This document shows, one piece after another, positions 1-64,000 of a DNA stretch of 64,000 nt. The notes under the pieces are model-generated. The model saw nothing but the letters and a program-made list of their open reading frames with translations, searched no databases and was not told where the DNA came from. The position numbers were made by a program, and so were the translations under genes. Source of the stretch: Cordylochernes scorpioides (taxonomy: Eukaryota > Arthropoda > Arachnida > Pseudoscorpiones > Chernetidae); NCBI GenBank assembly GCA_030710605.1, contig CP092877.1:76426909-76490908 (forward strand). The letters run 5' to 3'. Each line of letters starts with the position of its first letter. Position 1 is the stretch's first letter.

Positions 1-689
1 CAATCCACAATTTTGAATACATTAAATAGTAAAAAACTTATATTTGATCAGAATATTGTTTATTGTAAACTTTCAATATTTCGAAAAGAGACAGAACGTT
101 GATCATCTGATATTTAATCTTTTCCAATATATATTATCCATTTGATGTAAGAGTAGTTCTGACGTAGGTAATGTTAATAAGGTTTGAATACTAGAAGTAG
201 ATGTTCGAAATGCCTCTTTCGTCTATTTATTGACCGTTTAGAATGAGCAAAATTATGATATCTGATAAGCTTGTTATTATGTAATGTCTTTATATATGTA
301 AATACACACAAATTTCTTCAAATAAAAGACATTTCGGCCAGTAAAAAAAGATTTACTGACCGAAGTACCTTTAATTTTAAGAACTATGAAGCCAGTGTAT
401 CTTTACGATAAACAAAAAATGACTCGAAAAAAAAAAGTCAATATTCCTAATCAAGATATTACTCAAATATTTTTAAGATATTTCACATGTAGATAGTTAA
501 AGATTCAGCATATTGGAGATCAAAACCCATGTAATGCTTACGCGACCTAAATAAAAATAAAATTTGGTAAATTTTGGAAGCGAATAAGTAAATGATTAAC
601 ATTATATTTTATTCAATATTAATTTTATTTATTATAAGGCAAAAACGCGCCATCTATATATAAGAATAATATATAAACGTTCTTCTCTG

Positions 690-882
690 ATTTATAATAT
701 TATAAAGTAAATAAAGCTTCCAGGGTTAAGTTTCTTGTTCAAATTTTATTATCTAGCTTTCGGTCTTGTCAGTCTTCCAACAGGAGTATCACGATAATTC
801 ACATCGCACGAAAGCTAGATAATAAAATTTGAACAAGAAACTTAGCCCTGGAAGCTGTATTTACTTTATAATATAAGAATAA
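690..882. repeat. Fold-back element (long hairpin)
   Basis: The arm TTATAAAGTAAATAAAGCTT with CCAGGGTTAAG and ATCTAGCTTTC returns in inverse order after a 40-50 nt loop. The loop holds TTGTCAGTCTTCCAACAGGA. The inner copy lies near 3700-3893 and the inverted-arm copy near 38199-38393. It is probably a fold-back transposon or MITE. No coding capacity. Confidence 0.75.
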
Positions 883-1016
883 TAATCACCATTTATTAAA
901 GAACGAATAATTCTCTTACACATAAATAAATCTATTATACTTGCTGCGATGAAAAAATATTCGGAGGGCTTGGCTTATCAGTGGTAAACCCTACTAGCGG
1001 TTTCATCAGTCTACAG

Positions 1017-1346
1017 CAGTGATTCTCAACCTTTTTTTTGTTGCGGCATTATTTTAAAGATTTGAAAATTTGGCGGCACAATTTTAGAATTTCGCGGCAC
1101 ACTTTTGCTAACTTGAATGCAAGAAAATTCAAATTATGTATCAATATTTCTATGCAAAATATAAGTAATATACATCTCTAACATTCAATTTGCTAATTTC
1201 TTTATTTTAAAAAGTAAAAAAATGAAAAAGAAAAAAAGAAAAACCAATACAAACGTGAACATAATCATATGACTAAAATTCGGCGGCACATTTTTAGAAT
1301 TTCGCGGCACACAAAATCACCGCGGCACATTGGTTGAGAATCACTG
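1017..1346. mobile_element. Non-autonomous hAT element with empty site
   Basis: The element runs from CAGTGATTCTCAACC to GGTTGAGAATCACTG, a 15-bp terminal inverted repeat. It is flanked by an 8-bp direct repeat GTCTACAG (1009-1016 and 1347-1354), the target-site size of hAT transposons. The inner direct copy (near 4015-4030) and the right arm (near 38068) read straight through one GTCTACAG, so they are empty sites. The interior is made of GCGGCACA-type repeats and has no open frame. Insertion postdates both duplications. Confidence 0.92.
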
Positions 1347-1689
1347 GTCTACAGTATTAGAGCTCTAAAAAGTGGTCTCTGATAGGTTAAATTGGCGAAA
1401 CCGCCGGAAGGGTTCACCACTGATGAGCCAAGTCATCCCAATATTTTTCATCCCAGTAAGGATATTAGTTATGTATTTTTTGTATTAATGACATTAGTGA
1501 GATAACATTCGTGATTTAATGATTTCATATCTTATATATAAATGACGTCATATTGTCTTAAAATTGAATTATGCCTAACTAGCATTGTACTTATTGTTAG
1601 AGGAAAATCATTGCTCGATGCAAATATTAAATGTAATTCTACCGTCCTTAAATCGTATGTCCATAGTTTGCTTAAATACCATTTCTAAG

Positions 1690-2790
1690 ATTCAACCCTT
1701 CAACCCTTTAACACTAGCTTGATCATATCGTCTATAACAACTCTGATTTGACTTTCTTCCCTTTCTACACATTCCCATTTTGAAAATAAATTGAAAAATC
1801 AGGTTATATTCATGCTTTTTAAATTTATAGCAGGAATACAGTTAGGTTGCACTTACTATAACTCTAGCTTGATCATATCGTCTTTTAGAAATTGGATTTT
1901 ACCTTTTTCTTTCCTACACATTCCAATTTTTATTTCACATTTATTCTTTTTTTTTAATTTGATAGCTGGAAAACGACTTGGGTTTCGCTAACTATTACCC
2001 TAGTTTGAATCAATCGTCTATTAGAACTTAGATTTGACTTTTTCCTTTCCTAAACATTTTTTTTTCAATTTTGAATATGAGTTGAAAAATCAGGTTTTTT
2101 TTTTTCGCTTTTCAAACTCAGTTTTTGCTACTTATGACCCTTCATTTCTTTTAACTTTGATTAGACTCCCTCTTATTCTTTTCTCTCCCTGCTACACTTC
2201 AAAATTTGAAGTTAAGTTGAAAATTCAGGTTATTACTTTTGCCTTTCAATTTGGTGGCAGGAATACAGCTTAGTTCTCACTAACTATGACCCTTCATCCC
2301 TCTAATAACTTTGATTCAATTCTGTCTTTTTCTTCCCTGCTACACCTTCCAATTTTGAAGATATGTTGGAAAATCAGGTTATATTTTTGCTTTTTAATTT
2401 GGAAAAAAATAAAACAGCTTATAGTTTTCGCTAACTATAACCCTAACTTGATCATATCATTTCTAGGAACGTTGATTTGACTTTTTTCCTTTCCTGCACA
2501 TTCCAATTTTGAAGATAAGTTGAAAATTCAGGTTATATTTTTGTTTTTTAATTTGATGGCAGTAAAACAGCTTAGTCTTCACTATTTATGACTCATTAAT
2601 CCTTCTACACCTCCCAATTTTGAAGATACTTTTAAAAATCAGGTTATATTAATAATTTCTAATTTGGAGGAAAGAAAACGACCTATAGTTTACGTTAACT
2701 ATAACCCTATTCGATTATATCGATTATTAAAACTTGAATTTGATTTTTTCCTTCTCTACATATCCAAATTTAGAAAGTTGATTATTTTAG
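1690..2790. repeat. Satellite array, about 150-bp unit
   Basis: Degenerate tandem units share AGCTTGATCATATCGTCT, a TTTGACTTTTTCCTTTCC segment, ACATTCCAATTTTGAAGA and AAAAATCAGGTTATATTTTT. Key words recur every 135-155 bp (for example near 1719, 1869 and 2445). The same satellite lies inverted at 39480-41465 at the outer end of the other arm. Open frames here (1791-1991, 2034-2273, 2286-2480, 2664-2891) follow the repeat and are not genes. Confidence 0.85.
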
Positions 2791-3699
2791 CATATATATC
2801 GGGATTCAGAAAGTTCTTTAGTGTATCTACCGAAAATTTTACTGTTTCACTTCTGGAGATATATTTGAAGATATATACCTATTTTGTTTGATAACCTATC
2901 AAACATAGATTGTGAGAATATTCCAAGGTTAGAGTTATCTCACTTCTCAGATTAAAAGACTCTGAAATGACGAAACATTAAAACATTCTTATATCTTATT
3001 GAAAATAAAGCAATCCACAATTTTGAATACATTAAATAGTAAAAAACTTATATTTGATCAGAATATTGTTTATTGTAAACTTTCAATATTTCGAAAAGAG
3101 ACAGAACGTTGATCATCTGATATTTAATCTTTTCCAATATATTATCCATTTGATGTAAGAGTAGTTCTGACGTAGGTAATGTTAATAATGTTTGAATACT
3201 AGAAGTAGATGTTCGAAATGCCTCTTTCGTCTAACTATTTATTGACCGTTTAGAATGAGCAAAATTATGATATCTGATAAGCTTGTTATTATGTAATGTC
3301 TTTATATATGTAAATACACACAAATTTCTTCAAATAAAAGACATTTCGGCCAGTAAAAAAAGATTTACTGACCGAAGTACCTTTAATTTTAAGAACTATG
3401 AAGCCAGTGTATCTTTACGATAAACAAAAAATGACTCGAAAAAATCAATACTCATATATTCAAGAAATTACTCAAATATTTTAAAAATATTTCACATGTA
3501 GATAGTTAAAGATTCAGCATATTGGAGATCAAAACCCATGTAATGCTTACGCGACCTAAATAAAAATAAAATTTGGTAAATTTTGGAAGCGAATAAGTAA
3601 ATGATTAACATTATATTTTATTCAATATTAATTTTATTTATTATAAGGCAAAAACGCGCCATCTATATATAAGAATAATATATAAACGTTCTTCTCTGA

Positions 3700-3893
3700 T
3701 TTATAATATTATAAAGTAAATAAAGCTTCCAGGGTTAAGTTTCTTGTTCAAATTTTATTATCTAGCTTTCAGACTTGTCAGTCCTTCAACAGGAGTATCA
3801 CGATAATTCACATCACACGAAAGCTAGATAATAAAATTAGAACAAGAAACTTAGCCCTGGAAGCTGTATTTACTTTATAATATAAGAATAATA
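3700..3893. repeat. Fold-back element, inner copy
   Basis: Second copy of the AAGCTTCCAGGGTTAAG fold-back at 690-882, with the same loop (TTGTCAGTCCTTCAACAGGA). The mirrored copy in the right arm is near 38199-38393. Confidence 0.7.
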
Positions 3894-4287
3894 ATCACCA
3901 TTTATTAAAGAACGAATAATTCTCTTACACATAAATAAATCTATTATACTTGCTGCTATCAAAAAATATTCGGAGGGCTTGGCTTATCAGTGGTAAACCC
4001 TACTAGCGGTTTCATCAGTCTACAGTATTAGAGCTCTAAAAAGTGGTCTCTGATAGGTTAAATTGGCGAAACCGCCGGAAGGGTTCACCACTGATGAGCC
4101 AAGTCATTCCAATATTTTTCATCCCAGTAAGGATATTAGTTATGTATTTTTTGTATTAATGACATTAGTGAGATAACATTCGTGATTTAATGATTTCATA
4201 TCTTATATATAAAAGACGTCTTTTTGCCTTTAAAGTGAATTATGCCTAACTAGCATTGTACTTATTGTAAGAGGAAAAGCATTGCTC

Positions 4288-4935
4288 GATATTGTTGTTG
4301 TCGTGTCCAAAGAAGAGTCTCAGATGTCTCCATGCATCTCCATCACAGCAGCAGCAATATCCACTATCTTGGGTGTGTAAAGCTGATGCTCTGGGTTTAA
4401 GTCAATTTTCTGCAAGGCTGCGGCCATTGCTGGGCAAGAGAATATGTGAGTAGGTGTTAGTTCCACACCAGGACAGTTGTTGTATCTTTTATAGGTTCTT
4501 GTGCCATCTGGATGTATTGCCATTCCTTTATAGTGTTTTGTTCTAAGTCTTTTTATAGTTCTTGTCAGTTTTCTCTCAGAGTTTATTTCACATATTTGAT
4601 CTTTTCTTATTTTTTGTTTGATTATTTTGTATTTTGCCAAAGCATCAGCGTCAAATACTGACATTTGTTCTTTCCTTTGGGTCAGCTTTCTGGCTTCCTT
4701 TGCCAATTCATCTGCCATTTCATTACCCTCGATCCCAACATGAGCAGGAATCCATTGTAGAATGCAGTTCTTCTCCAATGTTTCTAGTTGGGTAAGTAAT
4801 GAGTGTAATCTTTATTGGAAAATGGGTGCCGTTGCCGTCACCTTGGAAACGAACCAGAATTTGGTCAAATATTACAAGGGTCCAGGGGGGACCGCAGGGA
4901 GGTGTGGTCGGACTTCTCCCCCCCACATAGCATTG
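4288..4935 (-). mobile_element. 5'-truncated LINE insertion
   Basis: Minus-strand insert ending in GGACACGACAACAACAAT, a (ACA)n tail in place of poly(A). It is flanked by GCATTGCTCGAT and GCATTGCTCAAT (near 4278-4289 and 4930-4941), a likely 12-bp target duplication. The outer copy (1600-1640) has only one GAGGAAAATCATTGCTCGAT junction, so it is an empty site. The insert holds the RNase H remnant plus a GC-rich head (4830-4930). Confidence 0.8.
4320..4778 (-). pseudogene. LINE RNase H C-terminal fragment
   Basis: The 152-residue frame starts MEKNCILQWIPAHVGIEGNE, then MADELAKEA. This is the C-terminal RNase H region of jockey/R1-type LINE polymerases, with the AHVGI.GNE..D motif carrying the last catalytic Asp. 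A Lys/Arg-rich segment follows, then THIFSCPAMAAALQKI near the end. Upstream RNase H residues and the reverse transcriptase are missing, so it is a 5'-truncated copy. A near-identical inverted copy is at 37313-37771. Tandem pieces of the same 3' end lie at 60640-61410. Confidence 0.88.
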
Positions 4936-5473
4936 CTCAATGGAAATATTAAATGTAATTCTACCATCCTTAAATCGTATGTCTATAGTTTGCTTAAATA
5001 CAATTTCTAAGATTCAACCCTTCAGTGTAGCATTTATAAGCAGAATTATCCAATACATTTTAGAGCTCTACGAAGCAGTTTGGTAGATTAAATTGGCGAA
5101 AACGCTGGGGTGATTCATCACTAATGAGCCCAGCCTTTCCCAATATATTTTTGTCATCGCAGTAAGGACAGTAGAAGTTTGTTTTATTTGTAAACGAAAC
5201 ATTCGTGTTTTAATGATCAGTTATACTGACAATCTTTAGAAAAATCTATCAGAGGGAAAAATTATTCATTGCTTTTTCAATTTAAAAATGTGTTGTAATA
5301 AAAAATACTATATGAAATCTCAAGAAATTGGCAGTATATCGTGGACAAACACTGATGACCGACCTTTGAAATGAACATGATACTTGATGATGTTAAAATA
5401 AAACCTAAGACAAATCCCAGAAAAATATCTTAAGAGCTAAATGTATACAATACGAAAGACATCTAATTATACT

Positions 5474-5668
5474 TATAGACAGAACTTGATTTTGATGTCG
5501 CTTGTTATCTGTTTTTTTTTTTTTTTGAAGGAGACAGAGGCAATTTTGTTCGCAATTGTGTTACTTCAATAAAGGTCGCTGTGTATCAAATATCATTCAG
5601 AGTTATTGTCTAAATCCCGATATACATGCTAAAAGGTACAGCTTCCTTAAGTTTTGTTTATGAGTGTA
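5474..5668. mobile_element. MITE of the ACTCATGGACAAAACTT family
   Basis: Copy of a 190-230 bp element. Its hallmarks are GGAGACAGAGGCAATTTTG, CAATAAAGGTC, a CTGAATCCCGATATACATGC segment, a poly-T tract, and ends resembling CTTAAGTTTTGTCCATGAGTG. The same family occurs at 9147, 19518, 30955, 36295, 41765, 48568, 49253, 49624 and 50653. A degenerate Tc1 gene at 51206 begins with the same end sequence. Confidence 0.75.
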
Positions 5669-5714
5669 TATAGAATTTCCAATTCTGAAAATCGAAATAC
5701 TATCTAATATTCAT

Positions 5715-5984
5715 CTATCCCCCGATTTACACGGTACTTGTTTTACACGTTTTCGCTTTTATACGGTTTCCCAAATAAGTTTTTTTTTGTTTTTATCGCA
5801 CTATACTAAATGCTACTGTGATTGAACACATGCGCTGTGTACACATCTCACGAGGAATCCCGAGCTTATGTGCTGACTTGCTGCACACGCACTCTGTGTC
5901 TGTATTTCTAATTTTTAAAAATGTTCAATTGTCGATTTACACGTTTTTCTCAGGAACGTATCTACCGTGTAAATCGAGGGATAG
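5715..5984. mobile_element. MITE with CTATCCCCCGATTTACACGG ends
   Basis: About 270 bp between CTATCCCCCGATTTACACGG and CCGTGTAAATCGAGGGATAG, an inverted terminal repeat of at least 20 bp. The ends resemble those of non-autonomous pogo/Tigger-type elements (inference). The interior is non-coding. The mirrored copy is at 35978-36246. Confidence 0.75.
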
Positions 5985-6763
5985 GTGTATATGATAATTT
6001 AGAAAAATACTATCTATAGAAATAGAAAATGTCTAGATTATGAAGTTATAATATGTACAACTTGACAAAGAAATGGGTAGAACTAGTAGGATGGAGGTTA
6101 TAGAAGGAAGTAAAAAAGCAGAAGTAGAGAAAGTTTGAGGGGAAAGGAAGAAATTTGTGCGGAATAAACACTAGGACTTCCCTATAGTTTTCTGCTTTAC
6201 CCTATCGAACTTTGAATCTTGTTGGTTTGAAATAAAATCCGTAATTGTGTGAAAGAACGACTGAATTTAAACTAATACCGATATGCTACAACGTTATGCA
6301 TTGCCGTGTAATCTATGAACAAGTAATGAAGCTATTTTTACACAATTTATTTTATAAATAAATCAACTTCCTACTGTCCTTTCTGCGATGAAAAATATTG
6401 TAAGAGCCTGGCTCATCAGTGGTGAAACCTCCCAAGTGTTTAACAAGTTTAATCAACCATACTACTTTACTATTTAAGATAAAGTAAACATCCAATGATG
6501 AGTTTTTTTTTTTTTAGATTCGTTTAATGTTGAGGAAACGTGAAGAATAATCATAGATTTCTTTTGATTAGATAATCCACCAATATAAGTCTCAACTCCA
6601 GCGATAATCTTCATATGATCTGCTTTTCCTGGATGTCAGTATTTTAAACATTTGGCTATATTTTAACTTTACTATTTTATTTGGAATTATTCTGTATATA
6701 TTTCAAGAATCAAAAAGAAATCTTGGTTAAAGTTTTTAGTCAAAAGGCGATCCATTAATTAAG

Positions 6764-6926
6764 ATTATATAAAAGGGCGTACCTGGATCTATAAAGAAAA
6801 AAAAAACAATTTTTTTTCTTAAAATATTTAAATTGATAAAGAAAGAGCAATCTTTCGAAATATTTTAAGAAAAAAAATGTTTTTTTTTTTCTTTACAGAT
6901 CCAGGTACGCCCTTTTATATAATCTT
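6764..6926. repeat. Long hairpin (fold-back)
   Basis: AAGATTATATAAAAGGGCGT with ACCTGGATCT and an A-rich tract returns in inverse order at 6895-6926. The arms are about 70 bp around TTGATAAAGAAAGAGC. The mirrored copy is at 34701-34863. Non-coding. Confidence 0.8.
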
Positions 6927-7171
6927 GGTTAAAGTATTTAGCAAATATATGGACAAAATCTTAAAGGGAGAAATATATATATAATAGAAAAAAGACATAC
7001 ATCTATATATTATACTGCTTTTTAATTGTTGTTTAGAAAAAGAGATTTCATTACTGACATTATATATTTCAATATCAAATCATTATACCTTTTTAAATAA
7101 ATATATATTTTTTATATATAGTATGTGAAAAAAATAATAATGAATAATAAAAAGGTCAGGTGTTGATATTA

Positions 7172-7412
7172 AAAATAAAGAAGGCATATCCTAACCAGGA
7201 GCACATGTGCTTTTTTTAGATGGCGGAGCGCCATCTAGTGGAACAGAAATAAAATAATCGTGAATGCCTTTTCTTGATTTATAAATAAAATGGGTTGGCC
7301 AAATATCAAGGTAAAGACTAAATCAACGTTTAGTTAATTTCTGTTCCACTAGATGGCGCTCTGCCATCTAAAAAGCACATGTGCTCTTGGTCAGGATATG
7401 CCTTTTTTATTT
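7172..7412. repeat. Fold-back element with ATGGCGGAGCGCCAT palindrome
   Basis: The ends GGCATATCCTAACCAGGAGC and GGTCAGGATATGCC are inverted. The subterminal arms AGCACATGTGCT and AGATGGCGGAGCGCCATCTA with GTGGAACAGAAAT match between the two sides. The core contains TTGATTTATAAATAAAATGG and TTGGCCAA. The same core words recur beside the hammerhead at 61690-61720, suggesting relation to a Penelope-type terminal repeat (inference). The mirrored copy is at 34205-34436, and a partial copy is near 27870-28010. Confidence 0.7.
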
Positions 7413-7602
7413 TCAATATATATATACTGATGTAAATAGAGAGGAATCTCTCCCTTTAATTATGTAACAGAACAATGTATTATGGTATCATTCTAGTGAA
7501 AAAAAAATACTATTGATGATGAAGAATGAACCATAATTAAAGGGAGCGGTGCCTCTCTAGATACATAAATATAATCCTCTCGAAACTTTATATTATATAA
7601 TA

Positions 7603-7961
7603 CTAGACGGGTGACCCGGGCTTCGCCCCGGGATTGACCCGTGTGCATATCTACCCGAGTGATATATATTTGGATAATATTTTTTAAATAATTGTTTGTT
7701 ATTAGCATTATCTATTTGTTTGCATCAGCATAATTTAATCTAATCTTTGATAGAGAGCGCTGTTCGTGAGCTAAGTAGAATAATTTGAATATATAGTTTT
7801 AATAATTGATTTATATATTTTTTAAAATAGCCTATCGTCTTTCCCGTATTTTTTTACCTATGTATGGAAATTTTGGTTTGAATTAGTGAACTACTGCGAA
7901 TTTGTATACCGGACATACAAACAAACAAACATACAAACATTGATTTATATATATATATAGA
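7603..7961 (-). mobile_element. Short Helitron-like element
   Basis: On the minus strand it starts TCTATATATATATAAATC followed by ATGTTTGTATGTTTGTTTG. It ends with a GC hairpin (CCCGGGGCGAAGCCCGGG) and CTAG at 7603-7606. A 5' TC, a 3' hairpin and CTRR are Helitron hallmarks. About 360 bp and non-coding, so non-autonomous. The mirrored copy is at 31564-31916, where the hairpin is damaged and a second Helitron-like cluster begins right after the CTAG. Confidence 0.72.
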
Positions 7962-8146
7962 AGATATTGTTTGCGGAGAAGCAATGCTCAATGCAAATAT
8001 TTATTCATGTATTTCTACCATCCCCTCTAAGTTTTACATATATGTTTGTTAAATATTTTATCCAATAAATCCTCTCTAGTACCAAATATTTAAGCAATAG
8101 GCGCGAGTTAGTAGAGTAACTAGTACTCTGGTTAGTAGAGTAACTA

Positions 8147-8909
8147 CGAGGGGCATCCAATAAATAAGTTTCCCTATTTTGTAACAAATAAACAACTTTA
8201 TTTACAATTATGCAGTTATTTTATTTTCATTATACAACTCATAGACTACTTCTTTACATAATCACCATTTCTGTCCAAACATTTTTGGTACCGTTGTAGC
8301 GATTTTTTGATACCACTGTTGTACCAAGCCGTGTCCTGTCTTCGTAGCCAGTGGTTCGCCTCCGCCTGTTTTCAATTCAAATTCAAAACATCTGACATGA
8401 TTGTTCCAATCGAAGAGCATCCAATTTCGATTCCAGGAGGCAGTCGAATCATTATTTCGTCAATGGTGACGCGGCGATTTGCTTCCACCACATTCCGAAC
8501 AGCAGCCACGGCTGCATTGTCCGTAGCAGTAACGGGCCTGTCGCTTCGCTCGTCATCATGCACGTTTTGCTGTCCTTCCAAGAACCATGAACGCCATCGG
8601 CGAACCATTTGGACGCTCATACATCCTTCACCATACACTGACACTAAATTGCGATGAATATTGACCGCAGTTTCATTTTTCGCTGTGAAAAAACGAATTA
8701 CAGAACGGAGTTCGCAAGTGGACACGTTCACCAGTGGTAGCTCCATGGAAACTGAAGCGCTACGAACTTGCGCGTACGAGTAGAGTGATTTTGAAAGGTC
8801 ACCAGCTTCCAACGCATCCTAGTGACCATTTCTTACCTACTAACTAATTTTTACAACGTTTCGTTCGCCGAAAAAAAAATAGGGAAACTTATTTATTGGA
8901 TGCCCCTCG
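8147..8909 (-). mobile_element. Internally deleted mariner element
   Basis: The inverted ends CGAGGGGCATCCAATAAATA and TATTTATTGGATGCCCCTCG are flanked by TA (8145-8146, 8910-8911), as for mariner. The right arm at 31379-31380 has one TA in the sequence GTAAACTAGTTACTC: a clean empty site. At 763 bp it is about half a normal mariner. It carries the N-terminal transposase domain (8372-8812) and the C-terminal tail, but the DDE catalytic region is gone. Confidence 0.93.
8372..8812 (-). pseudogene. Mariner transposase N-terminal fragment
   Basis: 146 residues. The segment CELRSVIRFFTAKNETAVNI is the first helix-turn-helix of mariner/SETMAR-type DNA-binding domains. It is followed by VYGEGCMSVQMVRRWRSWF and a second helical part (VEANRRVTIDEIMIRL). 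The frame then breaks before the catalytic D,D,D residues. About 70 bp further the sequence resembles a mariner C-terminal end (MFGQKW-like, near 8260-8290). It cannot encode an active transposase, though a DNA-binding fragment is conceivable. Confidence 0.85.
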
Positions 8910-9146
8910 TAGTTTACAAATTGTGATAGTTTTGTTCTTTTATATTATTGCATTATAGTAATGGTAATCAAAATGTTGGTCTCTACATCCTAATTAGTTT
9001 ACAGCTTACACATTTTTTACCATTAAAATCTAATGACTGGAAGCAACGATAATTATGTTAACACCATATCATTCAATATTAAGTTGAAAATATCATTCCG
9101 CTTTTATTTTTCTTTATGTATCCTTCTTTTTGTTTTGTATATTCAC

Positions 9147-9340
9147 TCATGGACAAAACTGGAAGTTGATAGTCTTTGATGTCGATAGTGATCTGTTGTT
9201 TTTTTTTTTTTTTTATGGAGACAGTGGTAATTTTGTTCACACTTAGTTTTCTCGTGTATCTTCAATAAAGATTATTGTAATATCTTTCAGAGTTATTGTC
9301 TGAATCCCGATATACATGCTAAAAGGCACAAAAAGGATTA
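9147..9340. mobile_element. MITE of the ACTCATGGACAAAACTT family
   Basis: Begins CACTCATGGACAAAACTGGA and contains a poly-T tract, CAATAAAGAT and CTGAATCCCGATATACATGC. The far inverted end is missing after AAAAGGCACAAAAAGG. Mirrored copy at 30955-31150. Confidence 0.72.
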
Positions 9341-9556
9341 TTATAAAATAAATAAAGCTTCATAAAGAGTTGCACAAGAAACTTATTCTTGGTAAACTTT
9401 TTAATTTTCAAGCTTTTAGACTTGTCAGTTCTTCAAAAGGAGTATCGCGTTAATAAATTACTGATAAATACTATTTTTGTATATATACAAGAGAGTTATT
9501 ATTTAAAATACTTATGATATGGAGAGAGAGAGAAAATATATTACATTCTTTGTGTG

Positions 9557-9632
9557 TATAAAACAATACTTAAAGTTTCACCGCATAAGTTTCTTTTCTG
9601 TTATGCGGTGAAACTTTAAGTATTGTTTTATA
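9557..9632. repeat. Perfect 32-bp palindrome, 12-nt loop
   Basis: Arms 9557-9588 and 9601-9632 are exact inverse complements around the loop GTTTCTTTTCTG. ATTCTTTGTGTGT stands on both sides (9544-9556 and about 9661-9673), as expected for a small fold-back insertion. The mirrored copy lies near 30667-30742, where the palindrome is conserved. Confidence 0.85.
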
Positions 9633-10549
9633 ATCACACGCCGCAGTCCTTTATAATGTATTCTTTGTGTGTGAAAAAAATACCTTTTGAAAATATACGT
9701 GCTTGATGGATAATGCATGCTGGTTAAATGATATCTCGAGACTTCAAATTAAATTTAATAAATTCGTGAACTATTGTGGTATATATATAAGAGTGCCTAC
9801 ATCTATGGGATAGTATTTGTCCATATTGTTTCATTTTTTATAATTTACAGATGATGAAGCTTTATCTTTTTTTAAACAAACTGACAAAAAGAAATTTATT
9901 TTACAAGTTTCTTGGAATGAATAAGGATGTTTTAGAGCTGTTAGGCCTAGATAGCTTGGTGCACACTGTATTCTAAAACCAAGGAATATAGTCAACGAAT
10001 ATATTTCTTCATTATACAGGTATTTATTTAAGGTCAAATGTGCTTGTATGAATTTAATTATATTTTTAAAAAAGGTTAAAGAGAGAGAATAAAGTTAGGA
10101 GACTCTTAATTTGTAAAATAATAGTGAAAAAAAAATCGATTTTTTTTTTTTCAGTTTATATTTTTCACGATAGATGGCGTCCTGGTATCAGAAACATCTT
10201 GCAGACGCCCAAAGCTACGTTTTATTTATGAATAATTTTGTGTGTTTGTTTATTTGTTTAAAATATTAATAAAGTAAAATTTTGCAATTTTCGTTTATTC
10301 CTATAATTAAATTATACTAAGAAAATATGCAAATTTATTATCATTATCCAGACAAATTGATTTATTTTATATTTTTTAAAGTCCAAAATCATGCAACTAC
10401 TAAATAGAAGATTAAAACATATCAGGATACTTTGACTAATAAGTGATAAACCTAAAATTCATTTAACTCTTCAGTGATTATAGATATTTGCATATTAAAA
10501 TATAGAGAATAAATTTGCGCTGATAATGGCTATGGTTTTAATTTTTAAA

Positions 10550-10900
10550 GATGGTCGAGGAGGAGTGTGGTGGATTATCGTGTGTAGACGCTTAGTGTTC
10601 TCTGCGTGCTATATCCCTGTCTGGTGATCTCCTCGCATACCTGTATGACCCCGGTCCGATCCCTACCAACGCAACAATAAAGATAAGTACTGTGTGTGTG
10701 TTTTTTTTTTTAATTTTATTTAACAAATCGTGAGTTATTATTTACTTTTTTTTGTGTTGTACTCTTGAGTCTATGTTTTTTTCTGTGTTAAAGTTACTCT
10801 TACTGTAGGCCCTAGTTTATTGCATTTTTTGTTAACCCGTACTAAGTAACTTTTGTCATTGGCGTTTTGTTTTGTGTTCTAATAAACCACACTATAACAC
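10550..10900. other. Left-arm-only insert, partly GC-rich
   Basis: The right arm passes directly between the flanking words (near 29740-29760), so this segment is extra here. It contains GGTCCGATCCCTACC, similar to a Pol III B box, and an AACAATAAAGATAAG tail. A tRNA-derived SINE is possible, but I cannot identify a clear A box or tRNA fold. No open frame. Confidence 0.4.
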
Positions 10901-11379
10901 AGACCTGTACAACGTACGTTCGGTTCAGTCATTAACCAGATTTTAAACGGTCCACCTCTTAATTTTATAATATTGCCACCCGGAAAATTAGGGAAGACAA
11001 ACTTCATTTATTTGGAGCAAGAACAAACTATATATGATAAACAAAAGGAATGAGGGAAGTTTACAGAGTAAATATCGAAATTGATCTTCTGTTATTAAAA
11101 TAAAAAAATACTTCGCTATAATATTTTTGAAATAGAAACTTATTCTGAAAGCTTGTATATTATTTTAAAGATGTTAATTATTTTTTATTACTATCTCATT
11201 GTATAAGTATACAAGGTTACACACATAGACTGAATTTAGTCCATAAATCATTCAGAATACATATTACAAATCATGTTAGATTCGCCAGTGTTTTGATCGA
11301 TTTTTTCTAATATTCATTTGCTAATTATAATTATTTATCAATATTTTTCTAATATTATACTTTCTATATACAACAATAA

Positions 11380-11570
11380 CAACAAGGCTTTTATTACGGC
11401 CCATTGACGGTATGTGACGCTAAGTTTGTTGTTGAAACACTTTAAAATGTTATAATACCTTGATAAAGGTTGGCGTTTTGCCAACTGAAATATTGGTAAA
11501 ATAAATGATATTTTGATCCAGTATATGCCTTTTTAATTAAAGGTTTATTTATGGATTGCTCTATTTCAAA
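11380..11570. repeat. Dispersed repeat with hammerhead-like hairpin
   Basis: Contains TTGATAAAGGTTGGCGTTTT followed by GCCAACTGAAATATT, a hairpin between a TGATAAA and a GAAA box. The conserved tail is TTTTGATCCAGTATATGCCT then GGATTGCTCTATTT. The same tail follows similar hairpins at 58070-58150 and 59195-59290. This looks like a degenerate hammerhead-bearing repeat; core residues are not intact. Confidence 0.5.
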
Positions 11571-12560
11571 ATAATATATATCAATATGGATATATAATTC
11601 CACATTTTACAAATAATATTAATTTATTTATGTATTATTTAGCCTACACCAGGCATATGGAGAACTTCGTCACACAACAACAAAACAATACAGCAATTCT
11701 TCTCCCTTTCCCCTTGTGCACGTGAGTCTTTGTTTGAAAGGGATTTATTTACACATCTGTTCTAAAACTTTCCTCACTACCTCTTTTGTGTATGAATATA
11801 TTTACAATTGATCTGTAGAAATTATAGAGTTCTATTGCTATAATTTTCTTTTCTGAAATAGTTCTCAGCGTCTTCAGTGGGTTGCTAAGTCTCCAAAAGG
11901 TATACTATCTATATACATATAATATTCCTTTTGCATATGGTAGCAATTTATTTATAATATTTTATGTATAGTTTATCAATTTTTTTTATATTTATATTAT
12001 TTATATTTTGCTATTCTCTGAAAACTTTCCTCATTGCTTATCTTATATCTTATAAATATGTTGATTTTGTTTTTCCCTCAAAAAAATTGTTGTGTTATTC
12101 TGAAGTTTGTCTTTCCTAATTTTCTCCGTTACAATATACTACACCAAAATAAATTTTTAAATTGTAAAAATTTCAACTAATTCTCTAATTTCTAAATTCT
12201 ACAGACAAATAATCTCATACATTTTTCCATTGCAGTAAGGTCAGTATAAATTGTTTTATTTTTAAAAGAATCATACTCGTCTATAATAATATCGAATTTT
12301 CATAAAACATAATGATATATTATAACAATTTTTTCTTATTTTTATGTCAATATAACACGCGGATAATAATGGATATACTGATAAGTTATAACTAAAGATT
12401 GACTTAGGTTTGATTCCGAATATAAACCCCATAACCAAATCTATAAAATAATAAAAAATATATTAGTTTCGCATGGGGAATAATTTATTTTGTACACAGT
12501 TCTTTTTTCTCTCTTTCTTATTGTTAATATCATATGATTATTATATTCACGGCCTGTTTT
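11570..12560. other. AT-rich spacer, left arm only
   Basis: About 1 kb with no counterpart in the right arm near 29430. I see no protein domain, tRNA or clear terminal repeats. There is a copy of the CATTGCAGTAAGGTCAGTA word shared with other dispersed repeats (near 12231). Confidence 0.5.
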
Positions 12561-12566
12561 ATTGTA

Positions 12567-12731
12567 CAGTCAAACCTGTCTATAGCACCCCCTTCTTGGG
12601 ACTCACCAAAATAGGGTGCTATAGAGAGGGGGTGCTATAGACAGGTCACTTTTAATATAAATCGCATTGTACTACGTATTTAAAATCGGGCGCTATAGAG
12701 AGGGAGGCGCCATTTAGAGGGGGCGCTATAT
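12567..12731. mobile_element. Truncated pogo/Tigger-like MITE
   Basis: Starts CAGTCAAACCTGTCTATAGC after TA and contains repeated GGTGCTATAGAGAGGG and GGGGGCGCTATA words. It lies in TATATA DNA that is uninterrupted in the right arm (near 29405-29435), so it is a left-only insertion. The far terminal repeat is not clear. Confidence 0.6.
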
Positions 12732-13154
12732 ATATGTATAGACAAATGTAAAGGCATACCTGTATGACAGCGCAAGTGTCCCTAGGGGGAAATAGCGCTT
12801 TAAATTCAAATAAAATAATAGGGAATAATTGTATTGTATTTTTTAAATTTGGAAAGGAAGCACTGTTTCTTATATATTTGACTTATAAATCCAGCACGCT
12901 ATTTGATGGGGTATTTTTTCATCATTTTCTTATTCATCTTCCTATTTTGTTTATGGATTTTGTGGTTTTTTGGGATTTCGTCCCTGTAGAGATTATAGGT
13001 TGTCGAGAATTTGTGACCCAGATCTACTCTTCACATATTGACAATTAACATAATTATATTGACATCTTGTACATGTAAAGGTTCAAAGATTAAACTATAT
13101 CATATGTAATGAATATATTGATGGCGCCACTGCCATATATGTTGTTGTTGTCAT

Positions 13155-13254
13155 NNNNNNNNNNNNNNNNNNNNNNNNNNNNNNNNNNNNNNNNNNNNNN
13201 NNNNNNNNNNNNNNNNNNNNNNNNNNNNNNNNNNNNNNNNNNNNNNNNNNNNNN
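13155..13254. other. Assembly gap, exactly 100 N
   Basis: One hundred N, a conventional placeholder for a gap of unknown size. It coincides with the inner end of the inverted repeat. The apparent 71-residue frame across it is meaningless. Confidence 0.98.
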
Positions 13255-13289
13255 GATCAGTAATTTAATTGAACTAAATGAATATATAA

Positions 13290-13510
13290 AAGAACATAAT
13301 TTGATAAAATACTGCCTGGCTTAAGGCGTAAGAATAAAAGAAATAAACTAGTTATTTACATAATGTACAAAGATTTTGAGCCGGCCATCGGGAAAGGACA
13401 ACAACGAGTTTTTATATGCAAAGCGTGACCTCTGGAGGGCGATTTAACAGAATATTTGAATCTATGATATATAATTTTAAAAATATATAATATTTTAATA
13501 TAACAATTAT
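13290..13510 (-). repeat. Dispersed repeat, GACCTCTGG...GCCGGC family
   Basis: Minus-strand copy of a repeat also at 46590-46824, 58150-58400, 63075-63290 and 63595-63805. Hallmarks on the other strand are CTTAAGCCAGGCAG, TTTGTACATTATGTAAATAA, GGCCGGCTCAAA, ACAACGAGTTTTTATA and CGACCGCCAGAGGTCA. It is non-coding. Two copies form a fold-back at the window end, so it may be a half fold-back element. Confidence 0.7.
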
Positions 13511-13562
13511 ATAATCTCACATGAAGTTGCTGGAAAAAGATATGCATGTACCAAAATAAGCA

Positions 13563-13745
13563 CTTCTCTCTCTCAATTGAGCATCAGAACGATGGCTCTT
13601 TGCATCACCATAGCATAAAGTTTGGATTTTTGTATGATATTGCCTAAACTGGTGTTGTGGCTTTTTCTTTAACATCACTAGTAAAGGTTTTTACTGAAGT
13701 GATGCATATTGCCATCGTTTTGATGCAAAATTGAAGAGAGAGGTG
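13563..13745. repeat. Small inverted-repeat element
   Basis: CTCTCTCTCAATTGAGCATC and AACGATGG are mirrored by CCATCGTTTTGATGC and AATTGAAGAGAGAG. It is about 180 bp, AT-rich and non-coding. It resembles a MITE; no clear target duplication was seen. Confidence 0.5.
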
Positions 13746-14227
13746 AATCCTTTGGTAAATGAATAGAATCCTCACGCAATTTCAGTTTCTAATATATATA
13801 ATATAAGTTTTTAATATATGATGGTAACGTATTCTGGTGATAGATGCGTACCTTTGTTTAATACTTTAGAATTATTTCTAGTTTTTATTGCTTAATAAAT
13901 GAGTTTTTGGGATTTGGAATATCTATGGAGGATTAAGGTATATTATGACTTTATGATGCAATAAATTATATCTATAATATTAATTCAATCAAATTTATTA
14001 AATAAATTCTGTAATTGTTATTAATGATTCAATGGTTTCTAAGAATGTATTGATTTTATTGGAAAATTAAATATCCTTTTTTTTTCAAGGTAGAAGTGCT
14101 GATCTGTGTGTGAGTGAGAAAGAGAGAATATTGAATATTCTTTATCACACATATATGACATAATTGGAAGGAAATGAGGTTTTTATGAACCTTCAATGTT
14201 GATTGTGTCTCGTTATGAAATGTAGGT

Positions 14228-14760
14228 CGGTTCGCGTTCCGGCGGCTGCCTTATCTGATGTAGCGGTGCTTTGGGCCGGTATATAGCAGGGTGGGGGAGT
14301 TGTGGGAGTCACTCGAGCTCTGGCCACCATGGGATGTCAGGTGGGTATCTCTGTGGGTCGGTATATAGGAGAGTAGTAGTTTTGTGGGAGTCACTCGTGC
14401 TCTGGAAAACATGGAATGTCAGGGGAGTACTTCTGTGGGTGTATCGGTTCTGTGGGTTGGTATATAAGAGGGTGGGAGAGTTGTGGGAGTCACTCGAGCT
14501 CTGGAAACCATTTTGTCAGGTGGGTACCTCTGTGGGTGTATCGATTCTGTGGTTTGGTATATAAGAGGGTGGGAGAGTTGTGGGAGTCACTCGAGCTCTG
14601 GAAACCATTGGATGTCAGGTGGGTACCTCTGTGGGTGTATCGATTCTATGGTTCGGTATATAGGAGGGTAGGGGAGTTTTGGGAGTCACTCAGGCATTGG
14701 ACACCATGGAATGTCAGGTGAGTATCTCTGATGTCGAGTTCATGGGATTTCATTTTCATA
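14228..14760 (+). promoter_or_regulatory. Five-unit promoter plus first-exon array, gene 1
   Basis: Tandem units of 82-99 bp each hold TATATAG/TATATAA, the spacer GGTGGGGGAGTTGTGGG-like, an initiator TCACTC, CTCTGG, a start region and a 5' splice site. TATA starts are 14280, 14362, 14461, 14558 and 14657. Initiator A positions are 14311, 14393, 14492, 14589 and 14688, always 31 nt later. Units 1 and 5 are intact (ATG GGA TGT CAG then GTGGGTA; ATG GAA TGT CAG then GTGAGTA). Unit 2 has GG in place of the donor GT. Units 3 and 4 have lost the ATG. A decayed TATATATAA follows at 14792. The long open frames (14271-14721) arise because the period is near a multiple of three. Confidence 0.85.
14706..14717 (+). 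CDS. Gene 1 first coding exon (unit 5)
   Basis: Predicted exon ATG-GAA-TGT-CAG (Met-Glu-Cys-Gln) in the context ACACCATGG. It ends at a consensus donor CAG/GTGAGTA at 14718. Transcription is expected at A14688, giving an 18-nt leader. It joins in phase 0 to 16728. Unit 1 (14329-14340, Met-Gly-Cys-Gln, donor 14341) is an equivalent alternative. The call rests on promoter grammar and phase; no transcript was seen. Confidence 0.68.
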
Positions 14761-14799
14761 TCTCTGTGGGTGTATCGGTTCTGTAGGCCATTATATATA

Positions 14800-15800
14800 A
14801 AGCTAGAAAAATTATTAATGTCTTTTTATCTCTAAAATATGGAACTCCAGTTATGAAGTCGTTTTAGGCATAAGAAACTTTAAATATAATTCGACAAATT
14901 GTATAAATCTATCCCAACTCTGGTATCCATGTGTGTCATTAACGTTTTCTTATTTCAAAACTATATGCTCATGTGTATGCGTCATTTACAAGGAATAAAA
15001 TAAGGCTTAAAAACAAACAATGACAGTTTTATATAAATAGAGATAAAATTATATAATAAATATTTTTTAAATAATTTTTATATGTAAAAAAATTGAAAAT
15101 ATAATTATTATTTAAATTATAAAAACCCTCTTTCAACTATCTGTTTTCTATTTTATCTTTAATTAAGCAAAACCTGCTCCATCTCGTTTTACATAAATGT
15201 TGAAAATTTGGTTGAAATTGATGCATTGTAACGAAAGTTTTTAGTGATGTCCACTTATGAAATTTCCATTTTATTAATATAGATGAAAGGCAAAATGGTT
15301 CTGAATCATAATAAAAGAATGAGAGAGAAAATCGGGTCTTCTGTGATTTTCTACCTTATCAAGAATATCACTTTTATCCTTTATTATAGCTTTTAAAACT
15401 TTATATTAAAGATATTTGAGATAGTGAGCGGTACAATTTATGATTTGAAATTTCTACACTGTTAAAAAGGTGGATGAAGAATCAATCACATATATGAGGA
15501 CAAAACTTGGTTCATTATCTAACAATTCAATTTTAGCTTTCTTTAATTATGGTTTTATGGTAAAAGAGAACCTTTATATAGATTTCTCATTTGACGAATT
15601 CAATATAGATTAAGTTTTTCATGATGCATCTTGTCTCAAATCGAATTTACTATGCAAGAAATATAGAGTTACCTGAAAATTATTTTATTAAAAACAATTG
15701 GTTGTTTAGAAAAGTGTATCTTTTTTTTCGATTATCTTAAAATAAAAATATACTTTTATTTTAACCAACAATTGAATTTTCTTATTTTATTATTTTTATT
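14800..15800 (+). other. Gene 1 intron, AT-rich
   Basis: Part of the predicted intron 14718-16727. Portions (about 15180-15620) resemble the gene 2 intron (25380-25740), confirming joint duplication. No internal exon, tRNA or transposase was seen. Confidence 0.6.
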
Positions 15801-15892
15801 TGTTATATATTATATTATACGTGAAGATAGAAGCTGCCTGGCCGGCAAAAACCTTTTTGACGCCTTGCTAAATGTTTAATTTTTGTTTGCTC

Positions 15893-15925
15893 CTGACGAG
15901 GACAAAAGACATTTGTCGAAACGTC
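15893..15925 (+). ncRNA. Degenerate hammerhead-like hairpin
   Basis: CTGACGA is followed by G, a stem GACAAA/TTTGTC, then GAAACGTC. This is the hammerhead order (CUGANGA, stem II, GAA, self-complementary ACGT, C). An extra G sits at the base of stem II and no convincing stem I flanks it, so activity is doubtful. It lies within the gene 1 intron. Confidence 0.4.
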
Positions 15926-16727
15926 AAAGTAATAAAAAGATTTACTTGCCGAAGTATCTTTATTTTCAAGAAATATATTTTTCGAGATATATATAAACAA
16001 GTGCATAAAATACTTGATTTATTTCGCAATATTATTTGACTAGTTTCTTTATTTTAAAAATAGGTCATATACGAGTATTTTCCTATAATGTATTTTTTCT
16101 CTAATTTGAAAGAGAAAAACTAGAAAATAAATACATAGTTGTAATAAAAAGGTGCTTACTTAAAACATTATACATTTATTTTATGCAAACCGATATGTGT
16201 TCAATAATAAAATTCATTTTCTCAACGGTAATACAGTATATATATGTTGTGATTATTTTTTGTTTTGTTGTTGAAAAAGAGAGAGAGAGATAGAGAATTG
16301 AAGCTGCAGTGGTGAACAAGTAAAGATAGTTATTTACCTTTCAAGTAGTTTTTTTATTTTGAATTACTTGAAGTAAATTACACATAAAATTATTTATCAC
16401 AGCAATATAGAATTTATAGAATTATTTCTATAATCGTGATTTTAAAAAATAGGTAGGGTTAACTATACATATTTACAACAATAATTAAAGTGGTATGTTC
16501 TAAATCTATGGTCAAAGAATGTAGAATAGTCAATGAATGAAAATAAAATATATGTTTAAAAAAAATAAAATATTTGCATTTTAAATTATATAATATATAT
16601 ATATATATATATAAGTATATTCTAACATATATATATAATATTTTCAATAAATACAAAATATTTTCTGGTTCATATAACCTTATGATCCATCTAAAATATA
16701 ATATTGAAATTGTTTGCTTATTTCCAG

Positions 16728-17507
16728 GTGGGCTTGGCTTGTGGACTTGTCCTTGTGGCTTTTGCCATCACAGGACTGGAAGCAAAGGCTGTTGAGCTGA
16801 AAAAGAAGCTGACGGAAACGATAGATGACAAGAAAGACTTGAAGGCTGAGGCTTCTCATCACTATGACTCCAAGCATGGAGGTGGCGACTATGGCGGCCA
16901 TGGAGGTGGCTATGGAGGTGGCCATGATGGTGGCTATGGAGGCGGAAAAGGAGGTGGCTATGGAGGCGGACATGGAGGCGATGGAGGCCATGGGATCGGA
17001 GGCTACGGAGGAGGAGGCTACGGCATGAACGACCATTCCCACAAAGAAGACCACAAACACGACCATAAGCATGGCCACAAACATGGCCACGACCACAAAC
17101 ACGGACACAACCACGGCCATAATCATGGTCATAATCACGGTCACAGCGAGAACCACAATCATGGACATAGTCACGGCCACAAGCATGGACATGACCATAA
17201 GCACGATAACAAGCATGTTCATCATCACGAGCATCATCACACTCACCACCATCACCACAAACATCATCATGGTCACGATCACAAAGAGAATCACAAACAC
17301 GGACATGATCACAAAGAGAATCACAAGCACGACCACAAACATGGTCACAAACACGGACATGACCACGGACACAAACATGGTCACGAACATGGACATTCCC
17401 ACAGCCATTCTGGAGGTGGAGGTGGTGGTGGAGGTTATGGAGGTGGTCATGGAGGCTACGGAGGTGGTGGACATGGAGGTTATGGTGGAGGTGGCCACCA
17501 TTACTAA
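16728..17507 (+). CDS. Secreted His/Gly-rich protein, gene 1 main exon
   Basis: The exon begins after a splice acceptor (TTGCTTATTTCCAG, ending 16727) and runs in phase 0 from GTG GGC TTG to TAA. With the four first-exon codons the protein is 263 residues. Order: signal peptide (VGLACGLVLVAFAITGLEA, cleavage likely after EA); a charged segment with KKDLKAEASHHYDS; a GGYGGGHGG repeat region; a His core of HGHKHGHDHKHGH-type repeats with HVHHHEHHHTHHHHHKHHHG in the middle; and a GGYGGGHHY-type tail. The composition predicts extracellular Zn/Cu/Ni binding, for instance in cuticle, jaw or fang, or secretion; that is inference. Paralogues follow at 26540, 44832 and 56967. The in-frame ATG at 16704 lies in the intron and is not the preferred start. 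Confidence 0.85.
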   Translation: MGLACGLVLVAFAITGLEAKAVELKKKLTETIDDKKDLKAEASHHYDSKHGGGDYGGHGGGYGGGHDGGYGGGKGGGYGGGHGGDGGHGIGGYGGGGYGMNDHSHKEDHKHDHKHGHKHGHDHKHGHNHGHNHGHNHGHSENHNHGHSHGHKHGHDHKHDNKHVHHHEHHHTHHHHHKHHHGHDHKENHKHGHDHKENHKHDHKHGHKHGHDHGHKHGHEHGHSHSHSGGGGGGGGYGGGHGGYGGGGHGGYGGGGHHY

Positions 17508-17537
17508 GACTTCTATCACTGACCCTACTGTATATTT

Positions 17538-17543
17538 AATAAA
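17538..17543 (+). terminator. Poly(A) signal, gene 1
   Basis: AATAAA 31 nt after the TAA stop, in a 3' end that also matches gene 2 (CTGACCCTACTGTATATT upstream). Confidence 0.75.
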
Positions 17544-17559
17544 TATGATGAACATATTC

Positions 17560-17985
17560 GCGTTTCAGAATTCTATTTATTTATTTCAAATCACACATTC
17601 AACATATAATGAACACTCTACCTCTATTTTAGAAAATCTATTCATCTATGCTACCTTCCTGTGGTGAATCTGTATAATACCGATGGTCTAAATGAAGCTG
17701 TATGTATGTAGATATACATGGGAGAGGTTAGGTCTTAGTTCATTTCTACTCTATTAATAAATGTTCTAGTGAAACTATCATAAAATATTCATAAAGAATT
17801 TTATGATTATCATTTTACATAATATATCAGCATATTTATTAAATATTTTATATGTATCATAAAAATATTAATATGTTATTAACATATAATTATGTCAAAA
17901 TTGATGATATTTCTATTCAGTAATTCTGCAGTAATTCAGTAATCATCAATTAGTACTTTTACAATCTATGTATAACCTTTATAAC
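17560..17985. other. AT-rich spacer
   Basis: Intergenic DNA after gene 1. I see no gene or recognisable repeat. Confidence 0.5.
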
Positions 17986-17988
17986 CTA

Positions 17989-18640
17989 CTAGACGAATGG
18001 CCCGGGCAACGCCCGGGTTTTACCCGAGTGCGTATATATTTTAAAAACGTTTTAATTCAAATACTATTCGTTACAATTATAAATTGGCGCCATGATGGTC
18101 ACTCTTGTGAAACGTCCCGTTCCAAACTGTGTGTTTTTAAAATGTTTTAATTAAAATACTATTCGTTACAATTATAAATTGGCGCCGTGGATGTCTCTCT
18201 TGTGAAACGTCCCGCCCCAAACTGTGTGTGTCTTGAAAATATAAAAATAAAAATGTGAATTTTCATAAAGATTTCATCATGTCGATTTTTTTTTTTTTTT
18301 TTGCATTTCACCTACTAAATCGATAGAGATAATTACATTTGCAACATGAACTTAGGTATATTGACTAAATAGAAAACTGCATAGTAATAAATATCATTTA
18401 TTAAAGGCACCATATCGTTTTTTTTTTTTCAATAAAATCGAAACAAAAATTAACGATAAATAACGATAATTGCCTTAAAAAAAAAAGAAACATTCGCGGT
18501 GATTTTGTCTTGCATTCGTTTATACAATTATTATATACGAATGACCCGGGCAACGCCCGGGTTTTACCCGATTAAATGCTTTTATTCAAATACTATTCGT
18601 TACAATTATAAATTGGCGCCGTGGATGTCATTCTTGTATA
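17989..18640 (-). mobile_element. Cluster of Helitron-like 3' ends
   Basis: On the minus strand, AAAACCCGGGCGTTGCCCGG hairpins followed by GTCATTCG or CCATTCG-type ends occur at 17989-18030 (ending CTAG at 17989) and at 18541-18570. A shared subterminal segment GGCGCCAATTTATAATTGTA recurs three times, including 18070-18100 and 18170-18195. These are nested or tandem 3' pieces of one non-autonomous family; a plus-strand member ends at 44455. No Rep/helicase coding is present. Confidence 0.7.
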
Positions 18641-18679
18641 ATATATAAATGAGTTTTAAAAATTGTAAAAAAAAAAAAA

Positions 18680-18750
18680 TGCATCGGCCGGGAATCGAAC
18701 CCGGGCCGCCCGCGTTGCAGGCGAGCATTCTACCACTGAACCACCGATGG
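18680..18750 (-). tRNA. tRNA-Gly body with Cys anticodon (GCA)
   Basis: A 71-nt cloverleaf on the minus strand. The D arm has TGGTTCAGTGG (A box), the T arm has GGTTCGATTCC (B box), and the acceptor pairs 6 of 7 (C1-C72 mismatch). The anticodon stem CTCGC/GCGGG encloses loop CTGCAAC, so the anticodon is GCA, read Cys. The rest matches tRNA-Gly(GCC), including the copy at 33149-33219, which has loop CTGCCAC. A T-rich run follows the 3' end (minus strand) and could terminate Pol III. It is embedded in a Helitron-like repeat. It may be a pseudogene, or a Gly-identity tRNA reading Cys codons. Confidence 0.8.
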
Positions 18751-18859
18751 TTATGAAAAATCCCATCCGTGAGCTTCAGACAGACAAACAGACAGAATAA
18801 GGCAAATATATAAGTAGATCTATAACCTACATTTGCATAAATAGTGTTTATGAATAAAA

Positions 18860-19180
18860 TAGTTCTTTTAGCTATATTTTATATATATATTTTGGATTAA
18901 TAATAAATAGGAGAAACAAAAAGAATGATTATTGTTCATTTATGCAGGAAAAATAGCTCCACGCTATAGCAACAAGTGCAATTTCGATAGATCAATACAC
19001 ATTCGAGTCAACGCTTTCGATAATTTCTGTAAAATATATTGCACAAGAGAAAAAACAATTTCGTTGTTGGTTCATGGTCGTTGTTTTTAATATATTTGTT
19101 TTTAAAGGCTTGTATAAAGGTATTAGAGTGTAGTGTGTGTGAAATATCTTATTTAGAAATATATTTATCTTATAATCGGA
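18860..19180. other. AT-rich spacer
   Basis: No recognised element. Contains GCTATAGCAACAAGTGC and a short AT-rich run. Confidence 0.4.
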
Positions 19181-19191
19181 AAAATCTCAAC

Positions 19192-19470
19192 ATGGCGGAG
19201 GACTACCAACGTTACAGAGTCGCAAAGGCAGTAAGAACTGAACAGAGACAAAGAAAAGTTTTCCACTCCATCCTTATATTGAAAGGAGTAATTATATGCT
19301 CTAGAGAAAGAAATATTATAAAAATGATCACAATTGCTTATTTAAAAAAAAAAACAAAGATTCTATCTCGCTCCTACTTGTGGACTTTCTTCAGTTCTAA
19401 TGAAATAAGTTCTTTCACTCTATTTCATCGCATTAAATACAGTATACTGATTGTATCATTTGTAAAATAA
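19192..19470 (+). CDS. Uncertain open frame
   Basis: The frame from ATGGCGGAGG (good context CAACATGG) reads MAEDYQRYRVAKAVRTEQRQ, then becomes AT-rich and hydrophobic, ending in VSFVK. The first 23 codons look coding in base composition; the rest looks like random AT-rich DNA. It could be a single exon or a gene fragment. No family recognised and no splice partner identified. Confidence 0.2.
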   Translation: MAEDYQRYRVAKAVRTEQRQRKVFHSILILKGVIICSRERNIIKMITIAYLKKKTKILSRSYLWTFFSSNEISSFTLFHRIKYSILIVSFVK

Positions 19471-19517
19471 ACATTTGGTTATGTAGTTCTGTTTTAAATA
19501 TATATAGACTTTTGTGG

Positions 19518-19728
19518 ATTCACATACAAAAATGTAAGGAAGTGTAAAGTCTTTGATGTTGCCCTTTGTCTGTTTTTTGAAGGAGACAGAGCAATATATT
19601 TCACACTTGGTTATCTCGTGTGTCTACTAAAAGTCACCATGCATAAAATATCTTTCATGGTTATTGTGTGAATCTCGATATTCATGCTAAAAGGTACAAA
19701 TTCCTTAAGTTCTGTCCATGAGCATAGA
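19518..19728. mobile_element. MITE of the ACTCATGGACAAAACTT family
   Basis: Diverged copy with GAAGGAGACAGAGCAATAT, GTGTGTCTACTAAAAGTCAC, CTCGATATTCATGCTAAAAG and CTTAAGTTCTGTCCATGAGC. Confidence 0.7.
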
Positions 19729-19729
19729 T

Positions 19730-20145
19730 GGCTCATTGTTGTATTGTAAGTGCGTACACGACCCGTAATTTGTTTGAGAAAGAGACGCGACCTGTCTTTT
19801 CAACTATCATGTTTTTTTACTCCAAATAAACCAATCAATAAAATTCGAAATATATCATATTATTGATTATTAGCCGTAAGCCTGTTCTATGATCTGAAAT
19901 AGTATTGAATCTTAATATAATAATGATAATTTTATATATCAATATAGAATAATCATTATCATTGTTATTGTCCCTATCTTGTATATTTAGATTCTAAAAG
20001 AGTTCAATTTTCTATCTAAATATTCCTTACAATGAAGACAAATAGACATCTTTTTAGACTGAATAATTCATAAGTTATAACTTTCCATCATATTAATTGG
20101 TAGTTGCATCGGAATGAAAGGAAATAAAGAAGTAGTTAATATAAA
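19730..20145. other. Unannotated AT-rich spacer
   Basis: No coding or repeat structure recognised apart from short AT palindromes near 19905-19960. Confidence 0.4.
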
Positions 20146-20427
20146 TAGCTACATATATATTTTTACAATTGAAAACTCAGTTAGTTGAGAACTGAGGGAG
20201 TAGGCAGGTCTTCTATGGACTTTGTCTAGATATATTTTCTGCTTCACATATTGAGGCGATACCTGTTCTTCTTCTGACTCTTTGAGAACAAATCCATCGC
20301 ATCAGTACCCATGTTCCTGTACGGGTTAGAAAATCTAGCTCGATCGAGTTCTTCCAAATATGTTGTTTGGATATAATCAAGCGAATTCGGTGATCTGATT
20401 CTACCTTAAAAGTGGAATAGAGCTCCT

Positions 20428-20814
20428 TCAGGCAGGAGAACCCTTACAGTAAACAAAGGCTAACGCATGGTGTTCGTACCTCCTGGGTGGCGTGAAAACT
20501 TTTTTGCCGAAATTTTCTTGACGTGGTCTGGTGATGCATTGATTTCTTGATGAAGAATAAATACTCTCTATTTTATATATTTTCATTTTAAAAGAATACC
20601 ACTCAACAGGCTTTTTCGAACTTTTCATGCAGTAAACCTCAACAATATTGTAAGTAATTTGTAAATATATTTTTCCGGAAGCCATAAGATTATTGGTGCT
20701 ATATCTAATGAGTATTCTAGCACATAATGTACACACATATACTGGCTCGGCCGAAATGATTGGACACAAACAAGATTGACAGAAACATAACAGAAGAAGA
20801 ATAATTTTGATCAT
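20428..20814 (-). CDS. Possible secreted cysteine-containing protein exon
   Basis: A 128-residue minus-strand frame. The N-terminus MIKIILLLLCFCQSCLCPII with SAEP reads as a signal peptide. It continues with a CxxC pair (VYVCTLCARIL), WYSFKMKIYKI, and FTPPRRYEHHALAFVYC at the end. The order CxxC, a K-P-V-E-W-Y-S-F strand, then an aromatic-rich YC end loosely recalls secreted CULT (cereblon-like) domains. I hold that weakly because the second CxxC and HxGW are not visible. A GTAAGG donor is embedded in the last codons (TTTACT/GTAAGG), so the frame may continue in another exon; a candidate frame starting after AACAG lies near 20150-20265. Base composition is richer than its surroundings. Confidence 0.45.
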   Translation of the reverse strand: MIKIILLLLCFCQSCLCPIISAEPVYVCTLCARILIRYSTNNLMASGKIYLQITYNIVEVYCMKSSKKPVEWYSFKMKIYKIESIYSSSRNQCITRPRQENFGKKVFTPPRRYEHHALAFVYCKGSPA

Positions 20815-20829
20815 ATAGTTCTATTATAC

Positions 20830-21850
20830 ACGTGTGAAGAGAGTTGAAGGTTTTAATATAATATCACTCAACAATTCGAATATTATAAAGTCATACTATC
20901 TCTACCTCTTTCTTAGAATACTATCATTTAAGATAGTATTAGTTTTATTCCTAAAATATTTTGCAGTACTCAAATAGAGCCATACTAAAGCAGCATATTT
21001 TCTTTACAAATACCTAGTAAATAGACTCTCTGTAGTAGCTAAAAGGGTACCTTAAATTATAAAATCATGTGTTGTGTGTATTTTGATGTGCGAACAAATC
21101 CTAATAAAATGATCAAGAACATCAAACTAGAAAATGATTAACGATTTGTTTCATACAATGTCATAAACCTGTATAAAAGCCCCCCCCCCCCCCCCCTCTC
21201 TCTCTCTCTACCATATAACCTAAAAATAGAAACCCTACAAACCATTTCAATAAAAAGAAAGAAGCATATTCGGACCACCTATAAATCCTAAAACTAACCG
21301 AAATCTGCTTCTAAAACACAACATTTCAATTCGTAGGTAAATACTACAATCAGAAAAAAAGATATTCCTATGGAAAATCTACCTTTTTCAACTTTAGCTG
21401 AAAAAGGTGTATATCTAATTTTGATTCATTAATATCTGATGAAAAAATCAAATATCACTCTGGTAAAGGTATGTAGATGATATTCTAGCATCATTAAAGG
21501 AAATGGTGTAAATTATGTCGTGTAAATTTTTAATAACCTTTTACCAACTTAATCAATTCACAATAGAAAAAAAACAAAGATTAATACTCCTTAAATCCTA
21601 TTCACAAGAAATAGCACTAGTTTCACAACAAAGGGTTATATTAAACCTACCTTTCCAAAATAGTACCAAAATATTTTTCCAAATCTTCCTTCTCCCACAA
21701 AATAACAGTTGTTTGCACCTTGACACAAAAAGAGTTTTAGCACATTGTTCATCAATTATAAAATATAATGAATAAATGATATAGTCGAAAATCAATATGA
21801 GAGAGATACATACTTCACTTGATTGAATAATTATATATAGAATATATTAT
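20830..21850. other. AT-rich spacer with a C/CT simple repeat
   Basis: Contains a run of about 17 C followed by (CT)n at 21180-21208. Opposed open frames at 21515-21775 and 21598-21795 are low-complexity and overlap each other, so I do not call genes. Confidence 0.5.
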
Positions 21851-22289
21851 ATATAATGATCCCGAAATCCCGGGATTCTGCTCGAAAAATCCGGGGATTA
21901 CTGGTTCGTGCATGAAAACCAGCGCAAAATTATATTTTTATCATCTAGCATTTTGGTAATCAAACAGATGATGAGATAGCACACTTTTGACGTTTTGTTT
22001 ATACAGCTGCATTTCGGGTCTTTTTTTTTCTGAGAGATTTGAATTTATTTTCATGCACTAATAACGAAGGGTTATTCTGCAAGATCTTTCCAAAATGGCA
22101 GCCTCTAGAATGAGAGTATGCAGCAGTATACATGGAGGGGGCCCCAGTTTTTGTTGACATGCAAAAAGTGGCTTCTTAGATAGTAGCGGCAACCTTTTAT
22201 TTTTGTGGCGGACCTGCGTGTAACATGGACCCGCCACTAATCTCTTATCTGGGCTACAAATTGTTTTATATATATATTTTTTTTATAAA

Positions 22290-22829
22290 ATGAGAATTTT
22301 AGAAAAGCGATGCAATAAAACATCTTTAGTCCTCCAATATCTGCACAATCCGCGAGAACAGTTAGAAAAAAATAAGATGGTCAAAGACTTTAGCGTGAAA
22401 TTGCTTTTGCGTCTTAAACCGTTACAGAAAATGGCCGAAGTAAGAATTCAGGCTGATAATTCGCAACTTCCTCAGAGTTTACAAGAACGCCATGAGCCAT
22501 CACAATCGAATGAAGATCTTACAATTGAGCGCCGATTGCAAGAAGCTATTGAGGCTGCCTCTTCAACTTCAATTGCGATACCTACACCAGAATGCGCATC
22601 CTACTCAACTATGATTAACCACGAACTTAATATTGCTGCTCAGTCAGGCAAACGAGGACTCCATTTGGAGAGTGTGTATCAATACTTGCTGACAATTCCT
22701 CCAATGTCTGTGGAATCGGAAAGACTCTTCTCCTCCTCTGGATACCTATGCAATAAGATACGTTCTAGTTTGCATGATGACACTCTTGACAAATTATCTT
22801 TCCTACGCTCAAATCTTTCTCGATATTGA
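22290..22829 (+). pseudogene. hAT transposase C-terminal fragment
   Basis: 179 residues ending with ESVYQYLLTIPPMSVESERL, then FSSSGYLCNKIRSSL and a final LDKLSFLRSNLSRY. This is the hAT dimerisation motif (Ser-x-x-x-E-R-x-F-S, then R-x-x-L), as in ZBED/hAT transposases. The catalytic and BED zinc-finger parts are absent upstream. The 3' terminal repeat GCCCAACACTG ends at 23141, a hAT-like end (CAGTGTTGGGC in reverse). The matching 5' end was not found, so it is a 5'-truncated relic. Confidence 0.82.
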
Positions 22830-22859
22830 ATATTTATCCTTAAAATAAAGTGATTCATG

Positions 22860-23480
22860 GTTTTTAAAACGGTGCTGTCTTCTTTCTAAACATTAATACT
22901 TATTTGGGCAAAATGCAATAATGATTACATTTTCTATAATCACAATTGCAAATAATCATGATTACATTTGCTATAATTACAATTACAAATATTTTAATCA
23001 CAATTGCTATCATTATATATAGAATTACGAGTAATTATGTTTACATTCTAATGTAATTTTTTTTTTGCAAAGTAATGCATTGCAAAGTAATCGCAATTAC
23101 AAGGTAATGTATTACTTTGAATGGATTGCTGCCCAACACTGCATTAAGAGATGTGGTCTAAGAGTTCCAAGAACAGTAATTTCTTTCCAGATGTGTGTAC
23201 AGTAATTGACAGATAATTTCAAACTGTAACCCAAAAGCAATCATTTAGTTCATAAGCAGGCGCAAAATATATGGCTTTCAGGTTGTCTTCATCGAAGTAA
23301 GTGCCACGTCATTGGCACTATATAAAAGAAAAAATTAAAAATATAATGAACGAAACGATATACCTCTTGGCGTAGAAAGACGAAAATGTTTTTCAATCCC
23401 GGGATATCCCGGGATTGAGAAAAAAGCAATCCCGAATCCCGGGATTGAAAATATGTACCGGGATTGGAGGCCCTAACCAT
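22860..23480. repeat. hAT 3' flank and ATCCCGGGAT repeats
   Basis: 22920-23120 is made of GTAATTGCAATTAC-type simple repeats leading to the hAT end at 23141. Near 21865-21900 and 23390-23470 the words ATCCCGGGATT are repeated in both orientations, probably from one more dispersed element. The 63-residue minus frame over it is a repeat artefact. Confidence 0.5.
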
Positions 23481-23825
23481 ATACTAATATTCACAATTGC
23501 ACTAGCCAGAAAACTTGAAATATTCGGCAGTAAACCCATCTTTAGATTTTCACACCTTCCATAGCTTCACCTTTAAGAAATACTATCACATAAGGATACA
23601 TTAGAAACAATAAAAATATTTAGTTTACCAAATTCCTAGCCTTAATTGCAATAGTATCTACATCCACAAAAACTCAAGAGACCTCTGCTATAAAATTTAA
23701 GAAGAACATCAAAGAAATATTTATATGAAAAAAAAAAAACTAATTAATATTTACCAATATCAATAAACGGGCCATACACCTGAACTTCAAAAGTGACATA
23801 ATCTTCCCTGCAAAAGTCGAACTGC

Positions 23826-23940
23826 TTTCATATGTGTAGACATGTGGTGCGCTTACAGTAAAAAGCAGTCGCTAACTCCACCATGATTATCATGGCCTGT
23901 ACCACGTGTACTAGGGATAAGCAAAAAAATCTTCCCTATA
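23826..23940. repeat. Dispersed repeat, ACATGTGGTGCGCTTACAGT
   Basis: About 110 bp with GACATGTGGTGCGCTTACAG, AAGCAGTCGCTAACT, CATGATTATCATGGCCTGTA and CCACGTGTACTAGGGATAAG. A near-identical copy is at 42859-42970. No coding; possibly a MITE or SINE piece. Confidence 0.7.
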
Positions 23941-24540
23941 GATGTCTAAACCCAGAGACTCATCCATGAAGCAATAAAAATCACGAAGAATCCTAAAGTA
24001 AAATACGAAAGTTAATATCTACGTCCATAATATGTTCACTTTGGTACATGGATTTTATCATTCCGCAACCTTATGTTATAAAATATAGATATAAATTTTT
24101 AATATGGGAGTGAAACGTATTCTGGTGATAGATGCGTACTTTTGTTTATTACTTCAGGAGTATTTATAGTTTTTATTGCTCTATGGATGAGTCTTCGGGT
24201 TTAGGAATATCTATGGATGATAATGGTACTTTTATGACTTTATAAATTAGAGAAAATAGATCTATAATCTTAATTCAAGAAACTTCATTCAATAATTTCT
24301 ATAATTAATATCAATAATTCCATGGTTTCTAATAATGTACGAATTAGATTAGAAAATTGAATACCTTTTTTTCAAAAAGTAAAGTGCCTTTTTGTGTGTG
24401 AGAGAGATAATATTTAATATTCCTTATCAGACATATATATAAAAATATTGAAAGGAAATGAGGTTTTAATGGACCTTCAATGTTGATTGTGTCTGGTTCT
24501 GAAATGTAGGTCGATTCGCGTTCCGGCGGCTGCTTTATCT

Positions 24541-24935
24541 GATGTAGCGGTGCTTTGGGCCGGTATATAGGAGGGTAGAAGAGTTGTGGGAGTCACTCGA
24601 GCTCTGGACACAATGGGATGTCAGGTGGGTACCTCTGTGGGTGTATTGGTTCTGTGGGTCGGTATATAGGAGGGTAGGGGAGTTGTGGGAGTTACTTGAG
24701 CTCTGGACACCATGGGATGTCAGGTGGGTACCTCTGTGGGTGTACCGGTTCTGTGGATCGGTATATAGGAAGGTAGGGGATTTGTGGGAGTCACTCGAGC
24801 TCTGGGCACCATGGGCTATCAGATGGGTACCTCTGTGGGTGTATCGGTTCTGTGGGTCGGTATATAGGAGGGTAGGGGAGTTGTGGGAGTTACTCGATTT
24901 CTGGACATCATGGGATGTCAGGTGGGTACTTCTAT
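24541..24935 (+). promoter_or_regulatory. Four-unit promoter plus first-exon array, gene 2
   Basis: Exact 99-bp period. TATATAG starts are 24564, 24663, 24762 and 24861. Initiator A positions are 24595, 24694, 24793 and 24892 (TCACTC or TTACTT/TTACTC), always 31 nt later. Each unit continues to ATG GGA TGT CAG (unit 3: ATG GGC TAT CAG) and a donor GTGGGTA at 24625, 24724 and 24922. In unit 3 the donor is AT (24823), so it should not splice there. A decayed unit with TATAAATAAGG follows at 24960. The upstream element with TTCCGGCGGCTGC is shared with gene 1. The 117-residue frame over the array exists because 99 is divisible by three. Confidence 0.86.
24910..24921 (+). CDS. Gene 2 first coding exon (unit 4)
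   Basis: Met-Gly-Cys-Gln followed by donor GTGGGTA at 24922, joining in phase 0 to 26540. Units 1 (24613-24624) and 2 (24712-24723) encode the same peptide with the same donor and are equivalent alternatives. Predicted from promoter spacing and splice phase only. Confidence 0.68.
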
Positions 24936-26189
24936 AGGTGTATATGCACTGTAGGACGGTATAAATAAGGTTCTAAAAATCATTTATACTACTTGAAATC
25001 TCTAAGCAATAAAATATTCTAGATAAGCTCTTAAGATTGTTTCAAACAATAAAATTTCAAAATTACTTAATTTTGAGATATCTATATTAGCTCTGGTCTC
25101 CATGGATGTCATATAAGTGAGTGCATATTTTTCAAAGGAAGAGGCTCATATGTATCAATGTGATTAAAATGAAATATAAACAGAGTTTCAAAATCAAACG
25201 ATTTTTCATATAAGCAGAGAAGATTAAAAAGTATTAACCATTTTTTCAGTGTTTTGAAAAATTTTAATGATATTATAAGCAATTGGATATACCAATACCC
25301 GGTAGTTGGCGATCTATGTATACCCTTTTGAAGTCTGGGTTACCTTTTTAATATAAAAGTATTTGAAACATAATTTTTCATGAAGATCTCACTTTTTGTA
25401 ACTCTCTTCTTTCTCTCCATCTCATGATCAAATAAAATATAATCGTTTAGAATCAGAATAAAAAGAAGAAGATAAAATCGGGTTTTATCAAACTATGAAC
25501 TTAGCATCAATAGCAGTTTTTATTGGTAATGACAAGCTTCTACCAAATAAATTATTTAAGATAGAGATAGATAAAATGTATGGTTTAGAATGTCTACACT
25601 GTCAAAAATGTTAGTAAAAAATTATAAACTTTGGCTTGGTTGAAACTTGTTTCATTATCTGATATGCAATTTTTATTTTTAATTTGAATTATTTTATTAT
25701 GGTGATCCATTATGACTCTCATTGAAAAATAAAAATCTAAATCAATTTTTAATAGTGAATCCGTTTAATTTACCATAGGCAAGGAATGTCTTTATACCCA
25801 ATAATCTAAAAAAATAATAATTGGTTCTTGGGAAAAATGTTTATTTTTCTATTAGTCACCTTAAAATGAAAATATATTATAGGAGCCAAAACCCTATTTT
25901 CTGTGCGAGATTGTTTATATTTTAATAATTTATCACATTTGTGAGTTTTTCTATCGTATATTACTCAATATCAAATATTTTAGAAAATAAATAAATCTGG
26001 AAAAAAAACAATTTTTTTAAATTCATTTTTATATTTTTATTCACACACCTTGCTTCCTTCATTTAAAAAGGTTGTAGTGTGTCGATTAATTAAGTACAGC
26101 GAGGGCCTTAAAAGTATTTCAAAGCTTTTCTTTATAGTTATCATGCATTATTAGATACATTTATATAGAAAGTCAATAATGGAAGTCAA

Positions 26190-26360
26190 ACGACAAAACC
26201 CTAGAATTTTCGAAAAGCTCTAATTGGTTGCCTCTGGTATGCCGCGCCACACAGCGGTGACCAGCCGTAATCTTTTCTGGCCACGCTTGCGTTTTAGCCG
26301 ACGTCATGGTCTGATATCCCAGTGGGCTGGAAGGAAGTCTCTCGGCTTCCACAAGGTCAT
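26190..26360. other. GC-rich islet in gene 2 intron
   Basis: A short GC-rich stretch (GCCGCGCCACACAGCGG; AGCCGACGTCATGGTC) in AT-rich intron, 180-350 bp before the main exon. It has a 76-codon frame without recognisable domain. No equivalent is obvious in the gene 1 intron. It could be an inserted element or an intronic regulatory region. Confidence 0.35.
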
Positions 26361-26539
26361 ATTGAGAGATATTATTTCCTATAATTTATCTTTCTTTTAT
26401 AGTGCACACACACCGAATAAAAAAGTATATAGGTGCACAATGAAAAATACTTAATTAATATTATTGATTAATTTTTATTGATTCATTACCTTATAACTCA
26501 TTCGATAATATGATATTAAATTGGATTGTTTCTTTTCAG

Positions 26540-27265
26540 GTGGCCTTGGCTTGTGGACTTGTCCTCGTGGCTTTCGCGATCTCAGGACTGGAAGCAAAGG
26601 CTGTTGATCTGATCAAGAAACCGACGAAACTGGTCGCAGACAAGAAGGACTTGAAGGCTGAGGCTTCTCACCACTATGACTCCAAGCACGGAGGTGGAGA
26701 CTATGGCGGCCATGGAGGTGGCTATGGAGGTGGCCATGATGGTGGCTATGGAGGTGGACATGGAGGCGATGGGGGCCATGAGGTCGGAGGCTATGGTGGT
26801 GGAGGCTACGGCATGAACGACCATTCCCACAAAGAAGACCATAAGCATGACCATAAGCATGGCCACAAACATGGCCACGACCACAAACACGGACACAACC
26901 ACGGCCATAACCATGGTCATGGACACAGTCACAGCGAGAACCACAATCATGGACATAGCCACGGCCACAAACATGGGCATGACCATAAGCACGATAACAA
27001 GCATGTTCATCATCACGAGCATCATCACACTCACCACCATCACCACAAACATCATCACGGCCACGATCACAAAGAGAATCACAAACACGGACATGATCAC
27101 AAAGAGAATCATAAGCACGACCATAAACATGGTCACAAACATGGACATGACCACGGACACAAACATGGTCATGAACATGGACATTCCCACAGCCATTCTG
27201 GAGGTGGTGGTGGTGGAGGTTATGGAGGTGGACATGGAGGTTATGGAGGCGGTGGACACCATTAA
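26540..27265 (+). CDS. Secreted His/Gly-rich protein, gene 2 main exon
   Basis: Follows acceptor TTTCTTTTCAG (ending 26539). With four first-exon residues the predicted protein is 245 residues. The signal peptide (VALACGLVLVAFAISGLEA), KKDLKAEASHHYDS segment, GGHGG region and His core are almost identical to gene 1; even the HVHHHEHHHTHHHHHKHHHG block is unchanged. It differs by lacking one GKGGGYGGGHGG repeat and by the linker after KAVDL. It ends GGHH. High similarity at silent sites suggests recent duplication or gene conversion. Probable role as gene 1: extracellular metal-binding or structural protein (inference). Confidence 0.85.
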   Translation: MALACGLVLVAFAISGLEAKAVDLIKKPTKLVADKKDLKAEASHHYDSKHGGGDYGGHGGGYGGGHDGGYGGGHGGDGGHEVGGYGGGGYGMNDHSHKEDHKHDHKHGHKHGHDHKHGHNHGHNHGHGHSHSENHNHGHSHGHKHGHDHKHDNKHVHHHEHHHTHHHHHKHHHGHDHKENHKHGHDHKENHKHDHKHGHKHGHDHGHKHGHEHGHSHSHSGGGGGGGYGGGHGGYGGGGHH

Positions 27266-27298
27266 TGAGACTTCCCCCACTGACCCTACTGTATATTC

Positions 27299-27304
27299 AA
27301 TAAA
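27299..27304 (+). terminator. Poly(A) signal, gene 2
   Basis: AATAAA 34 nt after the TAA, at the position equivalent to gene 1. Confidence 0.75.
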
Positions 27305-27329
27305 TATGTTGGACGTATTTACTTCACTA

Positions 27330-28050
27330 GAATTATATTTATTTCTTTCAAATAAACACATTCAACACAAATAGCCATTGTCCCTCTATTTTATGAGAAA
27401 TTGTATAGATAATTTACAGGTATTTTATTTCACACATTGAGCACTGACAACGCTCTAGTGTAACTAAAGGAATTATGCACCTGAGACAATCCTGTTTAGG
27501 GCATAGTTTCTCAATAAAATGCTTATTGTTTTATATTTAATCGCAGTAATGACAGTAGAATGCTTGTTTAATTTGTAACAGAAACAATCGGACATAATTA
27601 TGTATTTCTACTGTATATATTCCGCTTTAGTGCCTTAAAATTAACATCCCCCGTAATTTGGAAACAGGTTCTAAAATCGCGTGACCAATTATTTGCTATA
27701 CGACATTTGAAGGTGTAAGGCAAGGATAACCGTCGTTTTATTTATCAAAAACAAATCAACAATGAACACACTCTACAAAAGAATATCAATTCTAACAGTC
27801 TTTGAGAAATTTGCTTGAAGAGGCAAACATGTATTTGAACTGATCTAGCGAAACAAAAGTCAACTAAACGTTGATTCAGCCTGTTTCCTGATATTGAGCC
27901 AACCTATTTTATTGGTAAATCAAGAAAAGTCATCCGCGAACGATTTTCGGTGTGTTGGCCTTCCTTAGCGTGGGGCAGGCTGTACCTCTACGATCAAACA
28001 TTTTGGTCCCAGAGAGGCTTCTTGATAAATAAATAATTGGGTATTTAAAT
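27330..28050. other. Spacer with partial dispersed repeats
   Basis: Contains ATCGCAGTAATGACAGTAGA near 27540, a word shared with the repeats around 5150 and 36900. A partial copy of the 7172-7412 fold-back core (GTTGATTCAGCCTG; GAGCCAACCTATTTTATTGG) lies near 27870-27990. No gene. Confidence 0.5.
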
Positions 28051-28054
28051 GTGT

Positions 28055-28240
28055 AAAACGACATTTAAAAATTATCCACTATTAGCTTTTTTTCAATGAA
28101 TAAACAAAATTTATTTAAAGGAGAAATAACGATTATTTCTAACCTTAAAGATGAAGTATGATGAAAGGATGAATTGTGAAGAATAATGATAAACGGAAAA
28201 ATGAAAGTGTCCAGGGATGGGAATTATATTGTATTTAAAT
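28055..28240 (-). mobile_element. tRNA-derived SINE copy, degenerate
   Basis: Shares AAAACGACATTT, GGAGAAATAACGATTATTTC, TAATGATAAACGGAAAAAT and GTCCAGGGATGGGAA with 43770-43996. The tRNA-like head is cut after the T-loop region. A third copy is at 53225-53366. Confidence 0.6.
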
Positions 28241-28920
28241 GTGTCTAATTTTTCTGACTCATCTTATATATAAATCATCTATAGATCAGCCGATAGCTCT
28301 TTCTACGAACGTATCTATAACCAGGTCTAGTTCTGAGTCTTATTGAAGTTGTACCTTGATAATAATTTAGTGTCAATAGCATATCTCATCATTATTATTA
28401 TCCCTAACTTGGTTTAGATTCTAACCTAGTTAAACTGAGTATATTTACTACGCTATACAATTGACAATTTAAACTACTGTATTGACACTTAGTTAATTTC
28501 TACAAAATTTAATGAGAAATTAAACAAAGATGAATAATATTTTTTACAAATTGGTTATAAAAATATATACAATTATTCTCAGGGAGAAAAGCTCCTCCAC
28601 CTTGAGAATCATAATAGCTCATCTATATATGCTAAGCTATAGATATTCTATATATGATATCTATTTATGATCATTCATATATGGCAGACAAAGATAGTGG
28701 ACGCCTCCCCCCCCAAAGAACTGTTAACTGCCTCAAAGTAGCGGGGGACGGATGATCCTGGACGGGACAGGCGAAGTATGTCTGGAGTTCTGAACTCCTG
28801 GTACCCAAGGCATGAAGGCTGTCCCACTATGTCCATCTAAATGTTAACAGTCGTATTCCTACCTACATCAGATGTCCCATCAACAGGAGACGCATCTAAA
28901 TACTCCAATTAATTTTGCTA
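28240..28920. other. Spacer, GC-rich near 28690-28850
   Basis: AT-rich DNA, then GTAGCGGGGGACGGATGATC and GGACGGGACAGGCGAAGTAT in a GC-rich patch. That patch may be a LINE 5' or untranslated piece, because it leads to the LINE 3' end at 28924-29005. No frame recognised. Confidence 0.35.
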
Positions 28921-28923
28921 CAA

Positions 28924-29005
28924 GATAGTGGATATTGCAACTGCTGTGATAGAGATGCATAGGTACATCTAAGGCTCTTCATTGGACACGACAACAACAA
29001 CAACA
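28924..29005 (+). mobile_element. LINE 3' end fragment
   Basis: Contains AAGATAGTGGATATTGCAAC, GTGATAGAGATGCATAGG and the GGACACGACAACAACAACAA tail, the 3' terminus of the LINE at 4288 and 37285. The left arm retains the matching tail (GTTGTTGTTGTCAT) immediately before the N gap. Confidence 0.75.
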
Positions 29006-30666
29006 TATATGGCAGAGGTGCCATGAACATATTCATTATATATGATATATTTTAGACTTTGAACCTTTGCATGTACAAGATGTCAATACAATTATGTTAA
29101 TTGTTAATATGTGCTAAGTAGGCCCAGGTCACAAAATATCGACAACCCATAATCTCCACAGGGTCGAAATCCTGACAGACTAATACCTCTACAAACAAAT
29201 AAGGAAGGTGAATAAGAAAATGATGAAAAATACTTCATCAAATAGCGTGCTGGATTTATAAGTCAAAAATATATAACAGACAGTGCTTCCTTTCCAAATT
29301 TAAAAAATACAATACAAATATTTCCCATTATTTCATTTCATTTTAAAGCGCTATGTTCACCTAGGGACACTTGCGCTGTCATACATGTATGTCTTTACAT
29401 TTGTCTATACATATATATACAATAATATAGGCCGTGAATAGAATTTTAGAAGAAATATTTCAAAACCCTAGAGAATCTAACATGATTTGTAATATGAATT
29501 CTAAATGACTTATGTACCAAATTCAGTCTACGTGTGTAACCTTGTTTAAGTATACAATAAGATGGTAATAAAAATAATTTGCATCTTTAAAATAGTATCG
29601 GAAGCTTTCAGAATAAGTATCTATTTCAAAAATATCATAAAATTATGAAAGAGGGCCGTTTAAAATCTGGTTAATAACTGGATCGAACGTACGTTATACA
29701 GGTTAGTGTGGTTTATTGGAACACAAAACATAACGTCATCTATCGGTAAAAATATAAAACCATAGCCATTATCAGCGCTGATTTTTTCCTATATTTTAAT
29801 ATGCAAATTTCTATAATCACTAAAGAGTTAAAGGAATTTTAGGTTTATCACTCGTTAGTTAAAGTATCCTGATATGTTTTAATCTTCTATTTAGTAGTTG
29901 CATGATTTTGGACTTTAAAAAATAGAGAATAAATCAATTTGTCTGGATAATGATAATAAATTTGCATATTTTCTTAGTATAATTTAATTATAGGAATAAA
30001 CGAAAATTGCAAAATTTTACTTTATTAATATTTTAAACAAATAAACAAACACACAAAATTATTCATAAATAAAACGTAGCTTTGAGCGTCTGCAAGATGT
30101 TTCTGATACCAGGACGCCATCTATCGTGAAAAATATAAACTGAAAAAAAAAAATCGATTTTTTTCACTATTATTTTACAAATTAAGAGTCTCCTAACTTT
30201 ATTCTCTCTCTTTAACCTTTTTTAAAAATATAATTAAATTCATACAAGCATATTTAACCTTAAATAAATACCGGTATAATGAGGAAATATATTCGTTGAC
30301 TATATTCCTTGGTTTTAGAATACAGTGTGCACCAAGCTATCTAGGCCCAACAGCTCTAAAACATCCTTATTCGTTCCAAGCAACTTGTAAAATAAATTTC
30401 TGTTTGTCAGTTTGTTTAAAAAGAGATAAAGTTACATCATCTGTAGATTATAAAAAAAAACGAAACAATATGGACAAATACTATCCCATAGATGTAGGCA
30501 CTCTTTTATATATACCACAATAGTTCACAAATTTATTAAAAATAATTTGAAGTCTCGAGATAACATTCAACCAGCATGAATCATCCATCAAGCACGTATA
30601 TTTTCAAAAGGTATTTTTTTCACACACAAAGAATACATTATAAAGGACTGCGGCGTGTGATTATAA

Positions 30667-30742
30667 AACAATACTTAAAGTTTCACCGCATAACAGAAAA
30701 GAAACTTATGCGGTGAAACTTTAAGTATTGTTTTATACACAC
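30667..30742. repeat. Perfect palindrome, mirrored copy
   Basis: Same fold-back as 9557-9632, arms AAAACAATACTTAAAGTTTC and CACCGCATAA around a short loop. Its conservation in both arms shows it predates or equals the inverted duplication. Confidence 0.8.
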
Positions 30743-30954
30743 AAAGAATGTAATATATTTTCTCTCTCTCTCCATATCATAAGTATTTTAAATAATAACT
30801 CTCTTGTATATATACAAAAATAGTATTTATCAGTAATTTATTAACGCGATACTCCTTTTGAAGAACTGACAAGTCTAAAAGCTTGAAAATTAAAAAGTTT
30901 ACCAAGAATAAGTTTCTTGTGCAACTCTTTATGAAGCTTTATTTATTTTATAAT

Positions 30955-31150
30955 AATCCTTTTTGTGCCTTTTAGCATGTATATCGGGATTCAGACAATA
31001 ACTCTGAAAGATATTACAATAATCTTTATTGAAGATACACGAGAAAACTAAGTGTGAACAAAATTACCACTGTCTCCATAAAAAAAAAAAACAACAGGTC
31101 ACTATCGACATCAAAGACTATCAACTTCCAGTTTTGTCCATGAGTGAATA
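30955..31150. mobile_element. MITE of the ACTCATGGACAAAACTT family
   Basis: Mirror of the 9147-9340 copy, ending in CCAGTTTTGTCCATGAGTG. Confidence 0.72.
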
Positions 31151-31563
31151 TACAAAACAAAAAGTAGGAAACATAAAGAAAAATAAAAGCGGAATGATAT
31201 TTTCAACTTAATATTGAATGATGTGGTGTTAACATAATTATCGTTGCTTCCAGTCATTAGATTTTAATGGTAAAAAATGTGTAAGCTGTAAACTAATTAG
31301 GATGTAGAGACCAACATTTTGATTACCATTACTATAATGCAATAATATAAAAGAACAAAACTATCACAATTTGTAAACTAGTTACTCTACTAACCAGAGT
31401 ACTAGTTACTCTACTAACTCGCGCCTATTGCTTAAATATTTGGTACTAGAGAGGATTTATTGGATAAAATATTTAACAAACATATATGTAAAACTTAGAG
31501 GGGATGGTAGAAATACATGAATAAATATTTGCATTGAGCATTGCTTCTCCGCAAACAATATCT

Positions 31564-31916
31564 TCTATATATATATATAAATCAATGTTTGTATGTTTGT
31601 TTGTTTGTATGTCCGGTATACAAATTCGCAGTAGTTCACTAATTCAAACCAAAATTTCCATACATAGGTAAAAAAATACGGGGAAGAAGATAGGCTATTT
31701 TAAAATATATATAAATCAATTATTAAAACTATATATTCAAATTATTCTACTTAGCTCACGAACAGCGCTCTCTATCAAAGATTAGATTAAATTATGCTGA
31801 TGCAAACGAATAGATAATGCTAATAACAAACAATTATTTAAAAAATCTTATCTAAATATATATCACTCGGGTAGATATGCATACGGGTCAATCCCGGGGC
31901 GAAGCCACCCGTCTAG
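31564..31916 (+). mobile_element. Short Helitron-like element, mirrored copy
   Basis: Starts TCTATATATATATAAATCA, ends CCACCCGTCTAG at 31916. The 3' hairpin is shortened relative to 7603-7961 (GGGGCGAAGCCACCCG). The adjacent insertion begins at 31917. Confidence 0.7.
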
Positions 31917-32277
31917 TCTATATATATAAAATTGAATGTCTGTCTGTCTGTTTGTCTGTCTGTTTGTTTGTACTCTATGGATTCAAAAACCATACATCCA
32001 ATCGCCGTGGAATTTTTGGATATTATTAGGTATATCACCGGGAAGGTTTTTGAAAAATAATTTCATGAATATCTTGAATAACCTTAGAGTTACTTCCAGA
32101 TTTGTAGATTTAACTCGCAAGCAGCACCCCCATTGTGACGATGATAACAAGTTTTCTTATCACTAAGTTTGTTATCTTAAATATTATTTATCAAAAGTAA
32201 GATTATCTCAGGATGACACGGCAATGTGACACGGTAAAAAATGTTCACTAGATAAAACTATGATTTTCTATATGATA

Positions 32278-32905
32278 TAAAAAGCCAACAATGAAGAGTG
32301 AATGCAATATAAAAAGCCAACAATGAAGAATGAATGTAAGATAAAAAGCCAACAATGAAGAGTGAATGTAATATAAAAAGCCAACAATGAAGAATGAATG
32401 TAAGATAAAAAGCCAACAATGAAGAGTGAATGTAAGATAAAAAGCCAACAATGAATAGAAAATGTAATATAAAAAGCCAACAATGAAGAATGAATGTAAG
32501 ATAAAAAGCCAACAATGAAGAGTAAATATAATATAAAAAGCCAACAATGAAGAATGAATGTAAGATAAAAAACCAACAATGAAGAGTAAATATAATATAA
32601 AATGCCAACAATGAAGAGTGAATGTAAGATAAAAAGCCAACAATGAAGAGTAAATGTAATATAAAAAGCCAACAATGAAGAATGAATGTAAGATAAAAAA
32701 ACCAACAATGAAGAGTAAATATAATATAAAAAGCCAACAATGAAGAGTGAATGTAAGATAAAAAGCCAACAATGAAGAGTAAATGTAATATAAAAAGCCA
32801 ACAGAGTGAATGTAAGATAAAAAGCCAACAATGAAGAGTGAATGTAATATAAAAAGCCAACAATGAAGAATGAATGTAAGTTAAAAAGCCAACAATGGAG
32901 AGTAA
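32278..32905. repeat. 32-bp minisatellite with 64-bp alternation
   Basis: About 20 units of AGCCAACAATGAAGAGTGAA followed by TGTAATATAAAA. Units alternate almost strictly between TAATATAAAA and TAAGATAAAA endings, giving a 64-bp higher-order repeat. Because 32 is not divisible by three, all three minus frames stay open (MLAFYLTFTLHCW-type repeats at 32248-33079). These are not genes. It lies inside the Helitron-like cluster. Confidence 0.93.
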
Positions 32906-33148
32906 ATCTCTATATATATATATAAAAGTCAATTTCTGTCTGTCTGTCTGTTTCGCGATAAACTCAAAAACTACTGAACCAATTGGTACCATATTTTGCA
33001 TTTCGCTTTTTATAAACCTGAGGAAAATTTTCGGCTGCATTCGATTAGTATTTTTGGCTATATCTTTTTTTTTTTTCATTTGAAGAACTTTTTTTTACGC
33101 GGACTAATCCGGAATGGAATGAATACCTAAATATGGCCATTTTTTTAA

Positions 33149-33219
33149 GCATCGGTGGTTCAGTGGTAGAATGCTCGCCTGCCACGCGGGCGGCCCGGGT
33201 TCGATTCCCGGCCGATGTA
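33149..33219 (+). tRNA. tRNA-Gly (GCC)
   Basis: 71-nt cloverleaf starting GCATCGG. A box TGGTTCAGTGG, anticodon loop CTGCCAC (anticodon GCC), B box GGTTCGATTCC. The 3' acceptor CCGATGT gives a G1-T72 wobble, with discriminator A. Eleven or so T follow directly (33220 on), a Pol III terminator. Like its relative at 18680-18750 it is inside a Helitron-like repeat, with shared downstream words (ACAATTTTTAAAACTC). Confidence 0.9.
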
Positions 33220-34204
33220 TTTTTTTTTTTACAATTTTTAAAACTCTTTTATATTATCTTATATATATAAAATTGAATGTCTGTCTGTCTGTACTCTATA
33301 GATTCAAAAACCATACATCCAATCGCCGTGAAATTTTGGGATATTATTAGGTATATCACCGGGAAGGTTTTTGAAAAATAATTTCATGAATATCTTGAAT
33401 ATCCTTAGAGTTATTTGCATATTTGTAGATTTAACTCGCAAGCAGCGCCCCCATTGTGACGATGATAACAAGTTTTCTTATCACTAAGTTTGTTATCTTA
33501 AATATTATTTATCAAAAGTAAGATTATCTCAGGATGACACGGCAATTTATTTGCGACAAGAATAATGATACAATTCCAAGGCGAAGATACTATTCCTTTA
33601 ACTTCCAATTACCGAGGGAACCAATTGATATTGATTTTATTCAACTTATCGAGTATTTCTCAAGGGACCGGGAAAAAATGTTCACTAGATAAAACTATGA
33701 TTTTCTAATGTAGAAAATCAGGAAAGACAAAGTTCAGGATGACAAGGCACACAGGGACCGGGAAAAAATGTTCACTTTATCGAGAGATTCAAATTTACGA
33801 GTTTCAAATTATCAAAATATATCTTTTTTATTTTTTAATAAGTTTTTAGAGAATTGTTTCAACAAATGTTCGCTAGACAAACCTTTACTCAGGTAAAACC
33901 CCGGGCGAAGCCGAGTTCGTTTTATAAGTTTAAAGAGAATTGTTTTAACAAATGTTCGTTAGACAAACATTCACTCGGGTAAAACCCGGGCGAAGCCGGG
34001 CGGGTCCGCTAGTATTATATAATATAAAGTTTCGAGAGAGGATTATATTTATGTATCTAGAGAGGCACCGTTCCCTTTAATTATGGTTCATTCTTCATCA
34101 TCAATAGCAAAGGTTTTTTACTAGAATGATACCATAATACATTGTTCTGTTACATAATTAAAGGGAGAGATTCCTCTCTATTTACATCAATATATATATT
34201 GAAA

Positions 34205-34436
34205 ATAAAAAAGACATATCCTGACCAAGATCACATGTGCTTTTTAGATGGCAGAGCGCCATCTAGTGGAACAGAAATCAACTAAGCGTTGATTTAGCCT
34301 TTACCTTGATATTTGGCCAACCCATTTTCTTTATAAATCAAGAAAAGGCATTCACGATTATTTTATTTCTGTTCCACTAGATGGCGCTCCGCCATCTAAA
34401 AAAAGCACATGTGCTCCTGGTCAGGATGTGCCTTCT
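34205..34436. repeat. Fold-back element, mirrored copy
   Basis: Inverse of 7172-7412, with AGATGGCAGAGCGCCATCTA and AGATGGCGCTCCGCCATCTA in the arms. Confidence 0.7.
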
Positions 34437-34700
34437 TTATTTTTAATATCAACACCTGACCTTTTTATTATTCATTATTATTTTTTTCACATATACTATA
34501 TATATATAAAAAATATATATATTTATTTAAAAAGGTATAATGAATTGATATTGAAATATATAATGTCAGTAATGAAATCTCTATTACTAAACAAGAATTA
34601 AAAAGCAGTATAATATATAGATGTATTGTCTTTTTTTCTATTATATATATATTTCTCCCTTTAAGATTTTGTCCATATATTTGCTAAATACTTTAACCAA

Positions 34701-34863
34701 GATTATATAAAAGGGCGTACCTGGATCTGTAAAGAAAAAAAAACATTTTTTTCTTAAAATATTTCGAAAGATTGCTCTTTCTTTATCAATTTAAATATTT
34801 TAAGAAAAAAAATTGTTTTTTTTTTCTTTATAGATCCAGGTACGCCCTTTTATTTAATCTTAA
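34701..34863. repeat. Long hairpin, mirrored copy
   Basis: Inverse of 6764-6926, arms AAAAGGGCGTACCTGGATCT and AGATCCAGGTACGCCCTTTT. Confidence 0.8.
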
Positions 34864-35172
34864 TTAATGGATCGCCTTTTGACTCAAACTTTAACCAAGA
34901 TTTCTTTTTGATTCTTGAAATATATACAGAATAATTCTCAATAAAATAGTAAAGTTAAGGTATAGCCAAATTTTTTTTAAATACTGGCATCCGGAAAAAA
35001 ACAGATCATATGAAGATTATCGCTGGAGTTGAGACTTATATTGGTGGATTATCTAATCAAAAGAAATCTATGATTATTCTTCAAGTTTCCTCAACATTAA
35101 ACGAATCTAAAAAAAAAAAATCTCATCCTTGGATGTTTACTTTATCTTAAATAGTAAAGTAGTATGATTAAT

Positions 35173-35497
35173 TCATGGTAAACGGTTTGCGGATTTTGAC
35201 AAATTAGAAAGAGGGAATCATATATCGCCGCAACTCCTTTTTATTAACGCGATTAAGGAAGCTTTCGGGCAAGCCCATCTTCGAAGTTAGGATCAGACAT
35301 GACGTGGCCACGCGGTGCTATTGAAACGAGGGCGATAGGGACGTGTTAATTTTCTTTTCTTTTATTTTATATTAAAAACGATATATAATCTCTCCTTGTT
35401 TGTACACTATAGTTAGCTGAAGAAGGGCTTGCCCGAAAGCTTCCTTAATCGCGTTAATAAAAAAGAGTTGCGGCGATATATGATTCCCTCTTTCTAG
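35173..35497. mobile_element. Fold-back insertion, right arm only
   Basis: GAAAGAGGGAATCATATATC, GCCGCAACTC and TTAACGCGATTAAGGAAGCT at the left are inverted at the right. AGTATGATTA occurs at both borders (about 35160 and 35497), a likely 10-bp target duplication. The left arm (about 6455-6465) has one copy. It carries CTGAAGAAGGGCTTGCCCGA at 35416-35435, a hammerhead-like hairpin. The 66-residue minus frame is an artefact. Confidence 0.7.
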
Positions 35498-35977
35498 TAT
35501 GATTAAGTTAAACTGGTTAAACACTTGGGAGGTTTCACCACTGATGAGCCAGGCTCTTACAATATTTTTCATCGCAGAAAGGACAGTAGGAAGTTGATCT
35601 ATTTATAAAATAAATTGTGTAAAAATAGCTTCATTACTTGTTCATAGATTACACGGCAATGCATAACGTTGTATCATATCGGTATTAGGTTAGAATTCAG
35701 TCGTTCTTTCACACAATTATGTATTATATTTCAAACCAACCAGATTCAAAGTTCGATAAGGTGAATTATAAAACTATAGGGAAGTCCTAGTGTTTATTCC
35801 GCACAAATTTCTTCCTTTCCTTTCAAACTTTCTCTACTTCTGCTTTTTTTACTTCCTTCTAAAACCTCCATTCTACTAGTTCTACCCATTTCTTTGTCAA
35901 TTTTTACATGTTATACATTCTGAATCTAGACATTTTCTATTCCTACAGATAGTATTTTTCTAAATTATCATATACAC

Positions 35978-36246
35978 CTATCCCTCGATTTACACGGTAG
36001 ATACGTTCCTGAGAAAATGTGTAAATCGAAAATTAAAAATTTTTTAAAATTAGAAATACAGACACAGTGTGCGTGTGCAGCAAGTCAGCACATAAGCTCG
36101 GGATTCCTCGTGAGATGTGTACACAGCGCATGTGTTCAATCACAGTAGCATTCAGTATAGTGCGATAAAAACTAAAAAAAACTTATTTGGAAAACCGTAT
36201 AAAAGCGAAAACGTGTAAAACAAGTACCATGTAAATCGGGGGATAG
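35978..36246. mobile_element. MITE, mirrored copy of 5715-5984
   Basis: Ends CTATCCCTCGATTTACACGG and CATGTAAATCGGGGGATAG, interior identical in order to the left copy. Confidence 0.72.
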
Positions 36247-36294
36247 ATGAATATTAGATAGTATTTCGATTTTCAGAATTGGAAATTCTATATA

Positions 36295-36505
36295 CACTCA
36301 TAAACAAAACCTAAGGAAGCTGTACCTTTTAGCATGTATATCGGGATTCAGACAATAACTCTGAATGATATTTGATACACAGCGACTTTTATTGAAGTCA
36401 CACGAGATAGAAGTGCGAACAAAATTGCCTCTGTCTCCTTCAAAAAAAAAAAAAATCAGATAACAAGCGACATCAAAATCAAGTTCTGTCTATAAGTATA
36501 ATTTA
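36295..36505. mobile_element. MITE of the ACTCATGGACAAAACTT family
   Basis: Mirror of 5474-5668, with ATATCGGGATTCAGACAATA and CCTCTGTCTCCTTC. Followed by a right-only palindromic insert (TAAGTAAATAAAACAAA and TTTTGTTTTATTTACTTA, to about 36615). Confidence 0.7.
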
Positions 36506-37312
36506 TAAGTAAATAAAACAAAGCATCAAGGGCTGCGTTTCTTTATTAAAACAAATATATACATTTTGTTTTATTTACTTATAAATCGTACAGGGCTTTT
36601 TCAATTGATAAGTATAATTAGATGTCTTTCGTATTGTATACATTTAGCTCTTAAGATATTTTTCTGGGATTTGTCTTAGCTTTTATTTTAACATCATCAA
36701 GTATCATGTTCATTTCAAAGGTCGGTCATCAGTGTTTGTCCACGATATACTGCCAATTTCTTTAGATTCCATATGGTATTTTCTATTACAATACATTTTT
36801 AAATTGAAAAAGCAATGAATAATTATTCCATCTCATAGATTTTTTCAAAGATTATCAGTATAACTGATCATTGAAACACGAATGTTTCGTTTACAGATAA
36901 AACAAACTACTACTGTCCTTACTGCGATGACAAAAATATATTGGGAAAGGCTTGGCTCATTAGTGATGAATCACCCCAGCGGTTTCGCCAATTTAATCTA
37001 CCAAACTGCTTCGTAGAGCTCTAAAACTGTATTGGATCATTCTGCTTATAAATGCTACACTGAAGGGTTGAATTTTAGAAATGGTATTTAAGCAAACTAT
37101 AGACATACGATTTAAGGATGGTAAAATTACATTTAATATTTCCATTGAGCAATGCTATGTGGGGGGGAGAAGTCCGACCACACCTCCCTGCGGTCCCCCC
37201 TGGACCCTTGTAATATTTGACCAAATTCTGGTTCGTTTCCAAGGTGACTAACGTGGCAACGGCACCCATTTTCCAATGAAGATTACACTCATTACTTACC
37301 CAACTGGAAACA

Positions 37313-37771
37313 TTGGAGAAGAACTGCATTCTACAATGGATTCCTGCCCATGTTGGGATCGAGGGTAATGAAATGGCAGATGAATTGGCAAAGGAAGCCA
37401 GAAAACTGAGCCAAAGAAAAGAACAAATGTCAGTATTTGACGCTGATGCTTTGGCAAAATACAAAATAATCAAACAAAAAATAAGAAAAGATCAAATATG
37501 TGAAATAAACTCTGAGAGAAAACTGACAAGAACTATAAAAAGACTTAGAACAAAACACTATAAAGGAATGGCAATACATCCAGATGGCACAAGAACCTAT
37601 AAAAGATACAACAACTGTCCTGGTGTGGAACTAACACCTACCCACATATTCTCATGCCCAGCAATGGCCGCAGCCTTGCAGAAAATTGACTTAGACCCAG
37701 AGCATCAGCGTTACACACCCAAGATAGTGGATATTGCTGCTGCTGTGATGGAGATGCATGGAGACATCTGA
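37313..37771 (+). pseudogene. LINE RNase H C-terminal fragment, mirrored
   Basis: 152 residues, almost identical to the minus-strand fragment at 4320-4778 (for example ARKLSQRKEQ here, ARKLTQRKEQ there). Carries ILQWIPAHVGIEGNEMADE of the RNase H end. In frame the reading extends a little upstream (HSLLTQLETLEKNC, from about 37274), then meets unrelated GC-rich sequence. The tail GGACACGACAACAACAATAT ends near 37802. Non-functional relic. Confidence 0.88.
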
Positions 37772-38198
37772 GACTCTTCTTTGGACACGACAACAACAAT
37801 ATCGAGCAATGCTTTTCCTCTAACAATAAGTACAATGCTAGTTAGGCATAATTCACTTTAAAGGCAAAAAGACGTCTTTTATATATAAGAGATACAATCA
37901 TTGAAGCTCGAATGTTATCTCACTAATGTCTTTAATACAAAAATTACATAACTAATGTTCTAAATGGGATGAAAATATTGGGATGACTTGGCTTATCAGT
38001 AGTGAACCCTTCCGGCGGTTTCGCCAATTTAACCTATCAGAGACCACTTTTTAGAGCTCTAATACTGTAGACTGATGAAACCGCTGGTAGGGTTTACTAC
38101 TGATAAGCCAAGCCCTCCGAATATTTTTTCACCGCAGAAAGTATAATAGATTTATTTATGTGTAAGAGAATTATTCGTTCTTTAATAAATGGTGATTA

Positions 38199-38393
38199 TT
38201 ATTCTTATATTATAAAGTAAATAAAGCTTCCAGGGTTAAGTTTCTTGTTCAAATTTTATTATCTAGCTTTCGTGTGATGTGAATTATCGTGATACTCCTG
38301 TTGAAGGACTGACAAGTCTGAAAGCTAGATAATAAAATTTGAACAAGAAACTTAACCCTGGAAGCTTTATTTACTTTATAATATTATAAATCA
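38199..38393. repeat. Fold-back element, mirrored copy
   Basis: Third copy of the AAGCTTCCAGGGTTAAG fold-back (compare 690-882 and 3700-3893). Confidence 0.72.
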
Positions 38394-39223
38394 GAGAAGA
38401 ACGTTTATATATTATTCTTATATATAGATGGCGCGTTTTTGCCTTATAATAAATAAAATTAATATTGAATAAAATATAATGTTAATCATTTACTTATTCG
38501 CTTCCAAAATTTACCAAATTTTATTTTTATTTAGGTCGCGTAAGCATTACATGGGTTTTGATCTCCAATATGCTGAATCTTTAACTATCTACATGTGAAA
38601 TATTTTTAAAATATTTGAGTAATTTCTTGAATATATGAGTTTTGATTTTTTCGAGTCATTTTTTTGTTTATCGTAAAGATACTTCGGCCAGTAAATCTTT
38701 TTAACTGGCCGAAATGTCTTTTATTTGAAGAATTTTGTGTGTATTTACATATATAAAGACATTACATAAAAAAGGCTTATCAGATATCATAATTTTGCTC
38801 ATTCTAAACGGTCAATAAATAGTTAGACGAAAGAGGCATTTCGAACATCTACTTCTAGTATTCAAACCTTATTAACATTACCTACGTCAGAACTACTCTT
38901 ACATCAAATGGATAATATATTGGAAAAGATTAAATATCAGATGATCAACGTTCTGTCTCTTTTCGAAATATTGAAAGTTTACAATAAACAATATTCTGAT
39001 CAAATATGAGTTTTTTACTATTTAATGTATTCAAAATTGTGGATTGCTTTATTTACAATAAGATATAAGAATGTTTAAATGTTTCGTCATTTCAGAGTAT
39101 TTTAATCTGAGAAGTAAGATAACTCTAACCCTGGAATATTCTTACAGCCTATGTTTGATAGTTGATCAAACAAAACTAAAAATCTGTATTCGAATATATC
39201 TCTAGAAGTAAAACAGTAAAATT

Positions 39224-39419
39224 ACACAGGTCTACAAAACTCAAAGTAGTTGTACCTTATAGCATATATATATCGGGATTCAGAAAAAAAACTCTGAGAG
39301 ATATTTGATGCACAGGGATATTTATCACTGTGCATCAAATATCTCTCAGAGTTTTTTTTCTGAATCCCGATATATATATGCTATAAGGTACAACTACTTT
39401 GAGTTTTGTAGACCTGTGT
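39224..39419. repeat. Perfect 92-bp palindrome from MITE ends
   Basis: Arms 39224-39315 and 39328-39419 are exact inverse complements around a 12-nt loop (GGATATTTATCA). Each arm is the subterminal part of the ACTCATGGACAAAACTT MITE (TATATCGGGATTCAG; CTCTGAGAGATATTTGATGC). It is a head-to-head fold-back of one MITE end. The left-arm equivalent (about 2770-2830) has only one degraded arm. Confidence 0.92.
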
Positions 39420-41007
39420 TATCGGTAGGTACACTAAAAATATGAACTTTCAGAATCCAGATATACATGTTAAAAGATTTAACTTTCTAAATTAGAATGT
39501 GTAGGAAAGTAAGAGTGTCAAATCTAAGTTCTAATAGACGAACGAATCAAGCTAGGGTTATGGTTAGCGAGAACTATAAGCCGTTTTCTTTCCTCCAAAT
39601 TAAAAAATCATAAATATAACCTGATTTTTAAACTTATCTTCAAATTTGCAGGTGTAGCAGGGAGAGAAAAGAAAGAGAGAGAGTCGAATCAAAGTTATAA
39701 GAAATGAAGAGTCATAGGTAGCGAAAACTAAGCTTGAAAAGCGAATATATAACCTGGTATATTCAACTTATCTTTAAAATTGGAATGTCTAGAAAAAAAG
39801 GAAAGTCAAATCAAAGTTTTAATAGACGATTTAATCAAGCTAGGGTTATAGTTAGCGGAACCTAAGTCTTCTTCCTGCTATTAAATTGAAAAATAATAAA
39901 CATATAATCAAAATAGGAAAATGTGTAGAAAAGGTAAAAGTCAAATCAAAGTTCTAAGAGACGATATGATCAAGCTAGGTTTATAGTCAGTGAAACCTAA
40001 GCTATTTTCCTGCCGACAAATTAAAAAGCAAAAATATAGCCTGATTATTCAACTCGTCTTCAAAATGAGAATGTGCAGGAAGGAAGAAAGTCAAATCAGA
40101 GTTGTTAGAGACGATATGATCAAGCTAGGGTTATAATTAGCGAAAGCTAAATCGGTTTCCTGCCTCCAAGTTAAAAAGCATAAATATAACCTGGTTTTCA
40201 ATTTATTTTCAAAATGAGAATGTGTAGGAAAGGAAAAAAGTCAATTCAACGTTCCTAGAAAGGATATGATCAAGCTAGGGTCAAAGGCAATTAAAACTAA
40301 GCCGAAATTCGTGTCACCAAATTAAAAAGCAAAAATATAACCTGAATTTTCAACTTTATTTTCAAAATTATTATATTTGGGAAAGGAAAAAGTCAAATAA
40401 ACGTTCCTAGAAAGAATATGATCATGCTAGGGTTATTGTTAGTGAAACCTAAGTCGCTTTCCTGCTATCAAATTAAAAAGAATAAATATAAACTGATATT
40501 TCAACTCATCTTTAAAATTAGAATGTGTAGGAAAGGAAGAAAGTCAAATCAACGTTCCTAGAAAAGATATGATCAAGCTAGGATTATAATTAGTTAAAAC
40601 TAATTAAGGAATATGATCAAGCTAGGCTTATAGTTAGTGAAGCCTAAGCCGAAAATCATGCCACCAAATTTAAAAGCAAAAATATAGCCTGATTTTTAAC
40701 TTATCATCAAAATTAGAAAGTGTAGGAAAGGAAAAAGACAATAGGACGACGATAGGACCACAAGCTAGAGGATATAGTTAGCTAAAACTAAGCCGAAATT
40801 CCTGCAACCAAATTGAAAGGATATATATAAAATGAAAATATAGAATGTGTAGGAAAGGAAATAAGTAAAATCAAAGTACTAAGAGAAGATATGATCAAGC
40901 TAGAGTTATAGTTAGCGATGGATAAGTCAGGTATTGAGGTTGAGCGGTGGTTAACGTGCCTTTCCCGCTCTGTTGGCCATGGTATCTCCCCCATCAGGCC
41001 ACCTCGG

Positions 41008-41062
41008 TAAATATAAGTACCCCGAGGTGTGAAGGAAGTCATCCAGTCCATCTGGAGCAGCC
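41008..41062 (+). promoter_or_regulatory. Gene 3 core promoter and leader
   Basis: TAAATATAAG gives a TATA element whose aligned start (41010) is 31 nt before the initiator A (41041 in GTCATCC), the same offset as in genes 1, 2 and 4. A 22-nt leader then reaches the ATG in context CAGCCATGG. It is a GC-rich islet within AT-rich satellite. Only one copy is present. Confidence 0.72.
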
Positions 41063-41074
41063 ATGGACCTCAAG
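41063..41074 (+). CDS. Gene 3 first coding exon
   Basis: ATG-GAC-CTC-AAG (Met-Asp-Leu-Lys) followed by donor GTGGGTA at 41075. Predicted to join in phase 0 to ATA-ATG-CTA at 44832 after a 3757-nt intron. The resulting N-terminus MDLKIMLALGVLLVALAAS is a good signal peptide. Confidence 0.68.
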
Positions 41075-41764
41075 GTGGGTACTTGTCCTTTCTACAAGAA
41101 TTTTCGCTTTTTTTTCTTGTAAATTTTCTCTTGAAGCTCTTAGGATGTACTTAACATTTCTCTCAACGCTTTTAACTTCTCTTTCTTTTTTTACAGTTGC
41201 TCGTAAATCTCCCTTCCTAAAAATATTTATTGAGTTATTTTCCTGAATATGAGAATTAAATATCTTCGAGACATTTTTTGTGTGTTCACCTATATAAAAA
41301 GACATTAAATAATAATAAAACCTTATTTTTCAAATCATCTTCAAAATTAGAATGTGTAGGAAGGAAAGAAATTCAACTCAACGTTCCTATAAAGGATAAG
41401 ATCAAGCTATGGGTATAATGATCTAAAACTAAGTCGTATTTTGCCACCAAATTAAAAAGCATATACATTAAATTCAAATTAGTAAGACTCCCTTTTTTTT
41501 AAATTTCTGTGTAGAAAGTCCCTAAAATTTGAAAATATTGAGAGCTTTTTAGAAATTTTTAGAAAATTGAAGTTTTCCAGGCTATGGTAAAAAAAAGAAA
41601 GATTAATTTAAAAGCTCTGGGAAAAACGTACTTCCTATTATTCTTTTTTTAAACATACTAGTTAGACTATTATACAGCTAAGTAGATGGCTATTTACTTA
41701 TTCCAAGTACATATAATACTGTCCATGATCATCATATTTTTTATTGATAGTTGTTTTTACTCCA

Positions 41765-41975
41765 AGTACATTCATCAACGAAACTTAAGGAAGTAGTACC
41801 TTTTAGCATGTATATCGAGATTCAGACCATAACTCTCAAAGATATCTGATATACAATAACCTTTATTGAAGACATATGATATAACCAAGTGTGAACAAAA
41901 TTGCTTCTGTCTCCTTCATACAAACAGACAACCGGCGACATTAAAGACTTTCCAGTTTCTTAAGATTTGTCCATA
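41765..41975. mobile_element. MITE of the ACTCATGGACAAAACTT family
   Basis: In the gene 3 intron. Starts near TTCATCAACGAAACTTAAGG, contains GTATATCGAGATTCAG, AACCTTTATTGAAGACA and TTCTGTCTCCTTC, ends AAGATTTGTCCATAAATG. Confidence 0.72.
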
Positions 41976-42034
41976 AATGTATGATTGGGGAATTATAGAG
42001 ATGCCTTTTTTCAGCGCTGCCTATTTCCTTTATA

Positions 42035-42140
42035 TATAAAATATCTTCCTACTGTCTTTACTGCGATGTAAAATATATATAGAGAGGGGTTGGCTCATCA
42101 GTGGAGAACCCTCACAGCGATTTATGCATTTAAATCCACC
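42035..42140. repeat. Dispersed repeat, TTGGCTCATCAGTGG family
   Basis: Words CTTTACTGCGATG and GGTTGGCTCATCAGTGG with GAACCC. Related copies lie at 3940-4170, 5085-5185, 6365-6465, 35515-35600, 36900-37010 and 37960-38150. Non-coding; function unknown. Confidence 0.55.
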
Positions 42141-42149
42141 AAAGTTCTT

Positions 42150-43760
42150 TGATATTACATGAATGTATCTAATATGATATTTAACTATTCTGGTTTTATA
42201 CCTGGTACTAGAAAGGAATTCTCTTAGCTATGGTATTTGATGATTTCATTGGGCATAAGCTAGAGGGACAGTATAAATGTTAAATTTGCACAACTTGCAT
42301 TGCTATTCCGTAAACAACTCCAAAAATGGTCATCAATAAATTTTCAATCATCCAACTAATATTTAAACATAGCCATTAGAAAATACAAACACAGAAATAT
42401 TCCATGTTGAAAAACATTTTCCATTCTACTATATTCTCTAATGAACGTTAACAGAATAAAACATATTCAAATTTTATCCTATATTTTAACGCTAAAATAT
42501 ATAAGTTTAAAATAATGGTAAATTTCAAAACTAAATACAATAATCAAAACTATCTGAATCTAGCAGTAAATATTTGATTTTTAAAACTAAATTAATGACG
42601 AAAAAATCCTCTTCTGATGTAAAACAGAAAAGAATATTTTAAGTAAATTTGAAAAAAAAATGATTTTTTCAATATCTATTGCTCTGAAATATGAAAAATT
42701 TAAAAGATAGAAAAATAATATTCCTGATTTCTCTCTCAAAGACTTTATGAATATAAAGTTAAACTATTTAATATTTTATATGGGGGGGGGGGTCGGTGGA
42801 AGGCTGGTTAAACCGTTTGGGTTTCGACCACTACGACCAAGCACGACTGGCACATTTGTCGAACTGCTTTCACATGTGTAGACATGTGGTGCGCTTACAG
42901 TACAAAGCAGTCGCTAACTACCCACCATGATTATCATGGCCTGTACCACGTGTACTAGGGATAAGCAAAAATATATATATTTTATATACCTACATGATTA
43001 ATTATTACATTCCTATATATAACATCAGTAAATTTGACTACTTTTAAAAAATTCACATTAGGTTATTAAAAGTAAATAGGAATATTTTTTTAGGAAAAAT
43101 GTCTTCCCGAAACTACTGCCAGATTTCTACCACTTCAAAAAAACTGTATTAAGTGGCCAAACTGTCTAATCAGATTATCTCAACGCTCCATTTATTCCTG
43201 CTACAATTTTTCTCCCTCTTATATAAATCCCAATAGAGGAGTTTATGGAGGTTTACATCACAGCAATTTTCTCGTTCGGATCAATAAATTGATATCGATT
43301 TTATAATAAGATTATGAAATTTATATTAGTGATATATTTATATAACCAACACGCGCGCGTCCTTTATGTAAATATGTAAATATACTAACTAAGGTAAAGT
43401 TGCATAAGTTGTATATGTAAAATATAAAGTCGACAAAGTCGAAGTAGGCTTTTCATATAGTATGATATGATTTTATTACATCTATTTGCTACAGTTTCTC
43501 CTTAGGTTTTATCGTAAGAAAATATAATAATGAAAATTATGATAAAGATATATATTTATTATGAAGAATACGGAATATTCAATATATAATAATACTTATC
43601 TTTAAACATATTTATTTCTTTAATAACTACTCATAATATAACTTATCAGTACATTTTTTCTTCAACTTTTTAAAATTCTTTCTAACCTCTTCTCTCTCTG
43701 AACGATATTCTTTATTCGATTTCAGAATTATATATGGTTAATACAATATAATATAATGCG
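42150..43760. other. Gene 3 intron, AT-rich
   Basis: Holds a G-run (42782-42792), the 42859-42970 dispersed repeat, and otherwise AT-rich DNA. No exon or transposase recognised. Confidence 0.5.
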
Positions 43761-43769
43761 GCTTGTGAT

Positions 43770-43996
43770 TATAAAACGACATTTGAAAACCATCCCGCAT
43801 GTGTTCCTTTTCAACGATAAATCAAAATTTATTTCAAGGAGAAATAATGATTATTTCTAACCTTTTGGATGAGGTATGAAAGGGTGAATTGTGAAGAGTA
43901 ATGATAAACGGAAAAATAAAAGTGTCTAGGGATGGGAATCGAACCCACAGTGTTCCGCTTACTGGGCAGATGCCATGTCCACTAGGCTACCATGGA
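43770..43996 (-). mobile_element. tRNA-derived SINE
   Basis: Minus-strand element headed by a 72-nt tRNA-like part (43925-43996) with A-box-like GGTAGCCTAGTGG, anticodon AGT (43961-43963, Thr-type) and T arm GTGGGTTCGATTCCCAT. The acceptor pairs only 5 of 7 (TCCATGG with CCCTAGA), so it is not a clean tRNA gene. The body TTTTCCGTTTATCATTA and GAAATAATCATTATTTC is shared with 28055-28240 and 53225-53366. Confidence 0.65.
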
Positions 43997-44079
43997 TATA
44001 TGTATTTTGTAATCAAATTATACAGTTACGAGCGTCATGCGTTCTTAATTCTTCATTTTTCATCTCTGTCACCTTTTGC

Positions 44080-44240
44080 TTTTTTTTTTTGGAATGGCGC
44101 TCACCTATTGGTTGGCTCGATCACGCCACCTTTCCATACCCCCCCCCCCCCCCCCCCCCCCCATCATGCCCCCCCAACTCGCTTCTTCATTTTTGTTACT
44201 ATTGTGTTAGAGCGGGTCGCTCCTTAAATAAATGCATATA
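44080..44240. repeat. Poly-C tract and flank
   Basis: About 22 consecutive C at 44141-44162. The proline-rich frames across it (43901-44244) are artefacts of the simple repeat. Confidence 0.75.
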
Positions 44241-44455
44241 TTAGTTAATAACTAAATGGAATCCTCTCTTTCTTTTTCCCAGTAAGAGACGCCTACGGAA
44301 GCCAACAGTACATAGACAGATAAAGCACATAGGCTATAGTTATTAACTAATATATGCATTTATTTAAGGCGCCAATTTATAATTGTAACAAATAGTATTT
44401 GAATCAAAACATTCAATCGGGTAAAACACGAGCGTTGCCCGGGTCATTCGGCTAG
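44226..44455 (+). mobile_element. Helitron-like 3' end
   Basis: Contains GGCGCCAATTTATAATTGTA, AATAGTATTTGAATC, a degraded hairpin ACACGAGCGTTGCCCGG, and ends GTCATTCGGCTAG at 44455. Same family as 17989-18640, in opposite orientation. An inverted pair around TTAGTTAATAACTAA (44240-44250 and 44338-44360) is included. Confidence 0.65.
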
Positions 44456-44831
44456 TTGATATATATGGTTAAGCTAATTTTCTTTGTCTTTTTCTGATAT
44501 TCTTCAGCAAGTCTAAATTCCCTCTTATAATCGCCTCAATACTTCTTCTTTATTTCTGGTTCTTTCAGTTCATATTATTCATTTCTATTGTTTTTAATGG
44601 GTATAGATGTAAACGATTCATTCAGACGATATATAACTGGTAAAGTTATTATATATATTTGTTGGGTAAAGTTTTCAACTAGCAATAATCGCGCCTCGGA
44701 AGTTCCTCACTGGCTACGATATCGCCTCTGCGCAAAGCTATATATATTTGTTGATTAATTAATCTTTTCAATTGTGTAAGGTTGTCTTATTTCAAATGTA
44801 TCCTATTACTAATTGGTCTGTTATGTTCCAG

Positions 44832-45506
44832 ATAATGCTAGCGTTGGGTGTTCTCCTAGTGGCACTCGCTGCATCCAGAGTGAATGCAAAAGCAATTCAG
44901 ATATCAGTTAAATCTGCTGATGATGAGAAGAAACTCCTAGCACAGGCATCCTATCACCATGATTCCTATGGAGGAGATGATCATCATGGCTATGGAGGCG
45001 ACCATCATGGTTATGGTGGTGGCATGGGAGGCTACGGAGGTGGTCATGGCAGCTATGGAGGTGGCATGAGTGACCATCACCACAAGGGGTACCACAGCGA
45101 AGACCACAAGCACGACCACAAACATGGCCATAAACATGGTCATGATCATAAGCATGGTCACGATCACGGACACAAGCATGATCATGGTCACAAGCACCAC
45201 GAAGACCACCATCATGGACATCATCACGGCCATAAACACGGTCATGATCATCATCACGATAACAAGCACACTCATCATCATGAGCATCACCATACTCATC
45301 ACCATCATCACAAACATCATCATGGACATGACCACAAGCACGGACATAAGCACGGACATGACCATAAGGAGGATCATAAGCACGACCACAAGCACGGACA
45401 CAAACATGGACATGGCCACGATCACAAACATGGACATGACCATGATCACAAACACGGACATGGTCACGGCCATAGTGGAGGAAGCTACGGTGGTCATCAC
45501 TACTAG
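44832..45506 (+). CDS. Secreted His-rich protein, gene 3 main exon
   Basis: Follows acceptor TCTGTTATGTTCCAG (ending 44831). With exon 1 the protein is 228 residues. Signal peptide (IMLALGVLLVALAASRVNA), then KAIQISVKSADDEKKLLAQA and SYHHDSYGGDDHHGYGGD. A Gly/His segment follows (GGMGGYGGGHGSYGGGMSD), then the His core with HTHHHEHHHTHHHHHKHHHG, and a short GHSGGSYGGHHY tail. The middle block is conserved with genes 1, 2 and 4. It is closer to gene 4 (SDHHHKGYHSEDHKHDHKHG shared). If exon 1 were skipped, the ATG at 44835 could start translation. Likely extracellular metal-binding or structural role (inference). Confidence 0.84.
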   Translation: MMLALGVLLVALAASRVNAKAIQISVKSADDEKKLLAQASYHHDSYGGDDHHGYGGDHHGYGGGMGGYGGGHGSYGGGMSDHHHKGYHSEDHKHDHKHGHKHGHDHKHGHDHGHKHDHGHKHHEDHHHGHHHGHKHGHDHHHDNKHTHHHEHHHTHHHHHKHHHGHDHKHGHKHGHDHKEDHKHDHKHGHKHGHGHDHKHGHDHDHKHGHGHGHSGGSYGGHHY

Positions 45507-45531
45507 ATTCATATCTTCTGTGTGTCTCTGT

Positions 45532-45537
45532 AATAAA
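45532..45537 (+). terminator. Poly(A) signal, gene 3
   Basis: AATAAA 26 nt after the TAG; a second AATAAAATG is near 45552. Confidence 0.7.
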
Positions 45538-45847
45538 GTTTGGGAATGTGAAATAAAATGGGAATTTGTGACAGACTTTGTCTATTTCCTTAATTATACA
45601 GATCAAACACAAAGTATAGCTTCTCGTGCTTAACTCAGATATAGATAAAAATATGTATATTGACTATTATAACTCTTTTTTTTATATAAATATACAAATA
45701 AAAATCATAATTAAAATACAAACATTAGACCTCCAGTGAAAAGTTTGTTTTTAAAATATTTTATTTACAATTCTTTCAAGCTTTCGGGCAAGAAATCCCT
45801 TCTACCGAATAAAATAGTTTACATTAAATCGCAAATAAAATAATATA

Positions 45848-46216
45848 CAGTAGACTTTCCTATAACGCGAGTTTTTACAACGCGATTTCGTACAACGCGG
45901 TGAAAAAATTGCGACAAATTTATTTATACAACGCGAATTTTCGTATAACGCGTTATAAAATAAAATGCGGAAATTTCAATATGGACAACTATACATTACA
46001 TTTAATTTTTATGCACACGCTAAACTGAAGAATCAACGAATATATATATAAACGCCACTCTTCTGTATCATGGTCATGGCCAAGCACTTCCATTTTCTAC
46101 AATACATTTTTACATGATATTTGTCACTAACAATTTACCCTAACAACATTCGCGTTATAAAAGATTTATTTCATACAACACGGAACACATTAATCGCGTT
46201 ATAGGCGAGTTTACTG
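45848..46216. mobile_element. Pogo/Tigger-like MITE, 369 bp
   Basis: Ends CAGTAGACTTTCCTATAACG and CGTTATAGGCGAGTTTACTG, flanked by TA on both sides (45846-45847, 46217-46218). Contains TTACAACGCGATTTCGTACA and TATAACGCG words. Non-coding. AAGCTTTCGGGCAAG and CTTTCTTGCCCAAAAGCTT, hammerhead-like hairpin words, stand on either side (45779, 46240). Confidence 0.82.
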
Positions 46217-46589
46217 TAAAATAATTTCTCCTGTAGAAGGGCTTTCTTGCCCAAAAGCTTAAGAGATTTGTGAATAAAATAATATTTAAAAAAGAAACTT
46301 TTCCCTGGAGACATAATGTTCTTTTTTAATATTGATTCAAGGGATTGTTTTATCGAAATAAAAGTCACTTATATCAAAATATAACGACGATTGAAGAGAA
46401 GTGTCTTATAAGAACTTTATTCGCAAGCTTTCGGAAGCTTTCGAAGAGTTTAATTTAGTCAAAAGTCACTTATCTTGTTAAAATAGAAGTTAAAACTAGA
46501 CACCATCTATTGACCGTGGTCGCAAACTAGCGGCCTCAGGATGGTGACAAAGCCAACAACACATGCTCTGGAAACTTTCGTAAAATATA

Positions 46590-46824
46590 TCATATATATA
46601 TATATGTTATATTAAAATATTGTTTTGTTTAAAAATATATTTCATAGATACAAATATTGTTAAATCGACCGCCAGAGGTCAGGCTTGCCCTATAAAAACT
46701 CGTTGTTGTTGTATCCCGTTGGCCGGCTCAAAACCTTTGTACATTATGTAAATAATATTTTGTTTTCCTTGTTCTACTCGCTTTAAGCCAGGCAGTACTT
46801 TAATCAAATTATATTTTTCATATA
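46590..46824 (+). repeat. Dispersed repeat split by Tc1 insertion
   Basis: Contains CGACCGCCAGAGGTCAGGCT, AAAACTCGTTGTTGTTG, GGCCGGCTCAAAACCTTTGT and CTTTAAGCCAGGCAG. The repeat resumes after the Tc1 element (48334-48480: TTTTAACCACGACTGCATTA, TAATCCTCAACATGATC), matching the order at 63075-63400. The Tc1 therefore inserted into a pre-existing copy. Confidence 0.72.
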
Positions 46825-48333
46825 CACTGGTGTCCAAAAAATAAGAAACCTTTGTTTTTTAATGATATGTTTTAAAATATACAACGCTAAGAGCTAAAAA
46901 GTAATTTAATTAGGTATTTTAAGTCGTAGAATTTATTTATCGCAACCATTCGATTTGGTAAAATTGAAAATATGCAAATTTTTGCTTGTCTTTATAAGTG
47001 TGCTATTTAGCGTGTCGTTTACCACATCTAAGAATTGTCCAATTGTAATTTTATTTAATCCTTAGTTAATTATGAGTTTACGAAAAATTTTACCAGATGA
47101 TTTAAAATGGAGAGCTGTTGGAAGAATGGAGGCAGGGCAATCACAAGTTGAAGTAACAAAATGGCTAAATGTGAATAAATCTGTGGTCAGCAAAATATGG
47201 AAACAGTTCATTGAGACAGGAACCATCAAAAGAAAAGAAGGTTCTGGTAGAAAAATAAAAACAGCTACCTCTGAAGACCGTTATCTGGTCGTAACTTCCA
47301 AGCGCCATAGGGAGATGACAGCTATTCAACTCTCTAATGAACTCTCAAGTGCTACTGGAACGAGAATTTCAAGACAAACTGTTTACCGAAGGCTTCACGA
47401 AGGTGCTCTTTATGCAAGACGACCAATGGTCTGTATCCCTTTAACCTCTGCTCACAGGAGAGCCCGCTTGAATTGGTGCTTTGAACATCACGCCTGGACT
47501 CATGATCAGTGGGCCAATGTTCTCTTCAGTGACGAGTCAAGATTTAGTTTAAACACAGATTCTCGACGAGTTTTCAATTGGAAGAAGCCTGGAACCCGCT
47601 ATCATCCCAGTAACATCAGGGAAATAGACAGTTTTAGAGGGGGCAGTCTCTTAGTCTGGGCTGGCATCAGTTCTAGCAGACGCACACCCCTCCACATTTT
47701 TTCTGGGGGTACTTTAACTGCCCAAAGGTACAGGGACGAGATCCTTGAGCCCTATCGACCTATAGAGCCCTATAGACCTTATAGAGATCAAATTGGTCAC
47801 AATTTAATTTTTATGGACGATAATGCTTGTCCGCATAGGGCTAGGCTAGTCAATGAATATCTCCAGAGTGAGAATATTCGAAGGATGGATTGGCCAGCCA
47901 TATCTCCGGACCTGAATCCAATAGAGCATGTGTGGGATGCACTAGGAAGGCGTATTGGAGCTCGTCACCCTTCTCCCAGATCCCTCGTTGAGCTAAGAAC
48001 TGCTCTATTGGAGGAGTGGGGTTTACTACCCCTGGACCTCCTCCAAAGCCTGGTAAACAGTATGAGGGCTCGCTGTGAGACCTTGATAGCTGTTAGAGGT
48101 GATCATACTCCCTATTGATATCTTATTTCTTTAAGATCGGGAACCTTAGCTTCGGGTATGTTGGTAATAATTTGCATATTTAATAATTTCAAATATTTTT
48201 TTATTATTTTCATATAGCTAGTCAAATTCTCCATAGTTTAAACTATTTGTATACTAAATTTTATAATTGTTAATAAATTAACTTTTTAGAAATTTCAATA
48301 TTGGTTAAGTTTCTTATTTTTTGGACACCAGTG
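46825..48333 (+). mobile_element. Apparently complete Tc1-like transposon
   Basis: 1509 bp between CACTGGTGTCCAAAAAATAA and TTATTTTTTGGACACCAGTG, flanked by TA (46823-46824, 48334-48335). The inverted repeats share about 25 bp. They enclose one intact transposase frame (47072-48118). Intact ends and frame imply recent activity. Confidence 0.93.
47072..48118 (+). CDS. Tc1-type transposase (DD34E)
   Basis: 348 residues, the usual length for Tc1 transposases. The N-terminal paired-like DNA-binding part has two helix-turn-helices (residues about 1-110: DLKWRAVGRMEAGQSQVEV, SRQTVYRRLHEGALYARRP). The catalytic triad is visible: Asp in VLFSDESRFS, Asp in FMDDNACPHRARL, Glu in SPDLNPIEHVWDALGRR, with 34 residues between the last two. 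It cuts and pastes the element at TA sites in the nucleus. Oddity: before the second Asp, ILEPYRPIEPYRPYRDQIG contains a duplicated PYRP-type segment (about 6-7 residues). It comes from a short tandem repeat of CCCTATCGACCTATAGAG-type DNA and may impair folding. Start chosen at the first ATG (ATGAGTTTACG). Confidence 0.93.
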   Translation: MSLRKILPDDLKWRAVGRMEAGQSQVEVTKWLNVNKSVVSKIWKQFIETGTIKRKEGSGRKIKTATSEDRYLVVTSKRHREMTAIQLSNELSSATGTRISRQTVYRRLHEGALYARRPMVCIPLTSAHRRARLNWCFEHHAWTHDQWANVLFSDESRFSLNTDSRRVFNWKKPGTRYHPSNIREIDSFRGGSLLVWAGISSSRRTPLHIFSGGTLTAQRYRDEILEPYRPIEPYRPYRDQIGHNLIFMDDNACPHRARLVNEYLQSENIRRMDWPAISPDLNPIEHVWDALGRRIGARHPSPRSLVELRTALLEEWGLLPLDLLQSLVNSMRARCETLIAVRGDHTPY

Positions 48334-48567
48334 TATATTCGTTAGCTCAATTAAAACAATCTCTGATCAAAACTATTTTTGTTGTTATACTTTCAAGATT
48401 TTAACCACGACTGCATTACCATAATCCTCAACATGATCTAAATTCAAGCAGAAAATCTATTCATTTTTATATAAAATATATATGTATAAAATATTTTGAT
48501 GCCACAACACATAGAATATCGCTTATATTATTTTAGGAATACTTCTCTAGCATCTTCTTAGCCATAT

Positions 48568-48778
48568 ACACCCATGAACAAAACTTAAGGAAGTTGAACC
48601 GCATGTATATCGGGATTCAGACAAAAACTCTGAAAGATATTTGATACATAGTGACCTTTATTAAAGACACACGAGATAACCGAGTATGAACAAATTTTTC
48701 TCTGTCTCGTTAATAAAAAACCATAACTGGGAAAATTAAATACTTTCTATTTCTTCAGGTTTTGTCCATGAGTGTATT
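48568..48778. mobile_element. MITE of the ACTCATGGACAAAACTT family
   Basis: Starts CACCCATGAACAAAACTTAA, ends CAGGTTTTGTCCATGAGTG. Both ends preserved; 211 bp. Confidence 0.78.
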
Positions 48779-48779
48779 A

Positions 48780-49250
48780 CGCCAGTTTATAGAGATGTTC
48801 TAGAATTCCATGAAGAAGGGCGATCAGCTATATGTCCAAATAACTAAAGTTGATCATTTATATTTATTGAAAATAATATTGTTTCATCAATCATTCTTAA
48901 TGCCTCTATATTCTTTTTCAACAAACTCACAACTCGTAAGAGATTTTTACAAAAATATATATATATTTGATCCTGGATGAACTTCTCATTTTTAAAGATG
49001 TTTAGCATGGAGCTTTATATTACGTTTAATAAATACTGTTCATTAACTCTTTTGGGATTCTCAATATCAAATGGAATATAGGATGTAGAACAAGGAAGTT
49101 TGAAGATGATTCACAAAGACTATAGACTTCTTTATTAAATAAATAAATAAATGGAAATAGGTTTGAGGGACATATATTCTGTGATAATCATTTAAATATA
49201 GTACATATATATATTTAGCACTATTGTACTGACCTTTTGATATCAACAGT
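48780..49250. other. AT-rich spacer
   Basis: No gene or recognised repeat between two MITEs. Confidence 0.45.
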
Positions 49251-49252
49251 AT

Positions 49253-49458
49253 ATAAACCTATTGACAAAATCAAATAAGTGGAACCATTTTTTGTCGCCG
49301 GCCATCAGTTTTTTTTTCGATGGATTGAAACGCAGGCAATTTTGTTTACACTTGGTTATATCGTATGTCTTCAATAAAGGTCACTGTAATATTTTTCAGA
49401 GTTATTGTCTGAATCCCGATATACATGCTGAAAGGTATAACATAAGTCAATGAGTGTT
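49253..49458. mobile_element. MITE of the ACTCATGGACAAAACTT family
   Basis: Diverged copy: TTACACTTGGTTATATCG, CAATAAAGGTCACTGTAATA, CTGAATCCCGATATACATGC, ending AGTCAATGAGTG. Confidence 0.68.
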
Positions 49459-49623
49459 TTTATAGAGAGTTAACGCAATGTTGTTTGATATTTCTCAATA
49501 AATATTCGCTTTAAAAATATGAAAATAAGAACACCTGGATAGTATCATAGGAAGAAATGAAAATCCTGATCATACAATATTCTTCTTTTTTCAGGTTACT
49601 TTTGATACCAAGATATACAAATA

Positions 49624-49836
49624 CACTCATGGACAAAACTTGAGAAGGTTGTACCTTTAAGCATGTATATCGGTATTCAGACAATAACTCTGAAAGATAT
49701 TTGATGCACAATAACCTTCATTGAAGAAACACGAGATAATTAAGTGCAATTTAAATTGCCTCTGCTAAAAAAAAAACAGAAAACCGGTGACATCAAAGAT
49801 TATTCACGTCCTTAAGTTTTGTCCATGAGTGTGTAG
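49624..49836. mobile_element. MITE of the ACTCATGGACAAAACTT family
   Basis: Starts CACTCATGGACAAAACTTGA, ends CTTAAGTTTTGTCCATGAGT; both terminal repeats intact. Confidence 0.8.
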
Positions 49837-49839
49837 ATT

Positions 49840-50640
49840 TATTAGAATTTTCCTGAATTTATGATGTTGTTTATTCAATGAGCTTAAAAATGCTATTTTT
49901 CACAGAGAATATATAAAAATAATACTAATAAATAATTTTATATATATTTTTTAAAAAGACAAAAATGTGTATTTTGGTATAAATAATTAATATCATATTG
50001 AAAGTATGTTATATAATATTTATTCGAATATTCTTTTTAAATAAAAATAAAAGAAAAATTATGAATACTCACATAGATCATCAGTAATCACTATATAAGT
50101 CTTATGAGCATTGGTTAATACCTTTATTTTGGCCATTTTAGTCTTAAAATAATAATTAAAATAGTAGTGTTGTTATGTAAATTCCATATATTTAGAAAAT
50201 GCATAGTTATTATTTGTTTTGTAAAATTTCCTATTAACATACTTTACGCAAATTCAAATATTTTGAAATACTAAGTTCATATTTTTTCTCTCAAAAAGCA
50301 TATATCGGTAGTATTCAACATAATTTCTTATTCTCCAATATTTCGACTGAAATAAAACCATCTTTTTCAAGGTCCTTACTTCACACATACATATTATATT
50401 TTAAGCAAATAAATTTAAAATATTCTAGCCTTTTTTTTTCATTTTTTTTTATCAATATGACTCAAACAGAAACTGTATTGACTCATCCATTGATGAGCTC
50501 TACTCTTCCCCGGGGGACACCATCAAAAGTCTCAAGCTTTACAAGCTTTATACCCTAATATGATTGAGTGGAGATAAGAAAGAAGAAGAAGACTCAAACA
50601 GAATATTTCTCTAAATAAAAGTGTACTGCGAAGATACATT
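49840..50640. other. AT-rich spacer
   Basis: No gene recognised. Includes an isolated GATGAGCTCTACTCTTCCCC stretch near 50492 without clear affinity. Confidence 0.45.
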
Positions 50641-50652
50641 TTGGTATATATA

Positions 50653-50862
50653 CACTGATGAACAAAACTTAAAGAAGTTGTACTTTTAGCATGTATATCG
50701 GAACTGAGACAATAACTCTAAGGATATTTGATACACAGCGACTTTTATTGAAGACACACGAGATAACCAAGTGTGAACAAAATTGCCTCTGTCTCCTTTA
50801 AAAAACAGATGGCAGGTGACATCAAATACTTTTCACTTCCTTAAGTTTTATTCTTGAAGATA
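50653..50862. mobile_element. MITE of the ACTCATGGACAAAACTT family
   Basis: Starts CACTGATGAACAAAACTTAA, contains ACGAGATAACCAAGTGTGAA and CCTCTGTCTCCTTT, ends CTTAAGTTTTATTCTTGA. Confidence 0.76.
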
Positions 50863-51205
50863 TATAAGCGACACGTGATCTACAATAATATAGATAAAAC
50901 ACAACTGTAAATACCTTTTATTCTAGAAGTTATATATATATAGTCAAATTTTATAAAAAGAGTCTAACTGGGAACTTATCCAAATATACAATGACTGCGA
51001 AATTTCTGATTAGTGTATATAAAGGACTCATGGGGCACTATAAGCTATAGACAGCCCTAACCAGAAAAACAATTTATTTTTAAAATTATCGAATATCAAA
51101 GGTAAAATATCAACAGATTATTTGTCGCAATATATTGAGTCAAAGTCAAACTTTTTTTATAGATCTTATATATGACTTATACATTTTTATATAGATTGTT
51201 AATAT

Positions 51206-52350
51206 ACATTCATGGAAAAAACTTAAGGACATGTTATTTGAGATATAAGAGAAGGAACTTTCACATTTGACAATATTCGTACCTTTCTGCCTGACAGGGA
51301 AATATTTGAAATTTTTGTTTTTACTTAGAGAAAACATTTAGTAGCAAAGAAAAAGAGAATGTCAGGCTCTGGCGCCAGCTGAGGCAATTTCAGAAAGCAG
51401 ACGATTTTACGAGAGGTGATTGGACTCAGAAGGGCCGGTTTGTTCATACGTCAAATCCCTACAGACATACACTTTGAAAAGTCAACAATGCATCGAAGAT
51501 GGCTGGGACGGGGAAATGTGCAATGATTGAGGGGTGCTGGTGCAGCCAGAGTGACGTCAGGACGCGTGGATAGACGCATCCGCCGGATGGCGTTGGCGGC
51601 TCTATAGTCCACTTCTGTCGCTATTTTATAGGATATGCAGGATACTATTGATTATCCTATATCAACCAGAACTATTATAGGCAGATTAAATCCGGCAACT
51701 TATACTCATGGCGCCCGTTAAGAAGACTGTCATTTACCTAAAAGCATATACACTTCCATTTGCAATTTTGTCAATATAGAGCCAGATGGACAACAGATGG
51801 CACATTGTTGTGTTTTCAGATGAATCTCGCTTTAGTTTTAGCAATACCAGTCACCAAGAGTTTGGAGCCGTTTTGGTGACAGGTCCAATCTGGCCGCATC
51901 TGTGGAACACTTCAACTCACAACAAGGCGGAATTATGATTTGGAGAGCCAACGTTCATGATAGCAGATCACTCTGATTCGTATTGAGAGCACAATGACGG
52001 CTCAACGATACGTGGATGTCGTGCTTGGGTCGGCGACGCTAAACGGCCTTCGAGGGACACCAAATGCCATTTTCTAGCAGGATAACGCCCGACATAACAC
52101 AGCACGCATCAACCAACATGCCCTGAATGAACCTCGATTCTTCCATGGCCACCAGTCTCTTCTGATATCTCACCTACAAAACACCTCTGGGACCTTTTTG
52201 GTCCTGAGATGAACGGTGGCTGATGGTTGACAGGGAATGGGCAACCATCCCTCAGGACACCATCCTCATTGAGTCAGTACCAAGACATGTTGACATCGCC
52301 ACCCGCGGAAGTCCTACAACATATAGAGTGGACAGCGATGTCGTTCAGTG
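51206..52350 (+). pseudogene. Degenerate Tc1-like transposase
   Basis: Begins with CATTCATGGAAAAAACTTAA, matching the MITE family end. An ATG at 51359 opens MSGSGAS, followed by a stop. Fragments then follow in shifting frames: ILREVIGLRRAGLFIRQIPT, STMHRRWLGRGN, TSGRVDRRIRRMALAAL (DNA-binding part), HIVVFSDESRFSFSNTSHQE (first catalytic Asp), and DISPTKHLWDLFGPEM, where the third catalytic Glu is Lys. Multiple stops and frameshifts make it inactive. It is the likely autonomous relative of the local MITEs (inference). The frame 52223-52474 is a remnant. Confidence 0.78.
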
Positions 52351-52479
52351 TATAGGTGTATTCTGTTCTAATAAATATCATTTATTGTTCGTTACTGGTA
52401 CTCTATTTAGGCAAATTTTTCCTATTATTCATCCACTAATTATTTTAGTTACAAATTCATTTATTAAAATTTGAAGAGG

Positions 52480-53220
52480 TTTCAGAACGCAGAATCCCTT
52501 TCTTTAGGCAGAAAACATTTGAGACATGTTATAATAATAAAAAATATTAAATGTAGATTAGAGCTGAAAACTTGGTAAAATTAAAAGTGAAGCTAAATTT
52601 ATAGTACACATATATGCCCTTATTAAGACTACCGGTCTTATACAGATTCACCACAGGAAGGAAGCATAGATGGAACTAAATCTATAGATATAAAATATAA
52701 AATATTTTACTTTTTATATTTATGGTTTATATATTCGCTTTTACTTAGTTTGCAAATTTAATCTTGATTTTAACTAGGTTTTACTTGGTTTCCAATTTTA
52801 GTCTATAGAAAGAATTCATCATTGAAGCTGTGTTAGAGTATTTTAAAAAAATATTCAGATATATGCTTGAAATGTGCTGTGTTCACCTCCAAACTCGTTA
52901 AATGTAAGCAATTTTGAAGTTATCTATTTTTATTATATATGTGTATTTTTTGTATTTTGGAAAAAAATAATTTAATATGTGAGTTATGTGAAGATGAACT
53001 ACAAAATATAGGGTATCCTATTGTATTCTTTAGTGTTCCCCACTTCAGGAGGTAAGACAAATATTATTAACTTCACACATGTCTATCACTGAAACGAATA
53101 AAATAGTTACAGACTTATATTTGAGTCGCTTACCGATGAGAGTTTACCTACTTATTTACCAGTTATACAATTCGATAGAAAAGCTTAGAATATCGTTAGA
53201 TAATAAAAAAAAATTAAAGA
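52480..53220. other. AT-rich spacer
   Basis: No gene recognised. CAGATTCACCACAGGAAGGA near 52645 resembles the 3' flank of gene 1 (17650-17675) in reverse. Confidence 0.4.
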
Positions 53221-53224
53221 TATA

Positions 53225-53366
53225 GTATGTTTAAAAACTATCTCGCATGTGTTTCTTTTTTCAACGAAAAATAAAAGTTTATTTCAAGGAGAAATAACGA
53301 TTATTTCTAACCTTTGGAATGAGGTATGTGAGGTTTGTGATGAGTAATGATAAACGGAAAAATACA
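53225..53366. mobile_element. SINE body fragment
   Basis: Contains TTTATTTCAAGGAGAAATAA, CGATTATTTCTAACC and TAATGATAAACGGAAAAAT. It breaks off before the tRNA-like head found at 43925-43996. Confidence 0.6.
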
Positions 53367-53772
53367 GTATGTTTGTTTCACCTCTCGACTAAGATTGTAC
53401 GAGTATATAGCTGATGTGCATTGTCTTGTGCTGATATTTTTTTATTTTTCTTGAACTCCGAGACTAGTTGTTTAAAGATCTCAATAAATATCTTTTTGTT
53501 GTTGTGGTTGACGGTTTAATAATGTGCTTTATTGATATTTAGGTTGATTACTTATGATGATCCTTATCAGAAAATGTTTGAAAATGGCTGTATTAGTCCG
53601 AAATATACGTGATACAAGCTATGATCATCATGGCGGCTATGGTTTTTCAATTTATTTTATTTATTATCTAACAAGGCGCGATATTGAAGTATTTGCGTCT
53701 CTATTACAGTTAAGACGTGGAGACAAAAGACTAACTGAAACTTAAGATTAAATATTTACAGATTTACATGCA

Positions 53773-54174
53773 TCAAAAAAAGCGACAGAGTTCATAATAT
53801 TTATAAAGGCAAAGTGGTTGATGTAAAAGAGATAAATCATTTAGATCAGGAAACAATCGATGTCTCACTTCTGTAAAGTTCAGGCAGTCATAGATAAGGT
53901 GAAGAGCAGTTTGTTCAGTTTCTCCGCAGGAACAATTTGGGGTTTCTGATAGACCCATTTTATGTAAGAAGTTATGGGAATTTCTATGTGATGTGACAAA
54001 ATGAGTAACTTTAGGATAGAATTGTATAGGAATGCCATTTGGGAAATATTCGAATTGTATAGATTTGCATATTCGCTTGCAATCGAATTCCACTACATAT
54101 CTACATATTTGGAAGCAGTTACCATTTCGCCCTTTTTGAAAGTATACTCCCTGAGTTTGGTTGCTTGCATTCAA
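53773..54174 (-). pseudogene. LINE polymerase C-terminal fragment
   Basis: 133 residues. VTSHRNSHNFLHKMGLSETP then NCSCGETEQTALHLIYDC is the Cys/His region that follows the reverse transcriptase in jockey-type LINEs (C-x-C, then H-x(3)-D-C). Upstream polymerase is absent. A different LINE from the RNase H fragments. It lies shortly upstream of the gene 4 promoter, on the opposite strand. The 145-residue frame at 54208-54645 overlaps that promoter and I do not call it. Confidence 0.75.
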
Positions 54175-54544
54175 CGGTGAGGTTGGACATGTACAGAAAT
54201 AGAGGAATCATCGAGCCATTTTTATTATTATTAAAAAAAAAGAAAACTTCTCTATATGGGATTCAAACATAGATTTTGTTAATCGGAAATTGTCATTTAT
54301 CACCACAACCGTAGCAATTTCCAATTGGCAAACGTTGATGAAAAGATTGATATTTTTTTTTGAAATAGAGGAAGAAAAGGCTTTGGTAAAAAAAGGGAGT
54401 TTCAGAGATAATATCAGTGATATTTTTATTGATATTTGACCAGGTAGTGGAAGGGAAGTCAGGAAAGTGTCTGAGGTTAATCTAGCGTGGAGGAGTTGAT
54501 ATCCGGACATCTCAATGGCTCTGACAACTTCGGCGTGGTTAAGT

Positions 54545-54668
54545 ATCGAGGGCGCCAATTCCCCGCCCACTCTACCGGGACCCTTATCGTCCACATCGGC
54601 CCAGTCCCAGCCGATATAAGCCGAGCTGGGGTCTCTGGGGATCACTCAGGTTCCGGCTTCGAGGCAAG
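54545..54668 (+). promoter_or_regulatory. Gene 4 promoter and non-coding first exon
   Basis: GC-rich islet. The TATA element GATATAAG begins at 54613, 31 nt before initiator A54644 (ATCACTCAGG). The exon is 25 nt (54644-54668), ends GGCAAG and is followed by donor GTGGGTT at 54669. It has no ATG: where genes 1-3 have ACCATGG or GCCATGG, it reads TTCGAGGC. Gene 4 therefore uses the ATG at the start of exon 2. Confidence 0.7.
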
Positions 54669-54689
54669 GTGGGTTTCCTTCGTCTCTCC

Positions 54690-55650
54690 TTCGGTTGGCT
54701 ATACCTACAGATCCTTCGGCTTGCTGGATTTTCTTCGCCTACCAGTTTTTCGACTTTCTGGATTGTCTTCACCTACCAGTTCTTAGATTTGTTGGACTGT
54801 ATTTTTCAACAAGCTCTTTGGTTTATTGGATTTTCTTCACCTACCAGTTCTTTGACTTCTTTTTTACCTACCAGTTCCTCAGCCTTTTTTACCTTACCAG
54901 TTCTTTGGCATGTTTTTACCTACCAGTTATTCGGTTTGTTTCTACCTACCACTGCCTCGGATTTTTTTACTTGCTAGTTCTTCACCTTGTTTTTTCCTAT
55001 CAGTTCCTTGTTAAGCTAGTTTTTACATTCTTGTCCCTCAGCAGGTTTTTACCAGTTCTTCGGTTTGTTTTTACTTACCAGTTCTTCAGCTTGTTTTTTT
55101 CTTAACAGTTTTTTTGGCTTGTTTTTACCTATCAGTTTTTCGGTTGTTTTACTTACCAGTTCTTTGGCTTGTTTTACCTATCAGTTCTTCAGCTTTTTTT
55201 TACCTACCAGTTCTATGGCTTGTTTTCACCTACCAGTTTTTCAGCTTGTTTTTACCAACCAGATCTTCAGCTTGTTTTCACCTACCAGTTCTTCGGTTTG
55301 TTTTTACCTACAAGTTCTTTAGCTTGTTTTTACCTACTATTTCTTCGGCTTTTTTTCCTACCAGTTATTAAGCCTGTTTTTACTTACCAGTTCTGTGGCT
55401 TTCTGAATTGTCTTCATCTACAAGTTTTTCAGTTTGCTGGACTGTCTTTACCCACCAGCTCTTCTTCTTGTTTTACTAACAGGTCTTCAACAAAAAAAAC
55501 TTGTTTATAGCTACTAGTTAGCCGGTTTGATTCTATCTACCATTTCTTTGGTTTGTTTTCATCTACCAGTTCCTCGGCTTGTTTTTGCCTACCGTTTCTT
55601 TGGTTTGTTTTGCCTATAAGTTTTTCAAGTTTTTAAACTTTCTTTGGGAC
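54690..55650. repeat. Minisatellite in gene 4 intron, 24-28 bp
   Basis: Some 30 degenerate units of TTTTTACCTACCAGTTCTTC then GGCTTG. It starts right after the gene 4 donor. All three forward frames remain partly open (54669-55510), producing F/L/S/T/Y-rich repeats that are not proteins. The TTACCTACCAG word resembles a splice acceptor and is repeated throughout the intron. Confidence 0.9.
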
Positions 55651-56045
55651 CTAGAATTTTTCAATTTTGAGAGTGGGTTAGCTTGTCTTTTCTCAAAAGT
55701 TCTTCAATTTGTTATTTTATCCTCACCTGTAATTCATTTAGTTTGTTGGGCTTGTCCTTCCCTATATTATTTGGATTTGTTGGTTTTATTTTACATACAA
55801 GTTCTTCGGTTTGTATTCTTTCCTTCGTTCCTTTGCTTATTGGTTTTTCTTCGCCCCGGTCTATAGACTTAAATCATATGCTTCTTTCTAAGTTCTTTTT
55901 AAAGAGCTCTAAATACAGCGCTTTGAACTTTCAAGATCTCTTGTTAGAAATATTTTCTCTTTTTCTGATTCTATGGTAGGATTTCTTTAGCTCTCAGGTG
56001 TGTTCTTCTTTCATTTTAAATATTCATTGTTAATTTTATTTAACA
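55650..56045. other. Gene 4 intron, T-rich
   Basis: T-rich continuation with decayed minisatellite units. Frames at 55579-55979 are artefacts. Confidence 0.55.
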
Positions 56046-56057
56046 GCCTTATATATT

Positions 56058-56274
56058 GATGAGGCACAATTTGGATTGTAGATTATAAACACAAGGTAAT
56101 AAGACCAAATTCAAATGAATAAATAGTGTGTGACGTTTCGGTAACAGCGTTGTTACCATCTTCAGACAAAAGTACTGAAAGTACTAAAAGTACTTTTGTC
56201 TGAAGATGGTAACAACGCTGTTACCGAAACGTCACACACTATTTATTTATTTGGATTTGGTCTTATTACCTTGA
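56058..56274. mobile_element. Fold-back element with hammerhead-like arms
   Basis: Arms 56093-56175 and 56189-56272 are inverse complements with about two mismatches. Each arm contains CTGAAGATGGTAACAACGCT then GTTACCGAAACGTC, hammerhead-like order. GCCTTATATATT stands at both borders (56046-56057, 56275-56286), a likely 12-bp target duplication. Confidence 0.82.
56200..56233 (+). ncRNA. Degenerate hammerhead-like hairpin
   Basis: CTGAAGA, an extra T, stem GGTAACA/TGTTACC with loop ACGC, then GAAACGTC. Stem III would be the self-complementary ACGT; stem I is only about 3 bp (TGT/ACA). A mirrored copy is in the other arm (about 56132-56165, minus). Architecture is hammerhead-like, but an extra nucleotide disturbs the core. 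Confidence 0.45.
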
Positions 56275-56699
56275 GCCTTATATATTCTTCGTTTTTATTA
56301 TTAATATATTGTATTTTGTATTATGAATGATTTTTCCTTATTAAAACTCTTTTAAAATTTGACGATCACAGAAAAACAAAGTGGATTCACTTTATCATTA
56401 GAAACCTCTACATTTTTTATACAAATTGTTGCGTGTAACAAATTCCATCCTTTGGTAGACTTAATATGAAAAGTTTAAATTTGCTTTATCAAAAATAATA
56501 AAATATAAAAGCAAAGGGCGCATCTCCCGTTAAAAAACGGCGCCTAGTTTTAAAGTTTCTTTAGACGGGAGAAGCGCCCTGTTCCTTTTTAGATCAACTT
56601 CCTCCAGGAAAAATTTCGATCTAAAAATAGTGAATAAAAATTTAAATTGATGTACTGAAAAGAAATTGAAGATTTCTATCTTCTAATATAGAAAATATA

Positions 56700-56890
56700 C
56701 AGTAAAACCTCCATTAGAGGACACTCACGCTAGAGGACACTTCTCTACAAAGGACAGGTTTTTTTTGCAAAATTACTATTTTTACTACAAATATTTAGAA
56801 CTTGTATATTTTGTAGTACTTGTATTTAGTAACTCTCCGGTAAGCGGACACCTCTCTCTAAAGGACACTTTGACTCTGCAATTAGGTATC
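56700..56890. mobile_element. Pogo/Tigger-like MITE piece
   Basis: CAGTAAAACCTCCATTAGAG after TA, with repeated AGAGGACACT and AAAGGACA words and TAAGCGGACACC. The far end is not distinct. Confidence 0.6.
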
Positions 56891-56966
56891 ATTTACTTGT
56901 ATATTAGAAAAACGGAATGGATTTTTTAATGTATATGTTATAAGTAAAATGCTTTTTGTGTTTCAG

Positions 56967-57668
56967 ATGATATTGTCGTGGTGCTTAACATTGCTGGCTG
57001 TTGTTGCCTTGGGCATCGACGCTAAAGCCATCCAGAAGGCCAAGAAGGCCGAAGATCTCCAGAAAAAGGATCTTAAAGCTGCGGCTTCCCATCATCATGA
57101 CCTGTACGGCGGGGAACACCATTATGGAGGCCATATGGGAGGGCTTGGAGATGATCATCATGGCTATGGAAGTGACCATCACGGATACGGTGGTGGCATG
57201 GGAGGCTACGGAGGTGGTCATGGTGGCTATGGAGGTGGCATGAGTGACCATCACCATAAGGGATACCACAGCGAAGACCACAAGCACGACCACAAACATG
57301 GCCATAAACATGGTCATGATCATAAGCATGGTCATCACCACGGACATAAACATGATCATGGTCACAAGCACCACGAAGACCACCATCATGGGCATCATCA
57401 CGGCCATAAACACGGACATGATCATCATCACGATAACAAGCACACTCATCACCATGAGCATCACCATACCCACCACCATCATCACAAACATCATCATGGA
57501 CATGATCACAAGCATGGACACAAGCATGGACATGATCATAAGCACGGTCACAAGCATGGCCACAAGCACGGACATCATCATGGTCACGATCATGGACACA
57601 AGCACGGTCATGACCACGGACATTCACATGGTCACAGTCATGGCTATGGTGGAGGTCACCATTACTAA
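56967..57668 (+). CDS. Secreted His-rich protein, gene 4
   Basis: Exon 2 begins with ATG directly after acceptor TTTTTGTGTTTCAG. The protein is 233 residues: signal peptide MILSWCLTLLAVVALGIDA, then KAIQKAKKAEDLQKKDLKAA, SHHHDLYGGEHHYGG, a GYGGGMGGYGGGHGG segment and the His core. The core holds the conserved HTHHHEHHHTHHHHHKHHHG block and ends SHGHSHGYGGGHHY. The upstream in-frame ATG (56949) is in the intron and would add six residues only to unspliced RNA. Gene 4 shares MSDHHHKGYHSEDHKHDHKH with gene 3. Likely extracellular metal-binding or structural protein (inference). Confidence 0.85.
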   Translation: MILSWCLTLLAVVALGIDAKAIQKAKKAEDLQKKDLKAAASHHHDLYGGEHHYGGHMGGLGDDHHGYGSDHHGYGGGMGGYGGGHGGYGGGMSDHHHKGYHSEDHKHDHKHGHKHGHDHKHGHHHGHKHDHGHKHHEDHHHGHHHGHKHGHDHHHDNKHTHHHEHHHTHHHHHKHHHGHDHKHGHKHGHDHKHGHKHGHKHGHHHGHDHGHKHGHDHGHSHGHSHGYGGGHHY

Positions 57669-57681
57669 GTGGAGTGGGTTT

Positions 57682-57687
57682 AATAAA
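57682..57687 (+). terminator. Poly(A) signal, gene 4
   Basis: AATAAA 14 nt after the TAA, unusually close to the stop. Confidence 0.7.
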
Positions 57688-57759
57688 CCTTTGGAAGCAA
57701 TTCTGTGTAACTCATTTATAATATCACTTATTCACACACAATTCAAATACAAACGTTGA

Positions 57760-58065
57760 GATAAATCCCCCTAATATGATACAATTCTCATTTAATAAAA
57801 TAACCATTTAAGAACAAGGTAGATTATACTTATAAAAGAAAAATAGCATCAATAATCCTTTTGGTTAAAAGCAAATATAAGTAAATTATTTTACTCTTTT
57901 TTCTGGAATACATTTGCTTAGAGGAAAGCGTTTCATTTTTATGAAGATAAAAAATCACTAAAATACTATATAAGGATCATATCACAAAAAGCATGTGTTA
58001 TAAGATGTATATATTTTTTAAAATAGAGCAATCCATAAATAAATCTTTAAATAAAAAGGCACATA
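57760..58065. other. AT-rich spacer
   Basis: No recognised element. Confidence 0.4.
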
Positions 58066-58069
58066 TTGA

Positions 58070-58400
58070 AGTATAATACCTTGATAAAGGTTGGCGTTCA
58101 GCCAACTGAAATAGATGATATTTTAATCCAATATATGCTTTTTTATTTAAAATATATATATATATATATGTTATATAAAACTATTGTTTTATTTTAAATT
58201 ATAATTTCATAGATTCAAATACTCTTCTAAATCGACCGCCAGAGGTCACTCTTCCCCTATAAAAACTCGTTGTTGTTTTATCCCAATGGCCGGCTCAAAA
58301 CCTTTGTACATTATGTAAATAATCTTTTGTTTTCCTTTTTTACTCGCCTTAAGCCAGGCAGAACTTTCATCAAACCATGTTTTTTCATATATTTCTTTAG
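58070..58400. repeat. Hammerhead-like repeat tail plus GGCCGGCTC repeat
   Basis: 58070-58150 has TTGATAAAGGTTGGCGTTCA and GCCAACTGAAATAGATG, the same as 11465. 58150-58400 is a copy of the CGACCGCCAGAGGTCA repeat (ATCCCAATGGCCGGCTCAAA, CCTTAAGCCAGGCAG). Confidence 0.65.
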
Positions 58401-58419
58401 CGCAATTATAACTATTTTT

Positions 58420-59190
58420 GATAACTAATTTTATTTTAATCTCTTCCTCGACTGCATACCAAAATCAAGCAAATGACCAATAATTCTTCTACAAGTTATT
58501 AATCTCAAAACAGCAAAAAATATTTTAAATATAACATATATATATTAATATTTTCCAATATCATCAGCATGAGTTTTTTACACGTCGTTGGACGAGTTGG
58601 TTAAACCGTCGGTTTTAGACATCCACAATCCGGAATAAAACTCTGTTTAGGCATTATTTTATAATAAATTCTTTAATGGCTCCTATTCTTGCAAAAGTTC
58701 AACCTCACCAATAGGTGCATGTAACTAAATGAGATTCTGACAGACTAGTAAGTGCGAATGTTGAACGAAAAAAAAAAAACTCTCAAATAAATATTAAACA
58801 TTCAATCCTATCTGAATTTATATAAATTTTAATCTAGAGTTGCTTTTTTTATAAAAACATTATAATCCCGTTTGAATTTACTAACTTTCATTGAGTCCCC
58901 CTTTTCTCCCTCTCGTGAAATTCATAATTCAACAAAATTCTCAAATATTTTTATCCAAAAATAGACCTATAATCGCGATTATATGAATCTATTATTATCA
59001 TTTTTACTAATTTTCAAATTTTTAAATACAAATTTATACAAATTCTTCTTTCTCTCTCTCTCTATCTCTCTCTTCTTTTTGGGAAAGAAATCTCGTAATC
59101 TATCAGTGGCGTAGTCATTCCCGCGGTGGGCACCAACAATGAAGACTGTATAATATATAATAAGCTTACAAGGAGTTTGCATTTTTCTGA
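58420..59190. other. AT-rich spacer
   Basis: Includes a CT simple repeat (about 59050-59075) and GTTGGTTAAACCGTCGGTTT. No coding sequence recognised. Confidence 0.45.
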
Positions 59191-59194
59191 TAAG

Positions 59195-59290
59195 AAGATA
59201 GGCGAACAGCCTCGTCGAAATATTTAAATTTAATAAATATTTTGATCCAAAATATGCCCTTATTTTAAATATCATAAATGGATTGCTCTA
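59195..59290 (+). repeat. Degenerate hammerhead-like repeat
   Basis: CTGATAAGAAGATAGGCGAA then CAGCCTCGTCGAAATATTT, followed by the family tail TTTTGATCCAAAATATGCCC and GGATTGCTCTAT. Confidence 0.45.
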
Positions 59291-59329
59291 TATGTCTGCT
59301 CGTAGTCAGTATATGCTTTCTTTATTTTT

Positions 59330-59410
59330 AATATTTATATATATATATATCAATTTGATATTTTATTTATTCAATTATCTCTATATTTATTCTTATATAA
59401 TACCATTTTA

Positions 59411-59453
<43 letters not shown>

Positions 59454-60060
59454 CCTTATATGAACGATATAATAAAGAAGATTCAATCTCAATTTCTCTC
59501 TTTTCTCTCTGCATCATATTTAAATCTCTTCTGATAATTCCGTAGATATTGCACTTTTTCCCCAATCTTGTCTTGTAGTATCTTGATATTGAGGGGAATT
59601 CTTCACTGTGTTCTATGCACGCAAAACGATGTGTATAGTCTCAACTTTTGTACATATATATTCTTTCCCTGTTTTTCTTTTTCTATTTGATATCTCTCTC
59701 AGCCTTTTTTGTTCTTTTTCTCTTTTCTGAGCGAGGATTCCATTTCTACCCCTGTTTTTCATTTATTTTTGGATTCATTTCTCACAGGAGAATCGTCTGT
59801 ATAAGACGGAATGTCTTAATAAAGTCTTGTGTGTGTGCGATATTGAGGTAAATTTGGGCTTTACTGCTTATCACGGGTTATATTGTTGTAAAAAAAATAA
59901 GATTTTGTTCCATATCTTGATGCTAAATGATCTGACGGTAGTGAGGAAGGGACGTCAATTAACTAGTGTTCACAAGAATATAAAACAGATGTGAAGTTTA
60001 GGGCTTGAATAGAATTTAGAGATACATTTTCATATCGACTCTTCACTCGATACCTACATT
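59330..60060. other. AT-rich spacer with TA microsatellites
   Basis: Long (TA)n at about 59414-59452. Small frames (59371-59565, 59648-59851) are low complexity. No gene. Confidence 0.55.
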
Positions 60061-60061
60061 G

Positions 60062-60275
60062 ATAACTAGTAAGGTGGGGACTTCGTGAGCCCCGAGCCGC
60101 TACGGTTACCATGAAGGCATACAGGGAACTCTGAAATGTGGCTAATTAACGGGGCAGTGGCAACTCCCTTTCCATGGAGCAAAAAAATCACAAGGCACCT
60201 CGTTTGGCTGGTTTTTTTATCAGGGTGCACGGGCCGATCTGATCTGCTCCATGGACAAGACACCAGCACCACTTG
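60062..60275. other. Unidentified GC-rich patch
   Basis: GTGAGCCCCGAGCCGCTACG, GGGGCAGTGGCAACTCCC and GGTGCACGGGCCGATCTGAT in an AT-rich setting. A 68-codon minus frame covers it but shows no domain. Possibly a LINE untranslated or polymerase piece. Confidence 0.3.
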
Positions 60276-60639
60276 ATACCTAATCTATTTCAAATAATAA
60301 GTCTCTTTCTTGTTCTAACAACCTTATTTTGATAAACTGAAAATTTTCAGTATTATTTACTTTACAAGGTCACACGTACCGAGAATTCAAATTCCTCCGG
60401 GAATACCGCAAAAATTGCAGTTCCTAAACACTTCTATGAATATCTTGGTTTTGAGAGGATTTCGAACTTTGTGCTTATCTTTGGAAAAATTGGATGTTGA
60501 AAAAAAAAGGTTCGTCCAAAAGATATTTTTCTGCAATGAATCTGATGGTTTTGTGAATTTCACAAGATATTAAATATAAGAAGGATAAAAGTAAGACCAG
60601 CAATAAGCTGGCTATAAGGGGTTAGGACATGCAGAAACT

Positions 60640-61410
60640 GTCCTGGTGTGGAACTAACAGCTATCCACATATTACCATGCCCAACAGCCTTGCAGAAAAT
60701 TGACATGAACCCAGAGCAGCAGCTTTACACACCCAAGATAGTGGACATTACGACTGCTGTGATAGAGATGCATGGAGACATCTGAGGCTCTTCTTCATTG
60801 GACACAACAACAACAGAAAATTGACATGGACCCAGAACAGCAGCTTTACACACCCAAGATAGTAGACATTACGACTGCTGTGATAGATATTCATGAAGAC
60901 ATATGAGGCTCTTCTTCATTGAACACAACAACAACAGAAAATTGACATGGACCCAGAGCAGCAGCTATACACACCCAAGATAGTGGAGATTACGACTGCT
61001 GTGATAGAGATGCATGGAGAAATCTGTGGCTCTTCTTCATTGGACACAACAACAACAGAAAATTGACATGCACCCAGAGCAGCAGCTTTACACACCCAAG
61101 ATAGTGGACATTACGACTGCTGTGATAGAGATGCATGGAGACATCTCAGGTTCTTCATTGGACACAACAACAACAGAAAATTGACATGCACCCAGAGCAG
61201 CAGCTTTACACACCCAAGATAGTGGACATTATGACTGCTGTGATAGAGATGCATGAAGACATCTGAGGCTCTTCTTCATTGAACACAACAACAACAGAAA
61301 ATTGACATGGACCCAGAACAGCAGCTTTACACACCCAAGATAGTGGACATTGCGACTTCTGTGATAGAGATGCATGGAGACATCTGAGACTCTTCATTAG
61401 ACACGACAAC
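60640..61410 (+). repeat. Six tandem copies of a LINE 3' end
   Basis: GAAAATTGACATG starts units near 60684, 60815, 60935, 61057, 61173 and 61295, a period of about 120 bp. Each holds CTTTACACACCCAAGATAGT, GAGATGCATGGAGACATCTG and the tail GGACACAACAACAACA. Only the first extends upstream (CTGTCCTGGTGTGGAACTAA). The body matches the end of the RNase H LINE (4320, 37771). Confidence 0.9.
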
Positions 61411-61414
61411 AACA

Positions 61415-61640
61415 ACAAGGGGTCAAGTAAACGCCCGGATGGTCACTATATAAGCTGCGAGTGAAAGTCACTAACATATCATATTGAAGAATATTTGTCC
61501 CCATATATTTACCAAATATCGAACTCGACTTGATGGACGCTATAAAAGAACATTACATTTTATGAAAAAAATAGTACAAATGTGACATTGTTCTGGGAAA
61601 AGGTGTATAAATTATAAAAAAAAGGCATCAGGTACAGCTT
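61415..61640. other. Spacer between LINE array and ribozyme
   Basis: AT-rich, no gene seen. Confidence 0.4.
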
Positions 61641-61642
61641 GC

Positions 61643-61684
61643 ACCACGCTGATGAGGGCCAACAGCCCGAAACGCGTCCGTGGT
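61643..61684 (+). ncRNA. Hammerhead ribozyme, minimal type I
   Basis: All core residues are present. Stem I is ACCACG (61643-61648) with CGTGGT (61679-61684), 6 bp. CTGATGA is 61649-61655. Stem II GGGC/GCCC (61656-61659, 61665-61668) has loop CAACA. GAA is 61669-61671. Stem III is the self-complementary ACGCGT (61672-61677), so it is extremely short and better suited to a dimer. Cleavage is expected after C61678 (GTC). Hammerheads of this kind are known from Penelope-like retroelements. A Penelope-type reverse-transcriptase remnant lies about 350 nt downstream on the same strand. Confidence 0.85.
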
Positions 61685-61689
61685 TAGCT

Positions 61690-61830
61690 TTTCTTGATTA
61701 ATCAAGAATGGGTATTTGGCCAATTCTGGAATAATTAAAAATCAACGAGAATAGTTTGATATTTATTCCTATAGATGGCGCAAGCCATCAGCAACTTTCA
61801 GTTGCACGATAAGGATATACCTTTTTCATA
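61690..61830 (+). mobile_element. Probable Penelope terminal-repeat sequence
   Basis: Downstream of the ribozyme: CTTGATTAATCAAGAATGGG, TATTTGGCCAATTCTGG and ATAGATGGCGCAAGCCATCA. The words resemble the core of the 7172-7412 and 34205-34436 elements, tying those to the same family (inference). Confidence 0.45.
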
Positions 61831-61996
61831 ATTACATTTTATGTTAAAGTATTAAATATTTGGTCTTTTTTATAACACAAGCATATATTTATATTTAATC
61901 AATTAGGAATCAAGGGTTTCAAGAAAAGAAACGAAATCCTTGATACCTTATTGAATAAATCAAAGTGTAAAAGCAAGGAAGAAATCTATAATATAT

Positions 61997-62310
61997 GTGA
62001 ATGTTCAAATCAATAAGCTTGAGGGATACGTATCTTTGCATCTCCCCCTTTACAACCCTCATGAACGAAAATTGTTACAATGCTTAAGCAATAAAAAGAA
62101 ATTGTCATCACCCAAGCAGACAAAGGAGGTCAGACAGTCATCCTTAATCGATCAGACTATAACAGCAAAATGCTCAAAATCCTAGAAGACCGAACCACAT
62201 TCCATCCCATATCCGAAAGTGATAAAAAAAAATCTGCGTTTGAATTATTCAAAAAAGAACTGAAAAAGATTAATACCGTTGCAAAGATACTTATCCCTCA
62301 AGCTTATTGA
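61997..62310 (+). pseudogene. Penelope-like reverse transcriptase remnant
   Basis: The frame from 61997 gives NPHERKLLQCLSNKKK. After a frameshift, 62095-62310 gives EIVITQADKGGQTVILNRSD then YNSKMLKILEDRTTFHPI. The ADKGG..V.L.R.DY pattern is the early reverse-transcriptase motif of Penelope-like elements. Catalytic YxDD and endonuclease parts are absent. The remnant is bracketed by an inverted repeat (ATAAGCTTGAGGGATA at about 62011 and TATCCCTCAAGCTTAT at about 62293). Confidence 0.72.
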
Positions 62311-62329
62311 TTTGAACATTCTATTAAGG

Positions 62330-63070
62330 GATTAGCCTATTAATAATATATGTGAATATTATATATTTCTTCCCATAAAGAGATATACGAGTATATGTTA
62401 AATATAATATGCATTTGGATTTGAAAGAGAAAGAAACTAGATTGATTTAATAAATTTGTGATGGCTAAACCGTATTGACCTACACTGCCATCTATGAAGG
62501 AAAAATGGTACTAAAGTTTTCAGAAAACCCCATTTCAATATAATTTCCTTTATATATTAACAATATTTAACTATTCTTCTGAAATAATGTAATATCAATT
62601 ATTACTTCTTTTTTATGAGTATGTATAATTGATAGTTGAATTTTAAAAAATACTGGCTTTAAATATTACCTATAATTATTTTTTGTCGCAAAGGTACACT
62701 AGAATTGAAAAATGCTACGTTTTGTTCTTATTTTTATTGATGTGATAAGTTTATAAATATAACTATTAAAACTGAATTTTGAATATTGAGTTATTCTTTT
62801 TGTATTTGAATAAATTGTTAACTTTTTCTGCTTGATAAGTCTCTCGAAAATTACTAATTATTTTAATAAATATTATTTCATTCATTTATAATATGATGCA
62901 CTAGCGCGCCATCTGTTATAATTTATTTATATATAAATTATTTTTTTTTATATAAAAAGAGGGTTTTTAAAAATTATATAAATAAATATTATTATTATTT
63001 ATCTCTCTCTCTCTTTCTGTGCGAAGGAACTCTGGCGTTCCATCGGTGGTGATAATGATGACATTTTACA
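62330..63070. other. AT-rich spacer
   Basis: Contains GCACTAGCGCGCCATCTGTT near 62900 and a (CT)n run near 63003-63016. No gene. Confidence 0.45.
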
Positions 63071-63074
63071 TATA

Positions 63075-63805
63075 TTATATATATGTTATATTAAAATATT
63101 ATTCTATTTAAAAAATTATATTTCATAGATCCAAATACTCTGTTAAATCGACCGCCAGAGGTCATGCTTCCCCTATAAAAACTCGTTGTTCTTTCCCGAT
63201 GGCCAGCTCAAAACATTTGTACATTATGTAAATAATATTTTGTTTTTCCTTGTTCTACTCACCTTAAACCAGGCAGCATCATATTTCAATTTAAAAAATA
63301 TCTGATCAAAACCATTTTTAATATTATTCTTTCAAGATTTTAACCACGACAGAATTACCATAATCCTCAACATGATCTAAATTCAAGCAGAAAATATTTT
63401 TTTTTTTTATCATATATATATATATGTATTATTTAAAAAAAATGAGATTTCTGTTGATTTTTGATTATCTTGAGGATTATTCTATGTTAATGCAGTCGTG
63501 GTTAAAAAATCTTGAAAGTATAATAAAAACAGTAAATATTAGAAATTGTTTTAATTGTGAACTAATGGAATATAGAAAACATAATTTGAGAAAGGTAGTC
63601 CTGACTTAAGGCGTAATACTACAAAAAAAATGAGAGAGAGAGAAAAACTTATTTACATAATGTACAAAAGATTTGAGCCGGCCAACGGGAAACAACAACA
63701 ATGAGTTTTTATAGGGTAAGCGTGACCTCTGGCGGTCTATTTAGCATAGTATTTGAATCTATGAAATATAATTTTAAATAAAATAATATTTTAATATAAC
63801 ATGTA
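63075..63805. repeat. Fold-back formed by two GGCCGGCTC repeats
   Basis: 63075-63290 and 63595-63805 are inverted copies of the CGACCGCCAGAGGTCA repeat. Inside, TTTTAACCACGAC, ATAATCCTCAA (63340-63375) are themselves inverted at 63465-63515. Single-sided copies elsewhere (13290, 46590, 58150) may be half-elements. The 61-residue frame at 63424 is an artefact. Confidence 0.7.
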
Positions 63806-63816
63806 TATTTATCAAT

Positions 63817-63856
<40 letters not shown>

Positions 63857-64000
63857 ATCTATTTATTTATTTATTTATTATTATATATTTATTCATATGT
63901 ATATATATTCTGTCTTTAACCTTATATAATCTTGTAATAAAATAGTTTCAATCTCTCTCTTTCTATCTCTCGTAAAAACAATATGGCAAATATACAGCGT
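63806..64000. other. TA and CT microsatellites
   Basis: (TA)n at about 63820-63852, TTTA repeats and (CT)n near 63950-63975. No gene. Confidence 0.7.

Follow-up and report, generated by a model that had tools for sequence, protein, structure and literature searches.

Tandem units of putative core promoter and start exon precede a family of His/Gly-rich protein genes in the pseudoscorpion Cordylochernes scorpioides

It is proposed that the tandem repeats found upstream of a family of His/Gly-rich protein genes in Cordylochernes scorpioides are multiplied gene starts, in which unit 1 serves as the principal promoter and start exon and the downstream copies are minisatellite-like duplicates, some competent and mostly drifting; we give this reading a probability of about 0.6. 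Each unit would consist of a core promoter and a 30-nt first exon, which comprises an 18-nt leader, the codons M-G-C-Q and a splice donor, and local minisatellite-type multiplication would have brought it, gene by gene, to 1-13 copies. Polymerase II would most likely start at unit 1, the copy farthest upstream, beside a conserved regulatory block of ~100 bp, and the unit 1 exon would be spliced to exon 2 over the remaining units, which then lie in intron 1. The downstream copies would be gained, lost and duplicated with little selection on start codon, initiator and donor. Of these copies, one of the four in gene 1 and two of the three in gene 2 are intact; such copies could initiate transcription and lead to the same mature protein, which would make them redundant.

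The window, that is, the whole analysed stretch of 64,000 nucleotides, holds two such arrays (Table 1). Direct reading of 14228-14760 gives five tandem units upstream of gene 1, each with TATATA and, exactly 31 nt 3' of it, the A of TCACTC; the TATA box and the initiator distance that the sequence-only reading had ascribed to five repeats are thus borne out in 5/5 units, and the splice acceptor at 16728 is as it described. The four-codon start exon with donor, which it had attributed to every unit, is complete in two of the five: start codon and GT donor are both present in units 1 and 5 only, and unit 3 (reading CCATTTTGTCAG) and unit 4 (reading CCATTGGATGTCAG) are without an in-frame ATG. 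In silico joining of each start exon to the acceptor at 16728 yielded, for units 1 and 5, a 263-aa precursor that begins MGCQ or MECQ, respectively, and continues with VGLACGLVLVAFA, in which a signal peptide is recognized by eye; unit 2 gave a 263-aa precursor only with the use of a non-GT donor, and units 3 and 4 gave no precursor in this joining through either their own or a later donor. The suggestion that every unit starts useful transcripts is doubtful for unit 2 and is contradicted for units 3 and 4. The second array (24564-24921) precedes gene 2 and has four units, three of them complete. Each array is followed by a much decayed, TATA-bearing, unit-like stretch (14757-14860 and 24931-25040).

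Table 1. Units, exons and flanking elements in the window; positions are those of the window, and a slash marks the exon-intron boundary.
Feature	Position	Strand	Description
Proximal block	14180-14279	+	directly 5' of array 1 unit 1; not repeated between units
Array 1 unit 1	14280-14340	+	TATATA from 14280, +1 A 14311, exon 14311-14340, MGCQ, CAG/GTGGGT; intact
Array 1 unit 2	14362-14422	+	TATATA from 14362, +1 14393, ATG kept, donor lost: CAG/GGGAGT (no GT)
Array 1 unit 3	14461-14519	+	TATATA from 14461, +1 14492, start codon lost, GT kept
Array 1 unit 4	14558-14618	+	TATATA from 14558, +1 14589, ATG changed to ATT, GT kept
Array 1 unit 5	14657-14717	+	TATATA from 14657, +1 14688, MECQ, CAG/GTGAGT; intact
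Gene 1 exon 2	16728-17507	+	remainder of the signal peptide (recognized by eye) and the Gly/His-rich protein
Array 2 unit 1	24564-24624	+	intact, MGCQ/GTGGGT
Array 2 unit 2	24663-24723	+	intact
Array 2 unit 3	24762-24822	+	donor lost, CAG/ATGGGT
Array 2 unit 4	24861-24921	+	intact
Gene 2 exon 2	26540-27265	+	paralogue with array 2
Gene 3 exon 2	44832-45506	+	paralogue without array
Gene 4 single promoter and noncoding exon 1 (candidate)	54613-54668	+	TATAAG 54615, A 54644, AAG/GTGGGT; by eye, weak
Gene 4 exon 2	56967-57668	+	own ATG; paralogue without array

Scanning both strands of the window with a matrix built from the units gave 55-75 bits for the nine array units and -16 for the next best site, a gap that shows separation only, because the matrix was trained on the array units. 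A chance origin of the unit motif was rejected by the unit-matrix scans. Raw conservation among the nine window units (permutation p 0.007 for TATA plus initiator, 0.43 for start plus donor) was not relied on, as A/T sites in this AT-rich genome change less.

The arrays extend through the gene family. A search of the genome with array 1 returned 24 matches, 22 of them in C15:76276232-76451851 (both window arrays included) and two on C12, and a whole-genome search with exon 2 returned at least 22 matches, 21 on C15 and one on C12. An array lies upstream of 19 of these at least 22 matches; genes 3 and 4 are without one, and the match at C15:76267472, the upstream sequence of which is unreadable, was left out of all array counts. 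The sequence-only reading was right in part and had noted a single array; the pattern is family-wide, and a single-locus oddity was rejected by the genome search. Scores above 12 on the unit matrix were obtained at 87 sites, every one on the + strand (C15, 80; C12, 7). Two of them were removed manually, one being a fragment that overlaps the next unit and the other lying in a G run, so that 85 units across 19 arrays remain. Counting partial edge units, the arrays have 1-13 units each (5, 2, 3, 5, 2, 2, 1, 3, 4, 13, 2, 10, 4, 7, 3, 4, 5 and 4 on C15; 6 on C12); 18/19 have two or more, some partial, and the remaining one is a single truncated unit. The units are arranged head-to-tail with a period of mostly 99 bp, and their number varies from 1 to 13 between genes.

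The TATA-to-A spacing is 31 in 75/85 units, 30 in seven and 29 in one, and was not read in two. We define as intact a unit with ATG, a 12-nt coding stretch ending in AG, and GT, without a stop; 56/85 units (18 first, 33 internal and 5 last) are intact and encode M-x-x-Q/K in frame with exon 2, in every case MGCQ or a sequence one or two changes from it, and the other 29, array 1 units 2, 3 and 4 among them, lack the same in-frame N-terminus. The AG acceptor is kept in 18/19 exon 2s, and the start-exon frame fits exon 2. From these features we infer transcription and splicing, and the earlier proposal that the unit is a core promoter and start exon spliced to 16728 appears, on sequence alone, well supported by the same geometry in 19 arrays, each 5' of an exon 2, and by constraint on TATA, initiator (Inr), ATG and GT in the first units.

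Exon-2 ORFs of 241-325 aa are present in 16/19 array genes, and in 15 of these 16 the product contains 24-30% His and 25-38% Gly. The gene with exon 2 at C15:76286227, counted among the 16, has 13% His and 14% Gly and may be frameshifted, since its tail is unlike the family; in the other three array genes the exon-2 ORF measures 22, 39 and 141 aa. Purifying selection acts on the start region of exon 2 (49 codons), with mean dN 0.131 and dS 0.560 (120 pairs, 16 genes). The family member at C15:76300798 has ATG in place of GTG as the first exon-2 codon, and translation could start there. No Pfam match was obtained for the exon-2 frames of genes 1-4 at E 0.1. A protein search with the full exon 2, in which the best 7992 candidates were scored, returned five hits, all of them weak (E 3e-5 to 1e-3) and to an assortment of proteins, e.g., HypB and a Daphnia holotricin-3-like protein; residues 1-60 gave nothing up to E 1. 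Neither the protein searches nor searches of the open-access literature on such proteins and on pseudoscorpions yielded a described counterpart of the family. The predicted signal peptide, recognized by eye, suggests that the proteins are probably secreted. A role in metal-hardened cuticle is only a thought; histidine and zinc in arachnid tools are discussed in PMC8410824, the relevant sections of which contain nothing on this family.

Intactness depends on the position of a unit. Across the 19 arrays, intact units make up 18/19 of the first, 33/48 of the internal and 5/18 of the last units; in the 16 arrays with an exon-2 ORF of at least 200 aa the figures are 16/16, 25/37 and 5/16 (some unit flags rest on self-written motif patterns that were checked by eye against the sequences). 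Because the array edge partly truncates last units, the fair contrast is that of first versus internal units, for which Fisher's test gave p 0.010 in the 16 arrays; by random placement within arrays all first units would be intact with a probability of 0.0006, or 0.022 when the last unit is excluded. These and the following position statistics come from genes that are few and related, from units related by descent and from several tests tried. The equivalence of all units was rejected by the decay and position effects.

Base changes follow the same pattern. For first units, the change ratio of TATA/Inr/ATG/GT to flanking sites is 0.17 (bootstrap over genes 0-0.35; permutation of columns p 0.005), and for internal units it is 0.63 (0.36-0.98; p 0.076). 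At G/C sites, functional positions are changed in 0/96 cases in first units (flanks 34/480) and in 22/221 in internal units (flanks 88/1107), and this base-matched comparison found no constraint on Inr, ATG and GT of internal units relative to the flanks; at A/T sites the changes are 3/192 (flanks 11/272) in first and 7/444 (flanks 33/628) in internal units. First units carry one change in Inr, ATG and GT, versus 6.2 expected from random draws among the non-last units of each array (p 0.005), and the same within-array permutation showed no first-unit difference at flanking sites (p 0.15). Without three close paralogues the first versus internal contrast at functional sites weakens, p going from 0.010 to 0.044. 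Unit 1 is no separate lineage: when the unique upstream flank is included in the alignment, 19/19 first units are nearest to another first unit, whereas in an alignment that begins at TATA most of them (12.8/19) are nearest to an internal unit.

Unit 1 of each array is also distinguished by what lies beside it. From -100 to TATA, the 19 genes have a consensus identity of 0.81-0.88 (30-bp bins), versus 0.44-0.69 further upstream; since the flank of internal units differs, this block of about 100 bp is not repeated with the units.

In the neighbouring genes 16 and 17 (the latter is the window's gene 1) the arrays correspond unit for unit and have therefore been copied along with the genes; that of gene 17 has one unit more. 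Units 3 and 4 of gene 1 are 97% alike and both have ATT, and the matching unit of the neighbour gene keeps ATG, so that the extra unit is best read as a copy of a unit already carrying ATT for ATG. Internal units of one array are only a little closer to each other than are those of different arrays (distance 0.100 versus 0.114, p 0.034). The longest array, with 13 units, belongs to a gene with a frameshifted exon 2, a frameshift that could be a sequencing error. Three genes, each with a short intron, are reduced to a single complete unit plus a truncated one; long ORFs are kept in two of these genes, and the third has an early stop in exon 2.

Several observations count against unit 1 as the main start with drifting copies. 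Two or more units, some partial, in 18/19 arrays is a lot for pure drift, and the 31-nt spacing in 75/85 units and an internal ratio (0.63) below 1 point the same way, as does the slight conservation of internal TATA boxes, which is expected if internal promoters matter. These boxes are changed in 4/222 cases versus 33/628 at flanking A/T sites (p 0.034; 16 genes) and versus 5/66 in the frameshifted 13-unit gene (p 0.032), in both cases among several tests tried, and they may have some function, though the evidence is thin. The arrays might be an output amplifier, a tentative possibility in which parallel starts from intact units share the upstream block, give the same protein and are favoured by selection for copy number. 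Such an amplifier would fit the many units complete for start and donor, the retention of TATA and of the spacing, the near-identical product of every intact unit, a gene copy number that suggests demand for the product, and the case of PEP1 in Arabis alpina, where both members of a tandem pair of promoter/exon-1 copies can be in use (PMC3527215). However, internal start codons, initiators and donors are without constraint at G/C sites, and defective units are still present, one of them having been duplicated. The array of 13 copies, moreover, belongs to a frameshifted gene, and long ORFs occur in two of the genes that are down to a complete and a truncated unit. Judged from their sequences, the further intact units can make only the same precursor or close variants, and internal TATA conservation hints only weakly at added output. 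It is likewise doubtful, though conceivable, that the arrays are a family-wide expression rheostat, in which the copy number of parallel polymerase entry points beneath a single upstream block would set the output of each gene, minisatellite slippage would change that number and the first unit would be the obligatory start.

Internal units might also act without making a message, their TATA boxes serving as landing sites for TBP or polymerase, or their donors as U1 sites that keep the intron open, in either case aiding unit 1. The slight conservation of internal TATA boxes beside unconstrained G/C sites of Inr, ATG and GT would agree with such a role, which we consider improbable: the statistical margins are narrow (p about 0.03 among several tests tried), and the U1 version is opposed by internal donors that are not clearly conserved above the flanks (GT changed in 4/74). 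Assemblies easily get the size of short tandem repeats wrong, and there is a run of N close to array 1, so the arrays could be misassembled copies or a satellite unrelated to the genes, but 19 arrays with distinct substitutions, each directly 5' of an exon 2, together with the AG acceptor in 18/19 exon 2s and the fitting start-exon frame, make an artefact of this kind very improbable. The architecture is in our view real, repeated and odd, and amplification of output is a possible but not the best-supported account of it.

Minisatellites consist of head-to-tail units in variable number, with decayed edge units and copying within the array. The pseudoscorpion arrays resemble them in being head-to-tail, in a number that varies between genes, in decayed edge units and in within-array copying; they differ in that the unit comprises a putative core promoter, start exon and donor and that the first copy looks protected. 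Constraint was seen in the first unit, weakly at internal TATA and not at internal Inr/ATG/GT G/C sites. In variable first-exon clusters such as UGT1A and the protocadherins, several promoter/first-exon units feed one downstream exon and encode different proteins; the pseudoscorpion units would likewise feed one downstream exon, but the four residues encoded by the intact ones are identical or closely similar. The repeated spacer promoters of ribosomal DNA are multiplied 5' of one transcription unit, as are the promoters described here, but they are served by Polymerase I and have no start exon or donor, unlike the pseudoscorpion units, which carry both. A two-copy precedent is PEP1 (the FLC orthologue) of Arabis alpina, in which exon 1 and parts of the promoter are duplicated in tandem and both copies are spliced to one exon 2 (PMC3527215; PMC7927791), with the same protein predicted from both copies in one accession (PMC3527215). 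There, the two exon-1 copies are 6.3 kb apart, the duplicated segments measure up to ~2 kb and both copies are found in cDNA. The pseudoscorpion genes share with this locus the promoter/exon-1 copies upstream of one exon 2, in 19 arrays (one of them a single truncated unit), and differ from what is reported of it by a unit of ~99 bp, by copy numbers that reach 13 and by the number of arrays, 19, all read at the DNA level. Narrow search phrases in the open-access literature found no comparable multiplied promoter/first-exon arrays. The family offers a natural series, within one animal, of 1 to 13 near-identical core promoters and start exons before otherwise similar genes, which makes it testable whether tandem core promoters add, interfere or do nothing, and which bears on the choice of a start site among equals and on the tolerance of a minisatellite that contains promoters and donors. 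It also brings up an arachnid family of His/Gly-rich, probably secreted proteins.

For the two paralogues without an array, reading by eye and a pattern scan found no shared promoter upstream of gene 3, and the shared promoter of gene 4 is a weak candidate that ranks only 16th on the unit matrix within the window. A different minisatellite with a unit of ~26 bp (54715-55611) starts directly 3' of the putative first exon of gene 4 and, should this exon prove correct, would be another case of promoter-proximal tandem repeats in the family. A match to U4 spliceosomal RNA (44611-44739, minus strand, 84.8 bits) lies less than 100 bp before exon 2 of gene 3. Genes 1 and 2 are flanked by a large inverted repeat (1-13151 and 28994-39046) with 94-97% identity in aligned pieces over 500 bp and down to 82% in shorter pieces, which may be a scaffolding artefact because a run of N is found near one arm end. 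The window further contains a C-terminal fragment of a hAT transposase (22290-22829) and a Tc1-type transposase ORF (47072-48118) that is 93% identical to C. scorpioides proteins, once over its whole length.
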